Source: a virus. From it: DNA of 53,059 nucleotides. Shown here in pieces: positions 1 to 53,059 of the stretch. A program made the position numbers and the translations under genes. The stretch spans positions 1-53,059 of the IMG/VR virus record IMGVR_UViG_3300042987_002152; one strand, given 5' to 3'. The notes below the pieces were generated by a model. The model was given only the letters and a program-made list of their open reading frames with translations, was not told where the DNA came from and searched no databases. How positions within the stretch are numbered: the first letter of the stretch is position 1; each line of letters starts with the position of its first letter.

Positions 1-38
1 GACACTTCCTGCCCTAGTCCACTTGTTAAGTGACATTT

Positions 39-46
39 TATTTATA
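39..46 (-). promoter_or_regulatory. T4-type late promoter, exact TATAAATA
   Basis: Read on the minus strand this is an exact TATAAATA, the T4 late promoter core bound by gp55. It points to the left, so the gene it serves lies outside the window. Confidence 0.55.
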
Positions 47-100
47 CAGGACCTAGGACAAAAATGCGACCTAATTCAAAAAAAATAGTTGCGTGACAAG

Positions 101-145
101 CCGCTATCCATCCAGGGCCTAAAGGCGCCTGGCTTTCCGCGGCGG
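101..145 (+). repeat. tnpB-type terminal hairpin (right-end form)
   Basis: An imperfect hairpin with the order GCTATCCATCCA, GC-rich stem-loop, TGGCTTTCCGC. CCAGG (112-116) pairs with CCTGG (128-132), and outer CCGC pairs with GCGG. The same architecture recurs near 19471, 45984 and, in reverse, at 1272, 46270 and 52870. Other copies sit next to tnpB remnants, so this is probably the right end of a decayed IS200/IS605-type element. No tnpB coding sequence is recognisable beside this copy. Confidence 0.6.
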
Positions 146-204
146 AACGTAAATTATTGCTGCATCAGGCTCCTGGTCAAAAATTAAATTGACGGGTCGT
201 TTAT

Positions 205-229
205 AATTATCAAATTAAATTTGATAATT
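205..229. repeat. 12-bp perfect inverted repeat, possible terminator of the sigma-factor operon
   Basis: AATTATCAAATT and its reverse complement are separated by one base. It overlaps the stop codon of the 41-residue gene. No clear T-run follows on the minus strand, so terminator function is uncertain; an mRNA 3'-end hairpin or a protein-binding site are alternatives. Confidence 0.4.
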
Positions 230-340
230 GCCTTCTAAACTTATAGATGCCCAATAAGAAAATTCTAAGGTATTAACCCATTGACGTTGATCAATATCAA
301 AAAAGACTACATTATTTCTGATTGGGTGAGAAAAGCTCAT
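215..340 (-). CDS. 41-residue protein translationally coupled to the gp55-like sigma gene
   Basis: The ATG overlaps the stop of the sigma-factor gene as ATGA, a usual sign of translational coupling. The reading frame begins MSFSHPIRNN and ends at a TAA inside an AT-rich inverted repeat. The product is small, rich in aromatic residues (two Trp, several Phe and Tyr), and has no signal peptide or membrane segment. I do not recognise the family. Because it is read straight after the late sigma factor, an accessory role in late transcription (in T4 gp33 partners gp55) is possible, but no sequence similarity to gp33 is visible. It could also be a short chance frame; the exact stop/start overlap favours a real gene. 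Confidence 0.5.
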   Translation of the reverse strand: MSFSHPIRNNVVFFDIDQRQWVNTLEFSYWASISLEGNYQI

Positions 341-1248
341 AGTACAGCACCTGTGGGTAGATTTACAGTATTTGATGCTTGATTTTCTGCACGTTGTTGT
401 AATTGATCTTCTACTTGACGTGTATGACTGGGACTGCTATCATTCATGATCAACAAATCATCACGTATGGATTGATTTTTCTTTTCAGTGCTGAGAATTT
501 TAAGGAAACTGGTGGCCACCACTTGTGTATAATAGCTGAAGGGGTTGCTGCTTTTGCTTTCATCAAATTGGAGGCCCACTTGACTCAATTGCATGAGAGC
601 CTGTGCACGCATCTCATCCAAATAACTGTAACCTCTCCAGTTGCCACGATGTCCATATCGTTCTACCAATTTCATCCACATGGCGCCCAGCTGGTTGGTT
701 ATTCTACCATGATCCAAGTTGAAATGTCCATTGATCAATCCTCCCTGCCAGTGACTTTTACCCACACAAATCCAGGTTTGATTTTGCCAAACATAATGTT
801 GAAAGGGTGGAAACTGACATCTGATGTGTCTGTCAGCCACAGTTTTTGCTCTAGCTTGCTTGATGGGGTTGGAATCCACAGGCACGTGTTCGAACGTCAT
901 CAATCTCACAACTATTTCCTCAAGTGGGAAATCATCCACTGTCAATGTGCTTTCAAAACTTTTATTTTGGGACTGTTTCTTTTGTTCTATTTGATGGTCC
1001 ATTAATTTTTTTTGTCTGGCTGCCTGCAGTGTGTCCATGGTCACAAGATCCAAACTAGTAGCAATAATGTCGTAATTTTTGTATTTGTCATCCACGAAAC
1101 TGCAAAAAGTCAATTTGCTTGCGTGTATGGCTGCCAATAAATCTTTGTTGGTGAGATATTTTATTTTGGGTACAAGTGTGTTCATTAAATCTTTGCACAA
1201 GTAAAATAGTTTCAATGCATTGTGTTGACCAAACATTCGGTTTGTCAA
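337..1248 (-). CDS. 55: gp55-like late-transcription sigma factor
   Basis: Likely the phage sigma factor that directs host RNA polymerase to late promoters. The C-terminal half has the gp55 signature: a helical region followed by SNPFSYYTQVVATSFLKI and a lysine-rich stretch (residues about 230-262), corresponding to the NPFAYFT segment of cyanophage gp55 proteins. At 303 residues it is much longer than T4 gp55 (185). The N-terminal 120 residues and the insert around 125-200 are not recognised. The start is probably TTG at 1248, with AGGAGA four bases upstream. A 41-residue gene overlaps its stop. TAAATA-type promoters across the window fit the presence of this factor. Confidence is good for the family and lower for the exact start. 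Confidence 0.72.
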   Translation of the reverse strand: MTNRMFGQHNALKLFYLCKDLMNTLVPKIKYLTNKDLLAAIHASKLTFCSFVDDKYKNYDIIATSLDLVTMDTLQAARQKKLMDHQIEQKKQSQNKSFESTLTVDDFPLEEIVVRLMTFEHVPVDSNPIKQARAKTVADRHIRCQFPPFQHYVWQNQTWICVGKSHWQGGLINGHFNLDHGRITNQLGAMWMKLVERYGHRGNWRGYSYLDEMRAQALMQLSQVGLQFDESKSSNPFSYYTQVVATSFLKILSTEKKNQSIRDDLLIMNDSSPSHTRQVEDQLQQRAENQASNTVNLPTGAVL

Positions 1249-1266
1249 TTCTCCTGCAAAACTGGC

Positions 1267-1320
1267 TTTATCATTTCGAGCGGAAGACCACTGGCTTGAA
1301 AGCCAGCGGATGGATAGCGA
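1267..1320 (+). repeat. tnpB-type terminal hairpin (left-end form) preceded by TTTAT
   Basis: TTTAT (1267-1271) is followed by CATTTCGAG, CGGAAGAC, a strong stem-loop (CACTGGCTT/AAGCCAGCG) and ATGGATAGCG. It sits immediately upstream of a recognisable tnpB N-terminus, so this is the left end of an IS200/IS605-type element. Copies near 46.3 and 52.9 kb keep the same TTTAT-xATTTCGAG junction. Confidence 0.65.
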
Positions 1321-1449
1321 ATGGTATCAATATTGATCTGGAAGTTGCGCTACAAATATAGGATCTATCCAACCCCACAACAGGAACAACACATGCGATC
1401 TGTGGGTGGGTCAATACCTGGTACACTAGGAAGATTGTTGTGGGCGTGA
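1321..1449 (+). pseudogene. tnpB: TnpB N-terminal fragment (decayed IS200/IS605-type element)
   Basis: The frame from ATG at 1321 contains LRYKYRIYPTPQQEQHM, the hallmark N-terminus of TnpB (the RNA-guided nuclease of IS200/IS605 and IS1341 elements). After about 25 codons similarity ends, and a stop occurs at codon 43. The RuvC and zinc-finger parts are missing. The left-end hairpin lies directly upstream. The remnant ends 27 bases before a late promoter that serves the next gene. Intact TnpB proteins are about 350-450 residues, so this is clearly a relic. Confidence 0.7.
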
Positions 1450-1475
1450 ACATATCACGTACTCACCCTAGAAGG

Positions 1476-1483
1476 TTAAATAC
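1476..1483 (+). promoter_or_regulatory. late promoter TTAAATAC
   Basis: TTAAATA, about 43 bases upstream of the 762-residue gene and in the same form as those before 5251 and 14174. AAGG followed by TTGAG lies 6-15 bases before the ATG. Confidence 0.45.
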
Positions 1484-1525
1484 CTCGAATTAAGGTTATG
1501 AGAGCCAATATAATAAGGTTGAGAT

Positions 1526-3814
1526 ATGAAACTTTTTGAACTGTTTGCTACTGATATTCTCCTAGAAGCCAAAGCCAGGATTGAACACCCAGAAGATCTT
1601 ATATTCGATCAAGGATTATCTGGTGCCAAAACTGCTTTGCATATTTTGCATACCACAGCTGACCAACCTCAAAGCGTCAGCATCAAATTTGATGGAAGTG
1701 TGGCCTTGATAATGGGGTGGCGAGCAGATGAGTTTGTGCTCACAGACAAGGCAGGGTTTGGCGCCAAAGGTTATGATGGCATGACCACCAGTGGTGCCAG
1801 TATAGAAAACATGATCATGGCTCGCAAACAGAAAGACACCAGTCCACAGGCCATGGACAAGAGGAGTGCATATGCTAGGACTATTGCCAGCTTGTATCCC
1901 ATTTTGCGCGCAGCTGTGCCTCGATCCTTCAAGGGATATGCACAAGCTGACCTGTTGTGGGTGGGAGTACCCAAAATAGTTGATGGCATGTATGAGTTCA
2001 AGCCCAACAAGATAGTCTATCGTGTGGGTGTGAACACAGAACTGGGCAAACAAATAGCCAACAGCAAGGTGGGCATGGTTGTGCACAGTATATTTGCCAA
2101 CCAACAGGATGAAGAGCCAGACGCATTGCGTGACGTGGCCAGCTTGGGATGGAAAATTCCAGGAGATCTAGTTGTGGTACCACACGAAATAGAATTCAAA
2201 CAAAAATTGGTGCTAAACAAAACGGATAGTGACAAACTGCAAAAGATCATCCAGACAAAGGGCAAAAACGTTGACAAACTTTTTGACCCACTTAGCTTGA
2301 CAGATCGCAACATCAAGGCATTGCCCAATTTGATGAAAAGCTTTTTGGCCTACAAAGCAGGCAAGGGCAGCCAAGATTTCAGCAACGTTGCCCAAGAATT
2401 TGTGGATTGGCTGGCCAGTCCAGCCAGCAAAGCCAGCGCCAAAATGCAGGCCGCAGTGGGTGAATGGTTGAGCGCTAATCTTGCGGGATACAACGCCACC
2501 TGGCAAATAGTGCAGTTGTTGGTTGATTTGAAATTGGATCTCAAGAGTCAGATGGATCAACAAGTGGGCAACATAGTCGGTGCCCAGTTGGATCAGGCTC
2601 CTGGTCATGAAGGCTTTGTGAGTGTGACGCCTCAGGGTATTATCAAGTTGGTCAATCGTGCAGAATTCATGAAAAAGGACCAACCAGTCAGCGAAGCAGA
2701 ACAAGGCAAGCATGTGAGCTGGGCATTTGGCAGGATGAACCCCCCAACTCTAGGTCACCAACATTTGGTTGATACAGTGGCCAAAAATGCCAAGGGTGGT
2801 GATTATTGGATATTCCTCAGCCACAGTCAGGATCCCAAGAAAAATCCTCTGCCTCATGCAGACAAAAAACATTTTGCACAAATGATCATGCCCAAGCATG
2901 CTCAACATTTTGATGTACCAGAAGATATCCGAACCTTTCTACAAGCAGCTGATTGGCTTTACAAACAAGGCTATCGCAGCATGACCTTTGTGGCTGGCAG
3001 CGACAGACTACCAGAATTTGAAAAACATCTCAATACTTGGAACAGCCAAGCTATCCGTGACAAAGCACCTTTGGAAATCCATGGACAACTGCAAACAAGA
3101 CAACCTATTGAAATCAAATTTGCCAGTGCTGGTGAAAGAGATCCAGATGCAGAAGGATTGAGTGGGATTAGTGGCACCAAAGCTAGAGAGGCTGTGGCCC
3201 AAGATGATTTTGTTGGGTTTCAAGCCAGCACTGGACTCACAGGCAAGCTTGCGAAATCCATGTTTGATGCTGTAAAATCTCACATGCAGGCTGCCAAACC
3301 AGCCAAAACCAACAGAGTGAAAGAACAAATGATGGGAACCATCCCTGCACCTGAACAGGAAGATCACAGCAAGGGCACAATCGTCAAATTGAGATTGGCC
3401 AATGAGTGTGCCCAGCAATTATATGAATGGTGTCAACAGCACAATATCAATTGCATAGATCCACATGACTTTCACATGACATTGGTGTTCAGCCTCACTC
3501 CTGCACCTCAATTGAGTGATTTGCATGCAACCAGCACTCACATTCCTGCTAACATCAAAGGCTGGAAGATATTGGGCGAAAATACTCTAGTGTTGGATTT
3601 GGATTCACACATGGCTGATAGAATGCACCACAAACTGTTGGAATGCGGTGCTACTCACAGCTATCCTAGTTTTATACCTCACACAAGTGTCATGTATGGC
3701 TGGAATGAGCCCCGTGTGCCTCAACAAGTTCCAAATATGGAAATGATATTTGAGAGTGTGGAGGTCGAACCGTTAGACCCCAATTATGCAAAAACAACAC
3801 AGCCAGGCAATTGA
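1526..3814 (+). CDS. Three-domain protein: ligase-like KxDG nucleotidyltransferase, NMNAT-like transferase and 2H phosphoesterase
   Basis: A 762-residue fusion. Residues about 45-210 resemble the covalent nucleotidyltransferase (ATP/NAD ligase) fold: SIKFDGS gives the KxDG nucleophile at Lys54, and later strands around GYAQADLLWVG (137-147) and YEFKPNKIVYRV (157-168) fit further ligase motifs. Residues about 395-560 match the NMNAT/cytidylyltransferase family: GRMNPPTLGHQH holds an HxGH-like motif, and ISGTKAREA matches the ISxTxxR signature. Residues about 620-755 have the paired H-x-T/S motifs of 2H phosphoesterases: FHMTLVF near 650 and HTSVMYG near 718. KxDG proteins of unknown function and NMNAT-like proteins are common separately in T4-like phages. 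The arrangement suggests end-repair or NAD/ADP-ribose chemistry on RNA, which is inference. It has its own late promoter and is convergent with the next gene. Confidence 0.7.
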   Translation: MKLFELFATDILLEAKARIEHPEDLIFDQGLSGAKTALHILHTTADQPQSVSIKFDGSVALIMGWRADEFVLTDKAGFGAKGYDGMTTSGASIENMIMARKQKDTSPQAMDKRSAYARTIASLYPILRAAVPRSFKGYAQADLLWVGVPKIVDGMYEFKPNKIVYRVGVNTELGKQIANSKVGMVVHSIFANQQDEEPDALRDVASLGWKIPGDLVVVPHEIEFKQKLVLNKTDSDKLQKIIQTKGKNVDKLFDPLSLTDRNIKALPNLMKSFLAYKAGKGSQDFSNVAQEFVDWLASPASKASAKMQAAVGEWLSANLAGYNATWQIVQLLVDLKLDLKSQMDQQVGNIVGAQLDQAPGHEGFVSVTPQGIIKLVNRAEFMKKDQPVSEAEQGKHVSWAFGRMNPPTLGHQHLVDTVAKNAKGGDYWIFLSHSQDPKKNPLPHADKKHFAQMIMPKHAQHFDVPEDIRTFLQAADWLYKQGYRSMTFVAGSDRLPEFEKHLNTWNSQAIRDKAPLEIHGQLQTRQPIEIKFASAGERDPDAEGLSGISGTKAREAVAQDDFVGFQASTGLTGKLAKSMFDAVKSHMQAAKPAKTNRVKEQMMGTIPAPEQEDHSKGTIVKLRLANECAQQLYEWCQQHNINCIDPHDFHMTLVFSLTPAPQLSDLHATSTHIPANIKGWKILGENTLVLDLDSHMADRMHHKLLECGATHSYPSFIPHTSVMYGWNEPRVPQQVPNMEMIFESVEVEPLDPNYAKTTQPGN

Positions 3815-3829
3815 TACCTGGCTGTAAAT

Positions 3830-4624
3830 TCAGCTTATACCAGTCAATCTGGTGATTCTTTCAGCCTCTTCTCGATTTTTGCGGATATCTCCAGGCTTTC
3901 TAGGACTGCCGTCAGGATTGTTCTCTAGAGGCAAATCATGTACAAGTTTCTTGAATGCAGCAACTAGTTTGGCATTCTTGTGAATTGCGTCCTGCAAAGT
4001 TTCCACACTCAACAACGCATTCTTGTTGTATTTGGCACCAAACATTTTTTTGGCAATCTGATCAGGATCTTTGCTGATCAAACTTTCATCATCTCTGCGG
4101 ATCAGTCCTTTTTGCCAACTGTATTTCATACCCAGGGCTTTGGCCACACTGCTCATCAGCAGGTTTCTGTCTGCACCAGTGTATTTGCTGTTGTCTCCAG
4201 CACTGAACATACCAAACTTCATCCATGTGGGATCATCATCAAACATCCAATCCACTTGAACAAATCCATTCGCAGCATCTCCCCGGATGGGTGTTAGGAA
4301 ATGAACACTAATACCACTTTTTTTAATGTATTGTTTGGGATCCTGGTTGTTGTTGTGTGCCCATTTTGTCAAAATGTCCACCAGCTGCTGCTTGCTGATC
4401 TTGGTGGCATCCACAGCGATATCCAAATCACCCGAGCTGGCTTTTTTGCCCACGCTGCCCAAGGTCATATCCAGGGTAGGCAGTCCCGTTATTTTGTGTA
4501 ACCAAACAAGAGTTGGATGGATGTCAGCCAGGTTTATTCTTTGCGTTAGAGGAGCACCATCAGGATTCTTGAATACTTGTCCTCCTTCCAGGAGATCAAT
4601 TGTGGGTAATTCTTGTAATTTCAT
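3830..4624 (-). CDS. Nucleotidyltransferase-fold protein (pol-beta type)
   Basis: The segment TLGSVGKKASSGDLDIAVD (residues about 55-73) is the classic nucleotidyltransferase helix-turn motif: GS, then a D-x-D metal-binding pair. A third acidic residue may be in FVQVDWMFDDD further on. The family transfers nucleotides to RNA, protein or antibiotic acceptors; the substrate here is unknown. The start is ATG at 4624 (MKLQELPTIDLLEGG). The frame could begin 18 bases earlier only at a TTG. The N-terminus resembles that of the neighbouring 762-residue protein (MKLFELFATDILLEA), which may be a shared peptide signal. A CATAAATA late box lies 8 bases before the ATG, leaving room for almost no leader. 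The gene is 264 residues long and converges tail-to-tail with its neighbour, 15 bases apart. Confidence 0.65.
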   Translation of the reverse strand: MKLQELPTIDLLEGGQVFKNPDGAPLTQRINLADIHPTLVWLHKITGLPTLDMTLGSVGKKASSGDLDIAVDATKISKQQLVDILTKWAHNNNQDPKQYIKKSGISVHFLTPIRGDAANGFVQVDWMFDDDPTWMKFGMFSAGDNSKYTGADRNLLMSSVAKALGMKYSWQKGLIRRDDESLISKDPDQIAKKMFGAKYNKNALLSVETLQDAIHKNAKLVAAFKKLVHDLPLENNPDGSPRKPGDIRKNREEAERITRLTGIS

Positions 4625-4631
4625 GATAATA

Positions 4632-4639
4632 TATTTATG
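4632..4639 (-). promoter_or_regulatory. late promoter CATAAATA
   Basis: CATAAATA on the minus strand, 8 bases before the ATG of the nucleotidyltransferase gene. It is paired back to back with the plus-strand box at 4660. Confidence 0.4.
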
Positions 4640-4659
4640 CAACGATTTAAGAGATCGTG

Positions 4660-4667
4660 TATAAATA
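4660..4667 (+). promoter_or_regulatory. late promoter, exact TATAAATA
   Basis: An exact T4-type late core, 90 bases upstream of the next plus-strand gene. It probably starts the 4757-12937 tail operon. Confidence 0.55.
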
Positions 4668-4702
4668 AAGCAACGGCTGCTTGCTATCCAGAGATGAAAA
4701 GT

Positions 4703-4724
4703 ACCCGGCTCTCCGTAGCCGGGT
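4703..4724 (+). other. Stable 5'-leader hairpin
   Basis: ACCCGGCT and its exact reverse complement enclose a 6-base loop, between the late promoter at 4660 and the first gene of the tail operon. There is no T-run on the plus strand, so it is not an obvious terminator; a leader structure that stabilises the mRNA is more likely. TTGCTATCCAGAG just before it resembles the start of the tnpB-type end repeats, so it may be a diverged copy of those. Confidence 0.45.
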
Positions 4725-4756
4725 GCAATGCACTAGAATGGGAAAAATTGTAAGAT

Positions 4757-5179
4757 ATGACAAACTATATTTGGATTTTTAAAAATTTCACAGTCAATCC
4801 TAGCACTGATGGGCTAACCAATGTAGTGACTGCTATAGAATACATACTACAAGCTAGTGAGAACGACAAACAAGCATATAGAACCGGTGTTGTTTCATTG
4901 GATCCTGCCAATCCTAATGAATTCATACCTTTTGATCAAATAACCAGCGTGATGGCGCAACAGTGGTGTGAAGCCAAATTGCCTATGCCTATATTGTATG
5001 CAGAATTAGATCAAATATTGCAAGCCCAAAATTTGCCCTTGGTACCACCTCCATTTGTTCCAGTTCCTGTGCCACCACCTGTGCCACCACCTGTACCACC
5101 ACAGCCAGATTCATCTTCCATGCCAGATGAAACTACCATATCAGATCCCTTAACAGAGACCAACAGTCCACAAACATAA
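4757..5179 (+). CDS. Conserved-looking phage protein with proline-rich tail
   Basis: A 140-residue product. The first 100 residues form a compact domain beginning MTNYIWIFKNF, with a V-V-T-A-I-E-Y strand and a helix with QQWCEAKLP. This looks like the small tail-region proteins of T4-like marine phages, but the family cannot be named. Residues 100-122 are almost all Pro and Val (repeated PVPPP), followed by an acidic Ser/Thr-rich tail, likely a flexible linker. It is the first gene after the TATAAATA promoter and lies upstream of baseplate genes, so a virion or tail-assembly role is likely by position. Confidence 0.55.
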   Translation: MTNYIWIFKNFTVNPSTDGLTNVVTAIEYILQASENDKQAYRTGVVSLDPANPNEFIPFDQITSVMAQQWCEAKLPMPILYAELDQILQAQNLPLVPPPFVPVPVPPPVPPPVPPQPDSSSMPDETTISDPLTETNSPQT

Positions 5180-5215
5180 TCTCCTCATAGCCTCCTACTT
5201 GGCTGATTTCACCAT

Positions 5216-5223
5216 CTTAAATA
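5216..5223 (+). promoter_or_regulatory. late promoter CTTAAATA
   Basis: CTTAAATA, 28 bases upstream of the 5251 start. The same octamer occurs on the minus strand at 14180-14187. Confidence 0.5.
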
Positions 5224-5250
5224 CATGTTAGAGATGTACAAGGAACAACC

Positions 5251-6207
5251 ATGCCCAGGTTTGGTGGATTTAATTTAGGCAACATAGGAGGAGCATTGGT
5301 CCGCAATGCCGTGGGAACCATTGCCAGTCAAATACGACCCAGTTTGCCTTTTAGTGAGCAAGACGGATACGGTTTTACAAATGCTAGTGTAGAAAACCGC
5401 AAAGTCAGTTTGCGAGCCAAAAGAGGCGCTGCTAGCAGACTGTATGGCAGTGGTATTTGTGCACCTTTGAGCGCAAGTGATGGACTGGTATGGCCCTATC
5501 AACCACAAATAACCTACAACCATCAAGTTATGTATAGTGATCTATCTGTTGTGCATGCTAATCAGGATTTTCATGTATTCAGCAAGGTTCCAGCCGTAAA
5601 ACTGACAGTTAATGGATCTTGGAGTGTACAAAACCAACAAGAAGGGCAATATGCTATGGCAGCCCTACATTTTTTACGCACTATTACAAAAATGAATTTT
5701 GGTGACACAGACCCCAATGCAGGTACTCCTCCGCCCATATTATTGTTCAATGCATATGGGCCCTATGTGTTCAGTGATTTGCCAGTGGTTGTTAATAGTT
5801 TTAGCATGGATTTTCCGGAAGATGTTGACTATGTACAGGTACAAATTCAAGGAGTAAATTCATCCAACACCTCTGCACCCACTCAATTGAGTGATCTCAT
5901 CCAAGTAGAAAGACTTCCCCCATTGCCATCTGAATTACAACCAGACGCCACAGGTAGACTGATTCCTGTAGGGTCCCCAGATGCTTCTTATTTCCAAACT
6001 CCTTTGAGATCCGTTATTCCTGGTAGAAATGGTGCAGTTCCTGGTACCACAAACACTGCTGCTGCTCTCAACTATACTGTGTGGTTGCCCAGTTTATTCA
6101 AGTTAACATGCGAGCTTACAGTGCAACACACTCCCAAAGATTTGCGATCCAGATTTAATTTGGGTAGATTTAGAGATGGTGCCAGCGATCAAAAGGATTT
6201 TATCTAA
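5251..6207 (+). CDS. Probable baseplate/tail-tube junction protein (gp48/gp54-like position)
   Basis: A 318-residue structural protein. It starts with a Gly-rich N-terminus (MPRFGGFNLGNIGG) typical of small tail-tube-associated proteins, followed by beta-rich sequence with HVFSKVPAVKLTVNGSW, a helix QYAMAALHFLRT, and YGPYVFSDLPVVV, a pattern of tube-like folds. It is read just before gp53 and the hub genes and overlaps gp53 by one base, so it is probably the tail-tube initiator or cap at the top of the baseplate. Similarity to a named T4 protein is only suggestive; gp48 and gp54 are the best candidates. AAGGA lies seven bases before the ATG. Confidence 0.5.
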   Translation: MPRFGGFNLGNIGGALVRNAVGTIASQIRPSLPFSEQDGYGFTNASVENRKVSLRAKRGAASRLYGSGICAPLSASDGLVWPYQPQITYNHQVMYSDLSVVHANQDFHVFSKVPAVKLTVNGSWSVQNQQEGQYAMAALHFLRTITKMNFGDTDPNAGTPPPILLFNAYGPYVFSDLPVVVNSFSMDFPEDVDYVQVQIQGVNSSNTSAPTQLSDLIQVERLPPLPSELQPDATGRLIPVGSPDASYFQTPLRSVIPGRNGAVPGTTNTAAALNYTVWLPSLFKLTCELTVQHTPKDLRSRFNLGRFRDGASDQKDFI

Positions 6208-6506
6208 TGGCCTTGGTGAATTACAACAAAAGCAGTCCCTATTATAATACCAATCAGAATAGCTATTATTTGGAATTTTGGAATGCTCCTTTGATTGCAG
6301 GCAATGCAAATGACCAAATTTTTGTTGTTACTGACCGTTATGTGAACAGACCAGATTTATTGAGTTGGGATGCTTATGGCACACCTAAATTATGGTGGGT
6401 GTTTGCCATGGCCAACCCCAATCAAATTCGCGATCCCATTGCGGATTTACAAAGTGGTATGGAGATTATTATTCCCAATAAAAATAGCCTGCAAGGGTTC
6501 ATCTGA
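6207..6506 (+). CDS. 53: Baseplate wedge protein gp53-like
   Basis: A 99-residue protein with the gp53 pattern: an aromatic N-terminus, a central YVNRPDLLSWDAYGTPKLWW segment, and a C-terminal LQSGMEIIIPN that resembles a LysM-like end. T4 gp53 joins neighbouring baseplate wedges around the hub. T4 gp53 is about 196 residues, so this is a short form, as seen in many non-enteric T4-like phages. Its ATG overlaps the previous stop (TAATG), and its own stop overlaps the next start (TGATG), so translation is coupled on both sides. Confidence 0.8.
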   Translation: MALVNYNKSSPYYNTNQNSYYLEFWNAPLIAGNANDQIFVVTDRYVNRPDLLSWDAYGTPKLWWVFAMANPNQIRDPIADLQSGMEIIIPNKNSLQGFI

Positions 6507-9500
6507 TGAGTGGTAGTCAAACTGCTTTTCAAGCCCGTCAAGCAGCCTCTAGTGCAGCTCAAGCCGAATTGCGTTACAAACAAGATCAAGCAATAGCTGC
6601 ACAAATATCTGATCCAGAATTAAGGGCTCAGGTTTTACAGGATGCACAAGCAAATTATTCGAGAGTTTTGAACACTAGCAATCAGCAGTTGACCTCGAGT
6701 AACAGCAGTGTGCCTGCTGTGACCAGTCAACCGGCCCAAATTGATTATGTGGATTTACAACGAGCCAGACGTGGAGACATAGTGTTGGAACCTGGTGAAG
6801 TTCCCACAATACAACCACCTTCCAGTTCTCCACCCAGTCTGCCTAGGACTTTGGATGATACGATACAAGATACTTACAGAGCTGCTCGAGAACCGCAAGC
6901 CTTTGACATAACAGAAAGAGTCAATCAGCAGTTGGGCGAACCACAAACACCGCCACCCATTACACAACAATCTTTTCCTGTGTCTGGACAAAGTCGCCCA
7001 CCATCTGGCAACAACAGCAGCCTTGACAATAGTACTGATCGTGCTCCCCGGGCAGATACTATTGATGGCAGTGCTAGCCAAGCTGCTCCTCCCATGGAAC
7101 AAGTGCCAGACAGCAGTGCCAGTAGAATCATAACCTCATTGCCATTAACTCTAGATCCGCGCCCTACCGGAACTGCTAGCGCAAACAATAGTCCCCCGCC
7201 TATTAGGCAAAACCCAGTTGCTCCTTTGTTCAATTTTGAACCCAATCAATTTAACACATATGATCGTGTTACCTACAGTTTCAAGTTGTTTATGGTCAAT
7301 GATTTGGATGCCAAAGATCCAGATATAGCATCCAAAATACTCAATAATCAAATAAGAACTATTGTTATTGCACAAAGTGGTGTTACTGTGGGATTTAATA
7401 TAACTGAAGTGTCCATAACAGACAGCTTGAGCGCAAATTTTCGTAGTCGCAGCAATCTCACCACTGATATTAATATCAAACTCACTGAACCTTATGCTAT
7501 GACCTTGCCCGACCGATTGTATGCAGGCAGCAAAGTGTTGGGTATACGCAATTGGCGATTGGCACCCATGTTTTTGCAGTTGGAATTCAAATATATCAAA
7601 GAGGACGGTACTATCTACGTTCCGCAATCCAGTCAACAGTTGATCAAGCTTTATAGCTTGATGATTGTGGATTTTGACAGTCAATTGAAAGAAACTGGTG
7701 CAGAATATGACCTCAAGTGCAGTTCTCAGAACAACTTGGGCTTTAGAGATTTTTTTCAAATATTGCCCAACAGCCAAACAATCAAACTGTCAACAGCCAA
7801 CACTGTGGAAGAATTCTTTAGGGAATTGGGCACTACAATCACTGAACTGAACAGAAAAGCCAGAAAGAATGCCAGCAGTAAAAGTGTACCCCCCAGTTTG
7901 GTAGAATACAACTTTACAGTAAGAGATTCCCTGTTGGCTCAACAAACAATTGACTACAGCCCACAAAAAAGCCAACGCAAAACCAGTTTCCAGGGAGGGC
8001 AAGGTGGCGAGGTAACAGTTGCCCGAGGGGTAGGCATAAGTGCATTGGTGGATGACATCCTCAGCAGCTTGACAGATCCAAAATTTTTTGTAGCCAATCA
8101 ACAAGCAGGAACTTACAAAATACCCATCATTGAATGTATTACAGAAATAATTGGCTGGGACAACATACTCAATGAATATGTGCGTAGATTCAATTATGTG
8201 ATTGGTATGAAAGAGAGTGCTCGACCTGTACCTTTCAAAGAAGTGGCTGAGCAATTTCAAGGCAAACAGGCGCAACAAATGCAAAGATTGCAAACCCTGA
8301 GTCAAAACATGAAAAAATCCTATGAATATTTCTATACAGGAAAAAATACAGAAATAATCTCTCTGGATGTAAAATTTAATCAACTGCATGTGATTGTGCA
8401 ACCGTTGATGGAATTTCTACCCAATGTTCAGTTTGGTGGGGATACAAGCAAAGTAGATCCTAGAATACAAGCATTGAAAGACAAACAACAAGCAGAACAG
8501 AAGATCAAAGAAACTGCAAATTTGGACCCCTCACAGGTAGGAAGTGAATATCTTAAACAAGTGGAACAAGATATTGTTAGAAGTGAACAAATATTAGATC
8601 GTATCAACAATGAAAGTATAATACCTTTTGATTTAACTAGCGGATTGGCAGGATTTGTGACTGAATCATTGAATCCAGAACAAATAGTTGCTCTAGTACA
8701 ACAACGGCAACAGTTGTTGGATATACGTACCAAGATCAACGAGCAAAAAAACAATAATCAATATGCTGAAGATATTCCTCGTCAGTTACAAGCCCTTGAA
8801 TTGAGTTTCGCACCTGACCCACGTGACATGCAAAATACTCAAGTGCGTAGTGTGGCTGGTACTAGCCAAGCCGAAGATTCCAGTCAAAGTACGAGACCTA
8901 TTGTGAGCAGCATACTCACACAAATTTATGATAGGTCAGGCAGTAATATGCTGGAAATTGACATGGAAATCAGAGGAGATCCCTATTGGTTGGGTGTTAC
9001 AGATGTGGAACGTGCTAGAAACTTGATAAACATTATCAAAAACAATCAAGGAACAAATGCTACTACTGCTTCTCCCAACACAGGAAACTCATCCACCAGC
9101 AGTTCTAGTTCAACCAGCAGCACAAATTTTGTGCAAGTGTTTGATGCTGACAGCACTATATTACTGAGATTTAGAGCAGGAGCACAACCTGATAGTAATA
9201 CAGGATTTCAAAAGCTAGATTTGGAAAGTGATTTCTTTTATGGCATTTACACGGTAATCCAAGTAGAACATGATTTCAGGGATGGCAAATTCACACAAAA
9301 GCTGAAGGGTGTGAGAGATACATTGATTGATTTGAGTACATTAAGAACCGCTGGGGTAGAAAACACCAATCCCACACAACCACAAACGGCGGGTAGACCT
9401 TCCACACTTCCAGCTCCAAGTGCCAACAATATTATTACGGCAACAAACACAACCACAGTCAGAGCCAGAACAGTGGGCAACTCTGGAATTGTGGCAGGAC

Positions 9501-9508
9501 CTGTTTAA
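6506..9508 (+). CDS. Baseplate hub protein (gp27/gpD-like C-terminus)
   Basis: A 1000-residue protein. Residues 1-240 are low complexity (Gln, Ser, Pro, Ala) and likely disordered. Residues about 245-450 form a beta-rich domain with FKYIKEDGTIY and a tube-like pattern. The C-terminal 250 residues contain MLEIDMEIRGDPYWLG, a long variable loop of Ser/Thr, then DLESDFFYGIYTVIQVEHDF and a GKFTQKLKGVRD end, as in hub proteins of the gp27 and late-control-D type. The next gene is the gp5-like spike, and in T4 gp27 and gp5 form the hub complex, which supports the role. The disordered N-terminus is unusual and could bind tape-measure or hub partners. Confidence 0.6.
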   Translation: MSGSQTAFQARQAASSAAQAELRYKQDQAIAAQISDPELRAQVLQDAQANYSRVLNTSNQQLTSSNSSVPAVTSQPAQIDYVDLQRARRGDIVLEPGEVPTIQPPSSSPPSLPRTLDDTIQDTYRAAREPQAFDITERVNQQLGEPQTPPPITQQSFPVSGQSRPPSGNNSSLDNSTDRAPRADTIDGSASQAAPPMEQVPDSSASRIITSLPLTLDPRPTGTASANNSPPPIRQNPVAPLFNFEPNQFNTYDRVTYSFKLFMVNDLDAKDPDIASKILNNQIRTIVIAQSGVTVGFNITEVSITDSLSANFRSRSNLTTDINIKLTEPYAMTLPDRLYAGSKVLGIRNWRLAPMFLQLEFKYIKEDGTIYVPQSSQQLIKLYSLMIVDFDSQLKETGAEYDLKCSSQNNLGFRDFFQILPNSQTIKLSTANTVEEFFRELGTTITELNRKARKNASSKSVPPSLVEYNFTVRDSLLAQQTIDYSPQKSQRKTSFQGGQGGEVTVARGVGISALVDDILSSLTDPKFFVANQQAGTYKIPIIECITEIIGWDNILNEYVRRFNYVIGMKESARPVPFKEVAEQFQGKQAQQMQRLQTLSQNMKKSYEYFYTGKNTEIISLDVKFNQLHVIVQPLMEFLPNVQFGGDTSKVDPRIQALKDKQQAEQKIKETANLDPSQVGSEYLKQVEQDIVRSEQILDRINNESIIPFDLTSGLAGFVTESLNPEQIVALVQQRQQLLDIRTKINEQKNNNQYAEDIPRQLQALELSFAPDPRDMQNTQVRSVAGTSQAEDSSQSTRPIVSSILTQIYDRSGSNMLEIDMEIRGDPYWLGVTDVERARNLINIIKNNQGTNATTASPNTGNSSTSSSSSTSSTNFVQVFDADSTILLRFRAGAQPDSNTGFQKLDLESDFFYGIYTVIQVEHDFRDGKFTQKLKGVRDTLIDLSTLRTAGVENTNPTQPQTAGRPSTLPAPSANNIITATNTTTVRARTVGNSGIVAGPV

Positions 9509-9529
9509 CCTCCAAGAACAAGAGAAGCA

Positions 9530-12500
9530 ATGGCCAACCTAGGAAAATTAAGCACACAACTGCCTAAAGCCTACAACATGGATCCCGAAGGTCGCCGAAG
9601 CACCTGGGACAAAATTTATGCAGGCTTTGTAAGAGATACCAAAGATGGTGCCCATATGGGTAGGATCAAAGTTTACATCCCTGAACTGTGTGGTAATGAT
9701 GATGAAAAAAATTGGATAATGGTGGACTATGCCAGTGCATTTGCTGGGGCAACACCAGTCAAAGACAGTAGCAGTAATACAGGTGGAGGTCAACGCAGTT
9801 ATGGAATTTGGGCGCCTGCTGTGGACGTGGACAACCAAGTTTTGGTAGTGTTTGTCAATGGAGATCCCAATAGAGGTATATATTTTGCCAGCCTTCCTCA
9901 TTGGGGAGCACATAGACAAACTCCCAGCATACCAGGCAACAGTGTGCCTCCCAATGAAGCTAATAAAAGTGTGGGAGCACCACCAGCTGAAACTCCTGCA
10001 CAAACAACACCAGCTGTGGGTACTGCTGTTCCTGCTGAGCCTGATGCAGCGGGCGGCAACAGCCCCCTGGCGCCCACTCAACAACGCAGTGGAACTGATC
10101 AAATACCAGCATTGGGCAATCCTACCCGCAGCAGTCACAACAGTTATGAAGTTTTTGGTATGAACACGCCGGGTGGCAACAGATTTATCATGAGTGATGC
10201 TGAGGGCGAAACACAAATTAGGCTGGGTACGCGCAACAACATACAACTGGTGCTGCACAACGAAACTGGTATAGCCACACTTATGACAGGAGATGGCAAA
10301 AGTAGGGTGGAATTACACAGGGATGGCGCTGTGTACATCTATGGGGAACTGAACATCAACATACGTAGCAAACAGGATGTGAACATACATGCCAACAAAA
10401 ATGTAAACATTCAAGCAGGAAATTTAGTGCAGATCAAAAGCGACGCTAGTATGAAAATTCAAAGTGGAGATCGTATGAATTTTTACAGTTTGACCAATAT
10501 TCACATGACAAGTTTGGGCGAACATCACAGATACAGCAATGGACATATTTTTGATACCAGTAGTCAAAAAATAAATCGTAGAGCAAATTTTGGCATAAGA
10601 GATACCACTAACAGTGGAAATATTGACATATTCAGTTGGGGCAGTATTGTACAAAACAGCGCCAATGATTTTGATATCAAAGCTGTCAACAAAATCAGTT
10701 TGCAAAGCACATTGGGCAGTATGCATCTCAAAACAAAAGACACTTTGAACCTTTTGGGTGAACAGAATGTAAACATCAAAAGCTCTCTCACTTTAAATTT
10801 ACAAAGTGGTGAAAATATTAATGTGAAAAGTGGTGCACTCTTGAACATGGATGCTGCGGGTGCAGGTAATTTGCGCAGCAGTTCAACTCTAAACTTACAA
10901 AGTATCAATGCTAGACTGAACCTCAAGGGGGGCAACACTGTTGTTATAGGTCCCACAACAATCATAAACAGTGGTACTGTGCCCAATGCAGGGGCCGCAG
11001 AACAGGCAGACAACGCCCTAGACAGTGTGCCTATTGCAGAACAAGCAATTGCTGCTGTGATGGCAGATACGCCCACTACCTATAATAGAGTGGAAAACAA
11101 TCCAGACAGCAGTGGGGCCGCAGGCACAGGCGGACCTGGTGGCGCAGGAGGAGGCGGCAGTCAAAGCGTGATCAGCACTATCACCAGTGAAACACCTGGA
11201 CCTGAACCAGACACTACACGATTTATGAATAGTCCAGGCTATAGCGGTACTAATACTGTGGAAGTTGCTGAGGATGTCACACAAGGAATAAAAATTGGCC
11301 AAATTTTACCCAATCAAAGCACTCCTCTACAGACACTAGGATTTGTAGGTAATGGAGCTACCATTGGAGAAAGTGGCGTAGCACCCAACGACCTAGGATT
11401 GAATCCTCTTATATATGAGGCAGTTCAAGCAATTCAAACCACATACCCACGTGCTAGATTAAGTAGTGGTGTTCGTGCAAATGATGGCGCTAGCCAACAT
11501 AGTTTAGGGAATGCAGTTGATTTTGTATTAGATGGTTTGTCTATCACTGAGCGAAGCAGTCTTATGCAAGAAATATCTACTGGCATTAGAACTGGAAATG
11601 GTCCTTATAGATTTATTCGTGGCATAGGTACTTATGATAGCACAGGTAGAATTTTACATTTGGATTGTAGACCTCGTAATAGTGCTGGTAAAACTAATAC
11701 CATGGATGTATGGGGACCCAACTACAGCAGCAGCAGTGTGGGAGCAACCCCCAGTTGGTTTCAATCAGCAGTGGTGGGAATTACACCTGCACTACCAAAA
11801 AGTCAAACACCATCCACCCCTGGAGAACCAGCCCCTGCTAATAGTGAACCCTTGCGTTGGATAGGTACTGGATATGAAACTACTGGTCAACCCAGATACA
11901 GAACAGAACCTGTGACCAATTGGACATTCAAACCTGCCAATCAATTTCAATTGAGTGACACAGGGTTACAGGATATCAAAAATTTCGAAGGTTTGAGGGG
12001 ACCAAGACCTGGTGACCTCACTGGCAAAAGATTTGAAAACGTGTGTGGTGGGCAAGACATGATTGGCTATGCTCATGTGATCACTCCTGCAGAAGCTCAA
12101 TCAGGCACTGCTATCATAGAAGGCACAAGTGTGAGTTTGACACAAGTGTTGAGTGAAGATCTAGCATCCAAATTGCTCAAACAAGATATTCAGTCTGCTC
12201 AAGGATGGGTCAAATCAGCATGTGGTGATGTACCACTCACTCAACAACAATTTGATGCTTTGGTGGACCTAGCTTGGAATATTGGGCAGCAAAAATTCAC
12301 AAACAGCAAATTGGTACAATTGGTCAAAGACAAGAATTACAATGCAGTCACCACAGAATTTATCAAATGGTGTCAAGCCTGTGGTGTAATAAGAGCTGAT
12401 TTACAAAGCAGGAGAAAAGCCAATGCACTTAGATGGTGTGGAATTATGCGTCCTGAAACACCTGTGCCTGTGAGTTCAATTGCCGCAGATGGTGATGTAA

Positions 12501-12937
12501 GTCCTGTCGCTGGAAGTGGCAGTGCAGCCGAAGCCATGGCATGGTTCCAAAGTGCTGCAGGGGGTGGCTACAGCAAAGCACAAGCAGCGGGCATTGTGAG
12601 CAACCTGATTGTGGAAAGTGGTCTGAGGCCAGGAGCAAAAAATCCCAGCAGTAGTGCCAGCGGTATTGCTCAATGGACCAATACTGGTGGTAGAAAACAA
12701 AGAGTTGAACAGTTTTTAAACGTGCGGGATGTGAGAGAAGCAAGCTTTCAAGAACAGTTGAGAGCCATCACTTGGGAAATGAATGGGGCAGAAGCTAGAG
12801 CAGGTCGTCAGCTGCGTACAGCCATGGATGCAACCAGCGCCGCTGAAATTGTCTACAAATATTATGAAAGAGCAGGACCCAGCGACACCAGCGGACCCAA
12901 GAGAGTGGCCACAGCCCAACAGTTGTTCACCCGCTAG
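9530..12937 (+). CDS. 5: gp5-like spike with OB fold, beta-helix, M15-like peptidase, GH24-like lysozyme and tail-lysozyme domains
   Basis: A 1135-residue spike. Residues about 25-130 match the gp5/VgrG OB domain (YAGFVRDTKDGAHMGRIKVY and GDPNRGIYFASLPHWG). Residues about 225-480 are short beta repeats of the needle type (INIRSKQDVNIHANKNVNI). Residues about 620-740 resemble an M15-type peptidase, with SQHSLGNAVDF and HLDCRP supplying His, Asp and His. Residues about 810-970 look like a phage lysozyme (GH24): NFEG, MIGYAHV, then FDALVDLAWNIG. Residues about 997-1133 fit the tail-lysozyme family (AAGIVSNLIVESGL, ASGIAQWT). T4 gp5 has one lysozyme domain placed between the OB fold and the helix; here three wall-cleaving domains follow the helix. 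AAGAGAAG precedes the start. The 3' end overlaps the opposing gene by 11 bases. Confidence 0.75.
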   Translation: MANLGKLSTQLPKAYNMDPEGRRSTWDKIYAGFVRDTKDGAHMGRIKVYIPELCGNDDEKNWIMVDYASAFAGATPVKDSSSNTGGGQRSYGIWAPAVDVDNQVLVVFVNGDPNRGIYFASLPHWGAHRQTPSIPGNSVPPNEANKSVGAPPAETPAQTTPAVGTAVPAEPDAAGGNSPLAPTQQRSGTDQIPALGNPTRSSHNSYEVFGMNTPGGNRFIMSDAEGETQIRLGTRNNIQLVLHNETGIATLMTGDGKSRVELHRDGAVYIYGELNINIRSKQDVNIHANKNVNIQAGNLVQIKSDASMKIQSGDRMNFYSLTNIHMTSLGEHHRYSNGHIFDTSSQKINRRANFGIRDTTNSGNIDIFSWGSIVQNSANDFDIKAVNKISLQSTLGSMHLKTKDTLNLLGEQNVNIKSSLTLNLQSGENINVKSGALLNMDAAGAGNLRSSSTLNLQSINARLNLKGGNTVVIGPTTIINSGTVPNAGAAEQADNALDSVPIAEQAIAAVMADTPTTYNRVENNPDSSGAAGTGGPGGAGGGGSQSVISTITSETPGPEPDTTRFMNSPGYSGTNTVEVAEDVTQGIKIGQILPNQSTPLQTLGFVGNGATIGESGVAPNDLGLNPLIYEAVQAIQTTYPRARLSSGVRANDGASQHSLGNAVDFVLDGLSITERSSLMQEISTGIRTGNGPYRFIRGIGTYDSTGRILHLDCRPRNSAGKTNTMDVWGPNYSSSSVGATPSWFQSAVVGITPALPKSQTPSTPGEPAPANSEPLRWIGTGYETTGQPRYRTEPVTNWTFKPANQFQLSDTGLQDIKNFEGLRGPRPGDLTGKRFENVCGGQDMIGYAHVITPAEAQSGTAIIEGTSVSLTQVLSEDLASKLLKQDIQSAQGWVKSACGDVPLTQQQFDALVDLAWNIGQQKFTNSKLVQLVKDKNYNAVTTEFIKWCQACGVIRADLQSRRKANALRWCGIMRPETPVPVSSIAADGDVSPVAGSGSAAEAMAWFQSAAGGGYSKAQAAGIVSNLIVESGLRPGAKNPSSSASGIAQWTNTGGRKQRVEQFLNVRDVREASFQEQLRAITWEMNGAEARAGRQLRTAMDATSAAEIVYKYYERAGPSDTSGPKRVATAQQLFTR

Positions 12938-14174
12938 GTGGCACAGGATTGAAGGTGAGAATAGAAATATCGCTGGGTATGATGTTTTGCACATTGGCAG
13001 CCAATCCCAATATGGGTGTGGCTGCCAATCTCACAAAACTGCAAAAAGTGAAAGGTATATATTGCAAAAGTTCTTGAATTCCAGCCAAAAGTTTTTGTAT
13101 TGCGTTAAAGAATGGCTTGACCAATTGCATCCATAACTCGAAAATCAAGGTGGGTATACGGTTGAACAAATCTTGTACAGCTTGTGTGACCCTACTGAAA
13201 TCAATTTCAGGCAGTGTTAGGTTCCAATTGAATCCAGTCAGTTTAAGAATATCACCTATTTTCCAGGGGAACGGCCAAGGTATGCGACTGAGAATAGCGC
13301 CAAAAGAGGCTTGCAACAAATCCTTGAGATTGAAATTCAACAATGCATCCATGGCTCTCTGCATGCGTTCATATACACTCAAGCCCAAATTTTGCAAGCC
13401 TGTCCAGATTGCACCAAAAATTTGATCAAAACTGGGCACAGTGAATGTGGGCAACAGAGGGAATCCCAACAATTTCCATATTTGCTCAATGGGTTTGGTA
13501 AGCTTGGTGATAAAATTCAATGCAGTCCAGATAATATTGCTGAGCATTTTTTGTATTTCACTGAAAATGCGATTTATGATGTTGATCACATCAAAATCTG
13601 GCATGTTGAGTGTGAGGTCTCCATCAAATTCCAAGTTCCACGGCATACCTAGTGCCTGTTTGATAGTATCAATTCTAGCTCTTACTGCGCCAAAAATTCT
13701 AGCTCTACCTTCAGCAGTGAATACATCAGTAAGGTATACTCCACTGAGAAATGGTATGGGCACCTTGAGTAGATTGAAGATAAAACTCAATCCAGGAATT
13801 TTGCTGAGGATATCAATCAATTTTTGATGTAGATATAATTTGAACTCATTCCACAACGCTCGCAATCTTATATCAAATTCGTATTCAGGCAGTTGTATTG
13901 TGGAGAATAATGGGTCAGGCAAACTGAAATTCAATGCACCCATTATTCTTCTCAATGTAGCCAACAAGCTGTCAATAGAGGCACTGATTTTCTGTTGCAA
14001 TTCCTCAGCAACACAATCCACAATTCCTCCCAATTGTGCAGGAATACTTCCCAATGCCCTACCAAAATCTGTAAGGTTGCCCAAATTGCCCATTATGTCA
14101 TCAGTGCATTGAAACGTAGGCAAATTGACAGTCAAACTCGTATTTGCACATCTTGTGAATATTGAACCACTCAT
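12927..14174 (-). CDS. Unknown 415-residue helical protein, possibly virion-associated
   Basis: I do not recognise the family. The product is made of long amphipathic helices with repeated Ile/Leu/Phe patterns and many Pro-Trp turns (for example IPWPFPWKIGDILKLTG), and no signal peptide. It has no charged catalytic pattern. A CTTAAATA box lies 5 bases before the ATG, so it is expressed late, and it abuts the baseplate operon in the opposite direction. Together these suggest a virion or tail-assembly role such as a hub or tape-measure-associated protein. Hydrophobic helices could also interact with membrane during DNA injection. Both are inference. Confidence 0.6.
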   Translation of the reverse strand: MSGSIFTRCANTSLTVNLPTFQCTDDIMGNLGNLTDFGRALGSIPAQLGGIVDCVAEELQQKISASIDSLLATLRRIMGALNFSLPDPLFSTIQLPEYEFDIRLRALWNEFKLYLHQKLIDILSKIPGLSFIFNLLKVPIPFLSGVYLTDVFTAEGRARIFGAVRARIDTIKQALGMPWNLEFDGDLTLNMPDFDVINIINRIFSEIQKMLSNIIWTALNFITKLTKPIEQIWKLLGFPLLPTFTVPSFDQIFGAIWTGLQNLGLSVYERMQRAMDALLNFNLKDLLQASFGAILSRIPWPFPWKIGDILKLTGFNWNLTLPEIDFSRVTQAVQDLFNRIPTLIFELWMQLVKPFFNAIQKLLAGIQELLQYIPFTFCSFVRLAATPILGLAANVQNIIPSDISILTFNPVPPSG

Positions 14175-14179
14175 GCAGA

Positions 14180-14187
14180 TATTTAAG
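14180..14187 (-). promoter_or_regulatory. late promoter CTTAAATA
   Basis: CTTAAATA on the minus strand, 5 bases before the ATG of the 415-residue gene. It is identical to the octamer at 5216. Confidence 0.5.
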
Positions 14188-14192
14188 TGAGA

Positions 14193-14909
14193 TCAAAAAC
14201 GCCAATCAAATTTTTTGATCCACAAGTTCCTATTTGACTGGTTCAAACTCAAGAATTCTCGTTCTATGTGCCACATGCGGTTCATGAATGGTTGACTGAT
14301 TTCTGGATACCACCAACATCCATGTTTGTTGCGACTCCAAGGATATCGTCCCCGCATCCTAAAATGGTCCAAATAGTGGATGATCAACCATCTCAAGTTG
14401 ATGCCGTCCTCCACACTGGGATTATTCCTGTCCCAAAAATCCGTCTGCAACCACTGCCTTATCTTGAGGCGCACAGGCAAGGGCACAAGTCCCAATGTGA
14501 CGTTGACCACATTGCTACACCAAACCTTGCTGCTGGGATAGTGACTGGGATCAAATGGACATTGATATGTGTCTCGCCTAGCTGGTACAAGATGATCTCT
14601 GGTGCCCAGCCAGGGCAATATCCTGGCGTCATGGTTCCAGCCGTCAGGCTTGTTGTGAGGAAAGGCTGTCAAAAGAGTGCCTGTGAAAAAACACCGCATG
14701 TCCAGGTGCAAATCTATCCTGGACTCCACTTGTGTTTGTATGCGCCTGCTGGTATTTGTGCTGTTGATATAACTGGGCAGATCACAAACAAATGGGTCAC
14801 TTGGGACGATATTGGGTTTGTGAACCACTCCAAACACTTGGTTGTCCAGACGCTCATGACGCTCAGCCTTGTGTTGACGATGTGCTTGCCTAGTTTTGTT
14901 AGCCCCCAT
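14193..14909 (-). CDS. HNH-like protein
   Basis: A 238-residue, Trp- and Arg-rich protein. The central part reads CFFTGTLL, then TRDHLVPARR, then SNVVNVTLGLVPLPVRLKIR, an order resembling the beta-beta-alpha metal core of HNH nucleases (DH, then N, then a conserved helix). The final H/N of a canonical HNH motif is not clear, so nuclease activity is not certain. The N-terminus is very basic (KTRQAHRQHKAERHERLDNQ), suitable for nucleic-acid binding. It is the third gene downstream of the SNF2 helicase, two bases from the 83-residue gene, and probably co-transcribed with both. Confidence 0.5.
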   Translation of the reverse strand: MGANKTRQAHRQHKAERHERLDNQVFGVVHKPNIVPSDPFVCDLPSYINSTNTSRRIQTQVESRIDLHLDMRCFFTGTLLTAFPHNKPDGWNHDARILPWLGTRDHLVPARRDTYQCPFDPSHYPSSKVWCSNVVNVTLGLVPLPVRLKIRQWLQTDFWDRNNPSVEDGINLRWLIIHYLDHFRMRGRYPWSRNKHGCWWYPEISQPFMNRMWHIEREFLSLNQSNRNLWIKKFDWRF

Positions 14910-14911
14910 GA

Positions 14912-15163
14912 CTACACATCTTGTTGCCTGGTCATGGCAAAAATATCACGATCAGATTGGTCCAAAAAGGCAAACTCATAGGGCTTGGGCCAGTAAATAT
15001 AATTGCCAGTTTGGAAATCCCATGATTGGGGATAAGAGCCACAGCAGTAGGACAACCAATTGAATACCTGGCGAGAGTGGTATGGGTCTACCAAGGTGAC
15101 CTTAAACCGGTAGGGTGGGATATTGTGTAGATGCGGACACAAGAGTTGGCTGGACCATGGCAC
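14912..15163 (-). CDS. Small unknown protein between SNF2 helicase and HNH-like gene
   Basis: About 83 residues, read from a GTG near 15163; a shorter start is possible. The sequence is compact and plausible for a folded protein (IPPYRFKVTLVDPYHSRQV, then YEFAFLDQSDRDIFAM), with a D-Q-S-D-R-D-I-F-A-M end like small beta-alpha phage proteins. It is tightly packed between the helicase stop and the HNH-like start, which supports a real gene. The function is unknown. Confidence 0.5.
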   Translation of the reverse strand: MPWSSQLLCPHLHNIPPYRFKVTLVDPYHSRQVFNWLSYCCGSYPQSWDFQTGNYIYWPKPYEFAFLDQSDRDIFAMTRQQDV

Positions 15164-15167
15164 TTGA

Positions 15168-16760
15168 TCACAGGCCCAGGTTCATGGTGCGCAGCTCATC
15201 ATTGGTGCCACCGTCAATAACGTTGTTGGCAACTTCAGCCTTGGCTACAATAAGATCTGCAATCTCTTCCTCCACAGTCCCCTCCGCAACAAGAGAGTAG
15301 ACAGTCACATTGTCCTGCTGGCCAATGCGATGCACGCGGTCCGCAGCCTGTACCAGGTCACCTGGCGTCCACGGGAGTTGGCAGAAAGCACAAGCGTTGG
15401 CCGCCGTGAGCGTGAGTCCAAAGCCAGCGCTGGCAATGTTGAGCACAATCACCCGCACGCTGGAGTCATTCTGGAAATCATCAGCAGCCTGGGCACGCTG
15501 TTCCAGACCCACGCCACCGCGGATCATACGCACACCCACGCCAGCAGCAGCCACACGCTGGTGGATCTCGTCCACCATGCGTTGATGATGTGCAAACACC
15601 ACCAGCTTCTTGCCCTCTTCCACAAAATCCAGGATCCATTCCACCGCGCTATCCAGCTTGGCGTAGGCAGCAATCTCGCGGCACTTGTTAATGGCCACGA
15701 TGGCCTCATCACTCTTGGCGGGGTTGCCACCATGGCGGATCAGGGTCTCCATGCCCTGCTTCCAGTTGCCAGTGCCTTCAAAAGCACCAGCCACACTGTC
15801 ATATTCCGCACGGTCAAATTCCAGGGGCACCGTCACAAAGGTCTTGGGCGGCAGTTCACTGAGCACGTCCTGCTTGCGGCGGCGGATCATGACAGTGTCA
15901 GTGAGCACCTTGTTGAGCTCAGCTTCGTTGCTGCTGCCGGAGAAGTCCCAGCCAAAGCGGGTCTTGTGACCATCACAGTAGCGAGTGGCAAACTTGAGGA
16001 AACTGCTGAACTGCGGCATCCAACCAGCAAGGGTGCTCACCGTGCTCCACAGTTCAACCGGCCTGTTAACCATGGGCGTGCCAGACATCATGGTCACGCC
16101 ATCCACGCCCTTGTGCACTACCTTGAACACGCCTTTCTTGCCCTTGACGGGCTCCTTGCCTGTGACCAGGCGCAGGATAGCATGCGTGCGCTTGGCCTGC
16201 GGATTCTTGATCTTGTGGCTCTCGTCCACTGCCACGTAATCGTAACCCACGCCTTCCAGGGCTTCCAGGTTACGAGCCACGATATCATAGTTGATCAGCG
16301 TAACATCAAAGCCCTTCTTGGGCGTCTTGCTGAAGGTCACATGCGGATACTGCTTCTTGAGCTGCTGGGCACGGGTCTTGGTGGGCACAAAGCCCACAAT
16401 CAACACGCTGAGCTGAGTGCCCAGCATCTTGCTGATCTCGTTGCGCCAGTTGAGCATGAGCGTCTTGGGCATGATCACCAGCATGGGCAGGCGATGATTC
16501 TTGAAAGCGTAGGCCATCACCTGTGCTGTTTTTCCGGTGCCTGGTTCATCGCCAATAAGCGCATTGCCGCCCCACTTTTCCAGGTGCGCCACACCCTCAG
16601 CCTGATAGGGCTTGAGAGTGAAAGCAAAATTGTTGATCTTGGTGCTCTTGGGCAGAGTGTGCCAATAGCTGGAAACGCTCTCATGGAGATCAATGCCCAT
16701 GCTGTAGGCCAGCTTGGTAGCTTCGCGCACTCGAGCAGGGGTAGCAGCAAATTCCAGCAT
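15168..16760 (-). CDS. SNF2-family DNA helicase/translocase (SMARCAL1-like motor)
   Basis: A 530-residue SF2 motor. Motif I is DEPGTGKT (71-78), motif II is VAVDESHKIKN (DESH), and the second lobe ends with SAGFGLTLTAANA and QAADRVHRIGQ, diagnostic of SNF2 enzymes of the SMARCAL1/annealing-helicase type. Such motors remodel forks, displace proteins and anneal strands; in T4 UvsW fills a similar niche. The start is ATG at 16760, with GAGGAG five bases upstream; 27 bases of upstream open frame overlap the leader. The TTGACA-16-TATATT promoter lies just upstream. The gene is clearly richer in GC than the virion genes. A HARP-like protein is encoded directly upstream. Confidence 0.85.
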   Translation of the reverse strand: MLEFAATPARVREATKLAYSMGIDLHESVSSYWHTLPKSTKINNFAFTLKPYQAEGVAHLEKWGGNALIGDEPGTGKTAQVMAYAFKNHRLPMLVIMPKTLMLNWRNEISKMLGTQLSVLIVGFVPTKTRAQQLKKQYPHVTFSKTPKKGFDVTLINYDIVARNLEALEGVGYDYVAVDESHKIKNPQAKRTHAILRLVTGKEPVKGKKGVFKVVHKGVDGVTMMSGTPMVNRPVELWSTVSTLAGWMPQFSSFLKFATRYCDGHKTRFGWDFSGSSNEAELNKVLTDTVMIRRRKQDVLSELPPKTFVTVPLEFDRAEYDSVAGAFEGTGNWKQGMETLIRHGGNPAKSDEAIVAINKCREIAAYAKLDSAVEWILDFVEEGKKLVVFAHHQRMVDEIHQRVAAAGVGVRMIRGGVGLEQRAQAADDFQNDSSVRVIVLNIASAGFGLTLTAANACAFCQLPWTPGDLVQAADRVHRIGQQDNVTVYSLVAEGTVEEEIADLIVAKAEVANNVIDGGTNDELRTMNLGL

Positions 16761-16785
16761 AACTATCTCCTCGTTTCGTGAGCCC

Positions 16786-16813
16786 AATATAGCATGATCT
16801 CAGGTGTTGTCAA
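16786..16813 (-). promoter_or_regulatory. sigma70-type early promoter, TTGACA-16-TATATT
   Basis: The -35 TTGACA (16808-16813) and -10 TATATT (16786-16791) are 16 bases apart, followed by GGGCTCA and a GAGGAG ribosome site. The copy at 17602 has the same start region (TATATTGGGCTCA). Confidence 0.75.
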
Positions 16814-16844
16814 CCAAAAAAAGGTGTGGCAAAAATGCCACACT

Positions 16845-17576
16845 TTACAGGTTGCGCAAGGCAGCTTCAAACTGAGCCAGCACCTGCGGATCAGCGTGGG
16901 CAATCACCAGCTTGCCAGCTTGGATATCCACACCCATGGGCTGGCCCAGGACCTCAGCAACCTTGCTGCTCTCCGCAGCCTCGCTCACGCCCGCCAGCTT
17001 GTTGAGCACACGGCCATGGAACACCACAAAGCGTTCCTCAATGTCAAATTCCCAAGCCAGAGCCACGTTCATGATCAGCACAATGCTGCTCTCATTCACT
17101 GGCACAGTCCAACACTTGCGATCAGCATCCCAGCTGGCCCAGAATTTCTTGCCCTTGTGCTCTCCACGGATGCCCTTGATAGCATTGACCAATTCACGGT
17201 CAAAGCTGAAAGTGAACACAGCCACCTGATCTTCGCTCACCAGCTTACGGTCAGCATGGGCAGGCTTGCCTGCAAGCGGAGCAGGAGTGCCCAAGGGCTG
17301 CTGAGCAAACGTGGGCTGGCGCAGCCACTCCTTGATGAAGGCTTCGCCCCCAATCTGGCGCCGATACTTGTTGATGAGCTTGAGGGCAGCTTGCGCCTGA
17401 TTTTCAGTCCAGGCACGGTTACCTTTGGCTCGCTCTGCAAGGCTGTGGCCAAAATTGGTGTCCATCTTGCTGAAGCCAGCGCCGTCCCAGGTGCTGGCAC
17501 CGTTGCACATGCCTGCCAATGACTGGATCATGCGTTCGGCAGTCAAACCCTGGGGGTTTACGATCCAATTGTCCAC
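16845..17576 (-). CDS. HARP-like protein, partner of the SNF2 helicase
   Basis: A 243-residue product. The first third (WDGAGFSKMDTNFGHSLAER, then RAWTENQAQAALKLINKYRR) matches the small N-terminal domain often attached to bacterial and phage SMARCAL1-type helicases. The middle (FSFDRELVNAIKGIRG, then FWASWDADRKCWTVPV) resembles the HARP substrate-recognition domain that in animal SMARCAL1 lies on the same chain as the motor. Here it is a separate gene directly upstream of the SNF2 motor. The start is chosen as GTG at 17576, downstream of TATATT and a GAGGAG site; the longer frame runs through the promoter and is not credible. It has its own early promoter. Confidence 0.6.
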   Translation of the reverse strand: MDNWIVNPQGLTAERMIQSLAGMCNGASTWDGAGFSKMDTNFGHSLAERAKGNRAWTENQAQAALKLINKYRRQIGGEAFIKEWLRQPTFAQQPLGTPAPLAGKPAHADRKLVSEDQVAVFTFSFDRELVNAIKGIRGEHKGKKFWASWDADRKCWTVPVNESSIVLIMNVALAWEFDIEERFVVFHGRVLNKLAGVSEAAESSKVAEVLGQPMGVDIQAGKLVIAHADPQVLAQFEAALRNL

Positions 17577-17601
17577 GCAACTCTCCTCGTCTTCTGAGCC
17601 C

Positions 17602-17629
17602 AATATAGCACAATCAGGAGGCAAGTCAA
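17602..17629 (-). promoter_or_regulatory. sigma70-type early promoter, TTGACT-16-TATATT
   Basis: The -35 TTGACT (17624-17629) and -10 TATATT (17602-17607) are separated by 16 bases, with TGTGC just before the -10 (extended -10 character). It lies immediately after the stop of the 56-residue gene. Confidence 0.75.
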
Positions 17630-17632
17630 CCA

Positions 17633-17803
17633 TTATTTTCCAAAATTTTTCAGAGCAATTTCAAGGCGTTCTGCCTCCTTGAGGGCAGCGTTGATGCTCG
17701 TATAGGTCTTGCCCTTGAACTTGACACGGCCACGCAGGAAATTGATATCCAAGGCCCAACCATGGCGCAGGCAGAGATCAATCAACATATCTTCGTTGGT
17801 CAT
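17633..17803 (-). CDS. Small 56-residue early protein
   Basis: Reads MTNEDMLIDLCLRHGW, then a basic strand (RGRVKFKGKTY) and a final amphipathic helix rich in Ala, Glu and Leu. AGAGGTG precedes a double ATG; the second ATG (17803) has the better spacing. It has its own TTGACA-16-TATCAT promoter and is followed directly by the promoter of the HARP-like gene. GC content and codon use match the helicase and HARP-like genes. The function is unknown. A small basic early protein beside a helicase could be a DNA-binding or host-directed factor, which is inference. Confidence 0.7.
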   Translation of the reverse strand: MTNEDMLIDLCLRHGWALDINFLRGRVKFKGKTYTSINAALKEAERLEIALKNFGK

Positions 17804-17826
17804 CATCACCTCTTGTTCACGGTCCT

Positions 17827-17854
17827 ATGATAACTTATGCCATCCTGATGTCAA
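17827..17854 (-). promoter_or_regulatory. sigma70-type early promoter, TTGACA-16-TATCAT
   Basis: The -35 TTGACA (17849-17854) and -10 TATCAT (17827-17832) have the same 16-base spacing as the four other copies. It serves the 56-residue gene. Confidence 0.65.
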
Positions 17855-17893
17855 GCCAATTTGGCTACTGCTGGTGGTAGTTCACACATGAGG

Positions 17894-18817
17894 CTAGAGC
17901 TGCCCAGGCGGAAAACTATTCCAACAAGGACGCCCCCTGCCAAACAAACTGTAAAATATGGCTTGTCGAATCAACAGGCCATTGCCAATTTGTTCAAAAT
18001 ATTTGGCACGATGATCGGTATCCAAACTCACAGGCAGCTCATTCACTCGAGGCAATGGATGCATGAGAATCATATTTGATGATGCCCGTTGCATGAGTTC
18101 TGGGGTGATGGAATAGTTGTGTATGCTGTCCAACAACTGTGGGTCATTTATTCTTTCTTTTTGTACACGCGTCATATACACCACATCTACCTCACCAATA
18201 CAGTCACTCAAATTTGTGAAACATTGGTCTTGGCTGATCATTAGATCGGAAGGCATTTCAAATCCTGGTGGACTGACTAGGTAGATTTGAGCTTTATACA
18301 ATCTTAACAATTTGACCAGGCTATGAACAGTACGACCATGATGGAGATCACCCACTAATGCCACTTTTAATGGTTTGTGTAATTTTTTGTGTTTGTAAAT
18401 TGTATATAAATCCAACAAGGCTTGAGTAGGATGTTCACCCACTCCATCTCCACCATTAATAATAGGCACTCGGCTCACAGCAGCCGCACGTTCTGCACTG
18501 CCCTTTTCTGGATGTCGCAAAACGATCACATCACTGTATTGTGCCATGACTTGAATTGTGTCTTCCAAAGTCTCACCCTTGCTAACACTGCTGAAACTCA
18601 CATCATTGATGGGGATTACACTACCGCCCAATTTACTCATAGCACTAAAAAATGAACTGCTGGTTCTAGTGCTGGGTTCATAAAATAAATTTGTACACAC
18701 TGTGGTTCTATCAATTTGATAATTTGATAGACCATCATTAGAGATTCTATCAGCTAATGAGAACAATTGTCTGATAGATTCTTTATCAAACTGATCCACG
18801 CTAATCAAATGTGACAT
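17894..18817 (-). CDS. pyrB: Aspartate carbamoyltransferase (catalytic chain)
   Basis: Catalyses carbamoyl phosphate + aspartate to carbamoyl aspartate, the committed step of pyrimidine synthesis. All main active-site elements are present: STRT (49-52), SVSKGET with Lys80, RHPEKG (Arg101), EHPTQAL (His129), HHGRTVHSL, MTRVQKER, and MHPLPR near the end. The length of 307 residues equals that of bacterial PyrB (about 310). The start is ATG at 18817, which overlaps the stop of the upstream phosphoribosyltransferase (TAATG) and has AAGGAAGA before it; 11 extra upstream codons are discarded. No regulatory PyrI chain is seen. The ornithine enzyme is the nearest relative, but the STRT and EHPTQ context favours the aspartate enzyme. 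Confidence 0.9.
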   Translation of the reverse strand: MSHLISVDQFDKESIRQLFSLADRISNDGLSNYQIDRTTVCTNLFYEPSTRTSSSFFSAMSKLGGSVIPINDVSFSSVSKGETLEDTIQVMAQYSDVIVLRHPEKGSAERAAAVSRVPIINGGDGVGEHPTQALLDLYTIYKHKKLHKPLKVALVGDLHHGRTVHSLVKLLRLYKAQIYLVSPPGFEMPSDLMISQDQCFTNLSDCIGEVDVVYMTRVQKERINDPQLLDSIHNYSITPELMQRASSNMILMHPLPRVNELPVSLDTDHRAKYFEQIGNGLLIRQAIFYSLFGRGRPCWNSFPPGQL

Positions 18818-19269
18818 TAGTCTTCCTTTTCCCATGGAAATACTATCCAACTGGGATCCACCTGTTTGTTAATATTCATCCCAAAAAAATCCACAGTTGT
18901 TGTACTGCCTTGATTGTTGACAAGAGTGGCAATTTTCACATTCTGTTTGTGTGTAATCGTTTTCATTATAGTATGTATAGTAGCACCACTATCATTGATA
19001 TCATCCACAATCAACACAGGATAACCAATTATAGCCCAATTGTTGATCTTGTGTACGTTAGCATCATTATGCGTGTTGTGATCTCGCAAACTAATGTTGA
19101 TGGAATCCATTTGGCAATCAAAATAATGACTGAGTATGACTGCTGGAATGAGACCACCTCTAGTAACGCCCACAATCATGTGAGGCTTCCACTGGATTTG
19201 AGTCATTTGATCAATAATTGTTTGCACGTGATCATACACATGATGCCATGTGAGGAAAATTTTGTTCAT
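18817..19269 (-). CDS. Purine-type phosphoribosyltransferase (xanthine/guanine PRT-like)
   Basis: A 150-residue type I phosphoribosyltransferase. VLIVDDINDSGAT is the PRPP-binding motif, and GVTRGGLIPAVIL is the N-terminal loop common to guanine-xanthine PRTs. A C-terminal DPSWIVFPWE matches the flexible end of XGPRT-type enzymes. It would salvage purine bases released from host DNA into nucleotides using PRPP. It is the first gene of a two-gene operon with pyrB, and the stop and start overlap. A 14-bp-arm palindrome lies about 50 bases upstream. A fusion or pairing of purine salvage and pyrimidine synthesis genes indicates nucleotide-pool expansion during replication. Confidence 0.85.
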   Translation of the reverse strand: MNKIFLTWHHVYDHVQTIIDQMTQIQWKPHMIVGVTRGGLIPAVILSHYFDCQMDSINISLRDHNTHNDANVHKINNWAIIGYPVLIVDDINDSGATIHTIMKTITHKQNVKIATLVNNQGSTTTVDFFGMNINKQVDPSWIVFPWEKED

Positions 19270-19320
19270 ATTTCAAGCATGAACTATATCTAGAGCTGTG
19301 TCAACATTGTGTATTCTTTT

Positions 19321-19351
19321 TCGTGAACTATCACGGCGTGATAGTTCACGA
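19321..19351. repeat. 14-bp-arm perfect palindrome upstream of the PRT/pyrB operon
   Basis: TCGTGAACTATCAC and its exact reverse complement are separated by GGC. It is in the 295-base region between the divergent PRT and gp25 genes. There is no T-run on either side in the correct direction, so it is not a plain terminator. It may be an operator for the nucleotide operon or part of the adjacent tnpB-type relic. Confidence 0.6.
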
Positions 19352-19470
19352 CTGGGCAACCCCTGATTGATACGATCAAATGATGCCCTTGGAGTTGACA
19401 GTTGTAGGTCATTGCATGAGTTAACCAAGCCCAGCCGGCATCTGCCATGCACAGGGTGGCGGGGTTAATT

Positions 19471-19515
19471 GCCGCTATCCATCCAAGGGCTCTAGCACCC
19501 TGGCTTTCTGTGGCA
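19471..19515 (+). repeat. tnpB-type terminal hairpin (right-end form)
   Basis: GCCGCTATCCATCCA, a stem CCAAGGG/CCCTGG and TGGCTTTCTGTGGC, the same architecture as 101-145. The 150 bases before it have frames resembling a degenerate TnpB tail but are not readable as a gene. The gp25 late box follows within 40 bases. Confidence 0.55.
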
Positions 19516-19548
19516 GAATATAACACTTGATCTTATCTGATTATTCAA

Positions 19549-19556
19549 AGTAAATA
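19549..19556 (+). promoter_or_regulatory. Weak late-promoter-like AGTAAATA
   Basis: AGTAAATA, 9 bases before the gp25 ATG. It lacks the usual TT/TA start, so strength is uncertain, but it is the only TAAATA box before the 22-kb late operon. Confidence 0.35.
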
Positions 19557-19564
19557 ATGGTATA

Positions 19565-19960
19565 ATGGCGATTACAACAAGAACACGGCTATTTGTGGGC
19601 TACAGTAGCGTAGACACAAGTATCAAACAAACTCAATATACAGATTTAGATCTGATTAAACGAGATCTTATCAATCATTTTTATACACGTAAGGGTGAGA
19701 GAGTCATGATGCCTACTTTTGGTAGTATAATATGGGACATGATTTTTGAACCCATGACTCCTGAAAATATTGCTATCATAGTTGATGATAGTACCCAAAT
19801 TGTAGCACAAGACACAAGGATACAATTGCAAAGTATAAATCTGGTTGAATATGATCATGGTTTGCAACTGCAAATGAACATAAGTTATCAACCTCTGAAC
19901 ATCGTGGAATCTTTTAGTTTAGATTTCGACCGTAGAACTATGGAAATCAACACACAATGA
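19565..19960 (+). CDS. 25: Baseplate wedge protein gp25-like
   Basis: A 131-residue gp25/GpW-type protein. It has the conserved N-terminal strand, DLDLIKRDLINHFYTRKGERVMMP (read as two short parts: DLDLIKRDLINHF and TRKGERVMMPTFG) and a WDMIFEP end, the family signature of the lysozyme-like fold without catalytic residues. It forms the wedge core with gp6 and gp7 and contacts the sheath. It is the first gene of the main late operon, and its stop overlaps the gp6 start (ATGA). Confidence 0.9.
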   Translation: MAITTRTRLFVGYSSVDTSIKQTQYTDLDLIKRDLINHFYTRKGERVMMPTFGSIIWDMIFEPMTPENIAIIVDDSTQIVAQDTRIQLQSINLVEYDHGLQLQMNISYQPLNIVESFSLDFDRRTMEINTQ

Positions 19961-22900
19961 GTCAAACAGTACGCCAAAACAATCTTTTTGTAGCTCAAGA
20001 CTGGACTGTGATTTATCAGGCCATGAGCCAAGTGAATTTTAATAGTTACGATTATGATACAATCAGACAAAGTTTGATTGAATATATCAGAACCAACTAT
20101 CCTGAAGATTTCAACGATTGGATCAGCAGCAGCGAATTTGTGGCTATCATTGAAATGCTGGCTTATTTGGGTGCTAACCTTGCTTTTAGGGTGGACTTGA
20201 ACACACGAGAGAATTTCCTGTCTACTGCCACCCGTAGGGAAAGTCTCCTGAGACTGGCCAGATTTCTCAGTTACAATCCCCGGAGATGTTTGGCAGCACA
20301 AGGGTTACTCAAACTCACTCAGATTAAAACCACACAAACCATTTATGACAGCAACGGTGTCAATTTGCAAAATCTAACTGTAAATTGGAATGACACTGGC
20401 AATCCTGATTGGTTAGAGCAATTTATTCTAATTTTGAATGCAGCTTTTCAACCCAGCAATCCTTTTGGTCAACCAGTCAAGAGTGGCACAGTAGGCAGTG
20501 TGGCTACAGAAAGATATGATTTTAACAATACTGACACCAACAATCTAAGTTACAAATTCAACTCAACTGTCAACGGTACATCCATGGACATGGAATTTGT
20601 CAACAGTGATTTTGTTGCTGGCACAAGCACTGGTAGCACTCTCTCCAGCAATGGATATTATATGGAAAAAATTCCAAATATATTCAACAGTTGGAGCCTG
20701 TTGTACCGTAGAGACGGTAATGGCAATGCCAGTGTTAACACAGGCTTTTTTACAGTGTTCAAACAAGGAACCTTGGACTACAGTGATTATAATTTGGGTA
20801 CTCCTGTGCCCAATAGAGTTATTGATGTGGGTGCTCTCAACATCAACCAAAATGATGTGTGGGTGCAAACAGTGTCTGATGCAGGTCTACCTCTGCTGGA
20901 TTGGACCAAAGTACCGGCTATTGTCAACAGCAATTTGGTCTACAACAATGTGGAACGATTGACTAGAGACATTTATCAAGTTGTAACTAGAGACAGCAAC
21001 GGTAGTGACAGTATCAGCATTAGATTTGGTGATGGTAATTTTGGAAATGTGCCAGTGGGTCGTGTGAGAGTGTACTATCGAACCAGCAACAATCTCACGT
21101 ATGTGATCCAACCCCAGGATATGAATGCTATTACGCTGAGCCTGAGTTATCAAAGCGAGTTGGACACTCTGCAAACACTCACCATGCAATTTAGTTTGCA
21201 ATATCCTGTAGCCAACAGCCTGGCGAGGGAAAGTGATGATAGTATTAGGCTTAGGGCACCAGCAGTTTATTATACACAAAACCGTATGGTAAATGGGGAA
21301 GACTATAATGTATTCCCCTTGCAAAACAGTCAAGTGCTCAAGCTCAAAAGTGTCAATCGTGTTTATAGCGGTCAAAGCCGATTTTTGGATATAACTGATC
21401 CCACTAGTAAATACAGTCGCACACAAGTTTTCAGTGATGATGGTATATTATACAAACAAATTGTCAATACCAGTCAACAAATTCCTTTGATCAACAATCT
21501 CAACACCAACCAAATTATCGAAAGCATTATACAACCTTTGTTGCATGGGGGCACGGATATACAAAATGTCAACATTGCATTGCGTGATTTTTACCTCAGT
21601 TACTATACCTGGTTGCCAGGGGGTGGAATTTTTTGGCGTCCATCAGGTTCTAGTTTGCCCAATGCCAGTCAAGGACTGTTCTATGCACAAAGCAACAATA
21701 CTCCCACAGGTGAAGGTACCGCAGTGTATTTGCCTAATTTGGAACGTGGTCTTACCACAGGCAGCTTGGTTCAGTTCACGGAAGGTGGTTGGGCTAGTGT
21801 GGTCAACCAGGGCAGCAGCGAATTGGGCATTTATGCAACCATAATCAGCAAACCCATTGGCGAATATCTCTTGGGCAGCAGTACACAACGTAACGTGGCA
21901 CTGCAAATTATACCTCCTCTGAGAGTGAGTCTCAGCACATCAGAAAAAGACGACATCAGCAATGCATTGCAATCCAAAAGGAATTTTGGTTTGAGATACA
22001 ACATACAAACTTTGACTTGGCAAGTGATTGACAGTCAAGATTTGGCTATAAATGCCCCATTTAACCTTGCCAATACAGGTAATACTAGTAAATCTAATGT
22101 GGATGCCAGTTGGCTGGTGCAGTTCTTGTATCAAGCCAACAGTGGGTGGCAAATAACCATGCGGGGTCTGCACTATATGTTTGAGAGTGTAAGAGAAGTG
22201 CAGTTCTATTTTCTCAACAATCATCCAGTTGTAGATAATGTAACTCTTACGAGTGCAAGAGACAACATACGCATTCTCAAATACAACACAGGCAGCAACA
22301 ACCAGCAGCTGACCACAGATCAATATTGGGCATTACACAATATCAGCACCAGTATAGATGGACAAATAGATCCACGTATTGTGCGAGTAGTATTTTGGGA
22401 CAGCAATAACGATAACATAATAGACAATCCTCTTGTTTTTGAAGATTTGGTGCCCCCTAATAGTTTGGTGTTTTGGAAAAGCTCTGTGGCTGAGGGTTCA
22501 CAAATCTGGCAACCAATTCCAGGAGTGGATTATATTGTGACCTTTTTGGCTGATCTTTCCACCACAGTTCCTGTTCCCAGTGTGGGTAACATAGCGTATG
22601 TTACAAATCCTGGTGTGTTCTTGGAATGCGTAAGTATAAATCCTCTCAGTTGGAAGGATGTAAGCACCAATTACAAAGCCCTAGTAGGCAAATCCCACAT
22701 CAATTATTGCTGGCAACACTATGCCAACAGCCAAAAGCGTATTGATCCTGCTATTATGAATGTGATTGATGCGTATGTGCTCACAAACAACTATAATACT
22801 GCATTACGCAATTGGATCAGCAAATCACGGCCAACTGACACACAACCACAACCCCCCACACCAGAGGATTTGCGCACATTATTCCAAGAGTTTGACAGTT

Positions 22901-23316
22901 ACAAAATGATGACTGATCAAATCATTTGGCATCCTGTACGTTATAAGTTGCTGTTTGGCAATCTAGCTGATCCACAACTACAAGCAATTTTCAAAATTGT
23001 TAGAATATCAGGCAGCACAATAACTGACAGGGAATTGAAAGCCAGAGTAATACAAGCAGTGGATACTTTTTTTGACATTGCCAATTGGGACTTTGGACAA
23101 AGTTTTTATTTTACAGAATTGGCTGCATATGTGCATCAACAAATGGCCAACCTGCTCAGCAGTGTTGTGATTGTACCCACCAGCAGCAATAGCCAATTTG
23201 GGGACCTTTTTGAAATCAAATGTGAACCTGACCAACTTTTCATCAGTGCTGCCAGAGTTACTGATGTACAAGTTGTGCAAAATTTATACCCTTCTGAATT
23301 GAGAATCAATACATGA
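19957..23316 (+). CDS. 6: Baseplate wedge protein gp6-like
   Basis: A 1119-residue protein. The N-terminus has the gp6/GpJ pattern: YDTIRQSLIEYIRTNYPEDF, then FVAIIEMLAYLGANLAFRVD and LARFLSYNPRR. Dimers of gp6 form the ring that holds the wedges together. T4 gp6 is 660 residues, so this form is about 70 percent longer, with extra beta-rich sequence in residues about 450-850. It is translated from an ATG overlapping the gp25 stop, and its own stop overlaps the next start (ATGA). Confidence 0.85.
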   Translation: MSQTVRQNNLFVAQDWTVIYQAMSQVNFNSYDYDTIRQSLIEYIRTNYPEDFNDWISSSEFVAIIEMLAYLGANLAFRVDLNTRENFLSTATRRESLLRLARFLSYNPRRCLAAQGLLKLTQIKTTQTIYDSNGVNLQNLTVNWNDTGNPDWLEQFILILNAAFQPSNPFGQPVKSGTVGSVATERYDFNNTDTNNLSYKFNSTVNGTSMDMEFVNSDFVAGTSTGSTLSSNGYYMEKIPNIFNSWSLLYRRDGNGNASVNTGFFTVFKQGTLDYSDYNLGTPVPNRVIDVGALNINQNDVWVQTVSDAGLPLLDWTKVPAIVNSNLVYNNVERLTRDIYQVVTRDSNGSDSISIRFGDGNFGNVPVGRVRVYYRTSNNLTYVIQPQDMNAITLSLSYQSELDTLQTLTMQFSLQYPVANSLARESDDSIRLRAPAVYYTQNRMVNGEDYNVFPLQNSQVLKLKSVNRVYSGQSRFLDITDPTSKYSRTQVFSDDGILYKQIVNTSQQIPLINNLNTNQIIESIIQPLLHGGTDIQNVNIALRDFYLSYYTWLPGGGIFWRPSGSSLPNASQGLFYAQSNNTPTGEGTAVYLPNLERGLTTGSLVQFTEGGWASVVNQGSSELGIYATIISKPIGEYLLGSSTQRNVALQIIPPLRVSLSTSEKDDISNALQSKRNFGLRYNIQTLTWQVIDSQDLAINAPFNLANTGNTSKSNVDASWLVQFLYQANSGWQITMRGLHYMFESVREVQFYFLNNHPVVDNVTLTSARDNIRILKYNTGSNNQQLTTDQYWALHNISTSIDGQIDPRIVRVVFWDSNNDNIIDNPLVFEDLVPPNSLVFWKSSVAEGSQIWQPIPGVDYIVTFLADLSTTVPVPSVGNIAYVTNPGVFLECVSINPLSWKDVSTNYKALVGKSHINYCWQHYANSQKRIDPAIMNVIDAYVLTNNYNTALRNWISKSRPTDTQPQPPTPEDLRTLFQEFDSYKMMTDQIIWHPVRYKLLFGNLADPQLQAIFKIVRISGSTITDRELKARVIQAVDTFFDIANWDFGQSFYFTELAAYVHQQMANLLSSVVIVPTSSNSQFGDLFEIKCEPDQLFISAARVTDVQVVQNLYPSELRINT

Positions 23317-26300
23317 CACAAAAACCACGTCGCATAAGTGAATTTTTACCTGAAGTGTTGCAAACTGACCTGTTACAGAAGTTTTTTGCAGCCACTGGGG
23401 ACCAACTTTTTCAACCAAGTAATGTGGAATATCTAAGTGCCTTTGTGGGGGAAAAACCTCCCTATTATAAACCCACAAGTGAACAGTATGTGGCTGAAAT
23501 CAACAAAAATAGGCGAGATTATCAACTGAGCCCCACAGCTGTGAGCAGAGATATTATCAGCAACGAAGTCACCCACACATTGTTTTATGACGATCTCATC
23601 AACAAATTGCGATTTCAAGGTGGGCTTGTTGATGATCATAATAGATTGTTTGAAAACGAATACTACAGTTGGGGAGCGCCTCTCAATTGGGACAAATTTG
23701 TCAATTATTCCAACTATGTGTGGTTACCACAAGGACCCACAACCATTGAATTGCTGAGTCCTACCAATGCACAAGTGGACGTAATATCAAATATATCCTA
23801 TGCTTATGTGGGCAATTACAGTTATCCTGATCCCCAAGACCCTGAACTCTTGGTAATCAAAAGTGCCACAGTCAACAATCCGTTGGTTTTTGTAAATGGT
23901 ATGAAAATCAAATTTCTAGTGGATGCAGACGTGCAATCAAGATCCATAAGTTGGATTGTGGAAGGGGTAGGCACTAGCATAAGATTGGTCAGTGACAACA
24001 TACTCACATATTTGGCCTGGGAAAATCCTGTTGATTATGATACAACACCTTGGGATAGTAATAGTTTGCAAGACTCTCCCACCTATGTGGTCATGGGAAG
24101 AGGCAGTGCTAATGCTAATCCTTGGAGCCTACAAAATCGGTGGTTTCACAAAAGAGTGCTGGAACTAACCCAAACTGCATTGCCTGACAGTGTTTCCAGC
24201 AGTGCACAACGGCCTATTTTGGAATTTGATTATGATCTCAAGCTTTTTAATTTTGGCACTAGACACAGAGGATTTATAACCCTTTTGGATACTCAAAGCC
24301 AATTTTTAGATCAAATAAATGGCCAATGGGTAACTACCATTGACAATTCCAATGGTAACAGAACGTATTTGCAAATTGATCAATTGACTTTGGATGACGA
24401 TCAGATCATTTTGTTTACAAATCTTAGAAATCCAGAACGAAACAACAAACTCTATCGTGTGACCAATGTAAGGAACAGCAGTAGTATATCAGGAGCACAA
24501 ACAAAATTAGGCCAAGTTGTATTGGAGTTGTTGCCCAATCAGATAGACCCACTGGGTGATCCTCAACCAGGTGACGCAGTGACCATCATGCAAGGAGGCA
24601 CGTGGCAAAACACCTGTTGGTGGTATAATCCAGTCACAAGATCTTGGCAGCAGGCACAAAACAGAACATTACCCACAAATGTGGATCCCACTAGTAGTGC
24701 ATATAAATCAGCACTCAACAGCAGCCCATTGTTTGATCTATTCAATACAAGACAAGAATACCTAGCCAATCCTGCTGTGTATCCAGCAAACAATTTTGCA
24801 GGCTGCACTATTTTTGAATATGCTCGCAGCAGTCAAGGTGTTATAGATCCTGTGTTGGGATTTATTCCTGTTGTGGAAAATGCAGGAGCTAGGAACTTTG
24901 TATTCAACAATACACTGTGCAGCCAACAGTGGATATACAAAAACAACAATGCACTTGAGACTGTTCCTGGATTGAAATTTTATCAACACCAGTCTGATCA
25001 CAATGTTTCATATGGTAACAATTGGTTTGTCAGCAGTCAACCCAGTCGTCAGTATGTGGTTAATGAATTTGTAAGTAAACTGGACCAGCAAACATTTGTG
25101 ATTGATCAAGCACCAGCATTGCAAGAGAGTGCTCATGATCCACAACTTTTGACAAATGCTGTGGGAGGCGCAATGCCTATCACAGTCAGCGTGGGCACAA
25201 AAACTCTTGTACTCAATCAAGACTACACAGTTCAAGGCAATGCTGTATTTTTGTTTGAGCCTCTCCTAGCTGATCAATTTGTTAGGATTCGTAGTTTTGC
25301 TGTACCAAACAACCAAGCCACAAATGGATACTTTGAAATACCCAGCAATTTGGCGGCCAACCCCAACAATCAAGCCATACTCAATATTAGTTTTGGCAAT
25401 CTATTACCACATTTGCAAACTATCATAGATAATCAACAAAATTTGTCTGTTTTTGCAGATGTGTCTGTCACAACAAATTATGATAATCTAGCACAAGATC
25501 AAAGTTTGGGCACAGTGATTATACAAAGTCGTGCTCCCATGCTCAAGCTCATGGGCATGAATGCCATTGAGCAAACAACAGTGTTTGATACTACCAGCAG
25601 TGTTTTGGATCCCATCACAGCCATTCAGTGGGCACAGGCAGAATATTTGCGGTTTTACAACAAATTTGTAAACACGTTGATGTACCTTTATAACAATCAA
25701 GGCAACCTAAAAGATCAAACAGCAGGTGGTTGGCTAGATCAAGCATTGGCCATAATAAATGTGGGCAAAACACGCTCCAGCTCTTGGGCCAACAGTGGCT
25801 TTGATATCCAAGCTGGCAGTTATTGCTCACAAAAGAGTCAGACTCCCACTTGGATTCCAGCCAGTGCAACTAGATTGGGATTAACCCCTGCTTGGGAACC
25901 CCTGGTATTTTTTGATACTAGCCAGCCCAACATGCCTTTGAGCATGAGAACACACAATGGTGCACTAGTAGTTCTCAAAGATTACAACAATGAAAATTTG
26001 GGTACCATACTCAACAACCAACAACAAACTAATATACCCGATGCTTTAAGTAATCCAGTAGCACAAGCATGGCTGCTGTTTGAAAAGTTGTTGTATGATA
26101 ATTTGCCAGCATCTTACAAAAACAAGGAAAGACAACTGCCTGTGGATCCGCGCACTATCTTTAGTGGGAAATACCGGCAAACCAATTACAGCCGCACAGA
26201 TCAATTAAAAATACAAAGTGCACAATGGCAATCTTGGTTGACGTTAAATCAAGTGGAGGCGTTCAAAAATACTACTTTTGATGTGACTGATCCCTTTACT

Positions 26301-29300
26301 TGGAACTATAGCAGTTGTGTGGACAAGCAGCAGCAACCAGTACCAGGACATTGGCGCGGGATTTATTTTTGGTTTTTTGATACTGATCAACCCCATCTGG
26401 CACCCTGGGAAATGTTGGGATTCAGTCAACAGCCCATGTGGTGGACACAAGAATATGGTGCAGCACCTTATACAAGTGGCAACCTTCGTATGTGGAGAGA
26501 TCTTGAACAAGGAATCATACTACACGGACCCAGAGCTGGTGTACACACTGTGTGGGCCAGACCAGGGTTGTTGGATAATATTCCTGTAGATACTAGCGGT
26601 AATTTGTTGCCTCCATTTTTGGCTGGAGTAGTCACCAGTCTGCCCACTACAGTTCTGGCAAGTGCGGATTGGAAATTTGGAGATCGTAGCCCATTGGAGA
26701 ATGTTTGGTTAACCCAAGTAACTTGTGATACTTTATGGGCGCAATGGACATATCTTGCCAAACCAGCACAATTCATGGAATATAATTGGGATGGAACAAG
26801 ACAGGAACAAATCCTTGCACAACAACCAGGATCGCAGTGGATCTACACTGACATATTGGACAGAAAAAGCAGCAGTGAATTTTTGGTTCATAGAGAAAAT
26901 CCACAAGATGTTGTCAGTTTACCCAACCCCTTGGACTTGGATTATTATGGTAGTTGTGGCATCCAGCATTGGATTAGTGAATATCTCATAAATGACAGCA
27001 AAGATGTTACTGTGTATTTTGGCAATATAATAAGAGGTATGAATGTAAATCTAGCCTATCGTTTGGGCGGGTTTACTGACAGCCAAAGTACTCGCATTTT
27101 TGTGGAGAGTTTTGGTATCAACAACAATAATAGCCTGTTGATTCCGCAAGAAGATGTGAGTACTGAATTGTTGCGCAGTGCCAGCACAGGTGAATATGTT
27201 TACACTGGTGTAATAGTGGAATTTCAAGGTATTGGTGTGGGTTGGAGAGTGATTGGTTATGACCAACTAAATCCATTTTTCAAAATAGTAGCAAGTGACA
27301 CCAAAGGTCCCAAAAACACTGTTGTGATTGATAATCAGCGAGTTTTTGAATACAGTAGGGGATTGGCACATACACAATTGGTAAGGTATGGTACAGTATT
27401 TGCCACACGACAGGAAGTTTATGATTTCCTCATAAGCTTGGGTAGAGCACAACAGATGGATGGTTGGTTGTTTGATCAATACGACGATGTAGCGGGTAGA
27501 CCTCGTAATTGGAGTTTGAGTGCTAGAGAATTTTTGTTTTGGAGTCAAGGACCTTGGGCAAGTGGCACATACATAGCTCTCAGTCCATTGGCTACATTAG
27601 CCAAATTTGAAAAAGATTATGGCGTAATACAAAATGTGGGCGGATTGGTTAATGGCGCATATAGTATACAAGATCGTAGCGGTGTTGCTATTCAACTACA
27701 AGACGTTGATTTTTTGCGTATTGACAATAAGATCAGTGTCCGGCCACTCAACAGTCAAGGTATTTTTGGATTAAGGTTGTATACTACAACCTTAGAACAT
27801 GCTTTGATAGTGGCTAACAGAACAATTTTCAATGACCTTATGTATGATCCTGTGTTGAACCAAAGACAATATCGTGTGAAATTTTATGGATATCGCACGT
27901 TGGATTGGAATGGAAGAATGAATGCTCCTGGGTATTTGGTCACACAAAGTTTACAGCAGATCAACAACACTGTTAATGTGATCAACAGAATCATACCCAA
28001 TTTTGAAAAAAGTGTAGAAGATTTGCGTAAACTTTTCGAAATAGATTTGGCTACCCCCTATCAGTTGGCAGACAATAATCAAACACTTACTAGCACAATC
28101 ACACAAAGCCTTCCCATCAATTTAAGTGTCATGGCCAAAAATGTAGTAGGTTATACACCTAGATCCTATCTCACACAGTTGTTGACTGATCAAAATATTG
28201 CTTTTCAGTTTTATCAGGGCATGATCAAACAAAAGGGTACTAGACCCAGCATAGACAAATTGTTACGCAATAATCAAATATTAGCCAGTGATCAAAACTT
28301 CGAATATTATGAAGAATGGGCATTTAGGTCAGCGGTTTATGGAAACAATTTGGACAATAGTAGTATAAGCATACTTCTAGACAATACATTAGTCAACAGC
28401 AATCCTCAATTGTTTATGATATCTGGACCTGGCACAAGCGATCTACCCAATGATGATGTATATACTATCTTGACAAATGGCAACAATGTTGTGCAAAAGA
28501 GCAACAAATTGGGTAATTTCAAATTACGTAATTATTATGGTTCAAACAGCAATGACCTACCCACTGCTGGATATGTGTTGTTGGACGAGACAACCTATAC
28601 TGTTGTGTCAGATCAAGACTTGCAGAACTTGTATTCAGAAACTACAAGTAAATGGATCAACAATCAAATAAGCAGGAATATTCAAGCAGGTGACACTGTA
28701 TGGCAGTTGATCAACAGTCAAACCACATGGAATGTTTATAAAATTTGTCAACCCACATGGAGTATTAGTGCAACCACTCCCAGTGATATTGATATATCTA
28801 TCACACAAGTGTCCACAACCAGTGCTCACAATCTTGTGTCTGGGGATCGAGTAATTTTGTATGGTGTTATCAATGCAGGCACAGTAATTGACAATACTTT
28901 TGTAGTAAATGTGATTGATCAACTGACCTTTGAAATCCAATTGACTACATCCAACATTGGTAGTGGAGGCACAGCCCTTGTATATCAAAGTATAAGATTT
29001 GCCAACACACAACAACGGGATGATGCATTGATTGCTGGAGGTTGGCAAACCAAGGACCTTGCTTATGTGGATGGTACCAGCCTGGATCCTTGGAAAGTAT
29101 ATTCATACACGGGTACAAATTGGCGTGTGCTGCGAGAAGAAAACTACAAAGTGGATCCCGAATATGTGGAAGCCAGCTTTTTGTATGACATTGTCACTGG
29201 TGTTACACAAACGCAATGTGTGTTGCTGGATCCAGTCAAAAATAAATTGCCAGGAATTTTTGATCAACAAATTGGTTTTCGCACACCTTATGATCCTGCT

Positions 29301-32300
29301 CAATACACACATGATCCCAGTCAAACAGTGGGTACCAATGCCCTGGATGCTTGGGGTAACGATCAAGTGGGTATGGTTTGGTGGGATCTGAGTAAATTAC
29401 GATTTGTGGATTATGAAATCCATACTGCAAGTTATAGACGACAAAATTGGGGCAAGGTGGCACCAGGAACCAGTGTTGATATTTACGAATGGACCAGAAG
29501 CACTGTGCCTCCGCAAGATTGGCAAGATCTAGTCAAAAGTGGCAAGGATTTGAGTGCCATTGGTACCACACAAATGCCCAGTGGTCAGGCCAAAGATCCT
29601 CAAGGTGCTTATGTGTTGGCGCAGCAGTTGAATAGTTTGAATCAGTTGCAAGATGTATTTTATTTTTGGGTAAAGAATACAACAACTGTTCCTGATGTCA
29701 GTTGGCGTACATTAAGCACCAGTGTGCTGGCAGACATAATACAAAATCCACAAAACACAGGCCAAAGTTGGTGGAGCCCAGCCAGTGCCGATCATGCATT
29801 GTTGGGAAATGTGGGCAATCTGTTGATCAACAATCAGAGTGTTTGGCAATTGAATTGGTTGGCCAATCAACAAACTCCTGTGGTGCACAAAGAGTACCAG
29901 CTTGTTCGACCCATGGACGCTCTCAGCAGTCCCACAAGTCAACTGTGGAATCATTTGAGATACAGTTTGGTAGAATATAATCAGTTCAATGATAGTGTGC
30001 CTTATTTGCGATTGCCTTTGAGTCAAAGATATGGGATTCAAAATCACCCACCACAAACCATTTTTGCAAACACCTTGAGCGCAAGACAGGCATTTGTAGA
30101 ACAAGTGAACACATTGCTAGCCAACAGCTCACAACCCAGTGTGAGTGACCCCAGCAGAGTGGGTTGGCAGCCGTTTTTTGATCTTCAAGAGCCCATACCA
30201 CCACAAAAGATTGTGCTGGCCAGTTGTGTGCGTGGCACTACAGAAAATCTTGATGCGTGGTATACCAATAGCAATGAGGGTATAGGTGCCCAATTAATAG
30301 GCAAGAATACACAGTTGTTGATTGTGGATCAACTGTATGTTCAGGTAGGTGATAGATTGTTGATCAAAAATCAAAAAGAGCCACAGCAGAACGGAATTTA
30401 TACAGTAATTCATCCAGGAACTCTAGTGTATGATGGGGTCTGGCCTACTGGAAATGGCAGAGTGAGTTTCACGGTGGGATCAACAACTTATTTGCCCAGT
30501 CAAGGTCAATACATTTTGAAGCAGAACACATTATATGTTATCACTGATATTGGCTCAGCTACCACAGAATGGCAGAGACAGGAAATTGCTGGCAATGTGC
30601 TCAACGACCCCAAACTCACCAATTGGGTTTTGGAACGAGCAAGTGATTTTGATCATTCCAGCAAACAGATCATAAACACTGAGGTATCAGTGTTATCTGG
30701 CAGTCAGACACACATATACTCTTGCCAACCATCAGGTGTATATGCACAAGATATTCAATTGATTGATGGTGGGCAAGGTTACAACGTGAATGACCTTATT
30801 ACCATTACCCAGGTAACCAGTTATACGCCTGTAAAAATCCTTGTTACTAGTGTTTCCAGCACTGCTATAACGGGGTTTGAAATACTGGACAGAGGAAATA
30901 TTCGAACTGTGAGTGCTGGGCGAATATGTAATACTACCTGGTATCCAGATGCATACAATAGTGGTATAAATGCTAGATTTAGTGTTCTCTGGAGTGGAAA
31001 CAAAGGTTTTGCAGTTGGTACATCAGTCATTAGTTTTCTACCTAAACCAGCGCTTACAACCTGGGATCAACAGGTGGAAAATTTAGCACAATTGCTGGAA
31101 CTCAGAAACAAAGTAGTTCCTGGAACTAGGGTCTTGGTTGCATATACCAATCTAGAAGGCGTGATCAGTGCAGGCAATGATACACAAAACAGATGGACCA
31201 TTTGGTTATGGCCCAATGTGTCAGCGCAAGATTTTGTTTTGATAAGAGTAGAAAGTTATGTGGGTAGTTTGGTGTGGGGATTGCAAGATTGGTATGCTGC
31301 TGGGTATAGTTCACAAACCATTCCTGATTTGGTTTTTGAAACTCTGCAAGATAGAGATCAATACAAGAACTTCTCCAAATTAGATATTGTTAGAGTCAAC
31401 AATACAGGATCTGGTCTCTGGAGCTTGTATTTGTATGTGGCAGTAGACTTCACACCTTGGCTGCTTGTGGGTCAACAAGATGGTACTGTGGTGCTGGAAG
31501 ACACATTGTATGATTACAGCAAATATGGCATGGGATTTGATGGCAGCGGATTCAACCAAGACTATCAAGGTTGGGAATACGACAGTCGTCAAGAATTAGA
31601 TCATATCATACAAGGATTGTGGCCCACAGCGGAAGGCACACAAGGATTATTGTTGATAGACAATCAGACAAATGAAGCCAACACATTGTGGTTTACCATG
31701 CTCAATAGAGTATTTAATGAACAAACTTTTGTGGATTGGGCATTCAAAACCAGTCACATTAATTTACAGGGATTTAGTACTCAGCTGACAGCTAGCCCGT
31801 TTTTCCAGCCAAGTACGTTGGACAACATACTGCAATACGTAAATGAAGTCAAACCCTATCATGTGAAAATTCGGCAATTGGTGGAATGGAAAAAAGCACA
31901 AGACAATTATGATAGTTCAAGCACAGACTTTGACAAACCACCCTATGTTGATCCTGTACAAGGCACAAGAATCTTGAATGTGCAGAGTGCCATTGATCAA
32001 GTTATTTTGCAAAACAATGCAGCTTACAAGAATTGGTACAGCAATTATGTGACCAATCCGCAAGTGGTGAGAACAATCAAAACTCGGTTAGTGTTTGATA
32101 GAGTAAGTTGTCAAGCTGCGGAATGGTACAATCAAGAAATTGATCCAGTAGAGCTGTATGCCTTTTTAAATCAGCCCACTGATCAATTCATCACTAGTTT
32201 GCGTGAATGGCTTGCAGTATTGTATGATACACAAATTATTGTGGGTTACAAGGTACAAGTGAAAATATTCAGTGAGATTATCATCCGTAGAAACAATCAA

Positions 32301-35300
32301 ACGAGTGTTGATCCATTGGAAAATTGGGATTTTATAGCTGCAGGGTTGGATTTCACTCAAATTTATGGATTGGATCCAGTACAAGCATTATCTAGAACTT
32401 TGCAAGAAGCACAAAGTATCTACACAGCACAAGATCTTTTTGTGTTGCTGAATAACAGTGCAAATTATTCTACTGGCTATCAAGCAAAAGTCAGGATAGA
32501 CGAGTGGATAACCACCAACACATATGTCAAACAAAATAACACAAGTATTTTGTTGGACCAATGGTTGTTGATAAGCTATGAGGCAGATAATGGAGCTGTG
32601 GATCGAGTGATTGCCTATTACAATCCTCAGGGAACACAATTACCTACCAACAGTCCATTGTTGATAAGTGGCTGTCAAGGTCAACTGTTGGGGGTTGATG
32701 GCCAAGGTTTCAACACCCAAGATACTTGGGACAAAACTGATTGGGACAATGTGCGAGGTTGGGACTATACTGAACAAAGTTTGGATCTTGTGGATCAAAA
32801 CATATCAGACGGGCTTAGTCCCAGATATTGGATTTTTGTAGGGGATGGTACAACTACTACATTTAGTCTGCCCGTGGCACCACAAAATCCCAACCAACTA
32901 ACCGTGTGGGTGAATGGCATAATCATTGCACAGTCAGGCAATTGGCATGTGCCCAATTGGGTCAGTCAAATTTATGTGCAGAATGGTGGTATCAATTATA
33001 GTATGAGTGATATTGTAAGCATTCAGGGAGGTACCTATACTAGGCCAGCACTGTTTGAGGTAACTGGTGTCTCAGTGTTGGGCACTATCACCAATTTGCA
33101 GATTGTGGATCCTGGAGAATATACAGTTGTGCCGCAAAATGGTGCTGTTCAGGTGAACGGAGGCACAGGTGTAAATGCTGCTGTGAGTGTGTTATGGGGA
33201 GGCACCAGCCTGGTGTTTGCCAGCGCTCCCAGCATCCCCTTACGTCCACGACCCAATGTATGGGTAGTAGAAAAAGGCAGCACATTCAATCCACAAGTAG
33301 AAAGCATGTTAAATATGACTTTTGATGGTGCTGGTTTGAACAGCCCACATCTGCAACCGGGACATCCAGAAGAACTGAATAAATCCTGGAACAGAGACAG
33401 TTTGATCATGGACGTTTACAATCAAGCTCAACCTGGTTATGGTAATTTGATTACCAAAGTTTACACATCAGATGGTTTGATCGACCAATTTGACATAGGA
33501 CAACCCATTGTCAGCAACAATCAATTGTTTGTTTATGTGAATGGTCAGCCACAAATTTATGGTGTATCAAATGATTATGTGATTGCCTATGATACTATGC
33601 GAGTAGTATTTTTAGTGCCTCCTCCAGCAGGAAGATTGAGTATTGTGAGTGTGGGGTTTGGTGGTGCAAGTCAAGGATTGGGCTATTGGAGTATTACCAA
33701 TGCTGGTACCAACTACAAAATTGGTGATAAAATCCAGTTACTGGGGGGCACACCTTATGACCCTTCAGTTACAGCAACCATGATTGTTAGTGCACTTAAG
33801 GCAGTGGGCACACAAATTATACAAGGCGGTCAAGATTATCAAATTGGAGATCTGCTGGAACTCAAATATGGCACCAGTAATGGAATTATGATTGTGCAAG
33901 TGAATGCTGTCACCAATAGTTTGGCAGTCAAAGGTATCATCAGTGGTGTGACTGTGATCAATGCAGGGTTTTATTACAGCGTCCCAGCCAGCAATTTTTG
34001 GTACACATCAGGCACAGGCACTGGGGCTAATATCAATCCCCTTTGGGGAGTTGCTGACATATATGCTGATCCCACTGTGGGATTTTTGGGCATTTATCAG
34101 AGCATTCCTGCTCAAGCCACCCAAGCAAGTGTTACTCCACCAGGTGGCACAGGATTTACATTACAATGGGGGCCCAGTAACATAAGGCAGCAAATTACCA
34201 AAACCTATAATGGCAGCAATGCCAGCTTGAAATTTAATTTGCCTATTGTCAATGCACAATTCTTGTTATTGATCAATGGTGCAGCTAGTGTGGGTTATAC
34301 TTTGGATCCCACTGATCCTACAAATGTGCTTGTTAGTGTTCCATTGGTTGTGGGAGACACTCTTGCGGGTATAGTGTTCAATAGCACACTGTACAGTTTT
34401 ATCAACACACAGACTATTGTTGTACCCAATCCTGCTGTGTTGAATTATACAATTACGTTGCCGCCGTTCTTGAGCGTGATGCAAAGTCAAAACGCTCTAG
34501 TATTTATCAATGGATACAAGCTCCGGCCGCCATATTTTTGGCAAGGCACTGGTGATGGAACAACCACAATTTTTGATGTGGGAGTAGCCACAGGTGCTAG
34601 TGTTTTGAATGCATGGGTCAATATCACTAGTATTACTAGTACTGCCATCATTGCAGGACCAGGCGCAAATCAAGTCACATTTGCCTCTGCACCGCCCCCA
34701 GGCAGCAAATTATTTGTTCAAGTGCAGTTGAATAATGAGTTTGTGATTCAATCTACTAATTTGACTTTGATTAACCCTCCCTCTTCAGGTGATATTATAA
34801 CCGTTCAAACATTCAGTGAAGACAGTATCACCAGTTGGCGTAGCGACCGATTCCCAGGACATATGCCTGCTGTGTATACATTGAGCACGCTGGCCAGCAG
34901 TTATGGTAGTGTGCAAGTGTTTGTGAATGGGTTGTTGGTTGACCAAAATTGGGATTACACAGTGCTGTTTCAAAACAATCAAACCTTAATTCAGTTTGCT
35001 GACAATGTCACACACCTGCCCGCAGACACTGTGGAAATATATTATCCTACCCAGCCTCCAGCAGTGCCCAGTGTGGCATTTAGAATGTTCACAAACATTT
35101 ATTCAGATACTCAATATCTGAGGCTGAGTGACCAGCACACAACCAGATTGGCTGAGAATTTCTTTCACACCAATACCACAATGTGGGTGGAAGATGGATC
35201 AGTATTGCCGGATGCAACCAATAGTAACCCAGGTGTCATCTGGATTGGAAGTGAACGTATTTTGTATGCAAATAAAGTGGCTGATCCCAGTGTGCAATTG

Positions 35301-35813
35301 CCTCAGCGAACTAGATTGGAGCAAATCACTCGAGGATCCATAGCTACAAGTGGGGGAATTCCTACAAGATTTTTGAGTGAATTTCACAATGGTGATAATC
35401 AAAGCATATACTTTGCCACCCAACTACCGGTAGTCAATTTATTTGTGTTTGTGGATGGTATTCCACAAACTTTGAATTCCAATTACCAAATTGTACAGGA
35501 CCCTCCAGGTGTTGTGTCAGGAACATACATTAAATTTTCTAACGTCAGAAATGTGGATGGTGAAATTTTGTATGCAGAGGATGGTACAAGCATGCCACCC
35601 CCAGTGGGTAATAAAAACATTGTATTTGTAAGTAATTACAACAATTTCCTGCCTGCGAATTTGGTTTATGCCCAGGGCAGTGTTGTGAGAGATGGAAGTG
35701 CCAGGCAAAATATACCGGCAGGGTATATTTGGACTCCTGGAACCAGCCTGCAATATAGTGCAGAACCACAAACTCCTTTCTTGGTTCAACAACCTGGCAC
35801 ACGAATAGTTTAG
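23313..35813 (+). CDS. Giant 4166-residue baseplate protein in the gp7 position
   Basis: One uninterrupted frame of 12.5 kb, nearly a quarter of the window. The start overlaps the gp6 stop. The N-terminus (ISEFLPEVLQTDLLQKFFAA, then NVEYLSAFVGEKPPYYKP) looks like a conserved wedge-attachment domain, and synteny gp25-gp6-X places it where T4 has gp7 (1032 residues). The chain is rich in Asn, Gln, Ser and Trp with no membrane segment or signal peptide. Repeated beta modules occur: around residues 2476-2566 and 3160-3560 (GGINYSMSDIV, GTNYKIGD, GQDYQIGD) and, in the last 1000 residues, at least six modules with VFVNG/VYVNG/VFVDG. It could fuse the roles of several wedge and fibre-attachment proteins (gp7, gp8, gp10). 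Function is inferred from position; the reading frame itself is beyond doubt. Confidence 0.7.
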   Translation: MTQKPRRISEFLPEVLQTDLLQKFFAATGDQLFQPSNVEYLSAFVGEKPPYYKPTSEQYVAEINKNRRDYQLSPTAVSRDIISNEVTHTLFYDDLINKLRFQGGLVDDHNRLFENEYYSWGAPLNWDKFVNYSNYVWLPQGPTTIELLSPTNAQVDVISNISYAYVGNYSYPDPQDPELLVIKSATVNNPLVFVNGMKIKFLVDADVQSRSISWIVEGVGTSIRLVSDNILTYLAWENPVDYDTTPWDSNSLQDSPTYVVMGRGSANANPWSLQNRWFHKRVLELTQTALPDSVSSSAQRPILEFDYDLKLFNFGTRHRGFITLLDTQSQFLDQINGQWVTTIDNSNGNRTYLQIDQLTLDDDQIILFTNLRNPERNNKLYRVTNVRNSSSISGAQTKLGQVVLELLPNQIDPLGDPQPGDAVTIMQGGTWQNTCWWYNPVTRSWQQAQNRTLPTNVDPTSSAYKSALNSSPLFDLFNTRQEYLANPAVYPANNFAGCTIFEYARSSQGVIDPVLGFIPVVENAGARNFVFNNTLCSQQWIYKNNNALETVPGLKFYQHQSDHNVSYGNNWFVSSQPSRQYVVNEFVSKLDQQTFVIDQAPALQESAHDPQLLTNAVGGAMPITVSVGTKTLVLNQDYTVQGNAVFLFEPLLADQFVRIRSFAVPNNQATNGYFEIPSNLAANPNNQAILNISFGNLLPHLQTIIDNQQNLSVFADVSVTTNYDNLAQDQSLGTVIIQSRAPMLKLMGMNAIEQTTVFDTTSSVLDPITAIQWAQAEYLRFYNKFVNTLMYLYNNQGNLKDQTAGGWLDQALAIINVGKTRSSSWANSGFDIQAGSYCSQKSQTPTWIPASATRLGLTPAWEPLVFFDTSQPNMPLSMRTHNGALVVLKDYNNENLGTILNNQQQTNIPDALSNPVAQAWLLFEKLLYDNLPASYKNKERQLPVDPRTIFSGKYRQTNYSRTDQLKIQSAQWQSWLTLNQVEAFKNTTFDVTDPFTWNYSSCVDKQQQPVPGHWRGIYFWFFDTDQPHLAPWEMLGFSQQPMWWTQEYGAAPYTSGNLRMWRDLEQGIILHGPRAGVHTVWARPGLLDNIPVDTSGNLLPPFLAGVVTSLPTTVLASADWKFGDRSPLENVWLTQVTCDTLWAQWTYLAKPAQFMEYNWDGTRQEQILAQQPGSQWIYTDILDRKSSSEFLVHRENPQDVVSLPNPLDLDYYGSCGIQHWISEYLINDSKDVTVYFGNIIRGMNVNLAYRLGGFTDSQSTRIFVESFGINNNNSLLIPQEDVSTELLRSASTGEYVYTGVIVEFQGIGVGWRVIGYDQLNPFFKIVASDTKGPKNTVVIDNQRVFEYSRGLAHTQLVRYGTVFATRQEVYDFLISLGRAQQMDGWLFDQYDDVAGRPRNWSLSAREFLFWSQGPWASGTYIALSPLATLAKFEKDYGVIQNVGGLVNGAYSIQDRSGVAIQLQDVDFLRIDNKISVRPLNSQGIFGLRLYTTTLEHALIVANRTIFNDLMYDPVLNQRQYRVKFYGYRTLDWNGRMNAPGYLVTQSLQQINNTVNVINRIIPNFEKSVEDLRKLFEIDLATPYQLADNNQTLTSTITQSLPINLSVMAKNVVGYTPRSYLTQLLTDQNIAFQFYQGMIKQKGTRPSIDKLLRNNQILASDQNFEYYEEWAFRSAVYGNNLDNSSISILLDNTLVNSNPQLFMISGPGTSDLPNDDVYTILTNGNNVVQKSNKLGNFKLRNYYGSNSNDLPTAGYVLLDETTYTVVSDQDLQNLYSETTSKWINNQISRNIQAGDTVWQLINSQTTWNVYKICQPTWSISATTPSDIDISITQVSTTSAHNLVSGDRVILYGVINAGTVIDNTFVVNVIDQLTFEIQLTTSNIGSGGTALVYQSIRFANTQQRDDALIAGGWQTKDLAYVDGTSLDPWKVYSYTGTNWRVLREENYKVDPEYVEASFLYDIVTGVTQTQCVLLDPVKNKLPGIFDQQIGFRTPYDPAQYTHDPSQTVGTNALDAWGNDQVGMVWWDLSKLRFVDYEIHTASYRRQNWGKVAPGTSVDIYEWTRSTVPPQDWQDLVKSGKDLSAIGTTQMPSGQAKDPQGAYVLAQQLNSLNQLQDVFYFWVKNTTTVPDVSWRTLSTSVLADIIQNPQNTGQSWWSPASADHALLGNVGNLLINNQSVWQLNWLANQQTPVVHKEYQLVRPMDALSSPTSQLWNHLRYSLVEYNQFNDSVPYLRLPLSQRYGIQNHPPQTIFANTLSARQAFVEQVNTLLANSSQPSVSDPSRVGWQPFFDLQEPIPPQKIVLASCVRGTTENLDAWYTNSNEGIGAQLIGKNTQLLIVDQLYVQVGDRLLIKNQKEPQQNGIYTVIHPGTLVYDGVWPTGNGRVSFTVGSTTYLPSQGQYILKQNTLYVITDIGSATTEWQRQEIAGNVLNDPKLTNWVLERASDFDHSSKQIINTEVSVLSGSQTHIYSCQPSGVYAQDIQLIDGGQGYNVNDLITITQVTSYTPVKILVTSVSSTAITGFEILDRGNIRTVSAGRICNTTWYPDAYNSGINARFSVLWSGNKGFAVGTSVISFLPKPALTTWDQQVENLAQLLELRNKVVPGTRVLVAYTNLEGVISAGNDTQNRWTIWLWPNVSAQDFVLIRVESYVGSLVWGLQDWYAAGYSSQTIPDLVFETLQDRDQYKNFSKLDIVRVNNTGSGLWSLYLYVAVDFTPWLLVGQQDGTVVLEDTLYDYSKYGMGFDGSGFNQDYQGWEYDSRQELDHIIQGLWPTAEGTQGLLLIDNQTNEANTLWFTMLNRVFNEQTFVDWAFKTSHINLQGFSTQLTASPFFQPSTLDNILQYVNEVKPYHVKIRQLVEWKKAQDNYDSSSTDFDKPPYVDPVQGTRILNVQSAIDQVILQNNAAYKNWYSNYVTNPQVVRTIKTRLVFDRVSCQAAEWYNQEIDPVELYAFLNQPTDQFITSLREWLAVLYDTQIIVGYKVQVKIFSEIIIRRNNQTSVDPLENWDFIAAGLDFTQIYGLDPVQALSRTLQEAQSIYTAQDLFVLLNNSANYSTGYQAKVRIDEWITTNTYVKQNNTSILLDQWLLISYEADNGAVDRVIAYYNPQGTQLPTNSPLLISGCQGQLLGVDGQGFNTQDTWDKTDWDNVRGWDYTEQSLDLVDQNISDGLSPRYWIFVGDGTTTTFSLPVAPQNPNQLTVWVNGIIIAQSGNWHVPNWVSQIYVQNGGINYSMSDIVSIQGGTYTRPALFEVTGVSVLGTITNLQIVDPGEYTVVPQNGAVQVNGGTGVNAAVSVLWGGTSLVFASAPSIPLRPRPNVWVVEKGSTFNPQVESMLNMTFDGAGLNSPHLQPGHPEELNKSWNRDSLIMDVYNQAQPGYGNLITKVYTSDGLIDQFDIGQPIVSNNQLFVYVNGQPQIYGVSNDYVIAYDTMRVVFLVPPPAGRLSIVSVGFGGASQGLGYWSITNAGTNYKIGDKIQLLGGTPYDPSVTATMIVSALKAVGTQIIQGGQDYQIGDLLELKYGTSNGIMIVQVNAVTNSLAVKGIISGVTVINAGFYYSVPASNFWYTSGTGTGANINPLWGVADIYADPTVGFLGIYQSIPAQATQASVTPPGGTGFTLQWGPSNIRQQITKTYNGSNASLKFNLPIVNAQFLLLINGAASVGYTLDPTDPTNVLVSVPLVVGDTLAGIVFNSTLYSFINTQTIVVPNPAVLNYTITLPPFLSVMQSQNALVFINGYKLRPPYFWQGTGDGTTTIFDVGVATGASVLNAWVNITSITSTAIIAGPGANQVTFASAPPPGSKLFVQVQLNNEFVIQSTNLTLINPPSSGDIITVQTFSEDSITSWRSDRFPGHMPAVYTLSTLASSYGSVQVFVNGLLVDQNWDYTVLFQNNQTLIQFADNVTHLPADTVEIYYPTQPPAVPSVAFRMFTNIYSDTQYLRLSDQHTTRLAENFFHTNTTMWVEDGSVLPDATNSNPGVIWIGSERILYANKVADPSVQLPQRTRLEQITRGSIATSGGIPTRFLSEFHNGDNQSIYFATQLPVVNLFVFVDGIPQTLNSNYQIVQDPPGVVSGTYIKFSNVRNVDGEILYAEDGTSMPPPVGNKNIVFVSNYNNFLPANLVYAQGSVVRDGSARQNIPAGYIWTPGTSLQYSAEPQTPFLVQQPGTRIV

Positions 35814-35828
35814 GAGATTGATTAAATC

Positions 35829-35987
35829 ATGAGCAACGATAACACCATAAATACAAACATGCAAAAAACAAACTCAACTTCCAACAACACTGTTGTAGAT
35901 GATACACAAACTGTGATTGCCAGCAGTCATCTGCTGGTGCGTGAAAAAAACAGTCAACTAGTGTTGGTAAATCAACGTGGTAGCTAA
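35829..35987 (+). CDS. 52-residue protein in the late operon
   Basis: Starts at ATG 35829 with AGGAG nine bases upstream, and reads MSNDNTINTNMQ to a basic end (LVREKNSQLVLVNQRGS). The first half is Asn/Thr-rich and likely disordered; the second half could form a short strand pair. It is too short for ordinary gene calls, but its ribosome site and tight packing between two genes support it. The function is unknown; position suggests a minor virion or fibre-assembly protein. Confidence 0.6.
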   Translation: MSNDNTINTNMQKTNSTSNNTVVDDTQTVIASSHLLVREKNSQLVLVNQRGS

Positions 35988-35988
35988 T

Positions 35989-36576
35989 ATGCAAGATAAC
36001 TTATACAACAAAATAACTGGTCATGTGTTGATACGGGATATACAAAGCCAAGAGATTTTGGTCAACAAATACAATGCAATAAATTTTGAAAATTTTAGCG
36101 TGTGTTTGGCTGCTGGTGCTGCCTATCAACCTGAAGGTTACATTTATGAAATGGTTTTTGGTAATGGCGCTGCAATTATTACTGGCACTGGCAGTATTAG
36201 TTACCTGCCGCCCAATGTGGTGGGTATGAATGCACAGTTGTATAATCAAACATACAGTCAAGTAATCAACAACATCTCCGCTGCTAATCCTGACCCCAAC
36301 AACAATTTCATTCGAATCAATCACAGGCCAGGAAATTTTTATACAGATGTTATAGTCACTTGCTTGTTGGCCAACAATGTTCCAGTAAATCAGGATGCTT
36401 TTGATACAGCAACGGATATGACCAATGCTTATATGTTCAATGAACTGGGACTCAAGACCAAAAGCTCTAGTATTACTGGAGGATTGTTAATTTGTCATTT
36501 AGTTCACAATCCTGTACAAAAAAGCCTCAATCGAGAAATCGAAGTGATTTATACTATCAGAATACAAAGTGTGTGA
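35989..36576 (+). CDS. Virion-type protein of about 195 residues
   Basis: Starts most simply at ATG 35989, one base after the previous stop; a GTG 12 bases earlier is possible. The sequence is beta-rich (YNKITGHVLIRDIQSQEILVN as two strands, then MVFGNGAAIITGTGSISYLPP) with a C-terminal strand set EIEVIYTIRIQ. It resembles proteins found beside tail-fibre genes in large myoviruses, but I cannot give a T4 name. It is in the late operon between the giant wedge protein and the first fibre protein and may be a fibre-baseplate adaptor. Confidence 0.5.
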   Translation: MQDNLYNKITGHVLIRDIQSQEILVNKYNAINFENFSVCLAAGAAYQPEGYIYEMVFGNGAAIITGTGSISYLPPNVVGMNAQLYNQTYSQVINNISAANPDPNNNFIRINHRPGNFYTDVIVTCLLANNVPVNQDAFDTATDMTNAYMFNELGLKTKSSSITGGLLICHLVHNPVQKSLNREIEVIYTIRIQSV

Positions 36577-36585
36577 GAATAAATT

Positions 36586-37791
36586 ATGACATATGTGATC
36601 AACAATTACAATGGCACACCATTGGTGAGCATTGCCGATCGTACAGTAAATACAGATGCTACCAGTCTCAAACTACCTGGTAGAGATTATCCCAGGTATG
36701 GTGAACCTATTGTGGAAGACCTGGTGTGGATGCTGCAAAATTTTGCAGGCACCACTGCGCCCTTGCATCCTATCAATGGGCAAATTTGGTATGACAGTAC
36801 CAACAAAAAAATCAAAATTTATGATGCTACTACTCTTGTATGGCTGGATACAGGTTTGCCCAGCTTTGGTACTTCGCCCCCCAGTATTCCTGTAAATGGG
36901 CAATTATGGTTTGACAGTGCTACCAAACAACTCAAAGTTTGGGACAGCACTCTTTGGAGAGTCATAGGCCCATTGGGTTCGGCCAACAGTACCGATCCAA
37001 CAACATTGGGTGCAGTAACTTACACAGCATTGGATGCTATGAAAGCCGTGGATAATACAAGCACCAGTCATGATGTTTTGCGTATAACTGTGGGGGGCAC
37101 AGTTTTGGGTGTGTGGAGTGAAGACTCTTTTGTGTGTGGCGCCAGCGCCATCCCAGGCAGTGGCTTGACAACTGTGGTCAAGGGACTTAATTTGGCCAAC
37201 AGTGCACAATTTGCTGGAACTATCTCAAATGCAACTACTGCATCAAATGCACTTGCGTTTCAAAGTCTTGGCCTAAGTAATTTTTATCTCACTAACCAAA
37301 CCAATCTACCCAGTGCAGACAACAGCTGGAACCTGGGCAGTGGCACTTTGCGTTATGCAAATGTATATGCAGTTAATTTTCAAGGCATTGCCACTAGTGC
37401 CTTATATGCAGATTTAGCAGAGAGATACCACAGCAATCAACCTCTGGATGAAGGCACAGTTGTAGAGTTGGGGGGAGAACACGAGATCACTCCCACAACT
37501 AGTATGGGCAGCACAGATGTTTTTGGAGTAATAAGCCTAAAACCTGCATTTGCCATGAACGCACAAGCTGGTGATGATGTCACATGGCCCTACGTGGCCC
37601 TTGTGGGTAGGGTGCCGGTCAAAGTTCAAGGCACTGTAAGCAAAGGCCAAAGACTGATGAGCAGTAATATTCCTGGAGTGGCACAAGCGTGGAATCCAGA
37701 ATCTGGCTTCCTGTCCATCATAGGTCGTAGTTTGGAAAACAAAACCACTCAAAATATTACATTAGTGCTGATGGTGGTTGGTACCCGATAA
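36586..37791 (+). CDS. Tail-fibre-like protein
   Basis: A 401-residue protein. Two similar repeats near residues 65-90 and 98-122 (NGQIWYDSTNKKIKIYD and NGQLWFDSATKQLKVWD) are the short beta module common in phage fibres and cyanophage structural proteins. The C-terminal 140 residues (ALYADLAERYHSNQPLDEGT, GRVPVKVQGTVSKGQRLMSS) form the conserved end often found on tail- and head-fibre proteins of T4-like cyanophages. Its stop overlaps the next start. Likely role: a fibre shaft or receptor-contact protein. Confidence 0.6.
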   Translation: MTYVINNYNGTPLVSIADRTVNTDATSLKLPGRDYPRYGEPIVEDLVWMLQNFAGTTAPLHPINGQIWYDSTNKKIKIYDATTLVWLDTGLPSFGTSPPSIPVNGQLWFDSATKQLKVWDSTLWRVIGPLGSANSTDPTTLGAVTYTALDAMKAVDNTSTSHDVLRITVGGTVLGVWSEDSFVCGASAIPGSGLTTVVKGLNLANSAQFAGTISNATTASNALAFQSLGLSNFYLTNQTNLPSADNSWNLGSGTLRYANVYAVNFQGIATSALYADLAERYHSNQPLDEGTVVELGGEHEITPTTSMGSTDVFGVISLKPAFAMNAQAGDDVTWPYVALVGRVPVKVQGTVSKGQRLMSSNIPGVAQAWNPESGFLSIIGRSLENKTTQNITLVLMVVGTR

Positions 37792-39758
37792 TGGCAATTG
37801 TGGGTGGTACTAAAATTGAAGCAATTGATTTTACTAGCATTGTGGGCACAAATGCCACCAACCAAGCTTTTCCAGATGAAAATTCCTCTGTGAACAAATT
37901 GAACGCCTTGTTTGGTGTTGGTTGGGGTTCTAGAGGAATGGGGCAAGTACCATTTGTGTATACCGCTGTGGGAGATGGCACAACACAAACTTTTGATATC
38001 AACACTGTTGTGGACCAATCTCTGCTGTTGGCCACTGTCAATCTCCAGAGTGTGGTCATAGAACAAGTCGTGGGTTCCAACGTTGTTCTTGCTAGTATAC
38101 CACCCCTGGGCAGTCAAATAGCAATTTACGCACATGCGCCAGGTGCAGTTCTAAACACGCCTGTTTTGAGCAGTCATTGGCAGTTTACTCGCAATGCTGT
38201 TTACAAACTCAATCAATTTTTGGCTATAACAGACCCATCTTTGCCTAGTGCCAGCAACTATGATCAAGGCAATACAATCTCAGCTTTGAATTATAATTGG
38301 TTACAAGCAGTAATCAACATTGATCAATCTCGTGACCAAATACCATTGGCAAATTTAATAACCACTCCATTGTTTACCAACACTCGCACAAGTTCTTGGT
38401 TTGGGTTTGTACAATTGGAATTTGATGTAAATTTCTCCAGCGAAGATCACGCCAGATGGTTTTTTAATGCAGGCGGCGCCATCAACATCACACCATCCTT
38501 TGTGCCTCTGGGAAGTGATCAGCGTAGTGCTAGTTGGCGCACATTGTTGGATGGCACCAACCCCTCCAACACCAATTTTGCAGGTGGGTGCAGTATTCAA
38601 GCCAACCAAACTGTCCGCACAAATGGGCAAGGGGGCACATTCAACACCAGTGGTTGGTATCAATTGACAAGATCAATTAGTAACCTAATTCAAGATTTCA
38701 GATGTAGCCAGTTAAATCTGCCCATTTACAATGATTATAGCAACAATCAGTACACCGTTAGTGTAATTCCCAGCAATGGATCAGGTCAAAATGGAGGTAA
38801 TGGTAGAACATTAAAAATACAAATTACTTTTACTGACACTACTGGTACGCAACAACAACCAGTTCAAGGAACATTGAGTGTGGATGTGAGTCTACGTTAT
38901 TCCAATCCTGTCCTTATGATGATCAGTAATCCTACTGTTCAAATAGCTACTAATTTAAGCCAGGGGGGTGGCACTGGTCAGGGAGGAAATACCCAAACAT
39001 ATGCATTTACTGATAATATAACTTCCACCACACTCAACTACAATTTGCTTGCTCAAGCTGTTGCACGTGGATATACCGGTGCATATAGCACTTTGCCATT
39101 GCAAGCTGTGGTGAATATTGCTGAAGGAATAATTGTAGGCAGTTCCACACTGAGTGCAGCATTTACTGTGCCCAATCTTGTGTCGGGTAGCACAGTTGTC
39201 ATCAACAATCAAGGATACATTCTAGGCAAAGGTGGAGATGGAGGTGTGGGAACTAGAGATAGCGCTGCTGGGGCTGGTACTCCAGGTGGTCTAGCTTTGT
39301 TGTTACAGCACAACACTCGGATCAACAACCTTGGTATTATTGGTGGAGGCGGTGGTGGCGGAGGTGGTGGTACTGCCACCAGTGGTGGCCCTCCCTGGGA
39401 GAATTGGGGTGGAAGTGGTGGTGGTGGCGCAGGTTGGCAACCGGGGTTGGCTGGCGCACCTGCTCAAACAGCCAATGTTCCCGCAAGTGATGGTGGTTTA
39501 GAACTAGGTGGATTGGCTGGTCAACCTATTAGAGAAATAAATTTTAATGGCATAGACAGTGCAACTATCATTTGGCAAGCAGGATTGGGTGGAAACGGAG
39601 GTAATCTGGGCAGCAACGGTGTTTCAGGACAAAATGGCTGGTATGATAGCGGGGGTTATGTGGCTGGAGCAGGTGGCACTGCAGGGGCAGCAATCAATGG
39701 CCAATCTTATATACAAACAGGCAGTAATTTGGGAGATATACGAGGAGCTCAAACATGA
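37791..39758 (+). CDS. Glycine-rich fibre/adhesin, first tandem paralog
   Basis: A 655-residue protein. The N-terminal 60 residues (GGTKIEAIDFTSIVGTN, then LFGVGWGSRGMGQ) are matched by the next gene, so the two are tandem duplicates. The C-terminal 170 residues are glycine-rich, with a run of nine Gly around residue 520 coded by GGN repeats near 39345-39370. Such blocks are typical of phage adhesins in which Gly-rich strands form polyglycine-II-type bundles that carry receptor loops (as in gp38-like proteins). ATG overlaps the previous stop, and its stop overlaps the next start (ATGA). Confidence 0.6.
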   Translation: MAIVGGTKIEAIDFTSIVGTNATNQAFPDENSSVNKLNALFGVGWGSRGMGQVPFVYTAVGDGTTQTFDINTVVDQSLLLATVNLQSVVIEQVVGSNVVLASIPPLGSQIAIYAHAPGAVLNTPVLSSHWQFTRNAVYKLNQFLAITDPSLPSASNYDQGNTISALNYNWLQAVINIDQSRDQIPLANLITTPLFTNTRTSSWFGFVQLEFDVNFSSEDHARWFFNAGGAINITPSFVPLGSDQRSASWRTLLDGTNPSNTNFAGGCSIQANQTVRTNGQGGTFNTSGWYQLTRSISNLIQDFRCSQLNLPIYNDYSNNQYTVSVIPSNGSGQNGGNGRTLKIQITFTDTTGTQQQPVQGTLSVDVSLRYSNPVLMMISNPTVQIATNLSQGGGTGQGGNTQTYAFTDNITSTTLNYNLLAQAVARGYTGAYSTLPLQAVVNIAEGIIVGSSTLSAAFTVPNLVSGSTVVINNQGYILGKGGDGGVGTRDSAAGAGTPGGLALLLQHNTRINNLGIIGGGGGGGGGGTATSGGPPWENWGGSGGGGAGWQPGLAGAPAQTANVPASDGGLELGGLAGQPIREINFNGIDSATIIWQAGLGGNGGNLGSNGVSGQNGWYDSGGYVAGAGGTAGAAINGQSYIQTGSNLGDIRGAQT

Positions 39759-41545
39759 CCTACACAGCTGGCCAAACAATCCAAGCATCTGACTTGGTTG
39801 CATTTGTGGGAAATCCCACCAATACTCAAGCCTATCCAAATGCACTAGCATGTGCTAATAAAATCGCCGCCATATATGGTATAGGCTATGGTAACTATGG
39901 TTATGGCCAGTCCCCTTTTGTTCTAGCTGTTCCCAATGCAGGTCAACAAATATTATCTCAAGACTGGTTCAATTTATTAATGGCTGTAAAAACAGTAGGA
40001 CTACATACAAATACCAATCTTAGTCCGTATAATTTACCTTTGTTTGCATTGCCTACAACTAATTATCTAGCACAAGGAAACAAAGTTGCTACTAGCAATG
40101 TGGAATTTACCCCTCCAGGAGTAGTTTATAATTGGTCAGGTGCAATCACAGCATTGAGTACTAACCGAACATCAGTAGATTCTAGTCGTATGACTCAAGA
40201 AGCAACACCCAGTTTGCTTAGTGCTAGAACAGCTCAATTCTCTAGTAATATTGAGCATGAATTTACAGCAACATTTGCCAGTGTAGATGCAGCCAGATTC
40301 TTTTTCAATACAAATGGACAAATTCGTCTAACAGCATTTATTGACAATGGTACATATTCAGGGGAAAATCTTGTATGGGCAACATTCTTAAATTCAGGTT
40401 TGACTAACTTGGGATATTGGAGCATGGGTGCTACTAGCACATCCCAAACAGGAGGTACAAGTGCGCCCACTCCTGGTTTTGGTTATTACAATTTGACTAC
40501 TAGTTACCAGGATCTTTTAACAACAACTTTTGGTAGTGGTCCACCCACATATACAATTAAATTACAAGCAAAAACTGATGGTCTTACCAGCAACGGTGGT
40601 AATGGTAGCATCATCACTTTCAAATTCAGCTTTGATCCCAATTCACAGAATATTACTGTGCCATTACATAGTCAAGTTTATAATTACAGACCAAAAAATG
40701 CACAAGAGTTGGCTACTAACGAAGCTTATCCTGTGACAGTGGGTGTAGCCAATTACCAAACTGTAACAGAATTGTCAAGTGTGCCTGGTCCAGCTTATTG
40801 GACTTGGACTGACACGTTGAGTGGTCGCAACTTCAATTATAATGTAATGCAAAGAGCGCAATATTTGGGTTATGATCCTAGTACCAATTTACCATTGGAC
40901 TTAACTGTAATTTTATCTGCCGGAACAGAATTATTGAGTGCTGATTGGCAGTTGGGTAGTTTCTATGCACCAAGTGATATTCCAGCCACAAGTAAAATTA
41001 CTCTGGTAGTACAGGCTGGTGCTGTTGTTGCCGGGCGAGGCGGTCAGGGTGGTGAGGGAGCTCCCAGTGGGGTATGTGGTTGCTTGCCAGGACAACCAGG
41101 AGCTTCAGGAGGTCCTGCACTGCGATTGGAATTCAATACCAAAGTTATCAACTATGGAATAATTGGTGGCGGCGGTGGTGGTGGCGGCGGTGGCGGTGCA
41201 GAATGTGCCTATATTTGGAATGCCAGTGCTGGTGGTGGCGGTGGCGGAGCTGGTACTGATGTCAATGGTGGACAATCAAATACATGTGGGGTAACAGCAG
41301 GACGAAATGGCCAAGCTGGACAGCCAGGCACAATTCTAATGGGTGGCACTGGTGGAAATGCTGGCAATCTTTACACTGCCAGGGGTGGCAATGGAGGGGA
41401 CCTGGGTTTGCCAGGTTTGCCTGGACAATCTATCCATGCTCCTGGAGGTGCAGGTGGTGCTCCAGGAAATGCTATTGAAGGAACCAACTACCTTGACAGT
41501 GGCAGCCAACTGGGTGATTTAAGAGGCGATCAAGTCCCAGCTTAG
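39755..41545 (+). CDS. Glycine-rich fibre/adhesin, second tandem paralog
   Basis: A 596-residue paralog of the preceding gene, with the same N-terminal layout (QTIQASDLVAFVG, then IYGIGYGNYGYGQSPF), a middle beta region, and a glycine-rich end with a nine- to ten-Gly block coded near 41165-41198. It also has cysteines in the loop region (VCGCLPG, AECAYIW) that the first paralog lacks, which may form disulphides or mark a different receptor tip. It is the last gene of the late operon. Its 3' end overlaps the convergent thyX gene by 27 bases. Confidence 0.6.
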   Translation: MTYTAGQTIQASDLVAFVGNPTNTQAYPNALACANKIAAIYGIGYGNYGYGQSPFVLAVPNAGQQILSQDWFNLLMAVKTVGLHTNTNLSPYNLPLFALPTTNYLAQGNKVATSNVEFTPPGVVYNWSGAITALSTNRTSVDSSRMTQEATPSLLSARTAQFSSNIEHEFTATFASVDAARFFFNTNGQIRLTAFIDNGTYSGENLVWATFLNSGLTNLGYWSMGATSTSQTGGTSAPTPGFGYYNLTTSYQDLLTTTFGSGPPTYTIKLQAKTDGLTSNGGNGSIITFKFSFDPNSQNITVPLHSQVYNYRPKNAQELATNEAYPVTVGVANYQTVTELSSVPGPAYWTWTDTLSGRNFNYNVMQRAQYLGYDPSTNLPLDLTVILSAGTELLSADWQLGSFYAPSDIPATSKITLVVQAGAVVAGRGGQGGEGAPSGVCGCLPGQPGASGGPALRLEFNTKVINYGIIGGGGGGGGGGGAECAYIWNASAGGGGGGAGTDVNGGQSNTCGVTAGRNGQAGQPGTILMGGTGGNAGNLYTARGGNGGDLGLPGLPGQSIHAPGGAGGAPGNAIEGTNYLDSGSQLGDLRGDQVPA

Positions 41546-42466
41546 ATTCCATTGATTTTGAAATTCTACCAATTCTCTTTTACTAAGCTTAAAAAATTCA
41601 CACATGTTATCTTTACTTTCAAAAGTCATGCAAATAATATTCCAGGCTTGCGCAAAACTAATTTTGTGCTGATTGCTCGTTTGGATTATTTCCTGCAATA
41701 GATTTCGGTCCATGCGGCTGAGTGTAGAGCTGTATAGCACATAATCTTCAAATGCTTGGAAAGCATGAGGACAAAGCTGCTTTACATATTTGGCAAATGC
41801 TTGGGCATAATCTTGTATCTCTTGTTGAGCATGGGAATCAGCACGCAACATGAGATACCTAAACAAGTTGTTAAGATCAATCTTCCAATAAAATTCTGTG
41901 TAATTGTTGAGTGGTAGAATAATCCTAGCCAGTTCCCTGCTCAATCCCTGTCTATTTTCCAATTGGTAATCACGACCCTGACTGTCATTAATCAAGCTTA
42001 GATAATCTTTGTAAGCCTCTTGGCTGCTGCGTTGAATAGTATTGTGCACCATCTCAGCTTCTAGACTTCCCAGCTCAGTGCCACTTCCTTGCTTGTTAAC
42101 ACTGCTTTGGCTTTGCAGTCTATGAGCAGGGGGGAAATAAAATTCATCAGTCATTATGCTATATCTACCACTGTATTCGTTCACATTGGCAGTACGATGT
42201 CTAATGTGTTGACGCATGATAAAAATGGGCATCTTGACATGGAATTTGAATTCAACCATTTCAAAAACACTTGTATGATGTCTGCGCATAAGATATCGTA
42301 TAAGTGCATTATCGGAACTGGCTGTTTTAGTACCCTTACCATAGCTTGTTCGTGCTGCTTGAACAATGGAACTGTCATCGCCCATGTGATCAACTAGACC
42401 AACAAACCCATGATCCAAAACTTGTATGTAATTAGGGTCGTTGATGACATCTGATAGTAAAGTCAT
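41519..42466 (-). CDS. thyX: Flavin-dependent thymidylate synthase ThyX
   Basis: Makes dTMP from dUMP using FAD and methylenetetrahydrofolate. The ThyX motif is clear as RHRTANVNEYSGRY (89-102; the family consensus is RHRxxSxNExSxRY, so here Ala replaces the usual Ser). A further block ENRQGLSRELARIILPL and the end of the active-site helix FRYLMLRADSHAQQEI fit the family. The length of 315 residues is above the bacterial average (about 250), because of a C-terminal extension of roughly 60 residues. AAAGG precedes the ATG. It complements pyrB in building the pyrimidine pool. Confidence 0.9.
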   Translation of the reverse strand: MTLLSDVINDPNYIQVLDHGFVGLVDHMGDDSSIVQAARTSYGKGTKTASSDNALIRYLMRRHHTSVFEMVEFKFHVKMPIFIMRQHIRHRTANVNEYSGRYSIMTDEFYFPPAHRLQSQSSVNKQGSGTELGSLEAEMVHNTIQRSSQEAYKDYLSLINDSQGRDYQLENRQGLSRELARIILPLNNYTEFYWKIDLNNLFRYLMLRADSHAQQEIQDYAQAFAKYVKQLCPHAFQAFEDYVLYSSTLSRMDRNLLQEIIQTSNQHKISFAQAWNIICMTFESKDNMCEFFKLSKRELVEFQNQWNLSWDLIAS

Positions 42467-42525
42467 TTAATATTGCCTTTGTGAGAATACTATAGATTAA
42501 ACAATGACAAATTTTTTGTCAATTG

Positions 42526-42900
42526 TTATGATGGCGGTACACTGGCTGGGCGTTGTGGCAATTTTTTGAGAGCTCTTTGTTGCTTTTGCTGTTGCTTACT
42601 TCGGGGATGTCTTCGAGCAGTTTTGTTGAGCAATTTGTTTGTGAAAATGTTTACATCGTGTTTGATTCTATCAAAATCCAAAACCACTTTACAGCTGGCA
42701 ACCACCATGTCTTGCGGATCCAAATGTCTTTCGTGATCCATTATGTTTACAAATTCTACTCCATTCAATTTGTATTTTTGACCAGTGTGAGTTATAATTT
42801 CGGCTTTTTTGATATACTGTGGTTCAGGTTCTACATGCAGCAGAATGTTGTTGAAAATATTTTCCCATTCTTGGTCCTCAGGTGTTTTGCGTCTGGCCAT
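42526..42900 (-). CDS. Conserved-looking small protein with a basic tail
   Basis: A 124-residue protein beginning MARRKTPEDQEWENIFNNIL. A central beta region (YKLNGVEFVNIMDHERHL) is followed by a helix FDRIKHDVNIFTNKLLN, then a very basic Gln/Lys/Arg tail (RRHPRSKQQQKQQRALKK). I cannot name the family. The size, basic tail and acidic N-terminal helix are compatible with a nucleic-acid- or RNA-polymerase-binding accessory factor. AGGAAA lies before the ATG, and a TTAAATA box is 27 bases upstream. Confidence 0.6.
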   Translation of the reverse strand: MARRKTPEDQEWENIFNNILLHVEPEPQYIKKAEIITHTGQKYKLNGVEFVNIMDHERHLDPQDMVVASCKVVLDFDRIKHDVNIFTNKLLNKTARRHPRSKQQQKQQRALKKLPQRPASVPPS

Positions 42901-42927
42901 CACTGTTTCCTGGCTGATGTTTGTGAA

Positions 42928-42934
42928 TATTTAA
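42928..42934 (-). promoter_or_regulatory. late promoter TTAAATA
   Basis: TTAAATA on the minus strand between the hairpin at 42950 and the 124-residue gene. It lies within a short palindrome TTAATATTAA. Confidence 0.4.
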
Positions 42935-42949
42935 TATTAAACGTCAACA

Positions 42950-42978
42950 ACAATCACAAAGAAATTCTTTGTGATTGT
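42950..42978 (-). terminator. 12-bp-stem hairpin between two minus-strand genes
   Basis: ACAATCACAAAG pairs perfectly with CTTTGTGATTGT over a 5-base loop. It lies just after the stop of the 227-residue gene and before a new late promoter, the position of a terminator. A T-run is poor, so it may instead be an mRNA 3'-end stabiliser. Confidence 0.5.
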
Positions 42979-43000
42979 CTAGAAGAATATCAAACAAAAT

Positions 43001-43684
43001 CTAGGCTGTTTTTTTGTTGGTTTTTTTCACAGGTTTGGCACGTGGAGATTGGGACAAAGCTTCTGCGTTGAGACTACTGGGTTTTTGGGTTGTTTTAATA
43101 GTGGGTTTCAAACTAGGATCCATACGATAGGCTTGTTCTCGTTTGCCTGCAGCATCTGCTTCAAGAAGTCGTGCCATTTCCAACAATGCCTGTGCGTCCC
43201 CCCTAAGACCTTCAGCAGTTGTTCCCAATTGATTACTTTGATGAACATTGAATCGTTTGAGATCGGCTGCAACAGCTGCTTTGGTTTCTGGATCCAACTC
43301 ATCAAACCCCAGGGGCTGTTGGTCTTCTTGCATGGCTTCCAGAACCTGCGGCAAGGGCCAATAAACTCCACTTCTGGGGGTCATAGTCACATTTGTAACC
43401 GGTGTTTTCATTAATCGGTTGGCCTGATGGAATTTTTGCAAAAGTGTAACACCACTACCATCTGGACTGGGTCTGCGGGCCAACACATCAGCCAAATTTT
43501 TACTTTGTTGAGCCTCGGTGCTTTCTACAATCTTGCGCAAGGCTTCATTGAAGATGTCAGGTAGTGCGTCAGTGTCTATAACCAGTGCATGGTTTTTGTC
43601 TTCTGGCAAGCTCATGAAAACCACAGCCACATGTTTGCCTGTGTTATTGAGCTGACCTGTATGTTTTAGCATGCCTTCGAACAT
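43001..43684 (-). CDS. Unknown 227-residue protein with basic tail
   Basis: The N-terminus MFEGMLKHTGQLNNTGKHVAV reads as a beta-hairpin domain with FMSLPEDKNHALVIDTDALP. The middle is helical and acidic, and the last 40 residues are rich in Lys, Pro, Ser and Thr. I do not recognise it. It is translated from an AAGGAG site that lies inside the end of the preceding small gene (its TAA touches the ATG), so the two are coupled. A regulatory or virion-scaffold role cannot be separated from the sequence. Confidence 0.55.
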   Translation of the reverse strand: MFEGMLKHTGQLNNTGKHVAVVFMSLPEDKNHALVIDTDALPDIFNEALRKIVESTEAQQSKNLADVLARRPSPDGSGVTLLQKFHQANRLMKTPVTNVTMTPRSGVYWPLPQVLEAMQEDQQPLGFDELDPETKAAVAADLKRFNVHQSNQLGTTAEGLRGDAQALLEMARLLEADAAGKREQAYRMDPSLKPTIKTTQKPSSLNAEALSQSPRAKPVKKTNKKTA

Positions 43685-43876
43685 TTATACTCCTTGTATT
43701 TCTGATAATTGATGTTGTTCTGCATATTCTACAAATTTTTCTAGATTTTGATACAACTGGCCCACACTGGCCAGTTCACCGCCTCGAAATGATCCGCGTT
43801 GTGTGCACAAATCAATCAACACTAAAACATTTTTGATATCTTGTATAGTAAGTGTTGTTGTATTTTCCTGGTTCAT
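43685..43876 (-). CDS. Small conserved phage protein (T4-like family of unknown role)
   Basis: A 63-residue acidic protein with TIQDIKNVLVLIDLCTQRG, SFRGGELASVG and a final helix. The pattern D-I-x-x-V-x-x-I-D-x-x-x-x-R-G-x-F-x-G-x-E-L is common in small proteins of T4-like marine phages, but no function is known to me. AAGGAG precedes the ATG. It is the first gene of a two-gene unit with the 227-residue protein. Confidence 0.6.
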   Translation of the reverse strand: MNQENTTTLTIQDIKNVLVLIDLCTQRGSFRGGELASVGQLYQNLEKFVEYAEQHQLSEIQGV

Positions 43877-43904
43877 ACCAGAGTCTCCTTGAATGTTGTT
43901 AGGC

Positions 43905-43920
43905 TCTAATTATAATTAGA
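43905..43920. repeat. 16-bp perfect palindrome in the leader of the 63-residue gene
   Basis: TCTAATTATAATTAGA is fully self-complementary. It lies 29 bases before the ATG at 43876. It contains a TATAAT-like core, so it may be a promoter element, an operator, or both. Confidence 0.4.
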
Positions 43921-43953
43921 TTTTCCAATTTTAAAGCAAAAAACATTTGATAT

Positions 43954-44505
43954 CTATAATCCATGTGAAAGGATTTCAATTAATTTGGGTGGCCATCCAA
44001 TATATGGAATCCAACTTTCATGAGGAATTCTCACTGGTTGATTTTTAACTTTGGTTACTAATTCGCCATAGGTGGGTTTATATGGCTCCTTCAAGGGCCG
44101 AATATGTGTTTTGTTACCTTTTTGTGTATTGCATGGTTGACAACTCATGACAATATTCAAATAATTGGTTTTTCCTCCCTTGCTTTTGGGTAACACATGT
44201 TCCATGGTGAGTTTTTTGAACTCAAACCTTTGAGCACAATATTGACATGTGTATTCATCTCTCAAACACAATGTATATTTGCTGAATCTCACTCCCCTGC
44301 TTGTTTTCACATATTTTTTGTTGACCACAATGCTGGGAACTTGCAAGCTCACACTAGGACTGTGAACAAACCAGTCCTTATACATATCTAGGCATTGCAC
44401 TTGCCCAAGATACACTAATTTGATTGCATCCCTCCAGCTTAGTGTGCTCAAAGGCAGCACACTCATGGGAGAATAATCGGCATTGAGGTACAGCACATCA
44501 CACAT
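43954..44505 (-). CDS. HNH endonuclease
   Basis: A 183-residue HNH protein. The CQYCAQRF zinc pair, the catalytic LTMEHVLPKSKGG and NYLNIVMSCQPCNTQKGNK give a complete beta-beta-metal motif with two Cys pairs. The N-terminus (VLYLNADYSPMSVLPLSTLSW) is that of the common HNH family in which a leading beta domain precedes the nuclease. It may be a homing or host-DNA-cutting enzyme. It is downstream of the phosphatase gene with a three-base gap, and probably shares its transcript. Confidence 0.85.
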   Translation of the reverse strand: MCDVLYLNADYSPMSVLPLSTLSWRDAIKLVYLGQVQCLDMYKDWFVHSPSVSLQVPSIVVNKKYVKTSRGVRFSKYTLCLRDEYTCQYCAQRFEFKKLTMEHVLPKSKGGKTNYLNIVMSCQPCNTQKGNKTHIRPLKEPYKPTYGELVTKVKNQPVRIPHESWIPYIGWPPKLIEILSHGL

Positions 44506-44508
44506 GAT

Positions 44509-45687
44509 TTAACCTGTGACAAATTTTATGGGTTGTGCATGGTTTTGTAGAATATCAATTTCCACAGCACTCAAACATCCTCCCTTGCTACTGCCTGTGT
44601 CAGTGCAAATAACTCTACCGCCCTGAGATCCATGTTTGAACACAACTTGGCATTTGTCGTGATCCAACCAATCATGACCAACCACCACGTTATGACCATG
44701 AGGAACCAGATCCACCCACTTCCAAGTGCGCAAAGGATATCCAGAACTGTTGGTTTGGTTATTGACTACTTCACCAAAATATGCTAATTCACCCATCACA
44801 CCAGGCAGCCTATGGCAATGTTTGTGCCACATATCGGGGTTTGCTGCTCCATGTACAAACATCCAATTGTTGATCACCCAATGCTGGGTGCTGGAATTTT
44901 CCAAAGTTTGCCAAGCACTGTGAAACCTGGATTTACTTGAGCAATTCAAAGCTTGAATTTCTCTGATCGTGCATAGATTGGCCTCACTGAGAGTACCTCT
45001 GTAATTCTTGCCCCAATCTCTTTGAATCCATTTGCTGATTTTGCGCTCATGGTTGCCCCAAATCATGTGAGCCTGACCCTGTTGAACAGATTGGTAAGCT
45101 AATTTTACACATTTGAGGTTTTGTGCACCATAGTCCACAACATCTCCCAACCAAACAACAAACTGTTGGTTCTGTTGAGCATGAGATAACGCCTGCTGCA
45201 TGGCAGCATAATTGCCATGTACATCACCCACAGCCAAAATTTTGTAGGGAGGTTTGGGCTTTGAAAACAATTGAAGAACTTCCTTGCCAGGCACAACCAC
45301 ACAATGGGCCAGCTTGCTCAATTGACTTTTGATTTGATTTTGAACATGAAATTGTGGACAATTGGAATCACATGTGTTTACATAGTACAAACAAACTCCA
45401 TGTCTGTAAGCAAGATCAGCGTATTCGATTACTTCAGCCAATCTAAAACTGCCTTTGACCACTGCTGGTTGGCCATTGTTCAAGAGAAGCTGAGCACTGT
45501 TCCACACATGGTCATATATTTGTTTGTCTCGTAGGTGATTGTCTGTTCGCCCTGTCAGCAGATACCTCTGCTGGGTAATATCCAGCAGACAACCAGCCTC
45601 ACCAGTGGTGTTGACAAAATGTGCCTGTTCACATGTACATCTGCTGCTTGCATTCAAAATCAAGCTATGTGGAAAAATATTCATCAT
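44509..45687 (-). CDS. Calcineurin-type phosphatase with degenerate kinase-like N-terminus (Pnkp-like)
   Basis: Residues about 150-380 are a metallophosphatase of the bacterial Pnkp/PrpE type: GDVHGN (154-159), GDVVDYG (181-187), GNHE (211-214) and GHDW later bind two metals. The N-terminal 145 residues look like the second half of a P-loop polynucleotide kinase, with a helix near RDKQIYDHVWN, QPAVVKGSF and VEY-type strands, but the Walker A loop is absent. The chain would thus be an end-healing phosphatase whose kinase half has decayed. The start is taken as ATG 45687; a second ATG follows directly. The -10 box ends five bases before it, so the mRNA may be leaderless. The early promoter lies at 45693-45720. 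Confidence 0.65.
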   Translation of the reverse strand: MMNIFPHSLILNASSRCTCEQAHFVNTTGEAGCLLDITQQRYLLTGRTDNHLRDKQIYDHVWNSAQLLLNNGQPAVVKGSFRLAEVIEYADLAYRHGVCLYYVNTCDSNCPQFHVQNQIKSQLSKLAHCVVVPGKEVLQLFSKPKPPYKILAVGDVHGNYAAMQQALSHAQQNQQFVVWLGDVVDYGAQNLKCVKLAYQSVQQGQAHMIWGNHERKISKWIQRDWGKNYRGTLSEANLCTIREIQALNCSSKSRFHSAWQTLENSSTQHWVINNWMFVHGAANPDMWHKHCHRLPGVMGELAYFGEVVNNQTNSSGYPLRTWKWVDLVPHGHNVVVGHDWLDHDKCQVVFKHGSQGGRVICTDTGSSKGGCLSAVEIDILQNHAQPIKFVTG

Positions 45688-45692
45688 GTCTA

Positions 45693-45720
45693 ATAATAGC
45701 ACACTAGAACAAACAGTCAA
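45693..45720 (-). promoter_or_regulatory. sigma70-type early promoter, TTGACT-16-TATTAT
   Basis: The -35 TTGACT (45715-45720) and -10 TATTAT (45693-45698) are 16 bases apart, with TGTGC before the -10 as at 17602 and 51048. It almost touches the phosphatase start codon. Confidence 0.65.
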
Positions 45721-45739
45721 TCATGCTGTCTTCCTATGA

Positions 45740-45943
45740 CTACCAACCTTGTAGCAGATCCCATACACTGTGACACACATATGACAACATGCCCAATTGA
45801 GTGACAAAACTGATGCCAAAAAAGGCACTACTGCTCCAAATACATCCACTCCAGGACAGGACCCAATCGGCCACCATAGCACTAATCAAAAACATAGCAA
45901 AAACAGTTACACAAATTGTAGCATATTTGAGCATGCTTTTCAT
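45740..45943 (-). CDS. Small membrane protein
   Basis: A 67-residue protein with a short basic start (MKSMLKYA) and two hydrophobic segments (residues about 8-28 and 38-58) separated by a Trp-rich loop (WVLSWSGCIW). AAAAGGATAG gives a ribosome site, and a GATAAATA late box lies upstream, so it is expressed with late genes. Two short membrane segments and small size fit a holin or an inner-membrane accessory protein, but no lysis cassette is beside it, so the role is open. Confidence 0.6.
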   Translation of the reverse strand: MKSMLKYATICVTVFAMFLISAMVADWVLSWSGCIWSSSAFFGISFVTQLGMLSYVCHSVWDLLQGW

Positions 45944-45971
45944 TAACTATCCTTTTATCCTGTGTGTGGTT

Positions 45972-45979
45972 TATTTATC
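45972..45979 (-). promoter_or_regulatory. late promoter GATAAATA
   Basis: GATAAATA on the minus strand, about 28 bases before the small membrane-protein gene and directly beside the right end of the tnpB-type element at 45984. Confidence 0.45.
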
Positions 45980-45983
45980 TCCC

Positions 45984-46328
45984 GTTGCGGAAAACCAGGT
46001 GCCTTTGCGCACTGGATGGATAGCGGCAATTAGTTTTTCGCTGCGCAAGCCTGTTGTGGATAGAGCCCAACAGATACTTTAACTGTGAACTACTATTGGT
46101 CTAAACACCAACAGCCTCCTGCTTGATCGTAGTGGCTGACATCAGACCCCAATGAGTGAGAATATCTGTGACCACATCCACAGGCGCAGGGGGCAGTTTC
46201 TGCTGTGGAGTTTGATAGGTCCTATATTTGTATTAAATAATATGGCAACTAGATTATATCAATATTTATACCACTCGCTATCCATCCACTGGCTTTCAAG
46301 CCAGTGGTCTTCCGCTCGAAATAATAAA
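45984..46328 (-). mobile_element. Internally deleted IS200/IS605-type element of about 345 bases
   Basis: Read on the minus strand: a left-end hairpin (46320 to 46265), a TnpB start remnant (YKYRTYQTPQQK), a TnpB-like tail, and a right-end hairpin (46029 to 45984). The two hairpins are inverted copies of one architecture (GCGGAA, stem-loop, ATGGATAGCG). The centre of tnpB is missing, so this is a non-autonomous mini-element. ATAAA at 46324-46328 is the TTTAT junction in reverse. Confidence 0.6.
46101..46232 (-). pseudogene. tnpB: tnpB remnant: N-terminus joined to C-terminal tail
   Basis: A 43-codon frame, YKYRTYQTPQQK then a PVDVVTDILTHW and SATTIKQEAVGV end. The first part is the TnpB N-terminal motif and aligns with the copy at 1351. 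The last part has the style of TnpB C-terminal tails (a short acidic stretch then xKQEA). The nuclease core between them has been deleted. A TAA lies directly before the first Tyr codon, so nothing is expressed as TnpB. Confidence 0.55.
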
Positions 46329-46333
46329 TATGC
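46245..46333 (+). repeat. 89-bp repeat, inverted copy of 52858-52946
   Basis: The 89 bases match the reverse complement of 52858-52946 at 83 positions. The block has the end hairpin and finishes in ATAATAAATATGC. It therefore carries a late-promoter-like TAATAAATA at its downstream end. Confidence 0.75.
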
Positions 46334-46334
46334 T

Positions 46335-46721
46335 ATGCACTGGTTGATTGCCTTTTTTCTGCTGATTGCTTGGAGTAGACCTGTTCAATTGGAACACACT
46401 GAAACTCCTAGTTATCATTCACTATCTGCCTTGGCTACGTGTCTTAGTGTCATAGAGGTACAAATATCATTCACAGCCCATCGCATAGAACTTGCTCCAC
46501 ACATTATTGTTTGGGCAAACACCTTGGACCTTTATAATAATATGATCAAAGAGATCTATAGTGAAAGTGCACAACATGTGATTGTAGAAGAATATCAATC
46601 TATGAAAAAAGATTTGATAATAGCTCTCATGCATTATGACCAGGATCAGGTGCTGGAACTTGTGCAAAATTTTGTTTTGATTAGAGAACAATGCATATAC
46701 CTGGTCAGCTACTCCTCTTGA
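46335..46721 (+). CDS. Unknown protein with an N-terminal membrane segment or signal
   Basis: About 128 residues from ATG 46335, beginning MHWLIAFFLLIAWSRP, a hydrophobic helix typical of a signal anchor. The rest is a helical domain with LYNNMIKEIYSESAQHV and a Glu/Asp-rich helix ending near VSYSS. The longer frame starting at 46152 runs through the tnpB-type repeat and is not credible. The TAATAAATA box ends 4 bases before this ATG, so either the start lies further in or the leader is very short. It is the only plus-strand gene in this stretch. Confidence 0.4.
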   Translation: MHWLIAFFLLIAWSRPVQLEHTETPSYHSLSALATCLSVIEVQISFTAHRIELAPHIIVWANTLDLYNNMIKEIYSESAQHVIVEEYQSMKKDLIIALMHYDQDQVLELVQNFVLIREQCIYLVSYSS

Positions 46722-46860
46722 ACAACCACATGCACTAGATGCCCAACAAAGCAGATAATTGGCAACTTGTGCATGGGAGGATAAACATGATCAAGAACAG
46801 CCATCTGTGAGATTAGGCAGGACTCCTCTGTGAGAAATATGTAGGCACATAACTACTGGG

Positions 46861-47931
46861 TTAGCTCCCAAAACCCATGCGAAATTTTTGGACAGGTAGT
46901 TCTTGAGGATTCTGAAACAGTTGTGCCAAGCTCCAAGAATTTTGCGCCCGCCAATCACGGTCTGGCAAACCTGCTGCTAGTGCTGCCTGTTCAGCTTCTG
47001 CACTGGTGAGTTCTCGAAACTCAACGCTGGCAAAACACCGACCAGGACGCAGTAGAGCAGCATCAATCTTGCTTACCTGAGTGATGTTGCTTGTGAAAAT
47101 CATTTTTTTGTTGATGATTTTGATCAAGCCATCGCTCACATTCAAAAACTTGCTCATCATTTCGTTGTCACCATCTTCCCTGGGAGCCAAAAACACATCT
47201 GCATCCTCCACAATCAAGGCATTATGTTCCTCATCAGTGAGATAGTTGATGAAGAACTCATCATCCTTGAGGATGCGATCATCGTAAGTAACCATTGCAC
47301 TGATGTTATGACTCACCAGCATGTGCCTGAGGAAGCTGGTTTTGCCAGTACCTGGGGGACCATACAACACCAACACACTGGCACTGGATGAATAAAAGTC
47401 ATTGACAAACTGATCCACTCCTTGTTTGAACCATGGATAAAATTCATTGTGCAACTTCTGGCCCAGACCTGTCACGTGCATACTTGCACAATCATTACCA
47501 CGGCCGGTTTTGTAATACCAGCTGATTTTGACCAGTTTCTTACCGTGCAGGCGTTCTTGTAGATTTTCTCTTAGGCGAGTTACTTGCTCTTCTGCACCGT
47601 AAATTTCAAGTACAAAAGTAACAATATTATTGCGGCTGTAGCGATATCCGTTGTCATAACACATCACCAACAGGTTGTCTTGTGCATCAGTCACATAGAA
47701 CTCACGCCTATGAAAAAAATTAGCCTTGATATTAGTGTAGAACTGCTTAAACGTTTCTTTGACTGCATGGAACATTTGCAGTTCAGTTTCTTTGCAGTCA
47801 ATCTCAAACCGTGCCACAATAACTTCCGGAACCTTGCATTTGTTCCAAAATTCATTGATCACGCTACAACTGAGAGCATCACTGTGCCCTTCAGTGTAGA
47901 AAAAGCTTTCCAGCATGGGAGGACGATACAT
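46861..47931 (-). CDS. AAA+ ATPase
   Basis: A 356-residue protein with Walker A GPPGTGKT (191-198), Walker B ALIVEDADVFL (238-248), sensor 1 IFTSN, and an arginine finger region RPGRCF. The layout (a beta-rich 180-residue N-domain then one AAA domain) is like the BCS1-type AAA proteins found in large phages. The N-domain could bind a substrate protein or nucleic acid. The start is ATG 47931: AAAGGG is placed eight bases before it, while the earlier ATG 18 bases upstream has no ribosome site. The substrate cannot be told from the sequence. Confidence 0.75.
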   Translation of the reverse strand: MYRPPMLESFFYTEGHSDALSCSVINEFWNKCKVPEVIVARFEIDCKETELQMFHAVKETFKQFYTNIKANFFHRREFYVTDAQDNLLVMCYDNGYRYSRNNIVTFVLEIYGAEEQVTRLRENLQERLHGKKLVKISWYYKTGRGNDCASMHVTGLGQKLHNEFYPWFKQGVDQFVNDFYSSSASVLVLYGPPGTGKTSFLRHMLVSHNISAMVTYDDRILKDDEFFINYLTDEEHNALIVEDADVFLAPREDGDNEMMSKFLNVSDGLIKIINKKMIFTSNITQVSKIDAALLRPGRCFASVEFRELTSAEAEQAALAAGLPDRDWRAQNSWSLAQLFQNPQELPVQKFRMGFGS

Positions 47932-47994
47932 TCTATTACCCTTTAACATTATTTTATTCAGTTTATTGAAGAAATTCCATCCGTCAACATTTGT

Positions 47995-48339
47995 TTAGGG
48001 TTCATGGTTCTCCTGATCATATTCCCAAGCTGTGAGACTGACCACAGTCATGTAATTAGTCCATGCTTCTCTTATGCCAGGAAATCTTTTTTGGAGTTCA
48101 TCATGTTTGTAAGCTGCGTGCAGCTGATGCAAGATTGTTTGGAAGTCAGTTTCACTTATTGTGATGTCATACAACTGCTCTGTTTTCACCATTGGTATTG
48201 TGATGTCATACAACTGCTCTGTTTTCACCATTGGTGGTAAGGTAGATTCGTGCAAGCTTACCAGTTGTTGATAGCCTTTTACACTTGCGTTGAACTCCTG
48301 TGTAAACCAATCCAACTCTCGAGAATAAATTTGTGCCAT
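47995..48339 (-). CDS. Small acidic protein with perfect 13-residue internal duplication
   Basis: A 114-residue protein. PMVKTEQLYDITI is repeated twice back to back, coded by two identical 39-base units. The rest is helical, with LHQLHAAYKHDELQKRF and a WTNYMT segment. The function is unknown. It is the first upstream neighbour of the AAA ATPase gene on the same strand. Confidence 0.55.
   Translation of the reverse strand: MAQIYSRELDWFTQEFNASVKGYQQLVSLHESTLPPMVKTEQLYDITIPMVKTEQLYDITISETDFQTILHQLHAAYKHDELQKRFPGIREAWTNYMTVVSLTAWEYDQENHEP
48158..48235. repeat. Perfect 39-bp tandem duplication (2 copies)
   Basis: Two identical 39-base units, in frame (13 codons each), inside the 114-residue gene. 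No mismatch between copies points to a recent event or to gene conversion. Confidence 0.9.
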
Positions 48340-48342
48340 ATG

Positions 48343-48600
48343 TTAGCTCCATGTCAAAAGGAAATTCACTGCGTGTGAGTAGTTTCTAAACCAAAATTCT
48401 TGATAAACATTTGTGCAAATCACACCTGTGCTCCAATTGTGAATAGGATCAGGTTCACCAGCAATTTTGTGACAATATTCAATCAAATGTGGATCATGCA
48501 CTGTGTTGGTAGTTGGCAACCTCACGATATGATATGTGATCCCAGCACAGTCAAAGTCATAAAAACATTCGCTCCTCAAAAAAGTATCCTTGCGGGTCAT
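48343..48600 (-). CDS. Small unknown protein (85 residues)
   Basis: Reads MTRKDTFLRSECFYDFDC to a NFLLTWS end, with the pattern YHIVRLPTTN and VYQEFWFRNYSHAV of a compact alpha/beta domain. ATG 48600 is preferred to an upstream GTG. Two bases separate its stop from the leader of the next gene. It belongs to a run of small minus-strand genes and has no recognisable function. Confidence 0.5.
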   Translation of the reverse strand: MTRKDTFLRSECFYDFDCAGITYHIVRLPTTNTVHDPHLIEYCHKIAGEPDPIHNWSTGVICTNVYQEFWFRNYSHAVNFLLTWS

Positions 48601-48630
48601 ATGTGTTGACACTTGATCAATCTGTGGGGA

Positions 48631-49038
48631 TCAAACAGACCTCATGTGGACACCATTGTAGAACTGATAGCCAAAAACCAAATTAAATTGAACTTGAGTC
48701 AGTTGATCCCAAGGCCATCTAATACCCAATTTGTTCATCCATTCATCCACATCTTGTGTAATATCAACATCCCATATATACCAACGGGGTTTGCCGTTTG
48801 CTGGTATGATTGCTGGACCATCCATTCTATGCCTTTGCCCTTGACAATACCATTGTGTCAGTTGCTCAGGCCCATCATATAAAATCACCACATGTGATTT
48901 GTGCAATGGATAATCTTGATACCCTTGATCAGATTTTGCTTGAGATAATCTGTTTGGGTCCTGCACATCCTGCTTGACCCATAATTCTATTCCTGTATTT
49001 GGATCAATAATTTGTCTGTAGCAATCACTCATTGGCAT
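48631..49038 (-). CDS. Protein with HRxDGPA repeat-type motif
   Basis: A 135-residue protein. The central QWYCQGQRHRMDGPAIIP followed by KPRWYIWDVDIT is the W..NG..HR.DGPA module seen in proteins of large phages and giant viruses, of unknown role. An acidic C-terminal helix (WMNKLGIRWPWDQ) follows. Start ATG 49038 or the Met two codons later. It is the first gene of this small-gene run beyond a 30-base gap. Confidence 0.55.
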   Translation of the reverse strand: MPMSDCYRQIIDPNTGIELWVKQDVQDPNRLSQAKSDQGYQDYPLHKSHVVILYDGPEQLTQWYCQGQRHRMDGPAIIPANGKPRWYIWDVDITQDVDEWMNKLGIRWPWDQLTQVQFNLVFGYQFYNGVHMRSV

Positions 49039-49067
49039 GCTAGTTTAGCAGATAGTCAGACTAATGT

Positions 49068-49322
49068 CTATATGCTCTCAAGGTTATGGGAAAAGGTTCC
49101 ACCCCAAGTCAAATGGAACATGATAGCATCTTTGTGAAATTGAAACATAAACCGCCTGCTATAACATCTGACAAGGCCCACATAGATTGGACCTGCATAA
49201 TATGTGGCTCCTCGGGTGTTAGGCCAACACTGATAACACCAAGTATACGCCTGTTCCAAACGGAGGCTGTCTGGTGAATGCAATACCACAATATATTCAA
49301 GCTTAGCCACGTTGCTGTTCAC
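49068..49322 (-). CDS. Small unknown protein (84 residues)
   Basis: Starts at a GTG inside the end of the preceding gene (19-base overlap), following AGGGG. It has IVVLHSPDSLRLEQAYTW, then a basic strand FMFQFHKDAIMFHLTWG. The final F.....A..F.L.WG looks like a conserved core strand. The function is unknown; it is probably translated together with its neighbour. Confidence 0.45.
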   Translation of the reverse strand: MNSNVAKLEYIVVLHSPDSLRLEQAYTWCYQCWPNTRGATYYAGPIYVGLVRCYSRRFMFQFHKDAIMFHLTWGGTFSHNLESI

Positions 49323-49545
49323 ACCCCTGGCATATCCATGCTATGTCCACATTGGGGGCACTTCCAAACGTCTTCAAGTGTGACAATGTGACAGTTTCGT
49401 TATTGATCAAATGTCCTCCTGGATCACTCAGAGCATGTTTAAGATAGTCTGGAATAGTTGGACCAATGGCAATGCCCTGGTTCATAGCCACATGGCATCG
49501 GTAGCAAGTGGGGATCAATTTATGGTTCACCTTATCAAATCTCAT
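49303..49545 (-). CDS. Small zinc-ribbon-like protein
   Basis: An 80-residue protein with CYRCH near the start and WICQGCEQQ at the end, two CxxC pairs suited to one zinc ion. ATG overlaps the end of the upstream gene (CATGAG frame shift). The function is unknown; a small zinc ribbon could bind RNA polymerase or nucleic acid, which is inference. Confidence 0.55.
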   Translation of the reverse strand: MRFDKVNHKLIPTCYRCHVAMNQGIAIGPTIPDYLKHALSDPGGHLINNETVTLSHLKTFGSAPNVDIAWICQGCEQQRG

Positions 49546-49822
49546 GTGAAGTCTGAGTGATTAGACGTGCTGCAACCTGCTCTGCCATATGAACATACCA
49601 TGGCCAGCCATCAATATTCTCAAAATACCAGTCACTAGTAGAGGTAGGCAACGGCACAGCACAGGGCTCTAATCCTCGATATTCATTATAGCCCCACACG
49701 ATAGGGCCGTATATTGCATCTGTGAGGATCTTGCAACATACCATGGTGGGAAAGCAAGCCACGGCATAGACACACCACAACGGTTTGCCCACGATCCCAG
49801 GATCATTTGGATCAACCAACAT
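49535..49822 (-). CDS. Small unknown protein (95 residues) coupled to the RNA ligase gene
   Basis: ATG 49822 overlaps the stop of the RNA ligase gene (TGATG), and the AGGAG site is inside the ligase C-terminus. The protein has Trp- and Cys-rich stretches (KPLWCVYAVACFP) and a C-terminal helix WYVHMAEQVAARLI. No family is recognised. It is probably made together with the ligase, so it may be a partner, which is inference. Confidence 0.5.
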   Translation of the reverse strand: MLVDPNDPGIVGKPLWCVYAVACFPTMVCCKILTDAIYGPIVWGYNEYRGLEPCAVPLPTSTSDWYFENIDGWPWYVHMAEQVAARLITQTSHEI

Positions 49823-51024
49823 CACTCATTCTCCTGTGATTCATCCTTGTATTTCAGGCCACCCCATAGATATCGAACGGAATCAACTCTGGTTTGGGTG
49901 CCCAGATTCTTGCGGATCAGCTCTAGCACTGCCGTTGGGAAATCAAATTCACTATTATCCCAGGCCTGAAAAATCATTCCCCTGAGGCTGGAATCCATGG
50001 TGGGAGCCCATTCAATAGCAAACTTCTTGCGATCAGTACCAAACAAGCTTTTGGCATCCATATAAACCAGCTGCCACTTGCCAATGGTGTCCTGCACACC
50101 CTGCCAAAAATCCCGTTCATAGGTTTCCACACGAGTGAGATCTTCTCTGGGCAAATAGCTCTTGATGTCGTCCAGCTTTTGGTCCAAGATCATCTCAATC
50201 AAGCCCTTTTCATGGATCAGATTATCCTTGGCTCGATGGATCCTCACATAAGAATCAGCCTTGAGCTTGACCATGTGTCCATCATGCCAGCGGATAATAC
50301 AGCCTTCCTGATCTTCCAGTGCCCGTGTGTCATTCACCAGTTGCTGCATGCTTTCCACAGTTCCTGCATATGCTCGCACCAAATCCAAGCCATACTCACC
50401 AGCCAGCTCTTGCATCTGCTGATAGGTGAGATATTCACCAGTCAACACATGGCGAACTGCAATCAGCACCAGCCTGTCCTCAGGATAGTCTATCACAATC
50501 CGTTGCTGACGACTACACCATTCAAATATGGGCGTATATCCAGCGCCAATCGCACCTAGGATGAACGTATTGATGTTGGGTTTGTTGGCCACGTATGTCT
50601 CAGCTTGTTGTGCCACATCTGTGATTCCCATTCGGGTGCCCAACCGATAGGTGCCACCTGTGGTGGGAATGGGACGAATCATACTTCCATCCATTTTATC
50701 TAATATGATATGGGGTTTGCTGAGATCAATGTTCTCCAACAAAGTCTCCCGTCGTTCTCCTGCATTCCAAAATTTATGCAGGGGGCGAGACACCAATTCT
50801 CCCTGTTTGTTAAAGCACAATCCTCTGCATTCTCGGCGAATTGCATGATGCATTGCCAGCTCAGGCCCATCCTGGCTGAGTACTTCCGGAAACATATCAG
50901 GACCCATCTGCACATAGTTCACCACAGTGCCCCAGTCACGCTGGGCAACAATAAATCCCTCCACTCCCTGGATGGCAGCCAGCACTTGATCAATGTGGGT
51001 GATTTCAGGAAACTTATAGTGCAT
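49822..51024 (-). CDS. rnlA: T4 Rnl1-type RNA ligase
   Basis: A 400-residue ATP-dependent RNA ligase. Motif I is DKMDGSMIRP with Lys110 as the AMP acceptor; motif Ia/III is TRMG and PIFEWCS; motif IV is EGCIIRW; motif V is MVKLKADSY. T4 RnlA is 374 residues and repairs tRNA cut by the host anticodon nuclease. The start is ATG 51024 with AAGGGA before it; eleven further upstream codons overlap the promoter. Transcribed from TTGACA-16-TATATT and therefore probably early. Together with the Pnkp-like phosphatase at 44509 it forms an RNA-repair pair under the same promoter type. Confidence 0.88.
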   Translation of the reverse strand: MHYKFPEITHIDQVLAAIQGVEGFIVAQRDWGTVVNYVQMGPDMFPEVLSQDGPELAMHHAIRRECRGLCFNKQGELVSRPLHKFWNAGERRETLLENIDLSKPHIILDKMDGSMIRPIPTTGGTYRLGTRMGITDVAQQAETYVANKPNINTFILGAIGAGYTPIFEWCSRQQRIVIDYPEDRLVLIAVRHVLTGEYLTYQQMQELAGEYGLDLVRAYAGTVESMQQLVNDTRALEDQEGCIIRWHDGHMVKLKADSYVRIHRAKDNLIHEKGLIEMILDQKLDDIKSYLPREDLTRVETYERDFWQGVQDTIGKWQLVYMDAKSLFGTDRKKFAIEWAPTMDSSLRGMIFQAWDNSEFDFPTAVLELIRKNLGTQTRVDSVRYLWGGLKYKDESQENE

Positions 51025-51047
51025 GATCAATCCCTTATGATTGCTAT

Positions 51048-51075
51048 AATATAGCACACTCTTGGATCATGTCAA
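51048..51075 (-). promoter_or_regulatory. sigma70-type early promoter, TTGACA-16-TATATT
   Basis: The -35 TTGACA (51070-51075) and -10 TATATT (51048-51053), with TGTGC before the -10. It drives the RNA ligase gene. Confidence 0.75.
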
Positions 51076-51299
51076 TCAGTCGTTGTCATCAAATCCATTG
51101 GCAGGTCTCTCTGGGACAGGTACCAATCCCATTGATCCTTGCCTATAGATATGAGGATTTTTTCTTGTCTACAAGGATGTTCATGTACCTGGTCTTTCAG
51201 CACATCCAGAAGATCTTAAAATCACTGCTGGATCGTGGCATCTGACATGACCTATATGGGCATGTCCACAAGCCGATGACCTGTGGTTCCACACATGAA
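51076..51299. other. Non-coding gap before the 513-residue gene, with one possible short frame
   Basis: No convincing gene. A minus-strand frame without a good start ends with MGLVPVPERPANGFDDND (acidic tail) near 51076-51132; it could be the remnant of a small gene or a chance frame. No hairpin or promoter beyond that at 51048 is evident. Confidence 0.3.
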
Positions 51300-52841
51300 T
51301 TATTTTCTTGCCTTCTTGCCTCTACCCAATGCCTGCACATCTGGCACCCTGGGATCCCGCTTGTCACGTGCGTTTTTGCTAACGATCCTACCCACCTGTT
51401 TGTCCCGTATGGCCTTCTCAGCCTGATGTGGGGTCTTGAAACTGTCACCAGTCAGCTTGTCTACAATTTGGCCATCTTTGGTCATTTCAAATCTTTCATC
51501 ACCAGCCAATTCCTTGAGCAGTTTGCCCATTTCAACCAAATTTCTGAATATGGGTTTGCCTGAAGGGTTTTCCACCTTGAGTCGGGCCTTGACAAGCACA
51601 TTATCGGGGTTGTCTTTTTCATGTACAATAATGGTGGGCGTGGCCAGTGCAGTGGCTGATGTCCGGATGCTGGCTGCCAGATCCAGTTGATCCAGTTTCT
51701 CTTCCAAATTGTCAAAGTTGATTTGATCATAGCCTGCAATGGTGGGTGCATTCTTGAGTGCAATTAAAACTACATCCTTGTCTGAACCTCTTGCAAAATG
51801 TTGTATGCCTCTGGCCAAATCCGTCACCCAGTGAGCTTCTGTGGTGTTGTTGGATGTCTTCAATTTACGATTTAGTTCATCTTTGACCCACAAATATGCT
51901 TTGCTGGCAGCTTGTACAGGTTGTCCACTGTCCCATTCCTTTTGGATGCTGGCAGGCAGTGTGACGCCAAACAGGGCATGCATGAATTCTTTGACAGTTG
52001 CAAAGCTTGTGCCATATCTCTGGCCAAACTGTGCAACATCTGCTGCCTTGAGGCTGATATTCAGTTTCACAGGCTTGCCGTCAATTTTCACTCTCACATC
52101 CACTTTGGTGCCTGTTTGTTCACTCAAACCGTCACTTGTGATTTCCACATGATTGGCTTGGGGATCATTCAGAATGTGGTCAATCTGTTCTTGCATCTGT
52201 TTGTTCTTGTTTGCAAACAGTTGGGCGCTTTTTAATGCACCAATATAGCCTGACCTATCTTCACTCATTAGTGCATCCATGGTGATCTTGTCCAGTTTGA
52301 TCTCCAGTTTGATTTTGTTGCCCTGCTCAGTGGTGTTATATGTGGCTCTTGCAATAGGAGCCTTCTTGCCCTGTTGAATATATTCCAGTTTGCCGCCTTG
52401 CCTGTTGTTCTTGATGTTGTTGAGAATCTTAACAATATCTTGTTCTGTGACTAATTTGTTGGTCACAAAGCGAGCTGTAATAGCCACCCCCAATAAACCT
52501 TCTGCCAAATTACCCACATTAAATCCCTTGACTCCTGCGCCTCCTCCGAATTCCTTGGTTTTTTTGAGGTTACCAATTGCCATGCTTTGCCCATCCAGGG
52601 TTCGCACTATGATCTTGGAAAATTTCTCCCCAGCCAACAGTCTGTCAAATGTATCTTTCAGTTGATCATGACTGTGAGGATCTATCAAAACCTGTTCGCC
52701 TGTGCGTTCCACTGTGAAGGGGAGTTGTTCCTTGACCATGTTCAGAAATTTCTGTATTCGCCAAGGACGCCGTATGAGGGCACTAGCATCCAAACCAGAT
52801 TCTGTGATGGATGGATGGGGTCTAAGTTGGTAGATTCGCAT
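51300..52841 (-). CDS. Unknown 513-residue protein
   Basis: Starts at ATG 52841 (MRIYQLRPHPSITESG) after AAAGAGATGA. The frame continues 135 bases upstream into the 89-bp repeat, but that part is repeat-encoded and should be left out. The chain is alpha/beta and lysine-rich, with a Gly-rich loop KEFGGGAGVKGFN at about 98, the pattern KLEIKLDKITMDAL, and VKLNISLKAADVAQFG. The C-terminus is very basic (ARDKRDPR, GRGKKARK), suitable for DNA or RNA binding. I do not recognise the family. A late-type TAATAAATA at the repeat end is its likely promoter. Confidence 0.6.
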   Translation of the reverse strand: MRIYQLRPHPSITESGLDASALIRRPWRIQKFLNMVKEQLPFTVERTGEQVLIDPHSHDQLKDTFDRLLAGEKFSKIIVRTLDGQSMAIGNLKKTKEFGGGAGVKGFNVGNLAEGLLGVAITARFVTNKLVTEQDIVKILNNIKNNRQGGKLEYIQQGKKAPIARATYNTTEQGNKIKLEIKLDKITMDALMSEDRSGYIGALKSAQLFANKNKQMQEQIDHILNDPQANHVEITSDGLSEQTGTKVDVRVKIDGKPVKLNISLKAADVAQFGQRYGTSFATVKEFMHALFGVTLPASIQKEWDSGQPVQAASKAYLWVKDELNRKLKTSNNTTEAHWVTDLARGIQHFARGSDKDVVLIALKNAPTIAGYDQINFDNLEEKLDQLDLAASIRTSATALATPTIIVHEKDNPDNVLVKARLKVENPSGKPIFRNLVEMGKLLKELAGDERFEMTKDGQIVDKLTGDSFKTPHQAEKAIRDKQVGRIVSKNARDKRDPRVPDVQALGRGKKARK

Positions 52842-52857
52842 GTGATCATCTCTTTTG

Positions 52858-52946
52858 GCATATTTATTATTTCGAGAGGAAGTCCACTGGCTTTCAAGCC
52901 AGTGAATGGATAGCAAGTGGTATAAATATTGATATAATCTAGTTGC
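52858..52946 (-). repeat. 89-bp repeat with end hairpin and late-promoter-like end
   Basis: The reverse complement of 46245-46333 at 83 of 89 positions. It has GCAACTAG at one end, a hairpin CACTGGCTT/AAGCCAGTG and ATAATAAATATGC at the other end. It supplies the promoter-like TAATAAATA for the 513-residue gene and lies just downstream of the cut tnpB gene. Confidence 0.75.
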
Positions 52947-52984
52947 GTCATAGTTATTGAGATCATATATTTCCATAACTGATC

Positions 52985-53059
52985 TTATATTTTTTTAACA
53001 GAGGGACTATATGCTCCTCTGTTGCGGATATTGATAGCGCCATTCAAGTCAGCATCTAT
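52985..53059 (-). CDS. tnpB: TnpB C-terminus (partial, cut by the window edge)
   Basis: The last 24 codons of a minus-strand frame that enters from the right edge. DADLNGAINIRNRG is the third RuvC catalytic segment and following helix of TnpB (consensus D.D.NAA.NI). The stop is TAA at 52985-52987. The 89-bp repeat with the right-end-like hairpin begins 38 bases further on. Whether the rest of the gene is intact cannot be seen here. TnpB is an RNA-guided nuclease that helps the element persist. Confidence 0.8.
   Translation of the reverse strand: MDADLNGAINIRNRGAYSPSVKKI

Follow-up and report, generated by a model that had tools for sequence, protein, structure and literature searches.

A three-enzyme phage protein with a capsid-targeting-like N-terminus and a C-terminal Acb1 domain as a probable precursor of injected head proteins

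We propose, at a probability of roughly two in three, that the gene at 1526-3814 of the window, i.e. of the whole analysed stretch of 53,059 nucleotides, encodes an internal head protein of a T4-type jumbo phage in the form of a precursor that is trimmed by a protease and co-injected with the DNA. The N-terminus of the predicted protein resembles in its sequence the capsid-targeting sequences of phage T4 and is followed by a ligase-like, an NMNAT-like and an Acb1 domain, all three of which the phage probably injects into the host along with its DNA. The capsid-targeting-like N-terminus is the most informative feature of the protein and was absent from the earlier note on this DNA. Packaging, cutting and injection as well as all activities of the protein are inferred. 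The features on which the analysis builds are given below, an arrow marking a cut or candidate cut.

337-1248, minus strand: gp55-like late-transcription sigma factor, adjoining the fusion gene (phrog_12791, 1.4e-82)
1477-1482, plus strand: late-promoter-like core TAAATA, 49 nt upstream of the fusion start codon
1526-3814, plus strand: three-domain fusion ORF, 762 aa, in the order tag, DUF6267, NMNAT-like, Acb1
1526-1567, plus strand: predicted capsid-targeting propeptide (residues 1-14, MKLFELFATDILLE) with a predicted cut behind E14
1568-2677, plus strand: domain 1, DUF6267, polynucleotide-ligase-like (Pfam 7.9e-28, invariant motifs, model)
1685-1696, plus strand: KxDG of domain 1, with EGxV at residues 362-365 and KxVxR at residues 374-378
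2678-2710, plus strand: linker 1, disordered, V388-S-E↓A, residues 385-392 with pLDDT <50
2711-3295, plus strand: domain 2, NMNAT/NadD/PPAT-like nucleotidyltransferase, TxGH at residues 408-411, ISGTKAR at 548-554
3296-3358, plus strand: linker 2, disordered, V598-K-E↓Q, residues 591-611 with pLDDT <50
3371-3793, plus strand: domain 3, Acb1 anti-CBASS nuclease fold (Pfam Acb1 1.9e-15, 7t26/7t27, alignment with T4 57B)
3473-3481 and 3680-3688, plus strand: catalytic pairs of domain 3, H650-x-T652 and H719-x-S721
3830-4624, minus strand: predicted pol-beta-type nucleotidyltransferase, convergent neighbour, starting MKLQELPTIDLLE↓GG and thus with a tag-like N-terminus of its own

The reading frame on the plus strand is single and uninterrupted over 762 codons. 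It holds the three enzyme-like domains described by the earlier note with all of their motifs where that note had placed them, i.e. KFDGS (residues 54-58), GRMNPPTLGHQH (402-413), ISGTKAREA (548-556), HMTLVF (650-655) and HTSVMYG (719-725), and the open frame is conserved in relatives. Pfam assigns DUF6267 to residues 130-383 (7.9e-28), CTP_transf_like to 400-518 with 20.9 bits, marginally below the cut-off of 21, and Acb1 to 616-756 (1.9e-15), above its cut-off. PHROG returns two cytidyltransferase families, both at 1.8e-37 or better with the better one at 3.6e-45, and phrog_755 'RNA ligase' at 2.8e-20; in annotated phage records the latter name is a label used for Acb1 relatives too. Scans of IMG/VR revealed full-length relatives on dozens of contigs, some of them 133-329 kb in size, in at least nine distinct versions with 47-82% identity, so that the fusion is no assembly accident. 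The order DUF6267, NMNAT, Acb1 is constant across all aligned full-length fusions, and domains 1 and 2 are encoded by separate, nearby genes in the cyanophage Synechococcus phage S-WAM1 and in Methylophilales phage Melnitz. A scan of bacterial genomes confirmed no relative, and the papers searched contained nothing relevant on DUF6267 or Acb1 fusions.

The N-terminus of the window protein, MKLFELFATDILLE↓A, comprises 14 residues and ends in LLE↓A, which corresponds to the prohead-protease motif L/I-x-E. Internal proteins of T4 carry propeptides of 10-19 residues, after which gp21 cuts behind L/I-x-E (PMC9026906); IPIII starts with MKTYQEFIAE↓A and IPI with MKTFKEFTSTTTPVSTITE↓A. A strict [LI]xE is present at the N-terminus of all eight non-redundant fusions, residues 1-16 form the sole stretch of domain 1 with pLDDT <50, and among the relatives the AKARIEHPED following E14 is nearly invariant while residues 1-13 are variable both in length and in sequence. 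The window N-terminus exceeds that of IPIII in length, is less canonical and matches it less well than do the stand-alone relatives of its domains. These start e.g. with MINSFKQYLVE↓A or MKTFKDIIE↓A in the NMNAT-type proteins, immediately preceding the TFGR motif. Using one fixed pattern, an IPIII-like start was found in 58 of 68 stand-alone NMNAT-type proteins (85%) and 42 of 55 stand-alone DUF6267 proteins (76%), compared to 13 of 507 background ORFs (2.6%), with IPII, IPIII and gp24 among the latter; these tag counts, as well as the N-terminal and linker statistics, ignore shared ancestry. The background consists of the ORFs of T4, of a 329-kb relative and of S-SCSM1, and it replaced a set taken from the same loci because that set was contaminated by other tagged genes.

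Proteins of the domain 2 type have been reported from virions. Mass spectrometry detected a cytidylyltransferase/NMNAT-like protein in virions of S-CREM2, S-SCSM1 and S-SZBM1, and S-CBWM1 is cited there as a further case (PMC10665884, PMC9602691, PMC9146016). The authors caution that non-structural virion proteins may be carry-over, S-CREM2 gp154 was identified by three unique peptides only, and APH-type kinases are also listed among cyanophage virion proteins. The translated starts of S-CREM2 gp154 (MKNFSSFLTE↓ADEK) and S-SCSM1_91 (MKSFLQFLKE↓AAES) can almost be superimposed on the IPIII tag of T4, and the tag makes genuine packaging more likely. A capsid-targeting sequence finds no mention in the available text of these papers on cyanomyovirus cytidylyltransferases. 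S-CREM2 gp154, S-SCSM1_91 and S-SZBM1_140 share the domain 2 family with the window protein (for S-CREM2 and S-SCSM1 by sequence) and occur in virions; unlike the window fusion they are stand-alone genes without an Acb1 partner, so that the mass-spectrometric support pertains to stand-alone domain 2 relatives.

Judged by sequence and model, the C-terminal domain is Acb1, the anti-CBASS cyclic-oligonucleotide nuclease. It scores 57.3 bits against PF23474 (Acb1; curated cut-off 27), its best Foldseek match is the solved Acb1 structure 7t26 (5e-8) with LigT being weaker (1.4e-4), and it superposes on 7t26 with a Z of 15.7 and an rmsd of 2.1 Å over 132 of 137 residues (7t27: rmsd 2.3). Both catalytic His residues align with those of T4 Acb1 (57B): the HxT pairs H44/T46 and H113/T115 of T4 correspond to H650-M-T652 and H719-T-S721, the second Thr being replaced by Ser. 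Among the residues with described catalytic or ligand-binding roles in T4 Acb1 (PMC9117128), W74, F107, E141 and W147 correspond to W680, Y713, E748 and Y754, and Y12 to I619. The adenine-contacting E141 is kept in the window protein and its close relatives and is replaced in more distant fusions, suggesting that specificity may differ among the fusions. The domain has in common with known Acb1 (T4 57B; FBB1, 7t26/7t27) the fold, the HxT/HxT-type pairs, aromatic residues corresponding to the base-stacking ones and, in the window, a Glu corresponding to the adenine-contacting one, and differs in its second motif, HTS instead of HIT, and in the Ile at the position of Y12. Known Acb1 is a free protein of 152 residues lacking an L/I-x-E tag, as seen for T4 57B, whereas here it forms the C-terminal part of a chain with a head-targeting-like start. 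A profile scan over eight Acb1 domains together with that of T4 yielded no usable pattern. The 2H phosphoesterase proposed by the earlier note therefore holds at the level of the superfamily, while its repair-type character does not, since Pfam, Foldseek and the Z of 15.7 specifically indicate Acb1; given this assignment, the likely chemistry of domain 3 is the breakdown of CBASS cyclic-oligonucleotide signals.

Domain 1 scores above the Pfam cut-off for DUF6267 (PF19782), a family without assigned function to which we add here a predicted ligase-like fold and a frequent capsid-targeting-like start. Motifs I (KxDG), IV (EGxV) and V (Kx-V) are all present, and K54, D56, G57, E362, G363, V365, K374, V376 and R378 are invariant in 36 DUF6267 sequences. 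The model of the domain has a pLDDT of 89.9. Its best structural match is the Naegleria RNA ligase with a Z of 7.8, the caution line of the tool being 8, followed by T4 Rnl1 and Trl1, and among the structural matches listed polynucleotide ligases account for all 50 of the top 50 rows, in agreement with the KxDG being part of a ligase-like fold. As a Z below 8 is weak by itself, it is the invariance of the motifs that makes domain 1 a likely covalent nucleotidyltransferase, which would form a lysine-nucleotide intermediate. Domain 2 contains TLGH (408-411) as (H/T)xGH motif and ISGTKAR (548-554) as ISxTxxR motif and matches PHROG 3041 at 3.6e-45. Foldseek (NadD, 5e-5) and structural alignments with a Z of 12-13 to PPAT, NMNAT and NadD agree with the proposed NMNAT-like Rossmann domain; these rows are tied, so that NMNAT, PPAT and NadD cannot be told apart by fold. 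The domain may transfer a nucleotidyl group onto a small molecule, most likely for NAD support. The presence of an NAD salvage set as a requirement was dropped, as nicotinamide phosphoribosyltransferase occurs in just one of eight related records. Structure prediction points to a ligase-like fold and bears out an NMNAT-like one, the third fold being that of Acb1 and not of a repair-type enzyme. For a Lys54 inside a nucleotidyltransferase pocket and for His pairs that face one another, the two features on which the earlier note had staked its proposal, the support is indirect and comes from fold matches and aligned motifs.

The linkers between the domains contain further candidate sites for a protease. 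In linker 1, all eight non-redundant fusions carry [LIVM]xE, against a composition-matched expectation of 1.3, and seven of them have the strict form [LI]xE (expectation 0.8, composition-matched P about 1e-7 with ancestry ignored). The sequence of this linker does not align among the fusions. Linker 2 likewise shows [LIVM]xE in 8/8 fusions, with the strict form in just 3/8. In the window protein itself, linker 1 holds VSE↓A and linker 2 VKE↓Q, i.e. V-x-E and not strict L/I-x-E. All three boundary sites lie in segments modelled with pLDDT <50. Beyond the tag there are five more L/I-x-E matches, and these fall within or next to predicted helices and strands. This pattern of sites and disorder suggests trimming after E14 as the most likely event, a cut at linker 1 as likely and one at linker 2 as uncertain. 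We also considered the glutamate to be intrinsic to the domains instead of marking a cleavage site, EAKARIEHPED and EGGNVFK looking like domain starts; this is disfavoured because the spacing between [LIV]-x-E and the domain varies (IIVE↓ATSTDQRIPHPED, LIE↓QRVLTE↓AEARIPHLED, IIVE↓GVRIEH) and unrelated domains show the pattern. For the pol-beta-type neighbour, in which EGG is invariant, a domain-intrinsic glutamate is possible.

Similar arrangements are found in other modular proteins. Fusions of DUF6267 with a nucleotidyltransferase exist in either order and carry I/L-x-E or V-x-E at the junction at variable distance from the domain. The scan with the Acb1 domain retrieved a stand-alone Acb1 (L222; Pfam 1.9e-19) starting with MKLFEIEQD and a protein of 1,936 residues (L227) starting with MNINEI, which contains repeats of DUF6934, APH-kinase-like repeats with weak support from Pfam, and a single Acb1 (1125-1261, 2.8e-22). 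The latter is flanked by EINE↓AA (1120), LDE↓S (1267) and LVE↓L (1273), LxE being present at most module boundaries. L222 and the modules of L227 are the strongest hint of the arrangement being a general device. Whether T4-type aquatic phages build injectable polyproteins, in which the prohead protease cuts one chain with a single tag at its L/I-x-E linkers, we regard as evenly poised; if they do, several counter-defence and host-takeover enzymes would be delivered with the DNA in equal numbers, the window protein, the DUF6267-nucleotidyltransferase fusions of the L033/L037 type and L227 being examples. Titles and abstracts of the papers searched contained nothing on an enzyme polyprotein cut by a head protease.

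The genomic context is consistent with processing in the head. A gp21-type prohead protease (Peptidase_S77, PF03420) is encoded in four of the eight large contigs carrying the fusion; no gene for a prohead protease was recognised within the 53-kb window. In the 329-kb record, a scaffold-like gene beside Peptidase_S77 has the top [LI]xE[ASG] density of 229 ORFs (2.74 compared to a mean of 0.19 per 100 aa), which argues for a T4 protease specificity in this clade. Seven of the 22 occurrences of TAAATA are non-coding and upstream of genes, compared to about 7% or less for each of the remaining hexamers with this composition; TAAATA is thus the hexamer of its composition most enriched upstream, is also found before structural genes, and similar boxes precede the fused genes L003, L004, L013, L030, L039, L024, L025 and L028. 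The exact T4 late promoter TATAAATA shows no clear enrichment (4 found, 1.7 expected), the enrichment being that of the TAAATA core. In the loci inspected, a gene of the 3830-4624 type lies convergently beside the fusion, with [LI]xE↓GG in the relatives listed. Its product has no Pfam match and is predicted to be a pol-beta-type nucleotidyltransferase from a GS-D-x-D motif only; in L033 this type of nucleotidyltransferase is fused to DUF6267 across MLVE↓GG.

We therefore favour a precursor that would be made late, under the late-promoter-like element, and drawn into the prohead by its N-terminal capsid-targeting sequence. There a gp21-type prohead protease would trim it after E14, linker 1 would probably and linker 2 possibly be cut to yield separate enzymes inside the head, and the products would be carried into the next host along with the DNA. 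The constant domain order in all aligned full-length fusions, the V-x-E instead of the strict T4 motif in the window linkers and the strict linker 2 sites in only 3/8 would suit a protein from which the N-terminal tag alone is removed and whose three domains stay joined as one injected multifunctional enzyme. We consider this joined form unlikely, albeit the most serious competitor, as strict [LI]xE is found in 7/8 of the linkers 1 despite these being unalignable, both linkers are disordered, the same domains exist as separate tagged genes and LxE marks most module boundaries of L227.

An ordinary cytoplasmic counter-defence fusion made after infection, in which the N-terminal motif simply forms a helix and the glutamates of the linkers occur by chance, would fit the untagged T4 Acb1 and the less than IPIII-like match of the window N-terminus. 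It is improbable in view of the tag statistics (58/68 and 42/55 versus 13/507), the detection of domain 2 relatives in virions, the late-promoter-like element, the clustering of sites, and the presence of the protease and of an LxE-rich scaffold. Least probable we judge the end-repair or NAD-linked enzyme of the earlier note, in which a ligase, an NMNAT and a 2H phosphoesterase would work one after the other on broken RNA or on derivatives of ADP-ribose, even if domain 1 is ligase-like, domain 2 NMNAT-like and the 2H enzymes, with LigT as weaker match, include repair enzymes. Acb1 matches domain 3 far better than LigT or CPDases do (5e-8 versus 1.4e-4; Z 15.7), the phage has a separate T4 Rnl1-type RNA ligase of its own (49822-51057, minus strand), and a related large contig (G002) also encodes a separate NAMPT and an NMNAT-Nudix protein. 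We accordingly reject the suggested role in tRNA repair or ADP-ribose 1'',2''-cyclic phosphate processing, domain 3 being Acb1, and a single coupled repair reaction is unsupported because the domains look separable and are joined by disordered, probably cleavable linkers.

As a head-protein precursor, the window protein would be like T4 IPI, IPII, IPIII and Alt in having a propeptide that ends in L/I-x-E before a small residue, in its predicted late expression, in the gp21-type protease of related phages and in its likely co-injection. The T4 internal proteins are small single proteins that counter type IV restriction (PMC12373910), and Alt is a single enzyme, whereas here the precursor of three enzymes, with site motifs separating its domains, would be aimed via Acb1 at CBASS. 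Tad1 of phiKZ, an injected sponge against CBASS and Thoeris (review PMC13282480), is alike in being an injected protein acting on CBASS signals; it binds them instead of cutting, belongs to another phage lineage and is no fusion. Acb1, the capsid-targeting sequences of T4, virion NMNAT and injected Tad1 are already known. The novelty lies in an Acb1 that is part of such a fusion and follows a tag of this kind, in the occurrence of the tag in the NMNAT and DUF6267 families, and possibly in an effector polyprotein cut by a protease.

CBASS acts during infection, and an Acb1 that arrives ready-made with the genome could therefore win a race that new synthesis might lose, the injected domain being expected to destroy CBASS signals at time zero, before phage gene expression. 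The tag and the site pattern provide a simple sequence test for injected proteins in marine and freshwater T4-like phages, which applies to many genes annotated as 'hypothetical' or 'cytidyltransferase'. A packaging tag would explain the recurring NMNAT-like proteins in cyanophage virion proteomes, and the arrangement described here suggests a possible route for a phage to load several enzymes in a fixed ratio.

Acb1, the anti-CBASS nuclease module of the fusion, also occurs at other loci:

L227:632-6442 (+), multi-module protein of 1,936 residues in which one Acb1 accompanies repeats of the DUF6934 and APH-kinase-like types
L222:3262-4432 (+), run of three adjacent small genes whose products each open with a tag-like sequence (MRAKELFE, VRLRDLYE, MKLFEIE)

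Most module boundaries in the 1,936-residue protein are marked by L/I-x-E motifs, and the protein is a candidate giant injectable polyprotein. The third gene of the run (MKLFEIE) encodes a stand-alone Acb1.

Besides the fusion, the window holds:

49822-51057 (-), T4 RNA ligase 1-type gene (RNA_lig_T4_1, 3.5e-28; T4_Rnl1_C), separate from the fusion's ligase-like domain 1
41519-42466 (-), ThyX-type thymidylate synthase (Thy1, 1.7e-52)
23313-35813 (+), ORF of 4,166 codons in the tail/baseplate region

The ORFs at 46152-46721 (+) and 51300-52976 (-), on opposite strands, share a near-identical stretch (TRLYQYLYH.LSIHWL.SQW.S.RNNKY), possibly representing a duplicated or mobile element.

Three further loci lie outside the window:

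L192:3513-4226, S-CREM2 gp156, nucleotidyltransferase (NTP_transf_2, 21.4 bits)
L196:3809-8517 (309-kb relative G002), NMNAT-Nudix protein and nicotinamide phosphoribosyltransferase, separate from the fusion
L096:4768-14554 (329-kb relative G001), protein cluster with starts MKxxDL or MRIYHL and GNAT, deaminase and other enzyme-like domains

Function-unassigned when detected in virions, gp156 is here assigned as a nucleotidyltransferase by its NTP_transf_2 match, its gene coming two genes after that for the virion cytidylyltransferase. G002 carries its NAD-salvage pair besides the NMNAT-like domain of the fusion. One protein of the G001 cluster has a C-terminal module in common with the NMNAT protein of Melnitz; the cluster may comprise a set of further injected proteins.
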